A stretch of DNA of 53,395 nucleotides, from positions 1 through 53,395 of IMG/VR virus record IMGVR_UViG_3300009184_000059, one strand, 5' to 3'. The notes under the pieces are model-generated. The model did no database searches. It saw nothing but the letters and a program-made list of their open reading frames with translations, and was not told where the DNA came from. The position numbers and the translations under genes are program-made. Within the stretch, counting starts at the first letter, position 1. The number at the start of each line of letters is the position of its first letter. This document shows positions 1-53,395 of the stretch, piece after piece. Source of the stretch: a virus.

Positions 1-18
1 ATAAGCCAATTTCTTTTT

Positions 19-210
19 TCAAGACGTTCGTTTTCTATACTCAAAATAGCCTCTTGCTAGATCTAGCCACTTACCGGACAACTTGCACCCTGGGCATTTA
101 AAATAATAAAAGCTTCTGCTGTTGTCGTATGTCAACGAGTAAGCAAGTATGTCGGAGCCACACTTGCAGTCGACGCCAGAACGCCACTCCTTACTCTTTA
201 CAGCAGCCAT
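19..210 (-). CDS. small zinc-ribbon protein, function unknown
   Basis: A 63-residue protein with two cysteine pairs, C15-x-C17 and C39-PG-C42, separated by 21 residues rich in aromatic and polar positions. This spacing fits a small zinc ribbon, which in phages is often found in nucleic-acid-binding or transcription-modulating proteins; the specific role here cannot be told. The ATG lies 13 bases inside the end of the HD-domain gene, so the two are probably translated together. It is the last complete gene of the replication group on the left. The 18 bases beyond its stop show no further start codon on this strand. Confidence 0.65.
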   Translation of the reverse strand: MAAVKSKEWRSGVDCKCGSDILAYSLTYDNSRSFYYFKCPGCKLSGKWLDLARGYFEYRKRTS

Positions 211-869
211 CTGTCCATTATAATCTGATCCCCATCGATTATCCAGTGTAGCCGGCTAGCTACCGAGTTGGCATTTGCCACGATCATTTCTTCTTCTGTT
301 CGCGGCATTGTTTCCATAATCTTAGAACCCTTACCCGCATGGCAGTGGATTATGCGCAAAATCCTATATACAGTTTCTTCCTCCAAGTGCAAAACAGATG
401 ACTGAGTTTCCGAAACTAAAAGATCTTGCCTTTTTGCTACCTCGTAGAATCTATCTATAGTAAATGGGTGGAATTCATCATACTCAATTTCCCCATCCTT
501 ACCAGAAACACCCTTAGTTAAATCATGCAGCAAACATGCGGCTACGATTATGTCTGTTTCTATATTGGCGTAATGAAAGTTGCTGCACATGATTAACGCC
601 ACCCTAACAACCCGTTTAGTGTGTAGCACGTTGCCATATTCGTTATCTTCATCTGGTGGATGATATACGCTCGCAAAACTGCCGGGTATTCTCCAGAAAG
701 TATCAGACTTCAGCAGCATCGAGCGGACGAATGAAGAGACCGATGGGTCCCTAATCAAATCTATTTCTTCCATCAGAGGTTCTAATACGGAGTCCTCAAT
801 GTCTCTATCACAAATATTTGAGGTAGAAGATTCTATTAATTTATCTAATATTTTCTTTTTTTCATTCAT
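198..869 (-). CDS. HD-domain phosphohydrolase-like protein
   Basis: A 223-residue protein with an HD superfamily pattern: H83 in a Leu-His-Thr-Lys context, the His-Asp doublet H115-D116 in LLHDLTKG, H134, and H175/H177 in the IHCHAG segment. HD enzymes use metal ions to hydrolyse phosphoester bonds, for example in nucleotides. The last metal-binding Asp of the family would be expected near 199-201, but the segment there reads Val-Ala-Asn-Ala-Asn-Ser, so asparagine replaces it. The protein may have weakened or altered catalysis, or bind metal differently. It sits between the Fe-S nuclease-like gene and the small zinc-ribbon gene at the end of the replication group, so a nucleotide-pool or nucleic-acid role is likely but unproven. 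Confidence 0.75.
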   Translation of the reverse strand: MNEKKKILDKLIESSTSNICDRDIEDSVLEPLMEEIDLIRDPSVSSFVRSMLLKSDTFWRIPGSFASVYHPPDEDNEYGNVLHTKRVVRVALIMCSNFHYANIETDIIVAACLLHDLTKGVSGKDGEIEYDEFHPFTIDRFYEVAKRQDLLVSETQSSVLHLEEETVYRILRIIHCHAGKGSKIMETMPRTEEEMIVANANSVASRLHWIIDGDQIIMDRWLL

Positions 870-874
870 AAAAA

Positions 875-1690
875 TTAACCTAGCTCTGTCATTTCCGACG
901 TGATACAGAACTCCCTACAGGGGGAATCAAATGGACATTTCTTGCAGTAAATTGTTAGACCCCTTCTGGGGACGAAGTTCTTCCTACTACCTATCTCTTT
1001 AGACCAATATATTAGCGTATTGATATCTAGATCTTTAACGTCTACTTCTATAAGGGAGTTTTTCTCCGACCCGATATCGTAGGCGTAGTATCGCGTACTA
1101 TCTGACTTATCCGGATTTTTTGAATCAAAAGCATACTTTAGAATAGAAAAGTCTACAGACAAACTACTCAAGTTTGGCCTCTTAGGCGAAGCTAACCATT
1201 TTATTACTGAGATGTCTTTAGTTTTTGGGTCACGTAAGACAACGTCAAAGACCCCACTTACCCTTACTGTTGGCGTAACTGACGAAAGGAAATTTTCGTT
1301 TACAAGTATAGGATCTCTGTTGTCTGAATGAAAGTCTTCATAAAATTGAGATATACAGCTTATAGCCTTAGTGTTCATACTTGATAAATTACCCCACAAA
1401 GACTCGTGTTTTTCTACCGCAATATCATACGCCGACGTTTCCTTAGGGAACCAAAGTTTTTCCCAGCGGTTTAATATTGCCGACATAGATGGCACGATCC
1501 CACCCTGTTTTTTGTAGAAGAAAAAAGCTGCTAACTTCTTAATAGTATTTTCATACTTAACAGACATCAAATCCCTAGACGATATAGACTCGTACATATC
1601 GTCCATATGCCTATACTTGTAGAGTAGTCCGCAAGTTTGATAGTCCTTGATAGATTCTGCGGTTAGTTGAGTTATTTCTACTTCAGGCAT
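875..1690 (-). CDS. Cas4/RecB-like Fe-S protein, possibly inactive nuclease
   Basis: A 271-residue protein resembling the PD-(D/E)xK exonuclease family that includes Cas4 and the RecB/AddB nuclease domains. Near the N-terminus is the family-type segment Tyr-Gln-Thr-Cys-Gly-Leu-Leu-Tyr-Lys-Tyr-Arg (C20). The C-terminus has C249-x2-C252-x5-C258-x3-C262, so C20 plus three of these could hold an iron-sulfur cluster. A core Asp is present (D149 in GVFD), but where the family has Asp-Tyr-Lys-Thr this protein reads Lys-Trp-Leu-Ala (164-167), removing the catalytic acid and lysine. The start at 1690 was chosen over an in-frame one at 1759 because it gives an 8-base ATGCCTGA overlap with the helicase and has a GGAG site 8 bases upstream. 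Likely partner of the neighbouring helicase in replication or recombination, perhaps structural. Confidence 0.65.
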   Translation of the reverse strand: MPEVEITQLTAESIKDYQTCGLLYKYRHMDDMYESISSRDLMSVKYENTIKKLAAFFFYKKQGGIVPSMSAILNRWEKLWFPKETSAYDIAVEKHESLWGNLSSMNTKAISCISQFYEDFHSDNRDPILVNENFLSSVTPTVRVSGVFDVVLRDPKTKDISVIKWLASPKRPNLSSLSVDFSILKYAFDSKNPDKSDSTRYYAYDIGSEKNSLIEVDVKDLDINTLIYWSKEIGSRKNFVPRRGLTIYCKKCPFDSPCREFCITSEMTELG

Positions 1691-3140
1691 GAATGTCTCC
1701 AGCTCCAAATATATCAGATGCGAATACCTCTGATGAGTTATAGTCAGGCATTTCGTCAAAACTCATCTCGAAATCCTTGTAAGATTTACTATTATCGTCA
1801 TACCTAACTAGTGGTGGATCGTAATTAAATGTAGAGCCAGTAATTCTATTTTTTGGTATCTGTAGTTGCATTAAGTAGTCGTCTTCCGAATCATCGTTGC
1901 TGATTAATTTTTTCTGCGTAATGAAAGTAACCACGGATGATTTTTGTATAATAGCCAAAGAACCACCAACATCAGACTGTTCTATTACGTCCCTTTTTTC
2001 TTTGTTGGCGTTGCTGTTCTGTTGGCTTGTCACAATGAATACAGCATTCATAGCTTTAGCTAATCTTTCTAGTCTAACCATAATTCTTTCAAACTCTTGC
2101 CATCTAGCGCCACCCCCGCCCTTAGTGTACATTGACTGGAGTGTATCTATAATAACTATGTCAGGGTTGCTTCTTTCGTGACCCATTATATCTTTGAGCC
2201 AAAGTTCCAGATCATCAAAGTAGGAACTATCTGGATCATGCCTAACCATAAACCTATCGCCCCATTCATCCATCTTCTCGGTGAATCTAGCTATACGTTC
2301 AGTTTTTTCCTCCTGATTCCAGTGATCAGCATTAGCGTAGACGTTTTCATCTAAGATCTGACTCATAAGAACTCTTTCCCAGTGGGTTTGAGCCTCTTCG
2401 AAATTGATGTAAAGAGAGGTATAACCTTGATCTACCCAGTAGTTCGAGAGTGTCTTAGCAAATGTAGATTTACCAAAACCTGACATAGCCACTATGGCGT
2501 GAACAGCACCCCTGAAATAGCCGCCATCTTCAGTGTAACCCAAAGCTTTGTTATAAGACTTGAATGGGGTGGGCAGAAAGTCTGGGACTTCCATTAGCAA
2601 GGTCGCCCTTGACGCTATATCCGTAGCAGTGGTTACCCTTTCTAAAGGATCATAGTCTAGGTCTCCCTCTAGGGACCTAATCTGTTCAGTTAGACTATTA
2701 AGCCTCTCTACCTCTGCATCTGTTTTGTGGCCCTTTTTATTTAGGAGTAACTGTAGGTCCTGGAATATGCTTTTCTGCCTGCGCTTGTTGGCTCTATGCT
2801 TCAGTATCTTTGTTACCGACTCAGTGTCAGACATATCTATTGTCAGTATAGACTCTATGAGTAGGTTGACGCCGGCTATCCCGCCAAGCGCATCCCATAT
2901 CTCGGACTCAGACTCCAGCCAAGCACGAAATGCTATTGGATCTACTGGGTCTAGGTTTGTTTTTTTATGAAAATCCTTAAAAGCTATATATAGTTCGTAT
3001 AGCCCTGTGTCTCCGCTTAGGAGACCAACTGCCTCCTCTGGCAGATGTTCAGCAAAGTAGCTTATAGCTCCAGGCTCCTTCATCGAAAGAGCGAAAACTT
3101 GATACTCTAGCGGATATGAAATTTCTTCATTTAGATCCAT
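1683..3140 (-). CDS. dnaB: DnaB-like replicative DNA helicase
   Basis: A 485-residue protein of the DnaB/RecA-fold hexameric helicase family, which unwinds duplex DNA 5' to 3' ahead of the replication fork. The N-terminal 150 residues are helical, like the primase-interacting domain of DnaB. The ATPase core starts at about residue 185, with Walker A A218-MSGFGKST (to 226) and Walker B IVIID at 328-332. A Thr-Ser-Gln-Gln segment (371-374) and the Gln-Ser-Asp-Val-Gly-Gly-Ser turn (388-394) match the sensor and arginine-finger region of the family. Length is typical of DnaB (450-500). It overlaps the upstream nuclease gene by 14 bases and the downstream Fe-S protein gene by 8. It is intact, with no intein. 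Confidence 0.88.
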   Translation of the reverse strand: MDLNEEISYPLEYQVFALSMKEPGAISYFAEHLPEEAVGLLSGDTGLYELYIAFKDFHKKTNLDPVDPIAFRAWLESESEIWDALGGIAGVNLLIESILTIDMSDTESVTKILKHRANKRRQKSIFQDLQLLLNKKGHKTDAEVERLNSLTEQIRSLEGDLDYDPLERVTTATDIASRATLLMEVPDFLPTPFKSYNKALGYTEDGGYFRGAVHAIVAMSGFGKSTFAKTLSNYWVDQGYTSLYINFEEAQTHWERVLMSQILDENVYANADHWNQEEKTERIARFTEKMDEWGDRFMVRHDPDSSYFDDLELWLKDIMGHERSNPDIVIIDTLQSMYTKGGGGARWQEFERIMVRLERLAKAMNAVFIVTSQQNSNANKEKRDVIEQSDVGGSLAIIQKSSVVTFITQKKLISNDDSEDDYLMQLQIPKNRITGSTFNYDPPLVRYDDNSKSYKDFEMSFDEMPDYNSSEVFASDIFGAGDIHA

Positions 3141-3756
3141 TTTTCCTTTTTAGCTCTCTGTACTTTGCTTTTCTATAGTCTTTGTTTTGTTTCTTGACTT
3201 TTTCATAATAGTTATTGCCTTTAAAGGTTTTCTTCTCATCAGGTATATCTACTTTTGGGGCCACCTTGATAGCCTCAAGCATCTTCTTGAAAACAGCTTC
3301 TTCATCAAGCTGATCCGAAAAGTGGAATATAACAAGAGCTATACCCTTATCTCTGCAGAGTTGCTCCTTCTTTAGGTCGCGCTCTACTGACTCGTGAAAC
3401 GCATCCATATCCTTATGGAAGTGACTAGTGAAAAAGAAGTGTTGCCTACCATGATACTCCGCTGCCAGATTGTAGGATGGGCAATACACGTCCAACCTTA
3501 GCCTATCGCCTATATGGTATTCATTAACTATTTCTTCATTCGGTAAAATGTCCTGCATGATTGCCGTGAGTGCGGCGTGCCCCCTTGAGAGCTTCCTGTT
3601 ATTCTTCTTAACCCACTTGAGTCCCATTTTATTTAAAAGGATATTTAAATCTTTTTGATTTATATCTAGTTCTTTAGATATTGAAGCTAAGGACATATTA
3701 GATTCAAAGAGCAAATCTTTTAAAATAGATTCTAACTCCCAAAATTCTTTATCCAT
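3127..3756 (-). CDS. PD-(D/E)xK/EDxHD-type endonuclease with N-terminal HTH
   Basis: A 209-residue protein. Residues 20-50 resemble a helix-turn-helix (LASISKELDINQKDLNILL). The C-terminal half has a nuclease-fold signature: D89 in RLRLDVY, E100 followed by Tyr-His-Gly-Arg-Gln-His (101-106), D127, K130 and the strand GIALVIF. This E-x-x-G-x-Q-H pattern is seen in very-short-patch-repair-like, DUF559-like and EDxHD homing nucleases, all of which cleave DNA. A site-specific (freestanding homing) nuclease and a replication/recombination nuclease are both possible. It has a good GAGGG ribosome-binding site, begins just after the glycosyltransferase-side gap in plus-strand coordinates, and overlaps the helicase start by 14 bases. 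Confidence 0.6.
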   Translation of the reverse strand: MDKEFWELESILKDLLFESNMSLASISKELDINQKDLNILLNKMGLKWVKKNNRKLSRGHAALTAIMQDILPNEEIVNEYHIGDRLRLDVYCPSYNLAAEYHGRQHFFFTSHFHKDMDAFHESVERDLKKEQLCRDKGIALVIFHFSDQLDEEAVFKKMLEAIKVAPKVDIPDEKKTFKGNNYYEKVKKQNKDYRKAKYRELKRKNGSK

Positions 3757-3792
3757 TATTATCCCTCAAAGTAAAAATCTAACACTATACTA

Positions 3793-4545
3793 TCATAACC
3801 GCACCGGTGCTGGGTCATAGATCAAGGGTTTTGATAAGAATTCTTTCCACTTCAACAACATCTGGTCATCCCCTAGAGCGCCCATCTCTCTCCAGTGCTG
3901 ACCTTCATTAAGGGGAAGGTTTGTGGCATCATAAGCTACTTTACCATTTCTTAGTTTTTTTGAAAATTGCTCAAAATTCCTATATTGGAAATGCCTTAAT
4001 TGAAAGCTGGAATAGTCTCTATTCCCACTCCTGATTACACTGTGGTTGCCCTGCAAAAGGGTCAAGCCCGGCTCATACCTGAATGCTACACACGGGAATA
4101 CTTGATGGCCTTTTTCTCTGTGAACTATTCTTTTAAGAGGATTTATATCGTATGGATCATTTTCGGTGGGCAGATGATCAAAAGAAGTTGCTTCCACCAC
4201 AGGCTCCTCTATGGAACGGAGTTTCTCCGCCAAAGTAGATCCATCAACCGCATACCAGAATTCGTCGGCATCGAACGGGACAATCCAGTCTGCGCCAAGC
4301 GAACCAGCTTCATGGCTTAATGCGGTCATTTTAGCTGATTGATAATAAGCTATTTCTGGATCATCCTTTATTAAAATATTTTTATATACTCTAGACATAT
4401 CATTTAGGATATCTCTTGTTCCGTCAGTTGATAAATTATCTAAAATAATGATCTGATCTAAGCCTTCAGAAAGAAGGTGCTCTAAGATATATTGAATTAT
4501 ATCTTCTTCATCTTTAACCATGCATATGCCAAAAATTTTACTCAT
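3793..4545 (-). CDS. GT2-type glycosyltransferase (Glyco_tranf_2_4-like)
   Basis: A 250-residue GT-A-fold glycosyltransferase candidate. The N-terminus has the nucleotide-binding pattern ICMVKDEEDII, then Asp-Asn-Leu-Ser-Thr-Asp-Gly-Thr at 36-43, and the metal-binding Asp-Ala-Asp-Glu-Phe at 92-96, which corresponds to the DxD motif that holds the sugar-nucleotide phosphates through a divalent cation. The Val-Lys-Asp-Glu-(Asp/Glu) start is characteristic of this subgroup. Donor and acceptor cannot be told from sequence. It is the last gene of the sugar cassette and overlaps the acyltransferase stop by 8 bases. No membrane segment is visible, so it probably acts in the cytoplasm. Confidence 0.8.
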   Translation of the reverse strand: MSKIFGICMVKDEEDIIQYILEHLLSEGLDQIIILDNLSTDGTRDILNDMSRVYKNILIKDDPEIAYYQSAKMTALSHEAGSLGADWIVPFDADEFWYAVDGSTLAEKLRSIEEPVVEATSFDHLPTENDPYDINPLKRIVHREKGHQVFPCVAFRYEPGLTLLQGNHSVIRSGNRDYSSFQLRHFQYRNFEQFSKKLRNGKVAYDATNLPLNEGQHWREMGALGDDQMLLKWKEFLSKPLIYDPAPVRL

Positions 4546-5149
4546 TATGTTTTATGACTTTTCCGGGAATTCCAACAACTGTACATTTTTCTTCGGTTAT
4601 GTCCCTGATAATAACAGTTCCAGCGCCGATTGTTGTATTTTTAGCAATGTTTATTAAATGAATAATAGAGCACCCAGTCCCTATAAGCGTCTCCTCGCCA
4701 ACCGTAACCTGCCCAGCTATATTTACTCCTGGGGCTATACTACAAAATTGGCCGATAGACGAACCCTGACTTACGGTTGATCCGACGTTGATATGACTAT
4801 GCTGCCCTATGTGGACATTTCCGGTAACTATAGCTCCAGCAAATATGACGACACCTTCGCCTATAGTAGTGTTGCTGCCAATAGAAGCGGAAGGGTGAAT
4901 AATTGTTGCTGAAGTATTCATTCTTTTTTTATGGTATAAACTTTTTTTGAGATTTGGTTCATTAACCCCTATTACGTAATACGCACCCTCTATTAAATGG
5001 TCAATGTCACCAATGACTCCAGCCTTATTGTGGTCATCATCTAGGTACCCCAATAAATCCCAGGTTAAATTTTCCTGGTTAATAGCATTTACTATAGTCT
5101 CTATACCAGAGCCATGTGATCCAGCGCCAATTATAACAAGCTTTTCCAC
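4538..5149 (-). CDS. NeuD/PglD-family sugar O- or N-acyltransferase
   Basis: A left-handed beta-helix acyltransferase of the NeuD/PglD type. The N-terminus has a Rossmann-like glycine motif (LVIIGAGSHG) followed by GYLDDD, as in PglD, which binds a nucleotide sugar. From about residue 85 to the end are isoleucine/valine-led hexapeptide repeats (IGSNTT, IGEGVV, IGQHSH, IGQFCS, VGEETL, IGAGTV), ending in the family-typical GIPGKVIK. Relatives transfer an acetyl group from acetyl-CoA to sialic acid or to a UDP-4-amino sugar. Here it is embedded among glycosyltransferases, so it probably acetylates a sugar made or used by the cassette. Start choice is uncertain: GTG at 5149 gives the usual family start MEKLVIIGAG and a 1-base overlap with the upstream stop; GTG at 5161 adds four residues. 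Confidence 0.8.
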   Translation of the reverse strand: MEKLVIIGAGSHGSGIETIVNAINQENLTWDLLGYLDDDHNKAGVIGDIDHLIEGAYYVIGVNEPNLKKSLYHKKRMNTSATIIHPSASIGSNTTIGEGVVIFAGAIVTGNVHIGQHSHINVGSTVSQGSSIGQFCSIAPGVNIAGQVTVGEETLIGTGCSIIHLINIAKNTTIGAGTVIIRDITEEKCTVVGIPGKVIKHNE

Positions 5150-5829
5150 TAAACGAACCACCCATCCCCACGATAATTACCGGTATGATTAACGATAGGC
5201 TCGTGATCTACGCCGTGCAAAAAAGCGCAAGTTACAGATTCGTCAGAAAATAATAAATTAGAGAATTCAGCTTCTCCCCATCCATTTTGCCATCCCAGAT
5301 CTACTACCCACCTTGGATACAGGCATGGGTTTAGGGTGAAAAAGTTCCTATGCTCAACCCATACTGCGCCTAAAAATTCTGAACTATACTCAGTATATGT
5401 GTCTGGCTTCTGCTCCATAAATCCACCTACCGACGCCTCATCCCCGTTAACAGGCTGCCTTTTTAATGCAACTTGAGCTAGCTTAGGTTTCTGTTTCAAG
5501 ATGTTCTTTAGCAATTCTAAATCTATGCAATGATTAAATGTGAAGTCACCCTCCTGGTGCCACACATAATCTACGTCATGCTCTTTAGCTAATAACCATA
5601 GAGACATAATAGATCCAGATAATCCCATGTTTACCCTATGAGACCAAATAGTATAACGATCGCCATAAATGTCATTGAGCTCTCGTGAATAACCAGCGTC
5701 TCCTGAATCGTCTATTATAACCTTTTCAAAAAAATTATAATCTAAATTAGACTCTAAGGATTTAATAGTTTGATCTAGTAAATCTGGTCTTTTGTTATCG
5801 ATGATACCAAGCAAAACTTTTTCGCTCAT
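5149..5829 (-). CDS. GT2-like glycosyltransferase
   Basis: About 226 residues with a GT-A-type layout: a first strand with Leu-Gly-Ile-Ile-Asp-Asn-Lys-Arg, then Ile-Ile-Asp-Asp-Ser-Gly-Asp, then Asn-Met-Gly-Leu-Ser-Gly, and Gln-Glu-Gly-Asp-Phe in the position of the metal-binding DxD. The last motif is not canonical, so catalysis is likely but less secure than in its neighbours. The C-terminal part has Trp-Gly-Glu-Ala-Glu-Phe, comparable with the catalytic-base region of inverting GT2 enzymes. I chose ATG at 5829, which makes a 4-base ATGA overlap with the upstream stop; a GTG at 5838 would add three residues but has a poorly spaced ribosome site. Substrate unknown. Confidence 0.7.
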   Translation of the reverse strand: MSEKVLLGIIDNKRPDLLDQTIKSLESNLDYNFFEKVIIDDSGDAGYSRELNDIYGDRYTIWSHRVNMGLSGSIMSLWLLAKEHDVDYVWHQEGDFTFNHCIDLELLKNILKQKPKLAQVALKRQPVNGDEASVGGFMEQKPDTYTEYSSEFLGAVWVEHRNFFTLNPCLYPRWVVDLGWQNGWGEAEFSNLLFSDESVTCAFLHGVDHEPIVNHTGNYRGDGWFV

Positions 5830-6503
5830 GCGTGCCACTTCTCCATGTAGTATATTCTATCTTGCTCCACCATAGAATTAAATTCAGGTGTATATCCACC
5901 AGTGGACTTAGACCCGCCATCTATGTGAGTAAATGAAGCATTAGTTGCCATGACAGTTTTTTTTCCAAATTTATGTATACTATGAATTAAATCGTCATCC
6001 CCATACCACCAATTATAATTTGAATCAAAGATTTCATTTCCGCCAAAATGAACTTGACTAGATATAGCAAAACAAAACCCAGCAAACCCCTTATCCTTAT
6101 ACGTTCCCGCTACCTCTACATACGTGCCAGTGCTTAATCTCTCGTCGTAATTGCCGCAAGACGCCCAGATGTCACCATCTAGCAATAATGGATTGACTAA
6201 TTTAGTCAAAAAGTTTTCAGAATGTATTATCAAATCGTCGTTTAAGACCACAATACTACAATCACTAAAGCTACTTTTCGCTATAGATACCCCATAGTTC
6301 CATTGCTGATAGATGTTTAATCCAGCAGTAGGCAAAAGCGTTATCTTTTTATTCTTAAAATCAGATAAAGTATGCGTATGGTCTATATTGCTATTATCTA
6401 ATATTAATAATTGATCAAACTCATCTTGCTCTACCAATTGGAGAACCAAATTATTGACCATATTATCTTTCCATATAGTTGGTATAATGCAAGAAATACT
6501 CAT
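5826..6503 (-). CDS. GT2 glycosyltransferase
   Basis: A 225-residue glycosyltransferase. It begins with the GT2 strand Ser-Cys-Ile-Ile-Pro-Thr, has Leu-Asp-Asn-Ser-Asn (35-39) and the acidic Leu-Asn-Asp-Asp-Leu (87-91) where the metal/nucleotide-binding DxD lies. Gly-Leu-Asn-Ile-Tyr-Gln-Gln-Trp-Asn-Tyr-Gly (61-71) resembles the NxGfaxaxNxG segment of rhamnosyltransferase-like GT2 enzymes. WWYGDDDLIHSI near residue 170 resembles the family's catalytic E/D-D region. It joins the neighbouring genes by 4-base overlaps on the upstream side and at the downstream end, so it belongs to one translational block. Sampled lines inside it are only about 27-35% GC. Confidence 0.75.
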   Translation of the reverse strand: MSISCIIPTIWKDNMVNNLVLQLVEQDEFDQLLILDNSNIDHTHTLSDFKNKKITLLPTAGLNIYQQWNYGVSIAKSSFSDCSIVVLNDDLIIHSENFLTKLVNPLLLDGDIWASCGNYDERLSTGTYVEVAGTYKDKGFAGFCFAISSQVHFGGNEIFDSNYNWWYGDDDLIHSIHKFGKKTVMATNASFTHIDGGSKSTGGYTPEFNSMVEQDRIYYMEKWHA

Positions 6504-7189
6504 CTATTTCCGCCCATCCAAAATGGTAGATCAATGTGATTCCAGGAATTAATACGAGTATGTGCGTTTTTGATATAAAATTCCTCTTCTTCCCCTGGAT
6601 TATCGGAATCAATATACCAAGGTAGATGTCGGATTAAATATGGGTATTGAGTCCTGCAACTAAGGCTAATATCCTGACTTGCACCTGGCCTATATAAAGC
6701 AAAGGTAGTATCAATTGGTGCGTAATTCAAGTTATTCTCAGGAGCACCCCAACTTAAATATTGAGTTTCATGATCTATAACAGCTTGCTTAAATCTATAA
6801 TGGTCAGGAATGTCATCTAGCTTCAAACCAAAACCAACCTTTTGGCGATCATCATACTTATCTAATAAAGATCTAAAATAATCGATAGCATCATCTGGGC
6901 AGTCCTCGATAGGGAGAACATCTGGATCTGAAACTACAAAATAATTATTTGCTGCATACTTGTCCAATACACCGTGTAGCCATACACCAGTGTGACCGGT
7001 GTTACCTAGCATCTTCACTACATTATGTGGAGTTTTCTCGTAGTATTCGAGCAATGGTTCATACGTAGAATCATTATCAACAAGATATATGTTTTCTTGA
7101 CCAACCTTCTCTAACCAATCGACAAGCTTAGAGGTGCAAGTTACTCTATCTCTACAGATTATAAAAATTGGATACTGGGCTAAACTCAT
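6500..7189 (-). CDS. glycosyltransferase-like protein (GT-A fold)
   Basis: A 229-residue protein with the order of motifs expected for a GT-A fold. Residues 6-15 (YPIFIICRDR) form the first strand, Val-Asp-Asn-Asp-Ser-Thr lies at 37-42, Asn-Thr-Gly-His-Thr-Gly at 63-68, and Val-Ser-Asp-Pro-Asp-Val at 86-91 acts as the likely metal-binding acidic motif. The C-terminal half is rich in Trp, Tyr and His and has no evident catalytic pattern, so this member is divergent. It overlaps both neighbours by 4 bases. It was assigned by motif order and context; a non-catalytic or acceptor-binding role cannot be excluded. Confidence 0.65.
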   Translation of the reverse strand: MSLAQYPIFIICRDRVTCTSKLVDWLEKVGQENIYLVDNDSTYEPLLEYYEKTPHNVVKMLGNTGHTGVWLHGVLDKYAANNYFVVSDPDVLPIEDCPDDAIDYFRSLLDKYDDRQKVGFGLKLDDIPDHYRFKQAVIDHETQYLSWGAPENNLNYAPIDTTFALYRPGASQDISLSCRTQYPYLIRHLPWYIDSDNPGEEEEFYIKNAHTRINSWNHIDLPFWMGGNR

Positions 7190-7866
7190 TCAGGAAAAAA
7201 CTTTCCATTATGAACTAACCACTGGACGCTTCCTTCGTGATACCTTTTAGCTTCATTAGATGCTCCTTCTACCGGGTAGAATTTATGTCCTACATCTGTT
7301 AATTTCCGCCAAAAATGAGCGTCTCCTCCACCCCAGATATCGGGAGTGTCAGCCCATCCCCCCACCTCTATAAAGCATTCTTTCGTATGCATTACTGAAT
7401 TGTGATCAACCTTATTCCAGGCATCATCTAATATGCCAGAAACTTCTCTAACTCCCGAGCAATTTCCGTCAGCATCTACGACGTCTTGATTCCCGTATAC
7501 CACTGAAACGTTTTTTTCTTCTAATTCCTTAACCATAACAGCCAAACGATGAGGGTAGTAATAGTCGTCATCTGTCAAATACGTAATATAATCCCCAGAA
7601 GATATATCATTAACAGCCTGATTTATCAAGGTTGCATAGCGTGTTGTTTTGTATCTTTCTTCTTCTGTGACGTCAGAAAATACAGCAATAACCCTAGGAT
7701 CATGCGTATATGTTTCAATTATTTCTTTCACCAAAGGATTAGGGGAATTATCTTCCATGATAATTAATTCCCAATCCTGAAATGTTTGATTAATAACAGA
7801 ATCTAAAGACTGCTTAAGCCATTGTGGCTTATTGTATACCGTGAGTATAACACTAACTTTAGGCAT
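7186..7866 (-). CDS. GT2 family glycosyltransferase
   Basis: A 226-residue, textbook-like GT2 enzyme. The N-terminus Val-Ser-Val-Ile-Leu-Thr-Val-Tyr-Asn-Lys (4-13) is the classical nucleotide-binding strand, followed by the helix QSLDSVINQTFQDWELII, Glu-Asp-Asn-Ser-Pro-Asn (38-43) and the DxD-like Leu-Thr-Asp-Asp-Asp-Tyr-Tyr (97-103). WGGGDAHFWRKL near residue 180 corresponds to the region carrying the catalytic base. It is the most family-like of the seven transferases. It overlaps the upstream gene by 8 bases (ATGCCTAA) and the downstream one by 4. Donor sugar and acceptor are unknown. Confidence 0.85.
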   Translation of the reverse strand: MPKVSVILTVYNKPQWLKQSLDSVINQTFQDWELIIMEDNSPNPLVKEIIETYTHDPRVIAVFSDVTEEERYKTTRYATLINQAVNDISSGDYITYLTDDDYYYPHRLAVMVKELEEKNVSVVYGNQDVVDADGNCSGVREVSGILDDAWNKVDHNSVMHTKECFIEVGGWADTPDIWGGGDAHFWRKLTDVGHKFYPVEGASNEAKRYHEGSVQWLVHNGKFFPE

Positions 7867-8551
7867 AGACCTTCCAATCTACGAGTACCGGATCTGCATC
7901 TACAATAGATTCTATGTGACTCTTCTGGTGAAAATCTCCACCGTCTAGATGCATGTACCTTTCATACTTCAATTTTTTATCATCGTCATCCACATAGCCC
8001 AAATGCTGCATAACTAATGAACTATCGACTAGGTATTTGCCAGATTGTATAAGCTGGTTAACATAAGTAGGCTCGGATCCGCAGGCTAACTTCCTATCAT
8101 TGAAATGTCCATCGTTATAGAACCTAAAAAGTCTAGAGCTGTTATTTGGCGCCCAGAGTTTATCTACTCTGTATTGAGACTGGTTCCACATGTGAAAGAA
8201 TTTGATATTAATGACATCGTATTTATTTTGTTGCAATATCATAGACATGTCGAAATTTGGGTTTGTTGACCAAAGCTTCTCATCGCAATCGATAGCTAGA
8301 ATCCAGTCTCCAGGTTTAGCAAAACCGCATAGATTTGACCAAGCCTGACTCCTTAGTTGCCCTTCATGCTTAGTGAATAGTGTCTCGTCGGTGCTAAATG
8401 TCTCAGCGTACTTAGAGGCTACCTCTTTTGTGTCGTCTTCTGAGCAGTCATCTGTAAACACAATTAAATCGACCATGCTAGACAAGTGCTCCAGCACATC
8501 AGTCAGGTATCTTCCTGACTCATTTTTCCCAACCATATTAGCTATTAACAT
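7859..8551 (-). CDS. GT2 glycosyltransferase (Glyco_tranf_2_4-like)
   Basis: A 230-residue transferase. Motifs are Met-Val-Gly-Lys-Asn-Glu-Ser-Gly-Arg (6-14), Thr-Asp-Asp-Cys-Ser-Glu-Asp-Asp-Thr (33-41) and Ile-Asp-Cys-Asp-Glu (87-91). The last is the metal-binding DxDE seen in the same subgroup as the gene ending at 3793, so these two are likely paralogues. It has a ribosome-binding site of the AAAGGAA type in a 35-base spacer after the previous gene, one of the few gaps in the cassette. No signal peptide or membrane segment is seen. Confidence 0.8.
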   Translation of the reverse strand: MLIANMVGKNESGRYLTDVLEHLSSMVDLIVFTDDCSEDDTKEVASKYAETFSTDETLFTKHEGQLRSQAWSNLCGFAKPGDWILAIDCDEKLWSTNPNFDMSMILQQNKYDVINIKFFHMWNQSQYRVDKLWAPNNSSRLFRFYNDGHFNDRKLACGSEPTYVNQLIQSGKYLVDSSLVMQHLGYVDDDDKKLKYERYMHLDGGDFHQKSHIESIVDADPVLVDWKVYA

Positions 8552-8586
8552 ACTTTTTTATTTCCTTTCTCGGAGTTATTTTTTGT

Positions 8587-9414
8587 TCAGTCACGCTCTA
8601 TACCCATGTGGTCACATGCATCCCTGAAGATGGATTGACTAATCTTAAACTTAGAGTCCGGCTCGCCCCCGATATCCGAAGAAGCATGCCAGCTGTGCCC
8701 TATAGAAACGTGACCATCGTAGACTACGCTATACCCTCTGTGCCTAGCAAAGTAAGAGCACCAGGTCTCCTCGTAGTAGTGTGGCGTAGGCAAAAACGCT
8801 CCATCCGAGAGTGTCGACCATAAAGGTATCTTTCCGGATCCAACCAAATAACTTAGAAGCTCTATATACTGCGGATCGTAAGTCAGGTTTTCCCATACCG
8901 TCTTCTTCACAAAGTAAGCTGAACCAGAGACGGTAACGGCATCTAGGGTGTCCCTGAAAAGATCATCTCCTGGATCTTTAGCCTTCCAGGCCCGGTGCTG
9001 GGGCTTAGTGTTGGTTCCAAAAATTCCGGCGTGAGTTATGTTACCATTCTCATCTCTTTGTTTGGGACCATAGATATCTGCGTCAAGTTCATACATTCTA
9101 TCCTCAATAGTCTTTACATCTTTAGTCCTCAACCAAACATCTGCATTCAGCAGTCCGACTACATTAGACTTACCTTTAGAAGCCAACAGGTTACAAGCAT
9201 AAGCATAACCGTAATTACATGAACTTAAAATAATCTCCCCTGCCCAACCAAGGGGTTTAACTACTTCGGTTAAATATTCTTGACTACCATCCGTAGAGTT
9301 GTTGTCAATAATATATAGGTTAAATATTTCTGAGTCATAATCAGATCCAAGAGTGTCAATAAGCCTCTTAAGCTTATCTTTGGTGTTGTAGGAAACTACG
9401 CAAAGATCGATCAT
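8587..9414 (-). CDS. GT2 glycosyltransferase, rhamnosyltransferase (WbbL)-like
   Basis: The first gene of the sugar cassette, 275 residues. It has the GT2 start Ile-Asp-Leu-Cys-Val-Val-Ser-Tyr-Asn-Thr (2-11), Ile-Asp-Asn-Asn-Ser-Thr-Asp-Gly-Ser (36-44), the Cys-Asn-Tyr-Gly-Tyr-Ala-Tyr-Ala-Cys-Asn segment (66-75) that matches the NxGfaxaxN pattern of rhamnosyltransferases, and Leu-Leu-Asn-Ala-Asp-Val (88-93) as the DxD equivalent. The C-terminal half has YYEETWCSYFARHRGY, in the place of the catalytic-base and acceptor region. A GGAG ribosome site lies 10 bases before the ATG. If rhamnosyl-like, it would use dTDP-rhamnose from the host, since no synthesis genes are here; that specificity is inference. 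Confidence 0.82.
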   Translation of the reverse strand: MIDLCVVSYNTKDKLKRLIDTLGSDYDSEIFNLYIIDNNSTDGSQEYLTEVVKPLGWAGEIILSSCNYGYAYACNLLASKGKSNVVGLLNADVWLRTKDVKTIEDRMYELDADIYGPKQRDENGNITHAGIFGTNTKPQHRAWKAKDPGDDLFRDTLDAVTVSGSAYFVKKTVWENLTYDPQYIELLSYLVGSGKIPLWSTLSDGAFLPTPHYYEETWCSYFARHRGYSVVYDGHVSIGHSWHASSDIGGEPDSKFKISQSIFRDACDHMGIERD

Positions 9415-9420
9415 TTTATG

Positions 9421-9648
9421 CTAGCTCCAGCCGTCTTCTTCGTCGTAACCTGCCTCAACAAGATTAGCTCTGAACTGTGAATCAAAGAACTCCATATACT
9501 CAAGCCATAAAGAGCGCTCTTCACTACCCTCGCCCCACTGGTTTGCTATTTCCGTTATGGTGTAGCACAGATCTTCCCAGACCTGAGCGCTTGCCACTAC
9601 GTAAGAGTCGCCAGGCTCTACTGATAGCTTGATTTTTTTAGCGGACAT
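9421..9648 (-). CDS. hypothetical protein, 75 aa
   Basis: A small acidic protein of 75 residues that I do not recognise. It has a Trp-rich central helix (VWEDLCYTITEIANQW) and an acidic C-terminus (DEEDGWS); no membrane segment or cysteine cluster is seen. It is placed between an 82-residue unknown and the first glycosyltransferase, with one and six bases of spacing, so it is part of the same transcript. Compact gene packing and a good ATG support it being real. Confidence 0.6.
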   Translation of the reverse strand: MSAKKIKLSVEPGDSYVVASAQVWEDLCYTITEIANQWGEGSEERSLWLEYMEFFDSQFRANLVEAGYDEEDGWS

Positions 9649-9649
9649 T

Positions 9650-9898
9650 TTATTCTTTCTTCTTTTTTTGTGCTGATTTCGGATAAACTATTTCTGCATT
9701 TTCTATTTCGTCTCGCGGAATTTGATACCATGCTAGATTGCCATTTTCAGGCTCCATGCTAACAAAGAATACCTTTTTGTCGCTTAACGAAAAACCCTCT
9801 GGAGGGGGAGACTGCAAGGCTATGTCTTTACTAGAGCACCCATAAACTTGGGCGTCATGCGGGTAAACAACAATGTAATTAATCTTTTGTGCTGGCAC
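9650..9898 (-). CDS. hypothetical protein, 82 aa
   Basis: An 82-residue protein with no recognised family. The N-terminal half is a hydrophobic strand followed by a Ser/Pro-rich loop (LQSPPPEGFSLSDKK), then FFVSMEPENGNLAWYQIP, which suggests a small beta-rich fold. The C-terminus is lysine-rich (SAQKKKKE). Its start lies 20 bases inside the end of the deaminase gene, consistent with coupled translation. Function unknown. Confidence 0.6.
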   Translation of the reverse strand: MPAQKINYIVVYPHDAQVYGCSSKDIALQSPPPEGFSLSDKKVFFVSMEPENGNLAWYQIPRDEIENAEIVYPKSAQKKKKE

Positions 9899-10349
9899 TT
9901 GCGAATCCTAAAACCTCTAAACCATTAGCCTTCATAAATTTTGAAACTTTTGACCAATCTTTATAGTTTTCATCTCTTATATAGAATACTGTTTTAATCG
10001 TGCTGTTAACTATCATTTTAGCACAAGTGAAACATGGGGGTCCATTAACGAATAACTTAGTTGGCTTAGAGCTGTGATCAGAGTGTATTAACGCATTCTG
10101 TTCAGCATGGACCGCTATACAGTTGTCGTATATAGATCCATTTTCGGAACCATCGACCAATCGAGGACAACCGCCCTCGTCGCAGTGCTTACTTTTTGGC
10201 GGTCCACCATTGTAGCCCATTCCCAGGACCATGTAGTCGTCATCTGTGAGTATCGCCATATACTGTTTTTTTCCACAAGTAGAAAAAATTGACGCACCTT
10301 CGACACAGAACATCAAGAACTGTATATCTTTTCTACTGAATAGCGGCAT
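9879..10349 (-). CDS. deoxycytidylate (dCMP) deaminase
   Basis: A 156-residue zinc-dependent deaminase of the dCMP deaminase/ComEB group, which converts dCMP to dUMP and so feeds thymidylate synthase. The zinc site is visible: H81-Ala-E83 (HAEQNAL) and P105-C106-Phe-Thr-C109. An additional cysteine/histidine group at KHCDEGGCPR (55-63) is typical of the T4-like dCMP deaminase family and may bind a second zinc. Length is normal. It lies downstream of ThyX with a small membrane-protein gene between them, so both steps of dUMP supply and methylation are in one transcript. The ATG lies 17 bases inside that small gene. Confidence 0.9.
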   Translation of the reverse strand: MPLFSRKDIQFLMFCVEGASIFSTCGKKQYMAILTDDDYMVLGMGYNGGPPKSKHCDEGGCPRLVDGSENGSIYDNCIAVHAEQNALIHSDHSSKPTKLFVNGPPCFTCAKMIVNSTIKTVFYIRDENYKDWSKVSKFMKANGLEVLGFASASTKD

Positions 10350-10506
10350 TTAACATCAGTCCAGACAGAATAAACATGGACATAGACACAAGTAGTGTAA
10401 ACAGCTTCAGGTAGATTGTGTTTGCCGTATCTTTAGTGTTGACTATTACAATAACTCCCCAAACAGCAAAAAATCCTGCAAGAAAATAACTTAATAATTC
10501 ACCCAT
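10333..10506 (-). CDS. small two-helix membrane protein, 57 aa
   Basis: A short reading frame of 57 residues, found by translating the apparent gap between ThyX and the deaminase. The ATG is shared with the ThyX end in an 8-base ATGGGTGA overlap, and the stop falls 17 bases into the deaminase, the same coupling used elsewhere in the window. The product has two hydrophobic segments, residues 5-22 (LSYFLAGFFAVWGVIVIV) and about 34-53 (KLFTLLVSMSMFILSGLML), separated by a short polar loop, NTKDTANT. This predicts a helical hairpin in the membrane. It resembles no family I recognise; a holin/antiholin-like or superinfection-exclusion protein is possible, but the position inside a nucleotide-metabolism block is odd. 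Confidence 0.75.
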   Translation of the reverse strand: MGELLSYFLAGFFAVWGVIVIVNTKDTANTIYLKLFTLLVSMSMFILSGLMLNAAIQ

Positions 10507-11221
10507 CTAAGTTCTCCATAATAGCTTTTAGTGATATTGGGAAAAGTGGCTTCACTAAATCCGCCACAGCATTAGCGTAATCGCCAATTTCAGCCTGCGC
10601 CGTGTCATGAAGTCTCTGCTTAAGGAATAAGCCAACAGACTGAAGACTACATGACCAACGGTACACGACATTCATACCATAGGCCGGTAAGAATAGTCTA
10701 GCTTGCTCGGGTGCTACCCCGAGGGTATTCATTGCGTACTCGTAATTCTTTACACATTCGTCTATCGTCTTGCTCAGTAGGGCTGTCAACTCAAAGCCCT
10801 GCTCTAGTTCCAAGACTGGCCCAGAGCCCTGCTTCAGATTTTCCGGTGCACTCCTCCATTGATCTGGGTCTGGAAGATAAAAATCGGGTTCACCTGTTAT
10901 GTATCGCCTACTCGACTCATTCCATGAGTCCATAGTGTGATCAGACCCCACCACGTACTTCCAGTGTTGCCTTGCTACCATAAGGGGAGCTTTAAACTCA
11001 AGCGTTATGAAAGCGTGGCGGAATGGGGACCAATGGTTTTCTTTAGCGAGGAAGTAAATTAACTTTTCATCTTTTTCACTGAGCTTTAAGCTCTCTTTTT
11101 CGTAGGAGGCCCTAGCCGCATTGACTACCGAAAGATCTGATCCCATGCAATCAACTAGTCTAACGTACCCGTTAGAAAGCACGCTCTTTTTATTCGGGTC
11201 TTCGGGGCTACTCTTCTCCAT
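10499..11221 (-). CDS. thyX: flavin-dependent thymidylate synthase ThyX
   Basis: A 240-residue flavoprotein that makes dTMP from dUMP with methylenetetrahydrofolate and NADPH. The fold markers are visible: the N-terminal AARASYEKES, NHWSPFRHAFITLEFKAPLMVARQ, and the C-terminal YRWSCSLQSVGLFLKQRL segment that binds flavin and nucleotide. The signature region runs R84-Q85 ... N101-E102-S-S-R105-R106-Y107. Between them there are several more residues (VVGSDHTMDSW) than in the usual motif RQ...NExSxRY, so the active-site loop looks longer. The start at 11221 is chosen over 11269, which would lie deep in the upstream gene. It is followed by the two-helix membrane protein and dCMP deaminase. Confidence 0.88.
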   Translation of the reverse strand: MEKSSPEDPNKKSVLSNGYVRLVDCMGSDLSVVNAARASYEKESLKLSEKDEKLIYFLAKENHWSPFRHAFITLEFKAPLMVARQHWKYVVGSDHTMDSWNESSRRYITGEPDFYLPDPDQWRSAPENLKQGSGPVLELEQGFELTALLSKTIDECVKNYEYAMNTLGVAPEQARLFLPAYGMNVVYRWSCSLQSVGLFLKQRLHDTAQAEIGDYANAVADLVKPLFPISLKAIMENLDG

Positions 11222-11564
11222 CTTCGCTCTCTTCAAGCTCCTCATCCTCATCATCTTCATTGTCCTCATCTAAATCATCATCATAGTCGTCGCTAAAGAT
11301 AATATCCATTTGAATATCATCATTGAATTTTTCTGAAACTTCTTTTACATTGTTTAATAATTCTAAAAAATCAGCTGTAATTTCCACGTCGGACGCCCTA
11401 AGGAGTTCGCTCATTAGATTAGAGAGTTGTGCGCATACAAAAGTTATGCTAGCTAGCGTTTCGGATACTTCATTCAATGCTATCTGCTGAAAACTAGGCT
11501 CGTCAAAATCTTCTTGACTTATAATTTCATCAAACTTTGAATCAAACTCTTCAGCGCTAGCCAT
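11208..11564 (-). CDS. acidic hypothetical protein with Asp/Glu-rich tail
   Basis: About 118 residues. The first two thirds are helical and leucine-rich (TFVCAQLSNLMSELLRA). The last 30 residues are almost only Asp and Glu with scattered Leu, Gly and Ser. Such acidic tails occur in DNA mimics, chaperone-like proteins and nucleic-acid competitors, but no family is recognised. The ATG at 11564 has an AAGGAT ribosome site at good spacing; another ATG three codons earlier (11573) has only a directly adjacent AAGG. It lies between the ribonucleotide reductase and ThyX and overlaps the ThyX start by 14 bases, so co-regulation with nucleotide synthesis is likely. Confidence 0.6.
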   Translation of the reverse strand: MASAEEFDSKFDEIISQEDFDEPSFQQIALNEVSETLASITFVCAQLSNLMSELLRASDVEITADFLELLNNVKEVSEKFNDDIQMDIIFSDDYDDDLDEDNEDDEDEELEESEDGEE

Positions 11565-11575
11565 ATAGTGCATCC

Positions 11576-13600
11576 TTATATTTCACAGGTATCGTTAGAA
11601 CAGAACTTTTCACCTTCTGCGTCAAATGAATTTCCTTTATAAAAATCTGTCCAATCGATACGCTTTACACTAGATACGCTACTATCCCAAGATTCCATAG
11701 CAATCCTTTCATAAGGCATTTGCTTATAGGCTCCGCCAACCTCTAGTATTGGTAGCATTGAAACTGATTTTAGTTGACCGTCTAGACTACGTAGCAAAGC
11801 ACCAATTTGGGGTTTTTCGCTTTCGGTAAACGTAATAGTAACAGAAACTTGGTTATCGGCCCAATACCTTTGGGCTAAGATAGCAAGTGCCGTCTTTTCC
11901 CACATAGAAACATCTCTCTCCGTTCTTACTTCTGGCCCAACTGTAGGAAGCTCGACAACCACACTGTGGGTAGGGTCCATGACATCTGGCTCGGTATGGT
12001 ACCCTGCGGCACTTAAGGAGTCTAGGAGTGGGTCATTGGAAGCTAGGCGCATCCTGCGAATGTATACATCCGCGACAGGCCAGTGGACACCGGGGGTAAC
12101 CCCGAAAAGTAGAGATACAGTGCCAGAAGGTTTAACTGAAGTAGTCTTAATAGACTGGCGGCAGCCAAGCCATTCTGAATACTTAGTATCAAGCATCTGA
12201 ATATAGTCATAGCCAGTGTCTAACCAGCCCCTTAGGTCGGTCCAGCCACGTGTCTCAGCAAAATGCGCTAACCCAGATACGGAACAACCTATCCGCCTAT
12301 TCCTTTGCATAATCGCATTAGTCTCAGGCCAATGGGTTGGGAGGAGCGTGACGGACTTGGCGTAGAGGTAAGATACCTTTAGTGTCTTATTGAAATCTTC
12401 CAATGTATCATGTCGTGAGATGAAATTCTCGACTAGCGTGCAACATTCTCCAGATTCCAAGGTCTGCTCCGAACATGGGTTTGTCCCTGCGGCGCGCCTA
12501 TCCTTATCATTCTTTGGGTCGACTAAGCGACCATAGGAACGACAGAGGTCCAACCAAACGATACCTGGTTCCCCATTGTCTGCTATTCTTTCTGCTATAT
12601 TATCGAAGTTATCTCCAACCTTAGCCACGATAGAATTATTTGAGGTATGCCCCCAACCATTGGCTCCCATGCGTTCCGGGTTAACTTCCCAGTTTTTAAG
12701 GTCTAGGAATTCTGGGTCATCTGCACTGCCCAGTGCGATTTCAGCCGACCTTCTAACGTTGCCAGCTACAACACATTTGCCTATCTTATTTTGCACATCA
12801 ACAATATCTGTTGTCGTAATCCTCTGCCCTGCCCTATTTTCGAACTGATCCCTAAGAGTCCTATGTAACTCCATTAGAGGACCTGGGCCGGCTGCAACGC
12901 CGCCAAAACCTTTTATAGGCTCTCCAGATGGTCTTATCTCCGAGTAGTCAAACTCAATACTATTCCTATTAGCAAAAAAATATGATTCAAGTAAAGTGGA
13001 TACCGATTCACACCAACCCTCCCTGGAGTCAGGCACTACAACGACCTTTACCTCATCTAAAGGCTGATGTATCTCCAGTTTTCCTGCACCCTTAGTGTCG
13101 AAACCCACCCCAACACCAAGCATAGACATCTCCATTAACCTAACGAAGGGCCAGACTGCCTCGTAAACGCTTCTAGAGGAAATGCCCTCGGTAGATAGGA
13201 AGCTACAGTTCTGCAGTGCGGCAGAGTTGTGCTGCCCGTTAACAAACTCTGTACCCATCATCCACAGCCCTCGACCGGGCGGGGTCCATTTTCCTACAAA
13301 TAATCTCTCGTACGCATCTTGAGCGGTAGCCTGAGCTTTCCTCTCGTTCCATGGTAGCCTATTGGACTTACACCAATCTTTTTGTATGGAGAACATACCT
13401 TCAATTACCCTGCGGCATGTTTCGGACCAGCGCTCTTTGCCGCCATCCGCCTTCCTCCTACTATACTTGGTGAGGAATGTTAATTCACCAAGTGAATTTC
13501 CAGCACCGATCGGGAAACCCCAAGGTACTGTGCGGTCTTTGTATTCCTTCATGAATTCTTCTGGCAACCTAAAAGAAAGGAAAGATGGATCCTCTGGCAT
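11576..13600 (-). CDS. nrdJ: adenosylcobalamin-dependent ribonucleotide reductase (class II, monomeric NrdJ/RTPR type)
   Basis: A 674-residue ten-stranded-barrel enzyme that reduces ribonucleotides to deoxyribonucleotides with a B12-derived radical. Start of the barrel: PPGRGLWMMGTEFV, then N131-C132-S-F (redox cysteine), NPCSEQ at 374-379 (radical-site C376 and E378), and C386/C387 as the partner redox cysteine. The C-terminal shuttle pair is C667-x4-C672. These match the single-chain RTPR type rather than the NrdAB class. It is slightly shorter than the Lactobacillus type (about 740). The ribosome site AGGAG lies 9 bases before ATG. Sampled lines are 47-53% GC, richer than the sugar cassette. 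It requires host or environmental cobalamin. Confidence 0.92.
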   Translation of the reverse strand: MPEDPSFLSFRLPEEFMKEYKDRTVPWGFPIGAGNSLGELTFLTKYSRRKADGGKERWSETCRRVIEGMFSIQKDWCKSNRLPWNERKAQATAQDAYERLFVGKWTPPGRGLWMMGTEFVNGQHNSAALQNCSFLSTEGISSRSVYEAVWPFVRLMEMSMLGVGVGFDTKGAGKLEIHQPLDEVKVVVVPDSREGWCESVSTLLESYFFANRNSIEFDYSEIRPSGEPIKGFGGVAAGPGPLMELHRTLRDQFENRAGQRITTTDIVDVQNKIGKCVVAGNVRRSAEIALGSADDPEFLDLKNWEVNPERMGANGWGHTSNNSIVAKVGDNFDNIAERIADNGEPGIVWLDLCRSYGRLVDPKNDKDRRAAGTNPCSEQTLESGECCTLVENFISRHDTLEDFNKTLKVSYLYAKSVTLLPTHWPETNAIMQRNRRIGCSVSGLAHFAETRGWTDLRGWLDTGYDYIQMLDTKYSEWLGCRQSIKTTSVKPSGTVSLLFGVTPGVHWPVADVYIRRMRLASNDPLLDSLSAAGYHTEPDVMDPTHSVVVELPTVGPEVRTERDVSMWEKTALAILAQRYWADNQVSVTITFTESEKPQIGALLRSLDGQLKSVSMLPILEVGGAYKQMPYERIAMESWDSSVSSVKRIDWTDFYKGNSFDAEGEKFCSNDTCEI

Positions 13601-13612
13601 AAATGTAATCTC

Positions 13613-14302
13613 CTAATTCTGAATTTGCTTAACTAATGTTTTGTTGGTCTTTAATAATTCTTGTTTTTTTATCTTTACGACTTGATCTACCGAATATATT
13701 TCGAAGATTAATCTTTCAAAAAAATAACCAGTTCTCCAGTTTAGAACTTTTTTCTTTATCTTTGACTCTTCCTTTTGAAAGATGTGGCATATTACTAGAC
13801 CACCGTAAGTCAGCACTAATCTCTCAAACCTTTTTTCTACCACTTCTTTGTTTCCGTCATTAACCTGACCAGACTCCTCGGCCGCCTTGAATAGCCAGTT
13901 AAAGGCTTGCCTGGGCCATGGTGCATAGACTATCGGATAAATGACTCCCAGCCTTTGGCACTGAAGCCTCCATGACTCTATTTCTAAGTCTTTTTCTATT
14001 ACTTCTAGTAATTTTTCTGTCCAATCTTGATCATCAAACTGTTGATAAGATGGGCACCAAAACAATAGGTTCTCTGGATTATCTGGGATTTTAGTCTTGT
14101 CGTAAACCGGGAGTAAAACAGCGCAAGCTATAGTTTTCTTTAACAATACCTTAGCTTGTTCTTCCCCATTTTTCTTAGCTAAGCGAGACCAAAGTGCGTC
14201 TATGTGCTTAGCCCAATCTGATTCACCAACATACAAGTTTAAATACTTTACAGCATTCTCTTTGGTGATCTCTCGACTCTGTGACTCTATTTTTAAGGAC
14301 AA
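13613..14302 (-). CDS. hypothetical protein, 229 aa
   Basis: A 229-residue soluble protein without recognised motifs. It is rich in Trp and Lys, with a helical N-terminus (KYLNLYVGESDWAKHIDALWSRLAKK), a central FWCPSYQQFDDQDW segment and a lysine-rich C-terminus predicted helical. The start is TTG at 14302: the next codon upstream in frame is a stop, and a GGAG site lies 8 bases before. It is the first gene after the gap with a possible terminator, so it may be the first of a separately controlled metabolic transcript. The position before the ribonucleotide reductase suggests a role in DNA-precursor supply or takeover, but no function can be assigned. Confidence 0.6.
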   Translation of the reverse strand: MSLKIESQSREITKENAVKYLNLYVGESDWAKHIDALWSRLAKKNGEEQAKVLLKKTIACAVLLPVYDKTKIPDNPENLLFWCPSYQQFDDQDWTEKLLEVIEKDLEIESWRLQCQRLGVIYPIVYAPWPRQAFNWLFKAAEESGQVNDGNKEVVEKRFERLVLTYGGLVICHIFQKEESKIKKKVLNWRTGYFFERLIFEIYSVDQVVKIKKQELLKTNKTLVKQIQN

Positions 14303-14457
14303 TTAAATGACTCCATCAAAACCTATCTTAAGGTGTTAAAAGATGCTCTTAGAACAAACTACGGCCCTACCGAACTAACGATAGGACCGCAATTTATTTG
14401 AACCAAAGCATCAACATAAGTTAATACTACCACGTAAAAATGGTAACTCTCAAATAT
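14303..14457. other. longest noncoding gap, structural/metabolic boundary
   Basis: The gap of 155 bases between the holin-like gene and the unknown gene before the ribonucleotide reductase. No reading frame with a ribosome site was found on either strand. On the minus strand it holds a small stem TACCA/TGGTA at 14427-14445 and the longer hairpin annotated separately, then AT-rich sequence leading to the TTG start of the next gene. It is the most plausible place in the left half for a terminator and a new promoter; I see no convincing -35/-10 pair. Confidence 0.55.
14362..14389 (-). terminator. candidate rho-independent terminator
   Basis: On the minus strand the sequence forms an 8-bp stem, CGGTCCTA with TAGGGCCG, including one G-U wobble, and a 12-base loop. 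It is followed by TAGTTTGTTCT, a weak U-tract. It sits about 70 bases after the last structural/lysis-type gene and 60 bases before the next gene, where a terminator would be expected. The poor U-tract makes this a candidate only; a processing or regulatory hairpin is equally possible. Confidence 0.4.
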
Positions 14458-14772
14458 TCAGGACTCTTTTTTGACAGTAATGCCAAAATTTTCTGTAGCA
14501 GTGTTTACCGTCTGAGAGATGCCCACGGGCTTCCAAAGACCATAATAGGTGCCAACAGCAATGATAAAGCTCATAACTGCCTGCGCTATAGTTGAAGTTC
14601 CTATTTCGCCACCAGAGCTAAGCCCTGCTGTCAAGACTGCGGTAAGTGCAGCGAAAAAAGCAAGAGTAATGGACTTGACGGCGGGGTGTGCGACCTGCTT
14701 GACAACTACACCGACAATAAGGGGTAGTATCATCGATACTACTATTTCTAGCAGACTAACATCTACTGTCAT
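14458..14772 (-). CDS. holin candidate, multi-helix small membrane protein
   Basis: A 104-residue membrane protein with hydrophobic helices at about 9-24 (IVVSMILPLIVGVVVK), 34-52 (SITLAFFAALTAVLTAGLS) and 62-80 (IAQAVMSFIIAVGTYYGLW), and a polar, lysine-ending tail. Size and topology fit phage holins, which form membrane lesions that time lysis. A strong AGGAG site lies 7 bases before ATG. It is next to another small membrane protein, and no free endolysin is seen in the window; the hydrolases here are tail-linked by context. The assignment rests on topology and place only. Confidence 0.6.
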   Translation of the reverse strand: MTVDVSLLEIVVSMILPLIVGVVVKQVAHPAVKSITLAFFAALTAVLTAGLSSGGEIGTSTIAQAVMSFIIAVGTYYGLWKPVGISQTVNTATENFGITVKKES

Positions 14773-14773
14773 T

Positions 14774-15046
14774 TTATTCTCCTAAGGATTTGTTTATTTG
14801 ACGTGCGATAACCATTATCAAATGAAATGGATCTATTTTTGGAAAGAGGTTACCGAAGAATAGGTGCTTGGTTGTAAAGAACCATGCAAGTATAACTACC
14901 CATCTATTAATGGGGTGCTTTAAAGCTTTTCTCCAGGCGTCAGTCATGGGAGCGTTACCTGTAGCTAAAAGCAAGCCATCAGCTACAGATACATACGCTA
15001 CTAAACCTAGCCAAGCAATTTCTGCTGGTAAAGTTTCTCTTTCCAT
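14774..15046 (-). CDS. small membrane protein, actinophage DUF7427-like
   Basis: A 90-residue protein with hydrophobic segments at about 10-28 (AWLGLVAYVSVADGLLLAT) and 47-64 (NRWVVILAWFFTTKHLFFG), and the ending KIDPFHLIMVIARQ. The spacing Ala-Trp-Leu...Asp-Gly-Leu-Leu...Arg-Trp-x-x-x-x...His-Leu...Asp-Pro-Phe-His resembles a small membrane protein family I recall from actinobacteriophages (DUF7427-type), often coded near lysis genes. The match is from memory and not tested. It lies one base before the holin candidate and after the 202-residue virion-like protein. A holin/antiholin pair is a reasonable inference. Confidence 0.55.
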   Translation of the reverse strand: MERETLPAEIAWLGLVAYVSVADGLLLATGNAPMTDAWRKALKHPINRWVVILAWFFTTKHLFFGNLFPKIDPFHLIMVIARQINKSLGE

Positions 15047-15063
15047 TGAAAGATTATATCACA

Positions 15064-15672
15064 TCAAAGGGCGCGAGCTGAAGGAACGCCACGGTATTCA
15101 TTGACCCTATTATGGCCATATTCGTTGTCGTATCCAGCGGGAATTGCCTGCCCAAAAGTAGCTACGAATGCTGCTTCCCCAACACCCTTGCGAAGATTGG
15201 GGCCAAATGCACCAAACGAATCTGCGGTTCCAGCGGAATCAGTAAAGCGGACAGCGTGACCAGGGTTAGCCATTCGCTGAAACTTGTAAATATGCTCGTA
15301 GCCTCTGTTATAAGAGTAATCGGTTTCCCTAGTTATATGACCAAAGCTAGAGTCAAATACTACCGCTCCGGTAGTTGATCGGTTCTCGAAAGGCTTGAAC
15401 CTCATACCATCTATGCGTGCACCAGCGCCAGCGCTTTTTAGTGGCTGTATTGCGTTATCTAGTCCGGTAAATGCGCGGCTAAGACCTAGTCCGTGAGGAT
15501 AGTCTCCGGAGCCAGGGACGTAGTTAATGTTCGGCGCACCATCCAACACGTGGTCAGTGCTGTATAGCGGGTAGAACGAGTACGTGCCGGCGGTTCCCTT
15601 GTAGGGGTTGACCATATTATTGGAGTTGCGCCCCTTGAGTACTGGTCTTGGGCCTACGTAAAATAAAGCCAT
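15064..15672 (-). CDS. probable virion protein, 202 aa
   Basis: A 202-residue Gly/Tyr/Asn-rich protein without membrane helices or cysteines. Sequence features such as GPRPVLKGRNSNNMVNPYKGTAGTY and the repeated aromatic-glycine texture suggest a beta-rich structural or decoration protein, but no family is recognised. It has an AGGAGA ribosome site 8 bases before ATG and a 120-base leader with a 14-bp stem-loop, unlike all its neighbours, which suggests separate and strong expression. It ends the structural block. Its first five residues, MALFY, are also those of the 111-residue protein at 17072-17407. Confidence 0.55.
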   Translation of the reverse strand: MALFYVGPRPVLKGRNSNNMVNPYKGTAGTYSFYPLYSTDHVLDGAPNINYVPGSGDYPHGLGLSRAFTGLDNAIQPLKSAGAGARIDGMRFKPFENRSTTGAVVFDSSFGHITRETDYSYNRGYEHIYKFQRMANPGHAVRFTDSAGTADSFGAFGPNLRKGVGEAAFVATFGQAIPAGYDNEYGHNRVNEYRGVPSARAL

Positions 15673-15702
15673 GTTTACATTCTCCTGTAGTTATAGAAAT
15701 AG

Positions 15703-15775
15703 AGTGGAGGGCATGGTAAGTAACTATAGGGTCCTAAGTCAGTAGCCTGCACTGCCTGGATCCATACCCTCCACT
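15703..15775 (-). promoter_or_regulatory. stem-loop leader of the 202-aa virion-like gene
   Basis: In the 120-base gap upstream of the 202-residue gene, two arms of 14 bases pair: on the minus strand AGTGGAGGGTATGG (15775-15762) with CCATGCCCTCCACT (15716-15703), perfect except one G-U wobble. The 45-base loop can form a small inner CAGT/ACTG hairpin. The 3' arm contains CCCTCC, able to pair also with the GGAG of the ribosome site about 15-20 bases further on, so a translational switch is conceivable. An RNase III-type processing site or a transcript-stabilising hairpin is equally possible. A TATACT box lies directly upstream (15776-15781), but no convincing -35. Confidence 0.6.
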
Positions 15776-15792
15776 AGTATAGTAACGACCTA

Positions 15793-17079
15793 TTAACTAT
15801 ACTCTACTTTCAATCCAGAAAGAGATGGGGTTCCTTTACCTATAGTCTGACTCAGGGTAACTTCTATCCAAACGCTTTGGGAAGCTGGCTGGGGATCTAG
15901 GGTATACACACCAGCTACAGCGGTTTCCCAAATCGCCCTATACGAGAATATGTAAGGTAATTCTGCCTCAGATACGTTGTATATATTGGGGGTTACATTA
16001 TCTACCGAATTTATAACTTTACCAGTCGGCGCATCAAACCTTAGGATGGCTTTGCCGGCCGACAGAAAGCTGTCATATCTAAGGTCAAAGAATGACAATC
16101 CATAAGTATATGTATACTTGTTATTCTCTAGGTAATAATCATTTTGCTTGATTTTCAATTTTACTGCATTAACTTCTTTTGGGTCAAAGTAGAAAATTTT
16201 TGGACCACAGCTAGGGATCGAGTCACCGTTCCACGCTCCTGGCGGTACCCATCCGACTGCCTCGTTTATTCCCGAGTAATAATCAGAAGAGTTGACTGGT
16301 ACGTAAGAATCATTGTCATTCAGATTAATAACTTGCTGAGAGGAGGTATATACACCAGTAAGTTCACAGCCCATCATTGGGTATGGGTGTACCACTATGG
16401 CATTGGCATTAACCGTTGCAGATATATCTCCTGGAGGTTTTGCGTAAAAGCTAACTTCAGAACCAGATGCAATGTTGGGTGCGCTTACTGTTACATTCCT
16501 TTCCCAAACTTTACCTGGTTCATCTTTAGCTGAATTCTGCACGTCCGAAGTAGATATCAGCGCAGAACCCGCATCTGCCGTACCTACCACCCCAGAGGCC
16601 CTAGCCTCAAAGGATGCTGGCAAGATAAAGTTGCCATAGTTATCGCTATAGCCAAGCTTGGACATTGAGCTAGAATTTATTTTAGGGAGAGTCATGACGC
16701 CATGCCTAGTGTCTATCGAGCATCTTGAAGTGCTAGATATTTCAAACTCAGTGCCGTTAAAATTATTCGTATCATCCACAGAGGAGTTGAAGAAAGTCAA
16801 AAGCTTATAAATAGCTATCTCTTCACCAGATTCTAATTCAGTGATATCTTCTAGCGCTATTACTCTCGATTTAAGTTCCTCCAAGGTTTTCATCAAGGAA
16901 AAATGATTTTTTACTAAATTACGGAATCTAATCCTTGCATCTTCGTCCGCCAAGCCGACCTTGTTAAGTAGCATTACTAGATCTCTATAAGCTTTTTCAA
17001 CTCTTTGATTGTAATTATCGCTCATTGCAGGGCCCCTATACTGGGCATGCTCCATGCGCGAGTAAAGTGACTCAGACAT
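15793..17079 (-). CDS. tail/adsorption protein, paralogue family member (428 aa)
   Basis: A 428-residue structural protein. Residues 25-110 are helical with heptad-like leucines (YRDLVMLLNKVGL ... LMKTLEELKSRVIALEDI). Then comes a segment like its larger neighbours (FNSSVDDTNNFNGTEFEI ... SIDTRHGVMTLPK), and a beta-rich C-terminal part ending in Trp-Ile-Glu-Val-Thr-Leu-Ser ... SLSGLKVEYS. The same plan, helical stalk followed by beta domain ending in a V-x-V-x-hydrophobic strand, is seen in the three large proteins upstream. This is the shortest member. The ATG overlaps the previous stop by 8 bases, with GGAG 7 bases before. Role: probably part of the tail-tip receptor-binding array. Confidence 0.65.
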   Translation of the reverse strand: MSESLYSRMEHAQYRGPAMSDNYNQRVEKAYRDLVMLLNKVGLADEDARIRFRNLVKNHFSLMKTLEELKSRVIALEDITELESGEEIAIYKLLTFFNSSVDDTNNFNGTEFEISSTSRCSIDTRHGVMTLPKINSSSMSKLGYSDNYGNFILPASFEARASGVVGTADAGSALISTSDVQNSAKDEPGKVWERNVTVSAPNIASGSEVSFYAKPPGDISATVNANAIVVHPYPMMGCELTGVYTSSQQVINLNDNDSYVPVNSSDYYSGINEAVGWVPPGAWNGDSIPSCGPKIFYFDPKEVNAVKLKIKQNDYYLENNKYTYTYGLSFFDLRYDSFLSAGKAILRFDAPTGKVINSVDNVTPNIYNVSEAELPYIFSYRAIWETAVAGVYTLDPQPASQSVWIEVTLSQTIGKGTPSLSGLKVEYS

Positions 17080-17407
17080 ACTTTCGCTCCATCTCTATAA
17101 TCCTATTCTTTAGGTCTTCTATTTCAAAAGACATATCCAAAATACCCATGACTTCATTACTTTCAGTACCAGAATATTCTATATTATCAATAGTAAAACC
17201 CCTAGAAATGTAGGCGGCATACCTTACGGATGTGTTTATGAAATCAGTTAACTTTTTATCTATATTGTTGACATCAAAAAGGAATTGGGATATTTCTAAA
17301 TTGACTTTGTAGCTCTCCCTAGATCCCCTATATCTCTGCCTAGACCTTTTTAGGGCTGGTTCGTATATAATTTTTCTTTTATCTATTTCATCATAAAATA
17401 AAGCCAT
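17072..17407 (-). CDS. hypothetical tail-associated protein, 111 aa
   Basis: A 111-residue protein, strongly basic in its first third (KRKIIYEPALKRSRQRYRGSRES) and helical after that, ending in an acidic-basic coiled-coil-like stretch (SFEIEDLKNRIIEMERKYV). No family recognised. It is inserted between two of the paralogous tail proteins and overlaps the downstream one by 8 bases and the upstream one by one base. A small connector or chaperone for them is plausible, but unproven. It shares the first five residues MALFY with the 202-residue protein. Confidence 0.6.
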   Translation of the reverse strand: MALFYDEIDKRKIIYEPALKRSRQRYRGSRESYKVNLEISQFLFDVNNIDKKLTDFINTSVRYAAYISRGFTIDNIEYSGTESNEVMGILDMSFEIEDLKNRIIEMERKYV

Positions 17408-19551
17408 TATGCGTACCTAAACCTTAGTCTATATGAGTTTAGTAAAGGTGAAACGGAAGAATTGTTAGACGCTCTCCCTAAGTCTGCCCTTACCCTAACT
17501 TTTTGCGTTTGCGATCCCGAAGGCTTCGAATAGCTTAACTTAAAATTATTCGTAGGTTTTTTTCTTGAAATAATCTGGACTTTATCGGATTCTTTGTATA
17601 CACTAAAAAGATTAGCTTTAGGATCCGAGTTATTTAATAGCTGAAATATATCCACATATGCCCAGTTCGCTAGCCTTACCGAACCAAAATCGGTCAAGTC
17701 ATTATCTTGCATTATGCTTATAGATCCCTCATTTGGGTAGGCAGACGTCGTTGCCCTAGGGATTAACGCGGTAACCGCAATATGATTTAAGCCTGGTCGG
17801 AAAGTCCAGGGGATATTAAGCTCGTTAGTTCCAACCGGCATATACCCTATTTCTGCTCCATTTAAGTAAATCTTCAATGCCCAAAGCTGGGAATTAGAAT
17901 CTGTTTTTATAAACTTCTGAATACCAGCGTTCTGTGTTGACTCATAATCTAGGTAAGTCTCCATGTAGACACTCTTGTAGTTTTCCCCAATATCCCCACC
18001 ATTAAAGAATCCGTTAGCGGTGTCTATTCTAGTATTTGTAGTGCTAGATTCTAATGAACCATTAAGGTAATCTTTCCAAAAAGATAGATCTAGAGCATCA
18101 ACATCGTAGGCGGTGTAGTAGATTTTAAGAGAGTTAGACCCTTCCTCTAGCTTAAGGGAGTTTATAATTGGGTCCTCAGAATCAAATGAGCATAGTCTCC
18201 AAACTTCTATTCCGTCTTTTTTAAATGGATTCCTAACCCTTGGGTCAGCACTCGCAGGATCTTCGCTGATAATCGCTAAGTCATCGGTCCCCGTCGTGGG
18301 ACTAGTGCGAATATACTTAGATATACTACTAGAGCCCGAAAAGTTAACGATCATGCCAGGATCAAAAATAGAGTCACTAAATTTTGATATTTTTTTCCAG
18401 TCAAAATCAAAAAGCGTTGGGTTGGACTCGCCAGTATCTAAAGCTACAAAATACTCTATAAATGAACCATCTGGGGTGTCATCGTCCACCTTAAGTGATA
18501 TTGAGTCTAGAACATTCTCCGTAGATAAGTCTTTAGATATCGATATCGGGGTAGTGACAAGCACAGCAGAATCCTCGTACTCTCTGCCAACCATAGTTAT
18601 ATCTTTCGCCCCTATTATATAGTTGTATTTAATAGCGGCGTCTGTTTGGGACATAAAGTCTTGTTTTGTTTTTCTTATAGTGAACCTTAGGAACCTAACC
18701 TCAACCGAAGAGTTAGAAAAAACCATTTTTTCAGTACTCTCCTTAATGCCCTGGCCGAAAGTTCGGAAAGCCCTATCCCCACCTGCGTACTCAACATAGA
18801 CCTGGCAAGGTACTGTGCCGTAGGGGTCGTATTCGACATAAGATAAGAATGGGCTAGACAGCTCTAATTCCAGGGTACAAACAATCTCGGATGGCAAATC
18901 TGAGACTATTTCTGTACTCCAATAAGTATTGGTTAGCCCATCTAGGCAGCCCGCAAATTCTGCTCTTTCTATGCCCGTACTCACCTCTACGCCATTAAGC
19001 TTAAAGGTCTTAGTGACTAATCTGACTGATGTTCCCTGTAGGACTTCAGTCTTGTCGCTATGAATCGGTATGGAAACAGAACCGTTTTTTATGTCTACAA
19101 AAGCCGATGTCAAGGCTAGGTCAACGAAGCTTAAGTTAGGAAATGTGTCTAAAAAACTATAGAAATAGCCATCCGAGTTAGAGTTGGTGAATAGGTATTC
19201 CTCTATCTGGGAATCTATCCTTTTCCTCCGTATACGGAGCTGGTCAAGTCTAGAGTTCATGTAGGTGTTCATATTCATAGATTCCCCGACCTGCTCTGCG
19301 GTAGCCTGATACAGTAAGTCTAGGTTGGCGATAACCTTACTAACCATTTCGTTCATTTCTGCTACAGAGCTAGTCAAGTCATCGGCAAATACCCCGTTCC
19401 TAACCCCTATGGGGCTACCCAACCTGTTGACGGAGAAATACGAAGATAGATCACCCATTACCTGCTCTTCAGTAGGTTTTGCGCCCGAGGCGTAATAATA
19501 CCTGCTTACAGAGTCTACGATTTTTTGGTAGTGTATAGATGATAGGCTCAT
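17407..19551 (-). CDS. tail/adsorption protein with coiled coil and discoidin-like domain (714 aa)
   Basis: A 714-residue protein. Residues 45-115 are a long helical stalk (VAEMNEMVSKVIANLDLL ... LRIRRKRIDSQIEEYLF), followed by NSNSDGYFYSFLDTFPNLSF, very like the 945-residue neighbour. Residues about 205-310 (GLTNTYWSTEIV ... VEVRFLRFTIRK) resemble an F5/8 type C (discoidin) beta-sandwich, a common carbohydrate-binding module. Further beta domains follow, and the C-terminus ends KVRVRADL ... PLLNSYRLRFRYA, the family's closing strand pair. The likely role is tail-tip or fibre protein contacting surface sugars; the discoidin call is by pattern and needs a structure prediction. Confidence 0.65.
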   Translation of the reverse strand: MSLSSIHYQKIVDSVSRYYYASGAKPTEEQVMGDLSSYFSVNRLGSPIGVRNGVFADDLTSSVAEMNEMVSKVIANLDLLYQATAEQVGESMNMNTYMNSRLDQLRIRRKRIDSQIEEYLFTNSNSDGYFYSFLDTFPNLSFVDLALTSAFVDIKNGSVSIPIHSDKTEVLQGTSVRLVTKTFKLNGVEVSTGIERAEFAGCLDGLTNTYWSTEIVSDLPSEIVCTLELELSSPFLSYVEYDPYGTVPCQVYVEYAGGDRAFRTFGQGIKESTEKMVFSNSSVEVRFLRFTIRKTKQDFMSQTDAAIKYNYIIGAKDITMVGREYEDSAVLVTTPISISKDLSTENVLDSISLKVDDDTPDGSFIEYFVALDTGESNPTLFDFDWKKISKFSDSIFDPGMIVNFSGSSSISKYIRTSPTTGTDDLAIISEDPASADPRVRNPFKKDGIEVWRLCSFDSEDPIINSLKLEEGSNSLKIYYTAYDVDALDLSFWKDYLNGSLESSTTNTRIDTANGFFNGGDIGENYKSVYMETYLDYESTQNAGIQKFIKTDSNSQLWALKIYLNGAEIGYMPVGTNELNIPWTFRPGLNHIAVTALIPRATTSAYPNEGSISIMQDNDLTDFGSVRLANWAYVDIFQLLNNSDPKANLFSVYKESDKVQIISRKKPTNNFKLSYSKPSGSQTQKVRVRADLGRASNNSSVSPLLNSYRLRFRYA

Positions 19552-21419
19552 TACCTTCTCTTTATCTTAAGTTTGTACCAGCTCACGACTGGTGTTAGGT
19601 GCGGCTTGTTTGAGGGTCTATTAATTTCAATTTTCACACGAACTGAGTTCACTACGCCGTTTACGCTATAGTGCCCGACATTCCCTTCCCTAAACTCGGC
19701 TGGTATCGGATCGTTGAATGACAGTATCTCTGGTACTCCAATATAATCATCCTGGACTCTAGATATCTGATACCAGTTTACGCCATCATTCGGACTAATA
19801 TAGTACCTTACCCATAACTGGGTGGCGGAAAATTCTTCTGGTATATATACACCCGACTCTAGAGAGACCCTATCTATGACCCCGCCAATCTTAAATGGTT
19901 TAGTAATTATTACACCAGACTCAGAATATTTAACGGATCGAGCTGATATGTCTCTAATCCCAATAGCCCATCTTTTTCCGTTGAAAATCTCAACATTTTT
20001 GACCAAACTAGGATTCTGGTCTATAGTCGATCTAGAATCCTGCACTACCGAGAATGATGGGTCGTAAAATTTAGTGGGCTTAGATGTAGACGGTATCCTA
20101 CCCTCAGTCCTTTCCCCACCAATTACTCTCTCTATTATACTGGGGGTGGCAGATGTTGGGTCAAGTACTCTAACGATTCTTCTAGGTTTTCTATACCACA
20201 GATGCCCAATCTTACTATCTATAGGATTTTTCTGCTGAATATGAAAACGGATATATCTAACTGAATCATTTTTTAAGTTCCAAGTCGCAGAACCAGCGAA
20301 GACTTCTTGAGATATTCTGGCGGCAGCAAGGTTGACGTCTGGAGTTATAATTACATTAGTCGGCTGTAAGGTCTCCCATGTATTATTATCTAATGAAACT
20401 TCTACGTAATTAATTGTCACTGGATTGTTTTTATTGTTCTCCAGACCAAATGGACTATAAACTATTTCATTTATTTTCTGAACTGACTTTAGATCAAACT
20501 CCATATCTAGCCTAAGCATATCGCCGTCTGGACCGTTAGCCCAGTCGATATATTCGCCAAAAGCCACTGGATAAACTACCTCTTTGAGGTCTTTAAAATT
20601 ATTCTCATCAGTATTTTGGTACTTGAAATTATAGTTTAAAGCATTAATTCTATCATCTTCCGAAATTAGATTCTTTTCATACTCGAACCATGTTGCTGGT
20701 GAATTATCCGTTATATAAAAAGGATCGGATCTCTCGTCTTCTTCAGCTATAAATCTATATATTTTCTCCCTAGTAACAGGATTGGTGGGTGTCTTGCCGG
20801 TTATTTCCTCTACCTCAACAAGTCGACCAGGAAACCCATTAGACGTTGGTAGTATTTTCACTTTAGCAGCAGTGAGTGGATTTGTTGCGGATACTGTGTT
20901 CTTGGGCAACGTAAATCTACGCTCCGTCTCAAGTAAAGCTCTTAAATTTGGATCAACTTTTTGCTTATCTATAAAATTATCATTTTTGAAATAATCACCA
21001 AATATAGTTACTTCATTATTCTGGGAGCTGGTATACAACTGTAATGATTTCATTTTATTGGATACAGATGCATTCTCGTTTTTAGCTTGCTGTATCTGTA
21101 TTCTCATGTTATTGTGAATAAAAACAGAATTAGCACGCATTAACTCTATTTGATCTTCCAATATATTAATGTCTTTTTCTAAATTAGATATAAATCTGTT
21201 TACCTTATCAGACCTAGCGGGCTCCCCCTTGACAAATGGTTCAAACTCGGTCAAAGGTTTACCTATAACTTCAGAAAATTTTGTCTGCATATCTCTGTAC
21301 CTGGCGTTTACTTCGTCAGCATTGAGGTTGTTGTTCGCCTCAAGCAGGAAGTTTCTCATCTCCATGACCAGCGCAATAGCTTTTGATTCATACTCCGTAG
21401 ACGGGTTTAGCTGTGTCAT
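19551..21419 (-). CDS. tail/adsorption protein with coiled coil and discoidin-like domain (622 aa)
   Basis: A 622-residue paralogue of the neighbours. Residues 10-130 are helical, with heptad-like repeats at 76-128 (ISNLEKDINILEDQIELMR and on). Residues about 235-420 look like a discoidin-type module: SPATWFEYEK, the strand DMLRLDMEFDL, INEIVYSPF, INYVEVSLDNNTWETL and the closing VRYIRFHIQQ. The C-terminal domain ends VRVKIEINRPSNKPHLTPVVSWYKLKIKRR, comparable with the ends of the 714- and 945-residue proteins. It overlaps the downstream gene by one base. Probable component of the receptor-binding complex. Confidence 0.65.
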   Translation of the reverse strand: MTQLNPSTEYESKAIALVMEMRNFLLEANNNLNADEVNARYRDMQTKFSEVIGKPLTEFEPFVKGEPARSDKVNRFISNLEKDINILEDQIELMRANSVFIHNNMRIQIQQAKNENASVSNKMKSLQLYTSSQNNEVTIFGDYFKNDNFIDKQKVDPNLRALLETERRFTLPKNTVSATNPLTAAKVKILPTSNGFPGRLVEVEEITGKTPTNPVTREKIYRFIAEEDERSDPFYITDNSPATWFEYEKNLISEDDRINALNYNFKYQNTDENNFKDLKEVVYPVAFGEYIDWANGPDGDMLRLDMEFDLKSVQKINEIVYSPFGLENNKNNPVTINYVEVSLDNNTWETLQPTNVIITPDVNLAAARISQEVFAGSATWNLKNDSVRYIRFHIQQKNPIDSKIGHLWYRKPRRIVRVLDPTSATPSIIERVIGGERTEGRIPSTSKPTKFYDPSFSVVQDSRSTIDQNPSLVKNVEIFNGKRWAIGIRDISARSVKYSESGVIITKPFKIGGVIDRVSLESGVYIPEEFSATQLWVRYYISPNDGVNWYQISRVQDDYIGVPEILSFNDPIPAEFREGNVGHYSVNGVVNSVRVKIEINRPSNKPHLTPVVSWYKLKIKRR

Positions 21420-21420
21420 A

Positions 21421-24258
21421 TTAATTCCTTCTAGAATCCGGTTTTCTTGTTTTACTTTTAACCTGATAAAAATCTACTTTTGGACTAACAGCTTCGGAAT
21501 AATTACTTCTTAAAACCACTCTAACCCTTAATGTGCTGGGGAAGTAATTATAAAAAACTCTGAAATTCTTATCAACAGGCTTATTGAAAATGAGGACATT
21601 GCCAGAGTGCAAGAAGGAATAACTCGAACTGGCGAGGTCCAAGGTTACTGTGGTTCCCAGCTTGTAGTCCGTCAAGTTTATTGCCCTGCTGCCATCCTCG
21701 AAAATTACCCCAATAGGGTTATAAGGGGAAAGTCCGACAGAGCTAGAATAGGTTGAATTATCGACCTGCGAGTAATCAACGTAAGGGAAGTATGCCAGTT
21801 GGTACTGTAAATTGTCACTACCGTAAAAAGCTTGACCAGGAGAATCACCATCGTGATATGAAATATATGATCCAACCTTATCGGTATAGTTGTCAAAACT
21901 TACTGTAGAAACATCCTGTGCAGGTACATAGTCACAGGTGAATACGTCAGTTGATGTGTATGAATTTACCGGTATTTTTAGTCCGTAAATTGTATTAGAA
22001 TTTTCACGCTTCAAGTAAAGCGACGATAGGTCTACATTCCCGTACGAATCACCGTTCTTGTATAGGGTAACGTTCTGGTTAGCCGCGCCAAACCTGAATG
22101 AAGATATCCCATTTCCATCTGGGAATAGTCTTTCTCCTATTATTATATCGGCATTAAAAGGCAGGATAGGCTTCCAACTTGACTCATTGTAATACTCTGG
22201 GCTACTAGTGACAGAGTATTCCACTGAGGTAAGAGCTATATTGCTGGAGTTAGTTTCATTTATGTAATCCACGGAGGACTCCTTGAGTTTAACTTCAGAG
22301 ATATCTCCAGATACACCAATTGGTTTACTTACATAAACTGCTCTATTCTTGTAATTTGCCAGCTTAATTCTAACGCTTTTCAAACCTAATATATACCTGT
22401 ACCTGTAAGACTTGTTTGGTTGAAAAAGTATTTCAGAATAAGGCACTGCTGGTAGAGCTAAGTTGTTTCCAGGTGCAGGAACTTTCCCGGGATCTTCTGA
22501 CCTAGAAGGGTCTGGTGCAGGCATAAAGGGGAGTTTATACTTTCGATCAAACTCCACTACGGGCGGAGTTAATCGCCTCTGGCCGGTCACCCATTTGCCT
22601 TCGTCTTCCGACCAATATTTTTCTTCTAAACTGCTTTCCCTATCCAGGACTGGGGACGTAGAGCTATCCAACCAAAAATCCCATTTAGTGGTAGCAGACC
22701 ATGGAGTTGTTCCACCGTAAGAATAAGAAAAAGAGTCATCCAACTCAGGGGGCATAGCTGTACTTGAGACTTCTAGCTCACCTAACCTTGGGTATGGCGC
22801 GCTCCTCATCTCTGGCTCATCTGGCCTAAGGGATATTGGGTTAGACTGAAAATATTTATCTACCAACGGCCTTATAAAGGCCCCTATACCAGTGCTTTGA
22901 GTACCAAAGAAACGACGAACAAAGTCTTGCATATAAGAAGAATTAACGTCCCCAAGAGAAGAGGTGTAACTATCCCTGTCTCGATATACCTCGCTAGACT
23001 CGCCTACCGATGTGCGTTTTTCAATAAACCCAGACTGGCTACTCCAATATGTTGGCAGGCCTTGGCTGAATAGCTCTGAATCTTTTCTACCTAAAGAGTT
23101 TTTTAAGGTTGAGAAAACAATGCCCCAATAAGAAGTTATATCTACAACCTGAGGCATAGTGCCTATCCCTAGCTTAGTGTCGCTAATCGAATCGGCAATC
23201 CTTGAGGTAGTACTTACCTTGTACTCGGCTACGGATTCAGAAACAAGGGCATTACTTACCTGTCTAAGGTATGCTCTCTGGTTTAGGTACAGGTGGAATT
23301 TTTTGAATGATTTCTTTGGAAACATTATGTTAGTAGTTTTTCCTATATAAACAGGAGCAGACATTAATGCTAAACCGACTAGATCGGATTCTGATTCGTA
23401 GCCAACCAGCTGCACTAGGGTGAAACCGTAGTCATCAAACGGATCGACTACCAATGTATCTACCGGACTCTCGTCGTTCATTTCATACTGTACAATGAAC
23501 TGAGCGCCAGGGTACAAGCTATCCCCACCATAAAGACCCCCAAACGCATACAGGGGTTTATCTATTATGATTGGAGAATCTATAACGGCTCTCCAACCGT
23601 TGATGTTTGCGTAGTCTACTGTATTAGAAATGGAATTACTGCTAGAAGGATTAGTTATGAACGCCGCGCAATTACTAGCCCAAATAGAAGCGTTCGCCCC
23701 ATAAGAAACTTCCCTACTAGAAGGGATTACCAATGTTCCTTCGCCGGAGTTAACCGAGGCAACTTCGCTGGAGGAAAAATCCAAACCAGATCTATCGCTC
23801 AAATTTTTGTAGCTAAAATCTACTTCTTCAAAGCTTAAATTATCATTAAAGGTCTCAATAAATGCCGAGTCGTAAGAATTACTGTCAGTTAAAAGAAAGC
23901 TATAGTTGTTTAAAGTCTTCTCTAAAGAATCAAGCTCTTCCTCTAAGCTCTTAATTTCCTGCGACAATATGAAGCTTGTGTTCCCCATAAGAAGAGAAAT
24001 TGCATTAGACGAAGAGAACATGTCGTTATATCTAGAGTAGACCTCGCTAAGCATGTTTGCTATAAGCAAACCAGAAGCTATAGACCCTGCATCTATTAGT
24101 GGGATTACTGTCCCGGCAAACATAGATTTTTCGCTAAGTCTTGTAATTAAATTATTTAGCGTTATTTTGTCCACCTTAGCGGTCTGGAGTAAAGTGCCCG
24201 CCCTAGCAGCTTGACCTGCGCCCCTTAATGATATAATGTCATTCAAAAAATTATTCAT
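21421..24258 (-). CDS. large tail/adsorption protein, paralogue family member (945 aa)
   Basis: A 945-residue structural protein, the largest of the four paralogues. The N-terminal 150 residues are helical, with a coiled-coil-like stretch SQEIKSLEEELDSLEKTL. This is followed by DSNSYDSAFIETFNDNLSF, matching NSNSDGYFYSFLDTFPNLSF of the 714-residue protein, and EGTLVIPSS matching its SVSIPIHS. The central part has a proline-rich linker (TPPVVEFDRKYKLPFMPAPD) and several beta domains. The end is LRVRVVLRSNYSEAVSPKVDFYQVKSKTR. It overlaps the 2,077-residue gene by 8 bases. Probably a tail-tip fibre or arm; no enzymatic motif was seen. Confidence 0.65.
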   Translation of the reverse strand: MNNFLNDIISLRGAGQAARAGTLLQTAKVDKITLNNLITRLSEKSMFAGTVIPLIDAGSIASGLLIANMLSEVYSRYNDMFSSSNAISLLMGNTSFILSQEIKSLEEELDSLEKTLNNYSFLLTDSNSYDSAFIETFNDNLSFEEVDFSYKNLSDRSGLDFSSSEVASVNSGEGTLVIPSSREVSYGANASIWASNCAAFITNPSSSNSISNTVDYANINGWRAVIDSPIIIDKPLYAFGGLYGGDSLYPGAQFIVQYEMNDESPVDTLVVDPFDDYGFTLVQLVGYESESDLVGLALMSAPVYIGKTTNIMFPKKSFKKFHLYLNQRAYLRQVSNALVSESVAEYKVSTTSRIADSISDTKLGIGTMPQVVDITSYWGIVFSTLKNSLGRKDSELFSQGLPTYWSSQSGFIEKRTSVGESSEVYRDRDSYTSSLGDVNSSYMQDFVRRFFGTQSTGIGAFIRPLVDKYFQSNPISLRPDEPEMRSAPYPRLGELEVSSTAMPPELDDSFSYSYGGTTPWSATTKWDFWLDSSTSPVLDRESSLEEKYWSEDEGKWVTGQRRLTPPVVEFDRKYKLPFMPAPDPSRSEDPGKVPAPGNNLALPAVPYSEILFQPNKSYRYRYILGLKSVRIKLANYKNRAVYVSKPIGVSGDISEVKLKESSVDYINETNSSNIALTSVEYSVTSSPEYYNESSWKPILPFNADIIIGERLFPDGNGISSFRFGAANQNVTLYKNGDSYGNVDLSSLYLKRENSNTIYGLKIPVNSYTSTDVFTCDYVPAQDVSTVSFDNYTDKVGSYISYHDGDSPGQAFYGSDNLQYQLAYFPYVDYSQVDNSTYSSSVGLSPYNPIGVIFEDGSRAINLTDYKLGTTVTLDLASSSYSFLHSGNVLIFNKPVDKNFRVFYNYFPSTLRVRVVLRSNYSEAVSPKVDFYQVKSKTRKPDSRRN

Positions 24259-27200
24259 TCCAAGGACGCCCCTCTAGGTCTTCTATAACAAATTCTACAC
24301 CTGCAGGTATGTTTCTGCGAATTACTTCTTCTACCTGCTTAGTATCTGGAAATGCAGTTTTTAGCATTTTGGGTAGTCGTACTATTACTAGTCCGCCATA
24401 CTGGAAACTTTGACCAGCCCCGAAACCTATATCCCAGTAAGCTTTCGCTTCACTATTTTTATTGAACACCTCAGCGGGCTTTAGCAGGTCTTTTGCCCCT
24501 CCGCCCCTTCTTCTGGTATCTATCATTACTAGGTCTTCGATTTTGGCAGACGCTGTTACGAATATAACACCAATTTGTATAGCTAGCGGGTTGTAAAGCG
24601 GATTATATGGATTGATCACTGAGTTGTCGGGTGTTACATTGATTACTGAACTGCTAATAGACTCCTGTATAATATCCCCATCCTCATTCCTCACATATTG
24701 AGGGATTATGTACACATATACCGGAACCCCTATTAAGTCTTCCCTAGCTTTTAGGTATGGATTTAAATTAATTTTTTCCAAACCAATATTCTTCACCGTG
24801 TAAACCCTGCTAACGGTTGTGTAGTCAACCCTTACAAGATTTTCATCTTCTTCCTGTATTGGGTTTCTTAGGTAAATCAAACCATTCGAAACATTATAGT
24901 CTAAGATGTCGGATTTAGCCACCTCAACCCAAGCGCTTGACGTGCTTTCTCGTGTCCAAACCCTTAACATTGGCCTCTGCGGGTTGGCAAGTGAGGGGAA
25001 CTGGGTTGGCTCCATTACCATCACAATCGGTGCTTGCCTAATTCTAATAATATCCCTTGATATAACCTCTGGCGTTTCCTGCTTAACATCAACATATGGT
25101 CTACCGAATATAGGAGACCAACCCATGTTATTGGCCTCGGCGATTGCGTAGAATGCCTGAAGTGTTTTGCCCTGATATTCCGATAACCAGCCACCAATTG
25201 GCATTACTGAACTGTTAGGAACCTTGACGTTCCTATTGAAAGAGCCTGACCTAACTGGTATACCCCAAGGGTCTGATGCCCCTAGCGTGGAGTCAATACT
25301 CTCTATACCTATCTTAGACTTCCCCCTTAGGGAGGCACCGTAGACGGGCATAGCGTATTTGAATGGCAATTCATTTAGCCCGTCAATTACCTTTGGGTAC
25401 TGCTGCTTGCTTAATACTTCAGCTTCTGATATAACGCCAATGTATATATTTTGTGCGCCCCTCTTTACGTACTCAATATAACTAAGCTTAGATCCACCAT
25501 CTTTGTTGACTATAAACTCTTTTTGTCTTTTATCGTAGAAGCCAATCCGCACGAATGGTGAAGTTACGTAAGACTCAAGTTCCAGCTCCACATAATGCCT
25601 TTGCCTCTCGTTGGGCCCAACAGTGGTCGGGAAAACTGGGATACCTACTGGCCTTCCATCTAAAGTGCACAGCAACTTTATGCCATCAGCTTTACTAATA
25701 AAGCCAGTTTCTACACCAGGGAAGATTCGCCCATTTTCGTTCATGGCGTATATTGGGTTGGCACTGACATCTAACGTTGTAGTGGTGCTGGCGCTACGGC
25801 TAGACATAGTCACTACTTTACCCTCTAGAGGCTTATCTGGGGGACCAGGAAGCCACCTACCCTCAGTATACTTATCTACCGCATTATTGACTACTTCGTC
25901 TGTCCTTAGGTAAAGCTTTCCGTCAGAAGTTATAAACGCCTCAACATTTGGATTGCTACTTTCAAGCCTATACAGACCAGCTTGTAAAGGATTGAAATTT
26001 GGAGATATAGAGGTAGAAACCTCAGATATTGGATCCACACCCCAAACGACATCCGTGAGTGTTCCCGATGCGCCCGTCTCGACATAATTATGATTTAGCT
26101 GTATCGGGCCCATATCGCCAATTAAGGTAAACGTCTTCCTTACAACGCCCTCATAATCTATAACTGCGTTATCCCCAGATACTGTAGTAAAACCTACAAT
26201 ATCTCTACCGTAACCAGTTATGTCTGATATGCCTAACTCAACCTGATTATTGTATTGGGAACCAGCCCTGGAGGTAGAAGTTACACCTACGATTAGCGTA
26301 TTACCTATAGACCTTTGGTCCTGAGGGATCTGTATTGGCAGCGCTTGCCCATTTAATGCGGTTTTATTAATATTCTTAACTAGAGCCCTAGAGGGATCAT
26401 AATTAAACAATAGGTCTTCAGGCTTAATGAAATATGGTTGAGGTAAATGCTTTTGTATTCTCTGGATAGTTGGTGTTCCACCTAGCCAGATGAAGAGTTC
26501 ATCAGTAAACTTCTGGGTAATAGGGCCCCAAAGGCCATCTATAGGCATAGCCCCATCCCATCTTGACTGCCAATCCCTAACGGCCCTCTCTGTTGCTGGA
26601 CCGTAGTAGCCGTCTTCTGTTAGGTGCAGTAATCTTTGGATACTAGTTACATCAGATATAAGGCCCCAGTTACTATCTACTGGAATACCCCATTGGTAAG
26701 CCCTAGTTTCTTTCCACCTGCGCACTGCTGCTGCGGTAGCCGGACCGTAGTCGCCATCAGCGTTTACATTTACCGCTCTTTGAATCATTTTGACAAATGC
26801 TATCCTATTATTGGCGCTAAAAAAATTAATAATAGCATACCCTGGATCTGGTGTCTTAGTTATCCCAGTCCAATATCTGTAGTCCCAGGTCGTTTGCTTT
26901 ACATTATTCGTCGCCCAAATTTCAGGATTTTGTCCCCAAAGCACTCTCTGCGAATCGGGGATCCAACCAGAGCCGCCACCAGGTCGCTCTTCTACCTGAT
27001 AGTATTGCCATGCCTTATTGAGCATGTCACCTGTAAACCTAGTTGTATCTATCCTGGTTAACTGGATATCGACAAAATCAATCTTAACATTTGAGCCCAA
27101 ACCAAGAAGATATGGTGTTATAGAAATATACTCAAAGGCAAAAGTCTTGGGGTATTGAACAAGGAATACGTCAGATATGCGATCTAAATTCCTTCTCGAA

Positions 27201-30200
27201 TCAGACATTTCCGAATAGTTATATAAGAAAGACGAATCAGAAACACTCCTCAAATCCATGTATTTGTCTGGCGACGAGGTATACTTTAGGTGGTTGTAGG
27301 GATTAGTCTCAAATGCTCCTGAAGTATTTGTATTTTGGTTTACTTCAGTCGTGAGCCCCCAGAATTGGATCTGGCTCCCCAGTATCGCAAAAAACTCCGA
27401 GTCGGCAATCCCGTCCTGATACCTTGCGCCAGCTAATTGTTTGAATTGAGCTACAGCTTCATATGTCCTATTGTCATAAACTCCGGTCTGGGGTATAGTC
27501 CCGGTGACATAACGCAGTGCCCAGGCAGAGGCCTCCACGTAACCCTGGTTGGGCGTCATTCCAGCTGGAGTAGGTCCATTTACCCCTTTAGACAAGAAGG
27601 AGGACACGATGGAGCTTAATCGCCCTAAAGCATATTGAATAAATCTAACAACCTCCCCGCTGCTTCCCGTAGTGTAGTTGCCCGCTATACCCGCGAAAGG
27701 GTAAGCGGTTGTCTTAGACATAAGCAGTTCGTTTCTGCTTAAAATAGCGTTGGGCCTTGGCGCACCCCAACCCTTGTTGAACCTATTAAAAGATATTTGA
27801 TTAGAACCATGCTCTGTCCATGTCCTTGGTAAGCGAACATGACTATAAACCTGGCCGCTAGGGAGTATTTCCTTACCTCTGTACCTCGCCAATATTGTTG
27901 TTGTCTGCCTTGTGCTAGACTGGACTGTATCTCTAGAGCTAGCTTTAACTTTCACTGCAAACTTATTAGATGGGTATGACCTATCTATGTATTGGCCAGC
28001 GCCATACTCTGCGCTTATGGGGTCATCCTTGATAATATGGGGACCAAAACCCTCAGGTATTATAAACAGGGGAGAAAAACTTTCCGTCCATGCGTACGGG
28101 TACATGTCTCCCGACAATGTCGTTGGGGTAATGACATTTTCGTTGGTAACTTCAAGAGTATACTGCCTCTGATTCCCGCTAATACCCCTCAGGAAATCGG
28201 CGCCCATCTCTTTCACTATCTGTTCATCTACTAATTCTTTAAGCGTTTTAAAAATTGGAGACTTAGATGAACTAAGTCCATAGGCTAATTTTCTCCTCCA
28301 GGCGAACTGGTTTATAGTAGAAACATCTTTAGGCTCATAGTTAAAAGAATATTGCAGCTTTTCCTTTTCCTTTAATACGGTTCCATTTATAACCCAAGAA
28401 GGTAACCACTCGGTCTCAAAAGACCAGGAAGAAACATACCCAGATTGATCGCTCGAATCTAATGGTCTAGATTTGATTGTTGATAATATAAAGTTCCAAC
28501 CAAACTTATAAGAACCCTCGAACCTAGCAGCATTTATTTGGTTAAAATAGTTAGGAATCTGCAGCCTTCTTGGCGCAATGTTGGAAGAGTCTTCAAGTTT
28601 TCCGCACTCAGTTATTATCCCCTGGGTATCTACTATTATAGAACCACCAGAACCAAATCTTTTTATAACGGTAGTAGCATATTTTGTAGCAGAAGAAGAA
28701 TCTTTTACCGTAAATAGAGTCTTCCAATATTCTTTATCGTCCGCAGTAGGGGTTGCGTCAGTATTGGTGTGGATAATACTTACGTAACTTCTAGCTGAGG
28801 AATACAAGGCATTTGGATGTCCAATAAAAGGTGAAACAGAATTAAATTCATCCTGAGAAAAATCCCATCCACCATACGGATTAAGTCCGTTAAATATGGT
28901 GTCGGTCGCATTTGATACTGTTATAGTATCGCCAAGCCCATACTTGGAATCTAACGCAACATTAGAAGAGGAACCCTTGTTCAAGCTACCCGTAAAGGGG
29001 TGAACTGGGAGGGAAATGCCAAGACCAAAACTGTTTGCGGAAGACATATGCTCTGCTTTTACGTATAAAGCCCCACCAAAGTCTCTTGTAAACCTCATTA
29101 GTTTTGGCATATAGCTAGATATATCGCTAGGGAATCCTGTGAGGTCTAGTAGGAGGATATCAAACCTACGAAGATTATCTTCGCTTACCGCATCTATATC
29201 TAACACCCAATAAGCAGCGTACTCCTTGGCTTCCTCGCCGGAAACAGACTTGAGCGGGGCATTCACATTACCATTCCACTGGAATGAAGAGTTGTTATAA
29301 ATTGTGTTGCCATCACTTGGGTTTTGTACTGCTGGGTCTACATCCTCTACAATAGTATAACCCCTATCTTCCGATAGTGGATTTACTATTTTGACCCCTG
29401 ACGGATTGTATGCTGATTTCTCCATATTAAAGAAAACGTAGGGGTACTGCGTTGGTGGTTTCAGGTAATTGTAGTTTACGCTACCGGAAGAGAGATCTGT
29501 AGTCGTCCTACTTGGATAATTGTAGGTAAGTATGCCTGCCCTTATAACCTTCTGGGATTTTGTAGGATCAACCGTATATCTTTCCTCGAAGTCGGCTTTT
29601 ACCCTCCACCTGAATGTCTGGAATAACCTTGGGTCTTCTATCCCTTTCTTGGGAACAAAAACCTTATAGCCCTCCATGCCAGACCTCGGAACCCCAATTA
29701 TTTGCTCTTTTTGCGTACTTGATTTTGTAGTAAAAATTTTTTCATTTTCATTAGCACTATCAGCTACGTCGGACTCTTCGGGTACATACTTGAAGAATGG
29801 TTGCGGATTAAGTATTTCTCTGTAATTAATATTCTGATTTTTTATAGTGGAACCGTCAGAAGATAATTCAGCCTTATTGTACCTTAGGTAGAGAGATTCG
29901 TCGGAGTCTACATCTACATAAGCCCAGACCCTGTATACTCCAATAGTCCTGTTCTCGGACTCTACGTGCTGATCGGACTGTATAAGTTTAATTTTATATT
30001 TCTTATTTCCATTTAAATCTAAATACTCTTTACCATCTTCATCTTCAACCCTTATCTTGCTGCGCACTATAGTTAATGGCTGATTACTGGTTGCTAGATC
30101 TTCTTGGTCTAAATGAAAATATCGACTAACATGCCGAAAAGGCAAAATGTGACTATTTAGAAATTCATTCTCGTCGGTGATCTCATAGTTTTCTTCTACC

Positions 30201-30484
30201 GTAAACTCATCAGTTATTGCGGGATATTCATCTTGCATTACCTCGTTGCCAAATTCGTCCTGCAGGATGCCTAGGTTATTGGAATAAAATAACTTTGTCA
30301 GTCTATCGGAGCCCTGGGTATTCTCTGGGACCATATTCGAGGTATCTAGAATCACCATATTATTGTCGGGAGAAAATGCGGGAGACTTTACCCATGCTAG
30401 GTTTACGTCTCCATCGGGAACCTTTTTGCCCCTTCTGATTGCTTTTTCATTTCCCTCTGATGTAATATTATCAAATTTTTTCAT
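24251..30484 (-). CDS. giant tail protein with peptidoglycan-binding repeats (2,077 aa)
   Basis: A very large tail protein. Two peptidoglycan-binding (PG_binding_1-like) regions are visible. The first, at about 950-1035, has VRFIQYALG ... GVYDNRTYEAVAQFKQ. The second, at about 1230-1350, has tandem units: IQRAVNVNADGDYGPATAAAVRRWK, IQRLLHLTEDGYYGPATERAVRDWQ and a last unit ending IDGLWGPITQKF. This helical fold normally anchors enzymes to the cell wall. The rest is beta-rich, without catalytic motifs. The C-terminal part ends with a VIEDLEGRPWNE tail after VRLPKMLKTAFPDTKQVEEVIRR. It starts in a TAATG overlap after the 2,027-residue gene. Inferred role: tail fibre or baseplate arm holding the virion on the wall during adsorption. 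Confidence 0.75.
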   Translation of the reverse strand: MKKFDNITSEGNEKAIRRGKKVPDGDVNLAWVKSPAFSPDNNMVILDTSNMVPENTQGSDRLTKLFYSNNLGILQDEFGNEVMQDEYPAITDEFTVEENYEITDENEFLNSHILPFRHVSRYFHLDQEDLATSNQPLTIVRSKIRVEDEDGKEYLDLNGNKKYKIKLIQSDQHVESENRTIGVYRVWAYVDVDSDESLYLRYNKAELSSDGSTIKNQNINYREILNPQPFFKYVPEESDVADSANENEKIFTTKSSTQKEQIIGVPRSGMEGYKVFVPKKGIEDPRLFQTFRWRVKADFEERYTVDPTKSQKVIRAGILTYNYPSRTTTDLSSGSVNYNYLKPPTQYPYVFFNMEKSAYNPSGVKIVNPLSEDRGYTIVEDVDPAVQNPSDGNTIYNNSSFQWNGNVNAPLKSVSGEEAKEYAAYWVLDIDAVSEDNLRRFDILLLDLTGFPSDISSYMPKLMRFTRDFGGALYVKAEHMSSANSFGLGISLPVHPFTGSLNKGSSSNVALDSKYGLGDTITVSNATDTIFNGLNPYGGWDFSQDEFNSVSPFIGHPNALYSSARSYVSIIHTNTDATPTADDKEYWKTLFTVKDSSSATKYATTVIKRFGSGGSIIVDTQGIITECGKLEDSSNIAPRRLQIPNYFNQINAARFEGSYKFGWNFILSTIKSRPLDSSDQSGYVSSWSFETEWLPSWVINGTVLKEKEKLQYSFNYEPKDVSTINQFAWRRKLAYGLSSSKSPIFKTLKELVDEQIVKEMGADFLRGISGNQRQYTLEVTNENVITPTTLSGDMYPYAWTESFSPLFIIPEGFGPHIIKDDPISAEYGAGQYIDRSYPSNKFAVKVKASSRDTVQSSTRQTTTILARYRGKEILPSGQVYSHVRLPRTWTEHGSNQISFNRFNKGWGAPRPNAILSRNELLMSKTTAYPFAGIAGNYTTGSSGEVVRFIQYALGRLSSIVSSFLSKGVNGPTPAGMTPNQGYVEASAWALRYVTGTIPQTGVYDNRTYEAVAQFKQLAGARYQDGIADSEFFAILGSQIQFWGLTTEVNQNTNTSGAFETNPYNHLKYTSSPDKYMDLRSVSDSSFLYNYSEMSDSRRNLDRISDVFLVQYPKTFAFEYISITPYLLGLGSNVKIDFVDIQLTRIDTTRFTGDMLNKAWQYYQVEERPGGGSGWIPDSQRVLWGQNPEIWATNNVKQTTWDYRYWTGITKTPDPGYAIINFFSANNRIAFVKMIQRAVNVNADGDYGPATAAAVRRWKETRAYQWGIPVDSNWGLISDVTSIQRLLHLTEDGYYGPATERAVRDWQSRWDGAMPIDGLWGPITQKFTDELFIWLGGTPTIQRIQKHLPQPYFIKPEDLLFNYDPSRALVKNINKTALNGQALPIQIPQDQRSIGNTLIVGVTSTSRAGSQYNNQVELGISDITGYGRDIVGFTTVSGDNAVIDYEGVVRKTFTLIGDMGPIQLNHNYVETGASGTLTDVVWGVDPISEVSTSISPNFNPLQAGLYRLESSNPNVEAFITSDGKLYLRTDEVVNNAVDKYTEGRWLPGPPDKPLEGKVVTMSSRSASTTTTLDVSANPIYAMNENGRIFPGVETGFISKADGIKLLCTLDGRPVGIPVFPTTVGPNERQRHYVELELESYVTSPFVRIGFYDKRQKEFIVNKDGGSKLSYIEYVKRGAQNIYIGVISEAEVLSKQQYPKVIDGLNELPFKYAMPVYGASLRGKSKIGIESIDSTLGASDPWGIPVRSGSFNRNVKVPNSSVMPIGGWLSEYQGKTLQAFYAIAEANNMGWSPIFGRPYVDVKQETPEVISRDIIRIRQAPIVMVMEPTQFPSLANPQRPMLRVWTRESTSSAWVEVAKSDILDYNVSNGLIYLRNPIQEEDENLVRVDYTTVSRVYTVKNIGLEKINLNPYLKAREDLIGVPVYVYIIPQYVRNEDGDIIQESISSSVINVTPDNSVINPYNPLYNPLAIQIGVIFVTASAKIEDLVMIDTRRRGGGAKDLLKPAEVFNKNSEAKAYWDIGFGAGQSFQYGGLVIVRLPKMLKTAFPDTKQVEEVIRRNIPAGVEFVIEDLEGRPWNE

Positions 30485-33400
30485 TATACATCCCTATAAT
30501 CCGGATGGATTTGTGGTAGGTTTTCGATCTTGAACACATAGAAGTCATCACCTAGCATGCCTCTTTGGTATTGGTCGTAAAGGTTGATCGCGTACCATTT
30601 AGCCGGGCTCCATGTATTAGTAACGGGAGTTGCGTCAGCTGTGGGTGTTTCTTCGTCGAAAGTTACAGGAAATGCATTTACTGTTGCGGGAGGAGGAATA
30701 AGGGGCTCTATTACCAGTCTCCCAGATTCATCGAGGTAAATTTTTGGTTGAATATTAAGATTCTGTGATGTTGGTATAGATTGATTCTCCCCATTAACAG
30801 ACCTAAACTTTGGTGGATATTCCCTCCAGAAAACCACATCACCAACAGCCTCCCAGGTTTCCCCTCCCGAGGGACTTGAAGAATACGACTCGGTAGAGAC
30901 AAACCAGTATCCAGGCATATTAGGTGTAGCGGAAACGAAAGGCCCTATACGGAAAACGCCGCTCGAGTCCGCAGTGACTCTGCCAGAATCTGGCCAAATT
31001 GGAGTAGCTGCAGGGCTTGAATCTGGCCCAACATCCGGTGTTGAGTTATTGTTTGTAAATATTTCGTAAACAGACCTACCCTTTTTGTAGGATACGTAAG
31101 CATACGGTACAGGATTACCATCTTCGTTTAGCACTTTCCCATAAACAGATGTAGCACTTAGGCCGTCTGCGGGTATAGCTGTTGGATCGGCTAGTGCATG
31201 CAATTTATAGGGTTCAAATTTGCGTGCTTCTATTTCAAGGTTTAACTCTGAAGTAAAATCACCCGCTACAGTGACAGTAGCAACCTCTACATCTGAGCCT
31301 TCCTCAGAGGTAAGAGTCAACCAAGCAAAACCATCCCTATCTGTGGTTATTGGGGCCGTATTTGTTCCGGTTGAATCAAAAGTGCCGAAAGTAGTAGAAA
31401 CATTATAGGACTGATTAGGCTTTGGGTTGCCGAAACTATCAACAGAATAAATAGAAACTATAGCATAGTCGGTCCCATTTGCAACCAGAATTCCAGGACT
31501 GACCCGCGTTATAGGGGTTGATGCTTCGTATTCGTTCAAGCTTATAAAAACAAAACCTTCTTCAACTGTAGTGTAGAAGGGATTTAAGGGAACGTCTATT
31601 GGTGTCGCTGGATCAAAAACGGAACTTTCATACACTACGCTAAAGGGAGTGGCGCCACTAGGTGTGCTATCAAAAGTTATCTTAGCCCTTTGGGCACCGT
31701 TTGCGGTAAAGTATTCATTGTCTACTATAAATGAATCCCTAAGTTTGTAGGAAACTTCGTAAACATGATTAGTCAATGTTTCTTGGTTTACATCTATTTC
31801 ATTACTACTTGAGTAACCGTTACTGACGATTAGTTGACCAGATGTGTAATCAGAAACTGTTGCATCGTATATGTTTTCGTAAGCTAGATATAGTTTTTCT
31901 GTACCAGTGCCATAAACATATTGAGTATTTTTAAGTGACAGATTAATATTTTCGTCAAAAAATGAAACTTGACGCATTTCCACCGGGGTGGAGCTAAGGG
32001 CCTTCACCAATATAGGGGCGCCCTGCCTAGGCACTTTCTCTGTGTAGAAATCGCTAAATGTAGCCCCTTCAGAACCCGGGGATGCGACTTCTTCTATGGG
32101 GTCTACGTAGAAGTAGTACTCGTCATTCCTATCGTAAAACCAGCCACTATGCATCTGGGGATTCCACTGAGGATTAATTTCGGATTTCATTTTTACTCTA
32201 ACAACAAAAGGAGAGTAGTAGAACAAACCAGATCCATTGTCAATCTCAGTGATCGAATCTAATGGATAAGACGTCCCGGAAGCCCATGCAGTATTAAATG
32301 AGGGTTCAACTGTATTCTGATCTAACCACGATATAACTCTATCATTATTGGTTGATACACCAATCCATGTAACTATACTGTCTTCTGAGTTGGCGATCCC
32401 AAAATCGTTTCTATCTACCTCAAGCGTTGTAAAGCCGTAGTTATTCAGACCACTAGAGGGCTTATTGCCGTTTCTCCATGGGCCGTTTTCGTCTACTACG
32501 CCAGATGCTATGTTAGCGATAGTGCTTTCGAAAGGTATGTACTTTATTTTATGAAGAGGATATTCTGAAAGAAAGACGGTTGCGGGAGAAGCCCCCGACT
32601 TGTTGAGCGTCCACGTTTCACCAGTAACAGCCACACAAGTCGTCGATGCGGCTGTCTGAAACTTGGTGGCGTCGAAGTCTGCGACGGTGGTGCCTGCGAT
32701 GCCGTTCTTGACGATGGCACGGTAGACGGTGCCGACGAACGGAGCAGTGACGCCCGCTCCTGACGTGCCCAGTTCGACGGGGGTGGCGGAGTCGAACACG
32801 GCGACTATGCCTGCGTTCGTGACGGGGCTGAGAGCGGACCAGTTGATTCCATCTGATGATGTGTAGAAGGTCACGACGTGCTGCGTGGACCCGTTGTCTA
32901 CGTCAAGAGTGACGCGCACCCACACGTCGGTCCCTGCCTGAATGGCCGAACCAAACCCCCTCGTCGAGGATGATGCGACCTGACTGCCGTCAGTACTCAG
33001 GTCAAACCAAAGGTTTGTGGAGGTCATGTAGAAGTTCCACGACCTCGCCGCACCACCGCCCCACTTACTCGCAATTATACGGGTGCCGAGAGGAGATGCA
33101 TTTAACTTCACTCGCACGTCAATATCGCCTGTGATCGACAATGCCGCGGAGTCAGGTGTCGACACATAGTTGCCACTAGTCCCGGGCAAAGCCACATAAT
33201 TCCCTGGTATGTTGTCTACTGTTATTTCTATGGATGTCTCTGTTGCCGGAAGTATTACAGCATACCTTTCTCCGCCGCCAGTATCGATATTTACCCAAGA
33301 GTTACTACCGTTGACATATATATTTTCTTTTGGTATAAATATATTAGAAGTTATTTCAGGAACCGCGCCAGACCCATACGAAGCTGCATCATAAGGGACC

Positions 33401-36400
33401 ATGGCACCATAGTCTCCGTCATCATTCACCGTCAATAGCTCTACAACTATTTCCTTAGATTCCTCTGACGTAATATACTGGTCCCATACAATCTCAGGGA
33501 TATCAGCTGACCAGCTAGAAGTGCTTGATACTGCAACACCACTATTAACTGAAACCAGAAAAGTCTGACTATCTGAAACCCATTTGTAGTCTGTCAAGGT
33601 CGTGCTACCATTAACGCCAACCACGAACTCTTGGAAAGCTCTTAGGTCGGTATCTAAATAAGTTCCAGGCGTGGCGCTATCTGCATCAATGTAATCTGAT
33701 GGGGTGGAGTGATTTAACTTGTCGCTTACGTATAAGCTTAAGTCTCCGGAGGGATAGGAGTCTACACCGTGAAAGCCGCTCGGCCATATTTCCCAGCCAT
33801 CATAAGGCGTCCAGTCTCCTGATACTGATGACATTTCCAAGATTATATACTCGTCATAGCCATCTGCTACGGCCAATGCTTTAGCTGCTACTACAATAGG
33901 ATCATCCCAAATAGGGGTTATTGTCCATCCGCTAAAGCTTCCAGTGAAACTTTTTGCCGTAACAGTTACCGTCGTGAATACTGTACTTCCTTTAGCGGTT
34001 ATGACACCCTCAAAATAGGAAGTAAGGCCTGCGGTTCGCGCGACTCTTATCTTGTCACCTATTGAATAAAGATTATTATTAGGTGATAAGCTAATAGTAT
34101 AGCTGCCACCTATAGTTATGGCGGTGGCGTTGATTGAATTGGGGCTAGTTATCCCAACAAAGGTTGAATCGTCAGGATCAGTGTCAGTGTAGTATACGTT
34201 GCCCTTGATCTCTGAATTTGAGCGATGAAAAATTAATTCATTATCGTCAAGTATGGTTGGAGTCGCAGAGTTAATTGATCCAGACTCAAAACCAAATACA
34301 GCATAATATTTATCAGACACCGGTGAAGCGTGGTCATATAAGAAGTACTGGTATTCGGTACTCTGTATCGCGCTGCTAGGGCTAAAGTCATAAAGACCAA
34401 AACCCGCCTCTAACGTATCAAGAGAAAAAACAGGTGTAGCATCGCCTGTCAACAGATTTAGGTAGTTAGGTATAGTCCATCTTGATGATGTAAGGTCGCC
34501 GTTGTAAACTATATCACTTATCTTAATGTAATCAAATAGATTTATATCATCAACATAAAGATCTGAAGACTGCGATATTTCTTCAATAGTCCCAAATATG
34601 TATGACTCTCCAGAATACAAGGTTACAGATTTGCCTTCTTGTATGTCAGGGTTAATTGAGCCATAAATAGAGTCTCTTGGCATTTGAAAAACATAGGAGC
34701 CTGTAATGTCGGCCAACTTAGCCTTCATACTTGTTATGGCTGTGCCTGTGTATTTCTGCTCTTCTATATCGTACCAGTTTAGATAAGGTTGCAGTCTATT
34801 AGTGTCAACAACCGGAATGCTGGTAGTGAAATCAAAATAACTGGGATTTGTGTTTGGCGTTGCGCCACTTCTATCAACGTAGATGCTGGAACGATACACC
34901 TTCCCATCTTCCATGGTTGCTTTAAAGTTCAGCCAGAAATCCTCTTCGGGTACGACGTATACCGTTTTCTCTGCCCTGCCGAAAACATCTACCGACATTT
35001 GAATAGGAAGGTAATCATCTACAAGTGTCTTGGTGAAACCCCTAGCAGTGACCGAGAGATCAAACTCTCTAGGGCCAGTGATGGCATCTGGTCTATAGAG
35101 GAACAAATCCATATCATCACCGACACCAGACTGCGTGTCTGAGTCTGCTAGTGGTTCTGGGTCATATCGGTAAGGGAGTACCCCGTAACCTTTGGATCCT
35201 TCACCGTCTATATCCCAATAAGCTTGGTCCCATTTGAAGTAACCCCACGTGGTCGGGTAAGTAACGGCCATGTAGTCTATTAGGCTTATTAACTTGTCTG
35301 TTGGTAGGCCATCGGGAGTTACGTGTAAAGGGTCCGACAAGATGTCTGACATTTCCAAGACTTCCGGTGTGGCACCTAGGAAAGCTGAGTCTGGCGTAGC
35401 TCCCTCGTATAACCAGAGGTTCAATTCTCTGCGTAGGGCTAATTTAAATGCCTCTAACCCTACTCCTGGCTTGTTCTTGTAAACATCAAGTATTCTTTTC
35501 TTGAACGAATCGTTAGTCTCGCCAGTATGCCTCTCAAGGTCTACGCTCAGCCCGTGCTCATCAAACCAATTCCATACCTGACTTAAGCTCTGATTAAATC
35601 GCGTATCATCTATAGTCAGTATTTGGTAGTATTTCCTAACATATATCGTGTTAGTCGATTGATCTAAATAGAATAGGTCATCATCTTCTTTAGATTTTGA
35701 GAACTCTATAGTATCAAAAGCTCTTGACAGAATAGTCCCGTCACCAATAACTTGGACTATTTTATCTGGTATGCCACTGGTAATGTAGACCCAGTCTAAT
35801 TGGCCTACATCCGAAGTCTCTATAAACGACTGAAGCTGCAAGTACCCTACGTCATTGATTAGGTCGTCCAACCATTCGCCGGCTACGGCGTTTATGAACG
35901 AGCCTGCTAATGTTGTTGGGGTTGCTAGGCTTGGTGTGGCAGACGGTTCTGAGTCTCTACGTATTTCCATCCATTCAGGAAATTTGCGGAGGATGCTAGT
36001 GGTCCTGTCATACAATGGGGTTATAACAGGCTTATCTATAAGGACTTTTACATACAAATCAAAACTTATTGAGCTTAAATCTTTTTCAGACGTAAGGTCA
36101 AGAACTATTCTGCCGTAACGAGGAGTGTTTGGAAGATATATGCCACGATTAAGAGGCACTGAATCTATGCTGGGCCATTCGTCTGGAAAGTTTAGTGTAC
36201 TTAAATCGGTATAATAGAAAGATATAAGCGCAGTTACATCATTGGCCGAAAAATTATTATAAGATATATCCCATGTAGTTACATTAATCCTACCGGTAGT
36301 ATCAACGAAGCGCCCGTCTTTTACATAACCCGAATCAGTAACGATGTTAGGGCTAGCCGAATCATCCAATATGTTGAGGCCCGTCCAAATATCATTACCC

Positions 36401-42861: not shown

Positions 42862-45800
42862 TAGTTGTACCCCTGATACCTACCGGAAGAATAACCTCTA
42901 TCTGGATCATTTCTTCTAACCCCGCCCATGTCGGTATACGCAAATCCGGCCGCAACTAGTTCCCAGTTTATAGTATACGCAGAACCGTTGGGCGCAAATG
43001 TATCCCAAGGTATTAGCGGCCAAGCCGTAGCCCTCTCAAGTAGCTTATTTGCCCTGTCTGTCGAGGTCTGCTCTGGGTCCGTGGACCCCGTCTCATGGAA
43101 TATTATTGCCAGCGTTCTGCCATATGTATCGGTCGAACTTTTTCCGCCTGTAGTGCCAGCTCCGACCGATTCGCGAATCGCTACTATAGGCTTAAAACCC
43201 TTGCTAACAGGATCTGTAATTAGTCTTTTTTCCACAAACTGCCTAGCAAGATAGGCCTTATCTGTGGATTCGTTTCTTTGTAGATCTACTTTAAACTCAA
43301 GTTCTGGTGTGTTTATACCAGCGAAGCGGACATCTATTGGACTCCCCGGTATGTCATTGCCATCCTTGTCGACCTTCTGAACCTTTATGGTGTCACCGTC
43401 TGTAATGCCGTTGCGATTATCGTCAGTATCTGATACCTCTAAAACCCTAGCAAGGTATGCATTTGGTGGTGCTATAGTGATTGGGTCTGGACCCTTACCT
43501 GCAAGTTCTAAGACTTTAGCATTCCAGTAATTATTCCACCAGCTAACCTGCTTTTGTACGCTCGCAATTTCTATTTCTTGCCAACCAAGTTGTGCCATCA
43601 AATCATTGGCTGTTATTCTTCTATGACCATTTTCTGTCGTCTTCACTTCAAGCCCCAGTATTCCAGGAAGCACATTTAGTGTATGATGAGTGCCAACAGC
43701 TACGCCCTGATTGAAACTTAAACCGGCGTCCATTGGCTGACCATTCTTAGTCAGATATTGTATGTAACAACCGTGTTGGTCCAGCAAGTTATCTCTTACC
43801 CACTCCCATCCACTCCAAGCCATGTCAACTATTCCGCTACCGATTATTGGGATCATGCTAAAAGCAGTTATGAATGGACTATTGAATACCGAGTTAGCCA
43901 TTCCAGCCGCCTGTTCTGATGCATCCCCTGTTGGGCCGAACCTACTGCCACCAGGTTTCATATAGCCAGTTGCGCTATGGGTAGCTATGTCCTTGACTAA
44001 TGCAGAGTTGCCGCCAGTAAACTGGACATTACCCCTAAGGCTATCTTGAATAGACTCAGCGAGAGCAGTCATGTCCACCTCACCATTATCCTTAGTGATG
44101 CCAAGGACTGCGTTGTAAGCCCTAGCGCTTTTATCTGCCGTAACAGACAACAAATGCCTAGTATGATTTCTTGTATCTTGAACACCAAACATTGACCAAA
44201 CCCAAGACTGGAATGTCCACCTTGCTGGGTCATTAATGGTGACCATAGCATTTGGGGTTATAGAGGTAACGAAACCCATATCACTAGTAAGGTGCTGCGT
44301 AACTGCTTCAACCTCAAATATTCCATACATTCTTTCGTATGTATCAGCCAAATATATTAAGTCGTGCGGCCTTATGTCGGCCCTTCCAATAATAACTAGT
44401 TCGCCACCATAAATATCTTTCAAACCTTCCTTAAGGTTGTACAAACCAACCCTTCTGGAAAGGATCTCATCAGAAGAACCTGTCGCAGACTTAGTGAGAC
44501 CCCTCATAGTTTCTATTGGGTGGAGCAATGGGTGCAAGAATCCGAAGAAACCACTTCCCCTAGCGTTATCCCAAAAGAGCCCAGTTTCAATCCCTATTTC
44601 AAATTGCTTCTCAGGGGAGGAACCCTTATCGAAGTATACTGTGACAGGGTACTTGCCGTCTGAACTGGCTGTTATGACCGTAGGTACATTATCTAATTTT
44701 TCTTGTATACCATTATCGATAATGTCCTGGAATGAGTTTAGGTAATGGAACCTTTGGAATGGTTCGCGTATCTCAATGACAGGCTCACCATATTCTCTAG
44801 TGAATGGGTTGTCCGCTAGCCATATGGCAGAACCAGGTTCGCCAATACCATAATATATAGAATCATTAAAAGCCTTATTAAGTATGTTTGCCTGCTGCTG
44901 CATAGCACCCAACATGCCCATACCATAGCCCATCTCCATCAAAGATAGCCTAAACATCCCGACGACTCCGCTTAAAGCGCTACTGATTGTGCTAAAGAGT
45001 GCACCTATAGTTTGATCCCAAACATTCTTTATTTTTTCCGCAGTTTGCTCTATATCGGTCTTGCCCTTCATCCCCGGTGTATTATATCTTTCTAGTGCCT
45101 TAACTAGACCATCTACTATCCTGGGGTGCTTATATATATCGGCATACGATCCGGTTGCTACCGTAGTGGGGGCATTTAACCCCGTAAAATTATTTGGGTC
45201 TTTCAATGCAGCGGCCTCTATTAAGTCGCTTATACCATCTGGGCTGAATAATTCCTTTGCGGCTCCGCCGTCTTCATTTACACCAAGATACCAATTCCAA
45301 AGTTTGGTAACTTCACTTTTTCCAAAATTAAAATCATCCGGAGAGCCAAGTGCCTTAAATGTTTGCTCGGCGGCATAGCCGGCTATAGCACCCGTGGCGA
45401 CATTCCCGCCACTAACCGCAGCGCCAACGACCGCCCCAGCTGCGGTATATGCAGTACTCCCAGTATTTCTGGAAGTAGTTATAGCAAGCCAGGCTCGAGC
45501 AAATGGCAGCCTCCAAAGTAACATTTTAAAGTTATTGACAATTTTCGTCATATTAGTGCTATAAAGAATCTTATCTAATGGATCTTCGCTAAACTCGGGT
45601 GCATCTTTTATATCAGAACTTAAGCCATCTAGCCATAATGGATCTTTTAGCTGGCTTAGCAACTGTTCGTCAGTTGAAGCTGGTAAAACCCTAAGATGAT
45701 TTAATATAAATTTTGTTGCAGCATCTTTTATCTCTGTAAACTCAGTGTCTTCTCGGATATGCCACCTGCGCCGGAACTGGTCCCAAACACTTTCGGCTTC

Positions 45801-48800
45801 ACTTTCAGCTATGCCGGTAAAGTTATTGGTGAACTTTTTCCGTATGACATTAAAAGACTCCGCAGTTTCAAGAGCAGCTTTAGAAGCTTTCTCTTTATCC
45901 CCATAATAATTAGTGTAGTATGCTTCGAAGTCCGGATCAAGTACTACTGCCGCCCTTCTCTTATTGTAGTCTTCATCATATATCCTGCGGGCGTATTCTC
46001 CCACAATGTCATACATACCTTGGGCGCCATTTGTGTCGCCACTCTTTAACTGATTTGTCACCGCTGATATATATTTTTCTACATATTTTGCGTCAGCAAA
46101 CCCCCCGGCGTCAGGCTCTGTGCCAAGCTTCCCGTAGAACCCTGATTGTCTAGGTCCCTCGGTCTTGTAGTTTGCACCCTCCTGGTTATCTCCCTGCATC
46201 CATCCGTACAAAAATGAGGTAGCAAAGTAATTTTTCTCATAAAGTTCTTTATACTTATCAAACCTGCTGCTACGATTAGGGAAGGCCTCACCGGGAAACA
46301 GTTGCTCAATCATTCTTTCTGTGCCTTGGAATGGTTGGACAAAGGCAGTATAGTCCCTTGTCTTGCTAGTAAAGTTTCCTATTCCGGGCACCTCCACAGT
46401 AGTCGGAGCCGGTACCGGTATCCTGTTATCTGCATCAAATGCATTATAACCATAGGAATATTTTCCACTTGCTGGGCCAAGGGCTACGCTTTTTTCGACA
46501 AAACCAAAATAACACTCGGTGTCCGGTGACTTATCTAGGCCCAGTATGAAGTAAGTATCAGGAGAGAGCTCAGCCTTATAGGTCACGTCATCCGGGCCAT
46601 CATCTAGTATCGCACAAATAACAACCTTATTTGTTACTGGGTTTGCGACAGCAATCCTCTTGCCCGTGTAGTCCTCAAGTCTGTCGAATCCTTGCGCAAT
46701 ACCCTCAGCATTTTCCCAAGTTTTTCCCAATACTTCTTGCCAGTTTAGATATGGCCATCTCATTTTTATGTGCCATTGCTCTTCTTCTGGGGAGTTTAAA
46801 ACTGGATAATTATTCCTAAAAGTTTGCCAATTGCTAAACTTATATTGATCAGGCAATTCCTCTATCTCTTTGTGGTAATCCTCTAAAGGAGCTAAACTGT
46901 ATCTGTCATCGTTAGATATTATTGATGGGTTATCTAGTAATTCGTTAATTTTTTCTTCTTGGTCTGGAATGTCGCCTCGCAATATTTTTTGCTTAGCCTC
47001 CCAATCGGCTAATGCTGTCTGCGTTTCGACAGTTTGTCCCCGATCCCTATCTTCTTCAGTTAATTTTAACGAATATTCATTTATTTTTTGCTGAACTGTA
47101 TTTAAAGCTAATTCTAGTAATTCATCTTTTCCCTTAGGCATCCTTACCGGTTTGCCAGTTACGTGCTTGCCGAGTTTAGCCTTACCACTCTTGTGGGGTA
47201 TTTTAGCCCCACCCTGTTCCGATGGCAGAGTAGAAACAACGTTAGCCGAAGCATACTTCTGGGCGTTGTTGTCTAGACCCGACTTTGTTGTGAAAGGATT
47301 AGCGGTATTAACTTCCTGCATAAACTTCATTTGCTCTTCATAGTCGGCAATTGGGTTAGCCCTATTTGTAGCCTCCCTTAAAAGATTTTGGAAGTCTTCA
47401 TCTGGACCTTCAAATTGTATTTTGTCGTCACCTTTCGGAACACCAGTCGAAAGGGGTATAACGCCAGAAGTGTAAAGCCAATGGGGCTTACCATAGAAGA
47501 CAGTGGACCTATCCTCAAAAGGCCTTACGGCTACAATATAATTAGGAAGTAGTGAAGCGCATAGCCTGAACATATCCCAAACTGTTTTCATATAAGTTTG
47601 AGCCCTAAAGGAAACTTCATCGAATCCAGGAAGGTCATCGTCTGCTTCTCCTGGCTGCACTAATCCAAGTGTTTGGAGTATAGGATTATTTGCCATACTG
47701 CCCTTGTTGTTGAACACGGCATTAGCAAAGTTTAATCCACCTTCGATGAGGGTGCCCGCCATTGGAACTCCGGTTCCCATACCTGTGTTAAGCAGGTTTT
47801 CTACACCAGATGGGAAATCTATGTCACCATCATTCACTTTAGGGGTCTGGTTAACTGCAGCGTCCGGATCGGGAGCAGTATCGTTTTGTGGGCTGCCAAG
47901 GCTATCTATACGTTGGCCCGAAAGAGACAAGTTTAGAAGAGTATCTTTCCAGATAGTTTTAGCGTCCTGCGTTTGGTTAGGTCCACTGCCGACTGTGCCC
48001 TGAAATATATTATTGGAAGAATTACCATTAATAAAATTATATAAATCTGGACCCTTAACACCTGCAGCCTCTAAGACTATAGTTCCAGCATCAAGGACAT
48101 CGCCACCCAAGTACTGAGCCACTCCCGTACCATTACCGGGGTAGATATTTCTTTTGAATATTTCAAAGTCTCTTTTGGTAAAGAAATTTGTCCACATGCT
48201 TTGCATGAGCCCGATCATGGGCATTCTTACACCTGCGCCGCCTATGAACGAAGAGAAATTTCCGCCAAGCATTTCGTGGTAGCTGGTATCCTGACCGTCT
48301 GCTATCTCTTTAACATCTTGAGATGAAACGTCTGATAGGTTAGGGGTAAGCGCTTCGCTAATCTTACCTGTACCTGCAACACTCTGCAGTTTGTTCTCTA
48401 TAGACTTAGCCCTTAATGCGTGCTTTTGTCTTTCGAGGTCATTGAGTGGTTCGTATAGGATAGACCCAAAATGTCTAATACCAAATCTACTTTCAGAAAA
48501 AACTTGCCCCCTTGTTGCGTGGGCAAATGCTTCCTTAAATCTGGAGGAGCCCATAGAAAGAAGCCTGACCATTAAATCTCTGGGTTCAGAAAGGTAGAAA
48601 CCTGTACCTATAGAACCATCGATCTTGCCAGAGTGACCTTTTTTATTTGTGGAGTTAATATATTGACCCAACTCAATGGCGTCCGACTGAGCAACAACCT
48701 CCACTATGTCGCCAGCTTGGACGCTAGTGATTACACCATTGAATACGGTGTCTAGACTATTGGGGTTAGCTCCGTACCCCATCCTTAGGTGTACGCGCAC

Positions 48801-51800
48801 ACCCGGCTTTAATCTAATGCTATCTAACTCGACGACATAATCATCTCTCATGCCGCTCTTCATGTTCTCGTAAGTTTGTATCAAGAAATCAGGAATATCT
48901 CCTGTTCCTTCGATAACATTGCCGTTATCGTCATCTAAGACTATATTTTCAGTACCATCTTGCTTCCTCACAAAGCCTTTAAATGGTGAAGTAAGTTTAG
49001 AGTACAAGTTGGATAAACGTAAGACTAATGTATCGCCGAGGACATCTTCCGACCTATTAACAGAGAAATCTAAAACAGATTGTAAGCCGTAGAAATTGTC
49101 GAAAAGTTTAACTCCACCAAATCGCCCACCTTCGTCAATTAGCCAAAGCATGTAGGTTGGGAAAGCTTTAATCATCCTTCCATTATTATCCCTATACTTA
49201 GCATCATTCATGATGAGCTCGTATTGGCCAGCAGGGTCTAAAGAATTGTAGGCATAAGGGCTCTGATGTTTCCCTCCAGGAGTCAAACCCTCAATAGTGG
49301 GAGTCATAGTTGAAGGTACAGCAGTATCTTCAATAAACCTTCCGGAAACTTCGCCTCCGCCACCAAAAACCGGTTCAGAATCATCGCTGCCCTGCGTGCC
49401 CACTCTTACGTCTCCACCATTTGTTATGTCTATAACGGCGCTAGTGTCTTGGTCATCGCCTACGGATATAAGATGATGCCTAATAGTTGCAAATGGAGCA
49501 TACGAGTTAGTCTTTTTTTCTGTATAGTTTTCAACCTTGACATCTACACCAAAAGGCGAGATATTGTCGTCGGCGCTCTTTGAGTTCGGGTCATCCTCAT
49601 CCTTTGACAGAACCTCCCCATTGGGCCCTATTTTGATCTTAGAGGCATCTCCGGGGTCTGGTGGCATACTGCCCCAATAAGTCAGGTCATCATCAATGGT
49701 GGTGAATGCGCGAAAGTAGAAATCTGGATCCATCGTACCGATAGTTTCGCCAGTATCTTTGTCTTTAATGTAAAGAGGGAAATCTGGATAGGCGTTAAAG
49801 CGTCCCCATGCCTGCTTTACCCTTAAGAATGGATTTCTTTTACCAAAAAGTTCAACTAGTTCATTTTGCTGTTCTGAAGAAAGTTTTTCACGTTTCTGCT
49901 GAAAAACATCAAAGTCAATAAAAGATAGCCTAACATTATAAACCCTTGGAAAACCTGGGACTGTATCGACCTCATATGTTAAAGGTATGACATACTTTAT
50001 GCCAGCTAAACCGGTTAGTTCATTTTTGATGCCAAGGAAACCTAGTACGCCGTGAGCGTGTTCTAGCCTTGCAAGGCCACCTATTCTTTCAAACATTCTT
50101 CTTATCCTAATGAGGTTATCCTCACCTAGGACTATCATGTTTATGTCAAGCCTATTATCTCCGCCACCTATGTGTTGATAAGTAGGTTCATCGTGAAGCT
50201 GTATTTGATGTTTTGCAAAATTATTCGATAGGGATACAGTTATACCTTGGATAAAAATTGATTTCTCGTCAAATACCAATTCATCCATAGGGACTTCCCA
50301 CTCTTGGAGTGTGAACTTACCATTCTTGTATTGGTAGTTTTCAATGTATTTGCGGTAGAAAGGTGTGTTTGCAAAGCCCTCAAACATTGCTGAGAACCAC
50401 ATATCCTTTAGTTGCTTACGATAATTTACTTCTTCGTTTATAGTATTTATCTTGCCATCTTTTTTTAGTTTATCGACTCTTGTGTCAATAAACTTATTCA
50501 TATTAGCAATATTCATTTCTTCGGATGTTATCTTTGAGTATTTTAAAAACTCAAATATGAATGTCCACTCATTGGTATATGTTGTAATTTTTTGAGAATA
50601 GTTTGTAACCGTGTCGTACAAAACTTCAGGGTATTGATCTACGTCTACTCCTATTTTCCCTAGGAACTTATCCCAAAGGCTCTTATCCCTCTCGTAGTCG
50701 CTGCTGCCTACATCCATGTCTTCTTTAGGTTGCCTAAACATGGAATCGTCAGGTGCAAATATCTCTGTGCTTGCTTTTGCCGGATAATAGAATTTAATTC
50801 TAGTCGTATCTTCTGACCACGTTTTCCTGGTGGGCCTAGAAAAAGGTTGCTCGTAAGCCTGCTCAATTTGCCAAGATGGTTTTGGATTACCCTCTAGAGC
50901 TATTCCGTCGCTTCCCTCTGAGCCTGGGTCTGTAAGGAATCCCATTTTGTAAGAGTCCTGAATGGCTTTAGCTGCACGACCCATATATTGCCTAAACCTA
51001 CCCCAATGGACTGCTTGATTAAAGTCCTCTATCATAGGCATAAAGACCTTATGATTGAACTTCATCATGTTAAGAGTAACGGAAACACAGAATGGGAAAT
51101 TCTCTATAGTACTTATACTCATACTGTTCAAGGTGACGCCAGATATGTTCCACGCCTGATTGAGGTATTGGTTGCGCACCGGCAAAAATGGAGCATACTT
51201 GAACTGAGCTATTAAGCCTCTAAGGGATGAAATAAAATAGTCTATTTTCTCGTCGCTAGTTTCTTCTATATCATCAAAGTTAAAAGTTGTTGTGGGATTT
51301 TCTTCACTAGTTATAATACCCCAAATAGACTCTAGCCCAGGAAAATATAGAGTAACCTGTATTGCTGTCTCGCTATTTCCCGAATTGAATTTCGGTGAAG
51401 TCGGCTGCCTAATTGCTCCGCCAGACAGACTACCGCTCTTGAAGAACTGCGATACCTTAACATCAATTGGTGGGACGAAAAACTTTGATCCGCCAATTCT
51501 CATTTCCCATGGCTGGACAGCTTGCGGCTCATTATTGGGTCTAGTAAATTCTAAGTTGAATGCATTCTCTAGTAGATCTTCAGTCCTGTACTGGAAATTT
51601 GAAGCCATAGTTAATGGCTCATGACTAAAGACGCTCATGAATGATTCGGCGAAGACCTTAGTGGGATCGTTATCGCCAGTTTCTGCTATAATAGCATTCG
51701 TCTGAGCATATTTGAGGCTCTGGTACTGGTCAAGGATATCCGGAAGCTCCGGCAATGCCGCCACCGCCTGCCTATACAGTCCGGCTTGTTCAGAGTTCAC

Positions 51801-52298
51801 CTTTTCGCCAGTGCTGTCTATTTTATTACTGCTTGTCCTTAGCTCGTCTAATTTATCTAGAACAGTTCTATACTCGTACGGCAATCTAGACACATTACCA
51901 AGGTCGTCCCTTGACTCCCTAATAGCGTCTAATACTTTTTCCGAGTCTCTAAGAATTATACCAAAGCCGAATAATGTATCTAAATCCTCTACCGCCGAGG
52001 TAATATCGTCTCTATCGTAACCATAGAACGAAGTCTGATGCGCCACATTAAGACTCGTTGTTATATACTCTTTCGTTTGTATCTTACCCTTAGTTTTTAA
52101 GAAATACTCCACAGCTTTAATAGCTATGGATTCTGGTATTTCTGTGGTCGCACCTATAGGGTCTTCGCCCTGGTCCCATTCTAAATTGTTAGGATACTTG
52201 ATTAGCCATTGATCTAACGGTTCATAAACTTCACTTCGCTTAAAACCAAAAGTTGTTATCAAAACATCAATTATGTCATCTACTGTATATTTAGACAA
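42861..52298 (-). CDS. giant baseplate hub-like protein with C-terminal SNase domain (3,145 aa)
   Basis: A 3,145-residue protein. At about 1150-1200, the strand series VVELDSIRLKPGVRVHLRMGYG ... VFNGVITSV ... VEVVAQSDAIELGQ resembles baseplate hub (gpD/gp27-type) barrels, and a related IIGRADIRPHDLIYL ... MYGIFEVEAVTQHL lies near 2670. Around 2285-2315 an Ala/Gly-rich segment (AAGAVVGAAVSGGNVATGAIAG) could enter a membrane. Residues about 2950-3130 are a staphylococcal-nuclease fold: DGDTIKV, VRFAGINTPE and TYGRTLA, keeping the Arg, Thr, Glu and second Arg, with Asn at one metal Asp position. The start is TTG at 52298 with no nearby ATG. Role: tail hub delivering wall enzymes and a nuclease-like domain; the tape-measure role is unlikely as long coiled coils are lacking. 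Confidence 0.7.
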   Translation of the reverse strand: MSKYTVDDIIDVLITTFGFKRSEVYEPLDQWLIKYPNNLEWDQGEDPIGATTEIPESIAIKAVEYFLKTKGKIQTKEYITTSLNVAHQTSFYGYDRDDITSAVEDLDTLFGFGIILRDSEKVLDAIRESRDDLGNVSRLPYEYRTVLDKLDELRTSSNKIDSTGEKVNSEQAGLYRQAVAALPELPDILDQYQSLKYAQTNAIIAETGDNDPTKVFAESFMSVFSHEPLTMASNFQYRTEDLLENAFNLEFTRPNNEPQAVQPWEMRIGGSKFFVPPIDVKVSQFFKSGSLSGGAIRQPTSPKFNSGNSETAIQVTLYFPGLESIWGIITSEENPTTTFNFDDIEETSDEKIDYFISSLRGLIAQFKYAPFLPVRNQYLNQAWNISGVTLNSMSISTIENFPFCVSVTLNMMKFNHKVFMPMIEDFNQAVHWGRFRQYMGRAAKAIQDSYKMGFLTDPGSEGSDGIALEGNPKPSWQIEQAYEQPFSRPTRKTWSEDTTRIKFYYPAKASTEIFAPDDSMFRQPKEDMDVGSSDYERDKSLWDKFLGKIGVDVDQYPEVLYDTVTNYSQKITTYTNEWTFIFEFLKYSKITSEEMNIANMNKFIDTRVDKLKKDGKINTINEEVNYRKQLKDMWFSAMFEGFANTPFYRKYIENYQYKNGKFTLQEWEVPMDELVFDEKSIFIQGITVSLSNNFAKHQIQLHDEPTYQHIGGGDNRLDINMIVLGEDNLIRIRRMFERIGGLARLEHAHGVLGFLGIKNELTGLAGIKYVIPLTYEVDTVPGFPRVYNVRLSFIDFDVFQQKREKLSSEQQNELVELFGKRNPFLRVKQAWGRFNAYPDFPLYIKDKDTGETIGTMDPDFYFRAFTTIDDDLTYWGSMPPDPGDASKIKIGPNGEVLSKDEDDPNSKSADDNISPFGVDVKVENYTEKKTNSYAPFATIRHHLISVGDDQDTSAVIDITNGGDVRVGTQGSDDSEPVFGGGGEVSGRFIEDTAVPSTMTPTIEGLTPGGKHQSPYAYNSLDPAGQYELIMNDAKYRDNNGRMIKAFPTYMLWLIDEGGRFGGVKLFDNFYGLQSVLDFSVNRSEDVLGDTLVLRLSNLYSKLTSPFKGFVRKQDGTENIVLDDDNGNVIEGTGDIPDFLIQTYENMKSGMRDDYVVELDSIRLKPGVRVHLRMGYGANPNSLDTVFNGVITSVQAGDIVEVVAQSDAIELGQYINSTNKKGHSGKIDGSIGTGFYLSEPRDLMVRLLSMGSSRFKEAFAHATRGQVFSESRFGIRHFGSILYEPLNDLERQKHALRAKSIENKLQSVAGTGKISEALTPNLSDVSSQDVKEIADGQDTSYHEMLGGNFSSFIGGAGVRMPMIGLMQSMWTNFFTKRDFEIFKRNIYPGNGTGVAQYLGGDVLDAGTIVLEAAGVKGPDLYNFINGNSSNNIFQGTVGSGPNQTQDAKTIWKDTLLNLSLSGQRIDSLGSPQNDTAPDPDAAVNQTPKVNDGDIDFPSGVENLLNTGMGTGVPMAGTLIEGGLNFANAVFNNKGSMANNPILQTLGLVQPGEADDDLPGFDEVSFRAQTYMKTVWDMFRLCASLLPNYIVAVRPFEDRSTVFYGKPHWLYTSGVIPLSTGVPKGDDKIQFEGPDEDFQNLLREATNRANPIADYEEQMKFMQEVNTANPFTTKSGLDNNAQKYASANVVSTLPSEQGGAKIPHKSGKAKLGKHVTGKPVRMPKGKDELLELALNTVQQKINEYSLKLTEEDRDRGQTVETQTALADWEAKQKILRGDIPDQEEKINELLDNPSIISNDDRYSLAPLEDYHKEIEELPDQYKFSNWQTFRNNYPVLNSPEEEQWHIKMRWPYLNWQEVLGKTWENAEGIAQGFDRLEDYTGKRIAVANPVTNKVVICAILDDGPDDVTYKAELSPDTYFILGLDKSPDTECYFGFVEKSVALGPASGKYSYGYNAFDADNRIPVPAPTTVEVPGIGNFTSKTRDYTAFVQPFQGTERMIEQLFPGEAFPNRSSRFDKYKELYEKNYFATSFLYGWMQGDNQEGANYKTEGPRQSGFYGKLGTEPDAGGFADAKYVEKYISAVTNQLKSGDTNGAQGMYDIVGEYARRIYDEDYNKRRAAVVLDPDFEAYYTNYYGDKEKASKAALETAESFNVIRKKFTNNFTGIAESEAESVWDQFRRRWHIREDTEFTEIKDAATKFILNHLRVLPASTDEQLLSQLKDPLWLDGLSSDIKDAPEFSEDPLDKILYSTNMTKIVNNFKMLLWRLPFARAWLAITTSRNTGSTAYTAAGAVVGAAVSGGNVATGAIAGYAAEQTFKALGSPDDFNFGKSEVTKLWNWYLGVNEDGGAAKELFSPDGISDLIEAAALKDPNNFTGLNAPTTVATGSYADIYKHPRIVDGLVKALERYNTPGMKGKTDIEQTAEKIKNVWDQTIGALFSTISSALSGVVGMFRLSLMEMGYGMGMLGAMQQQANILNKAFNDSIYYGIGEPGSAIWLADNPFTREYGEPVIEIREPFQRFHYLNSFQDIIDNGIQEKLDNVPTVITASSDGKYPVTVYFDKGSSPEKQFEIGIETGLFWDNARGSGFFGFLHPLLHPIETMRGLTKSATGSSDEILSRRVGLYNLKEGLKDIYGGELVIIGRADIRPHDLIYLADTYERMYGIFEVEAVTQHLTSDMGFVTSITPNAMVTINDPARWTFQSWVWSMFGVQDTRNHTRHLLSVTADKSARAYNAVLGITKDNGEVDMTALAESIQDSLRGNVQFTGGNSALVKDIATHSATGYMKPGGSRFGPTGDASEQAAGMANSVFNSPFITAFSMIPIIGSGIVDMAWSGWEWVRDNLLDQHGCYIQYLTKNGQPMDAGLSFNQGVAVGTHHTLNVLPGILGLEVKTTENGHRRITANDLMAQLGWQEIEIASVQKQVSWWNNYWNAKVLELAGKGPDPITIAPPNAYLARVLEVSDTDDNRNGITDGDTIKVQKVDKDGNDIPGSPIDVRFAGINTPELEFKVDLQRNESTDKAYLARQFVEKRLITDPVSKGFKPIVAIRESVGAGTTGGKSSTDTYGRTLAIIFHETGSTDPEQTSTDRANKLLERATAWPLIPWDTFAPNGSAYTINWELVAAGFAYTDMGGVRRNDPDRGYSSGRYQGYN

Positions 52299-52299
52299 A

Positions 52300-52746
52300 T
52301 CAAACCAACCTGTTTAAAGCTTTAATGTTTTTCATCAATGCTTTTGAGTTTTGAGCAAATCTTCCTGTAGCCCTATTAGTAAATGAACTTTTCGCGGCAG
52401 CGCCGAGTGTCCCTGTTCCGCTCACATTACCCAACGTTGGGGCTGAATGATTCCTTTTAAGCGAACTCATATATCCACCGCCGTTCATTTGTAGATGAAT
52501 TGATTTTCCGCCCTTAAAGCCAGCAGAAGACCCTGCAGTTCTTGGCCCATTTGGGGAAACCATCTGAGATGATGCGTCTTGCGAAACTTGTTTTAAGCCA
52601 GTAATACTAGCTTTACCACTACTAATTCTAGCAGATGACTTCCTGTAAAGTTGTGTAACTGAAGGTATTTCATTTGGAGAAAGCTTTGAGCCTACGTTGG
52701 GTTGCCCAACAGCACTTCTATACCTACTGTTTTGATCCTTTAACAT
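52300..52746 (-). CDS. hypothetical tail-region protein, 148 aa, Ser/Gly-rich basic
   Basis: A 148-residue basic protein rich in Ser, Gly, Asn and Lys, with low-complexity stretches (KSSARISSGKASITG, GNVSGTGTLGAAAKSS) and a helical C-terminus (NSKALMKNIKALNRLV). No family, signal peptide or membrane segment is seen. It lies directly before the giant hub gene and after the membrane-segment protein, so it may be a hub-associated or assembly protein. The disordered composition suggests a flexible adaptor. Confidence 0.55.
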   Translation of the reverse strand: MLKDQNSRYRSAVGQPNVGSKLSPNEIPSVTQLYRKSSARISSGKASITGLKQVSQDASSQMVSPNGPRTAGSSAGFKGGKSIHLQMNGGGYMSSLKRNHSAPTLGNVSGTGTLGAAAKSSFTNRATGRFAQNSKALMKNIKALNRLV

Positions 52747-52749
52747 ATA

Positions 52750-53395
52750 TCACCTAAACGAACCATTGATAGCCTCTTCTATTGGCGATCTTTTTCTTTG
52801 GTAACCTCTTGTTTGATAATTAGAGGTCCTGACATCGGCACCGGTTAGATTGCCCATAGAGTTAGAAAACTCTTCTGGGTTAAAATTACCAGTAGCTCTA
52901 ACCCTATAAGTAACGCCACTTTGTCCAGATTGCTGGGAAATTGGATTGATTTCCTGACCACCAGTTTTTTGCCCGCTATAAAAAGAACCGCCAGGGAGCA
53001 TAGGTGGCCCAGCAAGATCCTCGGGTGTACGATCTTTTACCTTTTGATATATAGCAGAAAATGCAACTAAACCACCAGTGGCTATGGCTGCTTTTCTAAA
53101 CGTCTTGTGTTCAAATAACTCTTTCATACTGGAAAGATTTATCCTCTTTAGCCTACTAGCAGACTCTGCCCCTGCAGAGACTACATCGTCAGAAGCGTTT
53201 CTAGCGGCCCTCGCGCGCCCGTAGGCTGCACGTCCCGGAGCCATCTCGGGCATGTCCTCTATGGCCCTAGCGACCTCCTGTGGCCTCTCGTTGGGAATGA
53301 CCTCTTCCCTTACAAACTTAGCCATGCCCCCCATATCTTGGGTGGCCGGAACCTGGCCACTTTTTGCATTACCCAGGTTCTTAAACCATGACAAT
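52750..53395 (-). CDS. tail-region protein with one membrane-like segment, cut by the window edge
   Basis: At least 214 residues; the frame runs into the right edge, and the first possible start inside (TTG at 53394) is at the very end, so the true start probably lies outside. It has an Ala/Arg-rich helix (GRAAYGRARAARNASDDVVSAGAES), a hydrophobic stretch AAIATGGLVAFSAIYQKV at about residues 102-119, and a Gly/Gln/Ser-rich C-terminus. Unknown family. A hydrophobic segment just before the hub genes could belong to a protein crossing or entering the host membrane, but this is weak. Confidence 0.5.
   Translation of the reverse strand, partial: LSWFKNLGNAKSGQVPATQDMGGMAKFVREEVIPNERPQEVARAIEDMPEMAPGRAAYGRARAARNASDDVVSAGAESASRLKRINLSSMKELFEHKTFRKAAIATGGLVAFSAIYQKVKDRTPEDLAGPPMLPGGSFYSGQKTGGQEINPISQQSGQSGVTYRVRATGNFNPEEFSNSMGNLTGADVRTSNYQTRGYQRKRSPIEEAINGSFR

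Follow-up and report, generated by a model that had tools for sequence, protein, structure and literature searches.

Genome context and likely function of a phage glycan cassette built from a fixed glycosyltransferase pair and an exchangeable module

A cassette of eight genes in the window (the whole stretch of DNA analysed, a 53,395-base IMG/VR virus record that is a piece of a much longer genome) encodes seven soluble GT-A-type glycosyltransferases and one PglD/VioB-type acetyltransferase. Comparison with more than 80 related contigs showed that two of the genes, g8 and g7, form a fixed pair and that the other six, g6 to g1, form a traded module. The reading towards which we lean is glycosylation of virion proteins with an exchangeable glycan, working like the systems of mycobacteriophages Che8 and cluster O; modification of the host surface or of phage DNA is considered less likely.

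The eight open reading frames proved real at exactly the coordinates given by the original prediction, all on the minus strand within positions 3793-9414 of the window. They are listed below in transcription order together with the flanking genes.

ThyX, 10499-11269, upstream of o82 (Pfam)
dCMP deaminase, 9879-10349, upstream of o82 (Pfam)
o82, 9650-9898, minus strand, small conserved gene of unknown function, upstream flank (synteny)
g8, 8587-9414, minus strand, GT2 glycosyltransferase, member of the fixed pair (Pfam PF00535, 7e-15)
g7, 7859-8551, minus strand, Glyco_tranf_2_4 glycosyltransferase, fixed partner of g8 (Pfam PF13704, 2e-6)
g6, 7186-7866, minus strand, GT2 glycosyltransferase, SpsA-like (Pfam PF00535, 6e-21; SpsA, 3.6e-33)
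g5, 6500-7189, minus strand, predicted GT-A-fold glycosyltransferase (model and fold search; Pfam below cut-off)
g4, 5826-6503, minus strand, predicted GT-A-fold glycosyltransferase (model and fold search; no Pfam match)
g3, 5149-5838, minus strand, GT2-like glycosyltransferase (weak Pfam GT2; phrog_3047 'galactosyl transferase', 3e-12)
g2, 4538-5161, minus strand, PglD/VioB-type left-handed beta-helix acetyltransferase (Pfam PglD_N and Hexapep)
g1, 3793-4545, minus strand, Glyco_tranf_2_4 glycosyltransferase (Pfam PF13704, 4e-15)
endonuclease-like gene, 3127-3756, minus strand, HNH/homing-type PHROGs, conserved flank and downstream boundary

The cassette had been described as co-transcribed with overlaps. 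Overlaps occur at six of the seven junctions (8, 4, 4, 13, 13 and 8 nt in order of transcription); at g8/g7, the sole non-overlapping junction, a 35 bp gap (8552-8586) separates the genes. By Pfam and PHROGs, g1, g6, g7 and g8 belong clearly to glycosyltransferase family 2 and g3 weakly. The endonuclease-like gene downstream is outside the sugar machinery. A chance run of glycosyltransferase-like open reading frames was rejected because the same arrangement recurs in relatives. Promoter matches were no more numerous than in shuffles (37 versus 35.9), and an Rfam search gave no matches.

The window is collinear with the middle of the related genome G001 (190,033 bases) from the baseplate gene to the HD-domain gene, and contractile tail and head genes were identified in both using PHROGs. 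It is a 53-kb fragment of a contractile-tailed phage lineage with genomes of ~190 kb. Nothing was found in cultured phages by a DNA search with the cassette or a protein search with g5. WhiB genes, which are taken to indicate actinophages (PMC6802176, PMC10202952), were found in 6 of the 13 related records, so that the host is probably a member of the Actinobacteria. It is probably a freshwater one. The lineage looks lytic.

Scanning for g8 returned 310 viral stretches, the best 80 of which were retained for synteny. From these best 80 of 310, 52 distinct g8 proteins were taken, each representing a locus that reaches DnaB; g8 is present in them by construction. Both g7 and the endonuclease gene were found in 52 of the 52, and a third transferase with a GT-D-like fold followed g7 in 50, the two loci without it belonging to the window's own subclade. 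The gene order was constant in the retained stretches, and the same in all 44 of these distinct loci that have ThyX in view: RNR, ThyX, (dCMP deaminase), o82, g8, a variable interval, g7, a second interval, endonuclease and DnaB. The g8-g7 interval holds SNase, pyrimidine-dimer glycosylase and deoxyribosyltransferase-like genes in many relatives, all absent from the window, as well as a C5-methyltransferase in some relatives and three 2OG-Fe(II)-oxygenase-like genes in contig L054. The g8 motif GAFLPTPHYYEETWCSY was invariant down to 39-43% overall identity in an alignment that included phage GX15bay (Caudovirales, MK557849), which is otherwise unrelated and in which the g7 and g8 homologues are adjacent. 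Scanned with two peptide patterns only, 84,980 bacterial and archaeal species yielded no g8.

The g6-g1 series was seen beside the endonuclease and DnaB genes only in the window, the near-identical contig L002, G002 (L003/L005) and L111. At that site G001 has g6 alone of the series, the only cassette gene beyond g8 and g7 that it has in common with the window. Homologues also stand at other positions. The L113 cassette (G6, G5, G4, G3, methyltransferase, G2, two methyltransferase-like genes, G1) is flanked by a VanY/PG-binding protein on one side and a fibre-like protein on the other, and that of L112 (G6, G3, G2, G1, G4) is located after an amidase. In G016-G019 the g8 core stands apart from a G6-G1-G3-..-G2 cassette on the same contig.

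Identity between the window and G002 was 87% for RNR, 89% for DnaB, 71% for the endonuclease, 81 and 79% for g8 and g7, 68% for g6 and 50-58% for g5-g1; in several of these genes the L112 and L113 cassettes were closer to the window than G002. The window and L111 are 87% identical in nucleotides over 942 bp, comprising all of g5 and the end of g6, and the remainder of L111 aligns at 69%. The right edge of this tract falls at the g5/g4 junction, while the left edge is merely the contig end. At the protein level L111 matches the window at 95% in g5 (versus 50% between the window and L003), 43% in g4, 53% in g1 and 86% in DnaB. Recent exchange is the best explanation of the gene-sized tract in common with L111, because g5 is less conserved than DnaB in G002 and more conserved than DnaB in L111. 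Trees built for g1, g2 and g3 singly placed G002 farther from the window than cassettes from other positions, but without significance in AU tests (p 0.11, 0.08 and 0.38), so that the case for exchange rests on the identity gradient, the scattered positions and the L111 g5 tract.

Phage DNA was considered as an acceptor. The cassette transferases could glycosylate it in the manner of the glycosyltransferase clusters that stand behind a cytosine (5mC) methyltransferase and a TET-type dioxygenase (TET/5mYOX; Pyle et al. 2024, as cited in PMC12619734). As in those clusters, several glycosyltransferases lie together; the locus adjoins RNR, ThyX and dCMP deaminase genes, and some relatives have a C5-methyltransferase, placed between g8 and g7, or 2OG-Fe(II) oxygenases. 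Base-modification genes were sought in relatives of up to ~190 kb, on which the verdict rests because the window's own genome is incomplete. The ThyA family was found in 0 of 13 related records and HMUDK in 0 of 11. Tet_JBP matches occurred in 7 related records, all below the cut-off, and the two strongest were rejected as TET/JBP, being ordinary PF13640 oxygenases. A C5-methyltransferase was present in 3 of 13 records and absent from G001, whereas g8 and g7 were present in all; the constant pair thus has no constant base-modifying partner. The window's relatives differ from the known clusters in having no TET/5mYOX above cut-off and no conserved methyltransferase, and GX15bay has the g8/g7 pair without annotated nucleotide-metabolism genes. 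The hydroxymethylpyrimidine pathway that had been reported missing from the window was not found in the long relatives either (ThyA, Tet_JBP above cut-off, HMUDK). Glycosylation of DNA is judged improbable, and the earlier preference for the virion over DNA was supported by the absence of base-hydroxymethylation genes in relatives and by the cassette homologues among head and tail genes.

These homologues, from several unrelated phages outside the lineage, stand inside or beside head and tail modules. In L129 the genes for TerL, portal and major head protein are followed after 98 bp by G4 and then by G3/G2/G1; L131 has portal, a protease-like gene, G3..G1 and the major head protein, and L128 has G3, G1 and then TerL. 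L144 has an oxygenase, a glycosyltransferase, further genes, G3, neck genes, TerS, TerL, sheath and tube. The seven-glycosyltransferase cassette of GX15bay resembles that of the window in uniting homologues of g8, g7 and g3 (g3, 2.5e-32) with a methyltransferase in one operon; it differs in belonging to a 52-kb phage and in its place immediately before the terminase and portal genes (TerL, PhoH, portal). In L113 the fibre-like protein is the next gene. Structural modules make up a large part of phage genomes, and this neighbourhood is only suggestive. Counted against the virion reading is the position of the window cassette itself, between nucleotide-metabolism and helicase genes and outside the structural genes.

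A possible pointer to a protein acceptor comes from GmaR, the nearest solved relative of both g7 (chain, 1.5e-6; profile, 1.4e-8) and g1 (1.4e-7). The glycosyltransferase domain of GmaR puts GlcNAc on flagellin (PMC9638930). The likeness is a hint only, since the GmaR profile match covers the donor half alone, and this too was counted against. So was the Ser/Thr content: no clear Ser/Thr-rich acceptor tail was seen at the C-termini of the capsid or tail tube homologues of relatives (the window has no capsid gene, and the Che8 capsid likewise has no obvious tail of this kind).

Mycobacteriophage systems offer the closest parallel in kind. The major capsid protein of Che8 is reported to be glycosylated (Freeman et al. 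2023, as cited in PMC11256854), and according to PMC11600133 the capsid and tail tube of cluster O phages are modified by three tandem glycosyltransferases that lie downstream of an O-methyltransferase. Genes 108-110 of Che8 overlap one another close to the end of the genome and encode three glycosyltransferases, one of them a fusion with a methyltransferase. The window cassette is like those of Che8 and cluster O (Corndog) in being an operon of overlapping genes that encodes small, soluble GT2-type transferases but no NDP-sugar enzymes, with an endonuclease gene nearby and a host that is, for the window probably, actinobacterial. Methyltransferases stand inside the operon in Che8 and cluster O and, among cassettes related to that of the window, inside those of L113 and GX15bay. 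The mycobacteriophage operons have three or four genes as against eight; the window, unlike them, has an acetyltransferase and a fixed pair with a traded module. Profiles of the window glycosyltransferases gave no HMM match to the three Che8 proteins at E<=10. The Che8 operon was therefore rejected as a homologue of the cassette, and the lack of homology was counted against the virion reading. What is proposed is that the window locus, known here from its genes, may work like the mycobacteriophage systems; membership in them is not claimed.

The cassette might instead remodel polysaccharide on the surface of the infected cell, for example to keep competing phages from adsorbing or progeny from being lost on debris. 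Most bacterial relatives of GT2 enzymes help to build surface polysaccharides, and g6 is similar to SpsA. The chromosome of a freshwater actinomycete has homologues of g5, g4 and g2 together with a 4-amino-sugar aminotransferase, and the L112 and L113 cassettes adjoin cell-wall hydrolase genes. Against this, all eight window proteins lack membrane segments by hydropathy, the eight genes include no flippase, polymerase or GtrA/GtrB-type partner, the homologues in unrelated phages sit in head and tail modules, and a lytic-looking lineage would leave little time for remodelling. Such remodelling is unlikely on balance. Gtr-type O-antigen or serotype conversion was rejected on the lack of membrane segments, the only PHROG matches to GtrB-like proteins being weak ones of the glycosyltransferase domain.

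A target of another kind is very doubtful, be it some other molecule of phage or host (RNA, a secondary metabolite or a protein outside the virion) or separate targets for the two layers. The separate placement of g8 core and outer cassette in some relatives would fit such an arrangement, as would the SNase, pyrimidine-dimer glycosylase and deoxyribosyltransferase-like genes that relatives have in the g8-g7 interval. The window has none of these interval genes, and nothing pointed specifically to such a target.

If virion proteins are the acceptor, as we prefer, the locus would be a two-layer phage glycan-assembly locus of fixed stem transferases and an exchangeable outer module. The g8 and g7 enzymes would most likely catalyse the first transfers, to a single conserved acceptor, and g6-g1, including the acetyltransferase g2, would decide which further sugars are added. 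The acceptor would be a capsid or tail protein glycosylated in the cytoplasm before assembly, and the donors would be NDP-sugars of the actinobacterial host, perhaps some of them finished by phage enzymes. The product may be a short, ordered oligosaccharide, as the original prediction had it. Swapping the outer genes would then change the glycan on the particle. A more tentative extension, somewhat less likely than not, is a phage 'serotype locus', in which the vertically inherited pair would build a fixed virion-protein glycan stem and the transplantable outer module, passed on as single genes among unrelated phages that infect freshwater Actinobacteria, would alter the glycan that the particle displays. 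Phages would thereby vary their coats in much the way that bacteria vary their O-antigens. So far, virion glycosylation has been demonstrated in just a few isolated phages. The transferase pair described here occurs throughout a widespread lineage of large environmental phages, beside a rapidly exchanged outer module; with a virion protein as acceptor, glycosylated coats would be a general trait among environmental phages, and a diversifying one. It could then be asked what selects for them, whether host receptors, grazers or competing phages.

No gene for NDP-sugar synthesis is present among the eight, as had been noted before. The conclusion drawn from this, that host sugars must be used, went too far, as the window is a fragment; exclusive use of host sugars is unproven because the long relative G001 encodes a HAD-nucleotidyltransferase fusion, of sugar-nucleotidyltransferase type, beside another glycosyltransferase and RecA. 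The same fusion lies inside the cassettes of some relatives.

The best solved relatives of g2 are VioB (9e-24), PerB, a pilin-glycosylation acetyltransferase and PglD, and the nearest of these act on NDP-amino sugars. With the NDP-4-amino-sugar N-acetyltransferases PglD, VioB and PerB, g2 has in common the domain order (PglD_N followed by the left-handed beta-helix) and the fold family. It differs in the active-site turn, where g2 has Gln, and the phage family as a whole Gln or Arg, in place of the His of VioB, which we take to be the general base; the actinomycete homologue retains this His. The g2 enzyme may use another base or another substrate, and an acetylated sugar would be a plausible product.

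The two proteins weakest by sequence, g4 and g5, are predicted to fold as GT-A enzymes. Models built with phage homologues had a mean pLDDT of 89 and a pTM of 0.88 each. Fold searches of the PDB matched g4 to WrtF and polypeptide GalNAc-transferases, and g5, in looser alignments (TM about 0.5), to a mannosyltransferase and other GT-A enzymes. Conserved residues are N88/D90 and D169 in g4 and, in 15 homologues of g5, the invariant DxD motif D88xD90, K117, D160 and the C-terminal His H188.

In the collinear relative G001, a second sugar locus was found beside RecA, and one more glycosyltransferase-methyltransferase pair was located among the structural genes.

L102:6940-10496 (G001 166940-170496), second sugar locus, adjoining RecA.
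L094:1934-3579 (G001), Methyltransf_24 gene and a further glycosyltransferase, upstream of the tail-fibre and portal genes.

The RecA-side locus comprised a GT2_4 gene, two genes without an assignment and one for a 456-aa HAD phosphatase-nucleotidyltransferase fusion, which was also present within the cassettes of related stretches L116-L118 and L126. The glycosyltransferase of the pair matched phrog_13126 (1e-109) and, at 58%, a glycosyltransferase of Actinomycetia phage DSL-LC01.

Other candidate modifying enzymes were encoded in or beside the glycosyltransferase loci of related stretches.

L054:3001-6158, three 2OG-Fe(II)-oxygenase-like genes, between the g8 and g7 homologues.
L121:3297-4736, minus strand, carbamoyltransferase-like protein of 479 aa, adjoining the cassette; also in L119 and L120.

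Two of the three oxygenase-like genes scored at or above the Pfam cut-off; a candidate role is the hydroxylation of an acceptor residue or sugar, to be followed by glycosylation. By eye, the 479-aa protein resembled NodU/CmcH carbamoyltransferases, and could carbamoylate a sugar.

Outside the sugar genes, the following features were recorded in the window and its relatives.

Window 3127-3756, endonuclease-like gene with homing/HNH PHROG matches.
L005:4818-7789 (close relative G002) and other relatives, class II ribonucleotide reductase gene region.
Window 24251-36567 and 42861-52298, structural-region proteins of very large size (2077, 2027 and 3145 aa).

The endonuclease-like gene adjoins DnaB and was fixed in all 52 related loci; it may therefore be no mobile element but a resident enzyme. 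In G002 the ribonucleotide reductase region exceeded that of the window by approximately 1 kb. In several relatives the region was only partially matched (300 versus 800 bits), and it may contain an intein or intron. The 3145-aa protein is perhaps a tape measure.

Follow-up and report, generated by a model that had tools for sequence, protein, structure and literature searches.

A phage of about 42% GC has very probably gained a single LamG-fold module in a tail protein through recombination with a GC-richer virus or prophage; the stretch concerned seems to tolerate exchange, and the module probably binds glycan. The window, that is, the whole stretch of DNA analysed (53,395 nucleotides), is a single 53-kb metagenomic record of a large phage with a mean GC of 0.422. 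The gene carrying the module, here called P0001, sits among baseplate and tail genes, and its N-terminal part matches phrog_21059 (virion structural protein, E 3.6e-24). A sequence-only reading of the window had proposed that a LamG-like domain was recently transferred, probably from a phage or host of high-GC actinobacteria, into a GC-poor receptor-binding gene. Coordinates of all features are given in Table 1.

Table 1 Features of the window, with positions in window coordinates unless marked as residues (aa) of P0001
Feature	Position	Strand	Basis or detail
P0001, tail/baseplate-region structural protein, 2027 aa	30484..36567	-	ORF and orthologues L003, L005, L006, L007, L151
Inserted LamG/pentraxin-fold domain (predicted fold), aa 1118-1332 (215 aa)	32572..33216	-	borders from empty-site orthologues
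High-GC block, 0.592 vs 0.424	32577..33187	.	maximum-likelihood GC segmentation of the gene, no coordinates supplied
Core of the block, highest GC3 (0.756), aa 1168-1302	32662..33066	-	GC3 segmentation
Scaffold before the insert, ending in IEITV, GC 0.367, GC3 0.24	33217..33366	-	composition of the adjoining 50 codons
Scaffold following the insert, with YP..VDENGPW, a segment conserved among orthologues, GC 0.42	32422..32571	-	orthologue comparison and composition
Big_1 bacterial Ig-like domain of P0001, aa 1694-1769, further downstream than the insert	31261..31488	-	PF02369, E 8.8e-9
[AS]TP tripeptides of P0001	aa 37, 210, 215, 390, 399, 569, 710, 768, 954, 965, 1136, 1261, 1526, 1634, 1639, 1654, 1683, 1842, 1854, 1880, 1979
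GT2-type glycosyltransferase cluster	3793-9414		members 3793-4545, 5149-5838 (weakly), 7186-7866, 7859-8551, 8587-9414
PglD/hexapeptide acyltransferase-like gene within the GT2 cluster	4538-5161

GC content was 0.547-0.647 in 150-base windows across 32575-33174, the highest values in the window, and the best 300-base GC elsewhere in the window was 0.54. The block reached ~59% GC compared with ~42% for the remainder of the gene. The high GC described for 32600-33190 was therefore confirmed, and its limits were closely matched by the segmentation and slightly exceeded by the orthologue borders. The flanks had been put at 27-35% GC, which was too low: GC is 0.367 and 0.42 in the adjoining 50 codons on the two sides, and 0.424 in the remainder of the gene. 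By codon position, GC in the domain was 0.51/0.56/0.67, as against 0.47/0.42/0.38 for the remaining codons of the gene, so that the compositional contrast expected across 30484-36567 was recovered most clearly in GC3 (0.67 vs 0.38). Because the difference is largest at codon position 3, the excess is largely synonymous. Amino-acid content was ruled out as the cause of the high GC, as GC3 carries the largest part of it. The log-likelihood ratio of the GC3 segment was 35.2. No value above 12.7 arose in 100 permutations, and six other long genes of the window did not exceed 10.4.

Along the domain, GC3 was 0.72-0.84 in the core and 0.48-0.56 in the initial 50 residues, with mixed values in the last 30 (0.38, 0.71). 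The weaker edges fit partial amelioration or, less likely, a history in two steps, in which a resident LamG had already ameliorated and only its core (~aa 1168-1302) was later replaced by a GC-rich homologous segment. This contrast between core and edges is what such a replacement would leave, but even the edges lie above the GC3 of the scaffold (0.24 before the insert, 0.40 after), and the pieces are short. Moreover, GC segmentation without codon position covers nearly the whole domain, and a resident LamG turned up in none of the orthologues. We consider core replacement unlikely and favour acquisition of the whole module.

AlphaFold2 (AF2) predicted a confident beta-sandwich at aa ~1123-1333 (pLDDT mostly >90), and the predicted fold limits coincided with the insert borders. 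Structural matches to the model included pentraxin, neurexin LNS and laminin G, with Z of 16-19 over 166-195 residues. The block is predicted to be one complete LamG/pentraxin-fold domain in frame, in agreement with the sequence-only reading, and "LamG-like" appears to be right as a description of fold. By sequence, the domain matched phrog_5313 (E 5e-22, 78.9 bits, profile positions 230-432 of 1052). No Pfam family was found for it up to E 10, including Laminin_G_3 (PF13385) and the other Pfam LamG models, and neither single nor profile searches gave a convincing PDB relative. Many lectins share this fold, and P0001 is encoded among baseplate and tail genes; a host-surface glycan is therefore the most likely ligand of the module, whose binding would alter or widen adsorption. 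The protein had been called receptor-binding; that it is a tail protein was upheld, and the receptor-binding role is suggested by fold and context.

Orthologues lacking the block defined its borders. L003 is collinear with the window gene (58% amino-acid identity before the block, 64% after), and tblastn pieces against it end at aa 1117 and restart at aa 1333, which sets the borders at aa 1118-1332. The LamG domain is the sole run of at least 20 window residues missing from L003. In L005, L006 and L007 (about 40-45% identical), an IEITV-like stretch passes through a short linker into YP..VDENGPW with no domain, which brings the empty sites to four orthologues (40-64% identical). The LamG family gave no match in six orthologue records, some of them fragments, and all five positive-control records matched. 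The simplest reading is an insertion in the window's lineage rather than loss in the relatives; one 215-residue module would have been taken up in frame by a short loop between the strand-like IEITV and the conserved YP..VDENGPW. Taken together, composition and L003's empty site suggest that the insertion postdates the split from L003. The AF2 model of the empty-site region of L003 (pLDDT 44) was too poor for placing the loop, and no recombinase gene was seen beside the insert in the window's list of open reading frames.

A sharp compositional step in a metagenomic contig could also arise if a GC-rich fragment had been misjoined during assembly, and no further copy of the allele with the insert turned up in viral scans. 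However, the reading frame is kept across both joins, which fall at domain borders, the gene is collinear with L003 on either side, and assembly would have had to misjoin twice, at points separated by 645 bases, which makes a chimera barely credible. A genuine insertion remains the preferred reading.

Homologues of the domain showed that its composition is unusual in the window gene. In 141 homologues, domain GC minus that of the own open frame was -0.002 (SD 0.026), whereas in the window the difference from the own gene was +0.158 (z 6.0) and the GC3 difference was +0.288 (z 4.0). Domain GC of the homologues followed that of the surrounding DNA (r 0.93), low-GC phages included, and in phages of 38-47% GC with the domain it was usually near the phage's own. 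Since low-GC phages carry the domain at matching GC, high GC is not demanded by the domain, and its mismatch here is the mark of a foreign origin. There is good support for a GC-richer source of the domain. With four empty sites, the family absent from six orthologue records and GC six SD out, the domain-level transfer from a higher-GC source claimed by the sequence-only reading was borne out. A rival reading is that of an ancestral domain, lost in the relatives and driven to high GC here by local selection. The LamG family does occur in low-GC phages, as this history would need, but several losses at nearly the same borders would be required, and the homologues in low-GC phages follow the GC of their own genes; we regard it as very improbable. 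Gain from a GC-richer source remains our preferred reading.

The donor is narrowed only to "richer in GC", and an actinobacterial origin is only plausible. Among phage records, most homologues came from Streptomyces, Arthrobacter and Curtobacterium phages and a few from others, e.g. Cellulophaga phage phi17:2; among bacterial genomes, they were mainly in Streptomyces and other actinobacteria. The LamG-like domains of phrog_5313 and actinophage minor-tail proteins (gp38 of Streptomyces phage phiSASD1, gp25 of Arthrobacter phage Shoya and gp16 of Curtobacterium phage Teagster) are of the same family over the full length and likewise internal to long tail proteins. They differ from the window domain in their identity of 34-40%, an unrelated scaffold, and a domain GC equal to that of the gene. 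The closest known homologue lies on a contig of a Burkholderiales-labelled MAG (L099, JALHRQ010000005.1), with 47% amino-acid identity over query aa 9-212. It is inside a 1117-codon frame (L099:4194-7544), 3' of genes read as tape-measure-like and lambda-tail-like. As in the window, it is one internal domain of a tail-region protein; unlike in the window, the scaffold is another one and the domain is GC-poorer than its gene. The values there are 0.554 in a gene of 0.648, a mismatch opposite to the window's. The protein search thus agreed with the proposed actinobacterial donor in that the family is commonest in actinophages, but not in the low-GC phages that also carry it or in this best match.

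No donor above 47-50% amino-acid identity was found among the phage and bacterial records searched, and none at the DNA level among 50,697 phage records. In the tree, a long branch (1.16) led to the window domain, which belonged to no starred group comprising half of the rows or fewer. Smug et al. 2023 called mosaicism of phage receptor-binding proteins recent at an identity of at least 70% (PMC10684548). No partner of at least 70% identity in another context was found for the window domain, the best being 47-50%, and hence the event is not callable as recent by that criterion. The earlier claim of a recent transfer is thus to be qualified: composition and the empty sites are its basis, and a homologue above 47-50% is missing.

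The LamG family occurs as an internal domain of unrelated tail proteins, between which it travels. In an unrelated phage tail gene (L096:1496-6757), a 436-residue block (aa 815-1250) has 54.6% GC in a gene of 38.5% and holds a LamG of the same family together with a second lectin-like stretch. This is an independent second case of a GC-rich block nested in a GC-poor tail gene. Another orthologue of P0001 (L151:4338-10214) is 55% identical outside the window's LamG, is without LamG, and carries an Lcl_C-type domain at L151:7365-7900 (PF07603, E 4e-7, just under the cut-off). Direct alignment placed this domain ~20 residues N-terminal to the LamG site and ruled out an identical site. With orthologues either empty or bearing a different lectin-type domain nearby, the stretch seems to accept and exchange different modules, and P0001 looks like a platform for swapping host-binding modules. 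A neighbouring loop of a sister phage with another lectin-type domain shows where such tail proteins take new binding modules. An extra block of ~200 residues near the C-terminus of the L006 protein (L006:9591-10190), weakly LamG-like (E 0.21), may mark a further module site, and L160 is divergent in the insert region.

The window case is domain mosaicism of a known kind and an unusually legible example of it. As in the cases of Smug et al. (PMC10684548), a homologous domain is common to otherwise unrelated tail proteins; the difference is that a partner of at least 70% identity is lacking here and that the evidence consists of composition and empty sites. It is a clean transfer of a single domain, recognized while the foreign composition still persists, and empty orthologous sites define both borders.

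P0001 is also rich in one type of tripeptide. It holds 15 ATP and 6 STP (21 [AS]TP), compared with 1.7 after shuffling (no more than 7 in any of 2000 shuffles). All other proteins of the window, 36 in number, contain 2 ATP and no STP in total. The motif was noticed post hoc in the window, and the orthologues are a partial check since they share ancestry: seven of them have 100 ATP vs 3.5 expected (28-fold), the next enriched tripeptides of the type being ASP (4.7-fold) and STP (3.9-fold). Of the ungapped cells aligned with the T of ATP, 77% held T or S, compared with 48% for other T. Many of the positions are lineage-specific, and 18 ATP were found in one orthologue only. The [AS]TP pattern was absent from distant homologues. 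ATP as a DNA motif or mobile insert was ruled out, as GCNACNCC occurs on the gene's sense strand in the reading frame only (15/15) and the codons are mixed. Homologues of the LamG domain are nearly devoid of ATP (2 in 18,821 residues), and at the position where the window LamG has SATP, [SG]TAP or a similar sequence prevails among them; imported modules may thus gain [AS]TP sites.

GT2-type glycosyltransferase matches numbered at least four in the window and three to five in each of five of the six orthologue records, the sixth being a 47-kb fragment. They were found in one of nine distant-homologue records, not all of which are independent. From this co-occurrence of motif and cluster, we hypothesize that [AS]TP is a candidate O-glycosylation sequon; structural turns or the binding of another virion protein are alternative roles. 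More tentatively, and with doubt prevailing, P0001 could be a glycosylated adhesin platform, in which lectin-type modules are swapped in neighbouring loops and ~20 [AS]TP are O-glycosylated by the phage's own glycosyltransferase cluster. If true, a tail protein would carry an O-glycosylation sequon that is both new and phage-encoded. The recurrence of [AS]TP alongside matching glycosyltransferase clusters makes such a sequon a prediction open to test. In mycobacteriophages, phage glycosyltransferases modify the phage's own structural proteins (Freeman et al. 2023, as cited in PMC12363180). The parallel concerns [AS]TP only and lies in the phage-encoded glycosyltransferases; in contrast, the modification here is suggested by dispersed [AS]TP and glycosyltransferase clusters, and its substrate would be a tail protein.

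Elsewhere in the window, structural genes resemble those of Moorella and Bacillus phages. The class II (B12-dependent) RNR at 11576-13600 and the ThyX region at 10499-11269 give mixed host signals, the former being closest to Actinomycetia phage DSL-LC01 (55%) and the ThyX to Geobacillus and Bacillus phages (54-59%).
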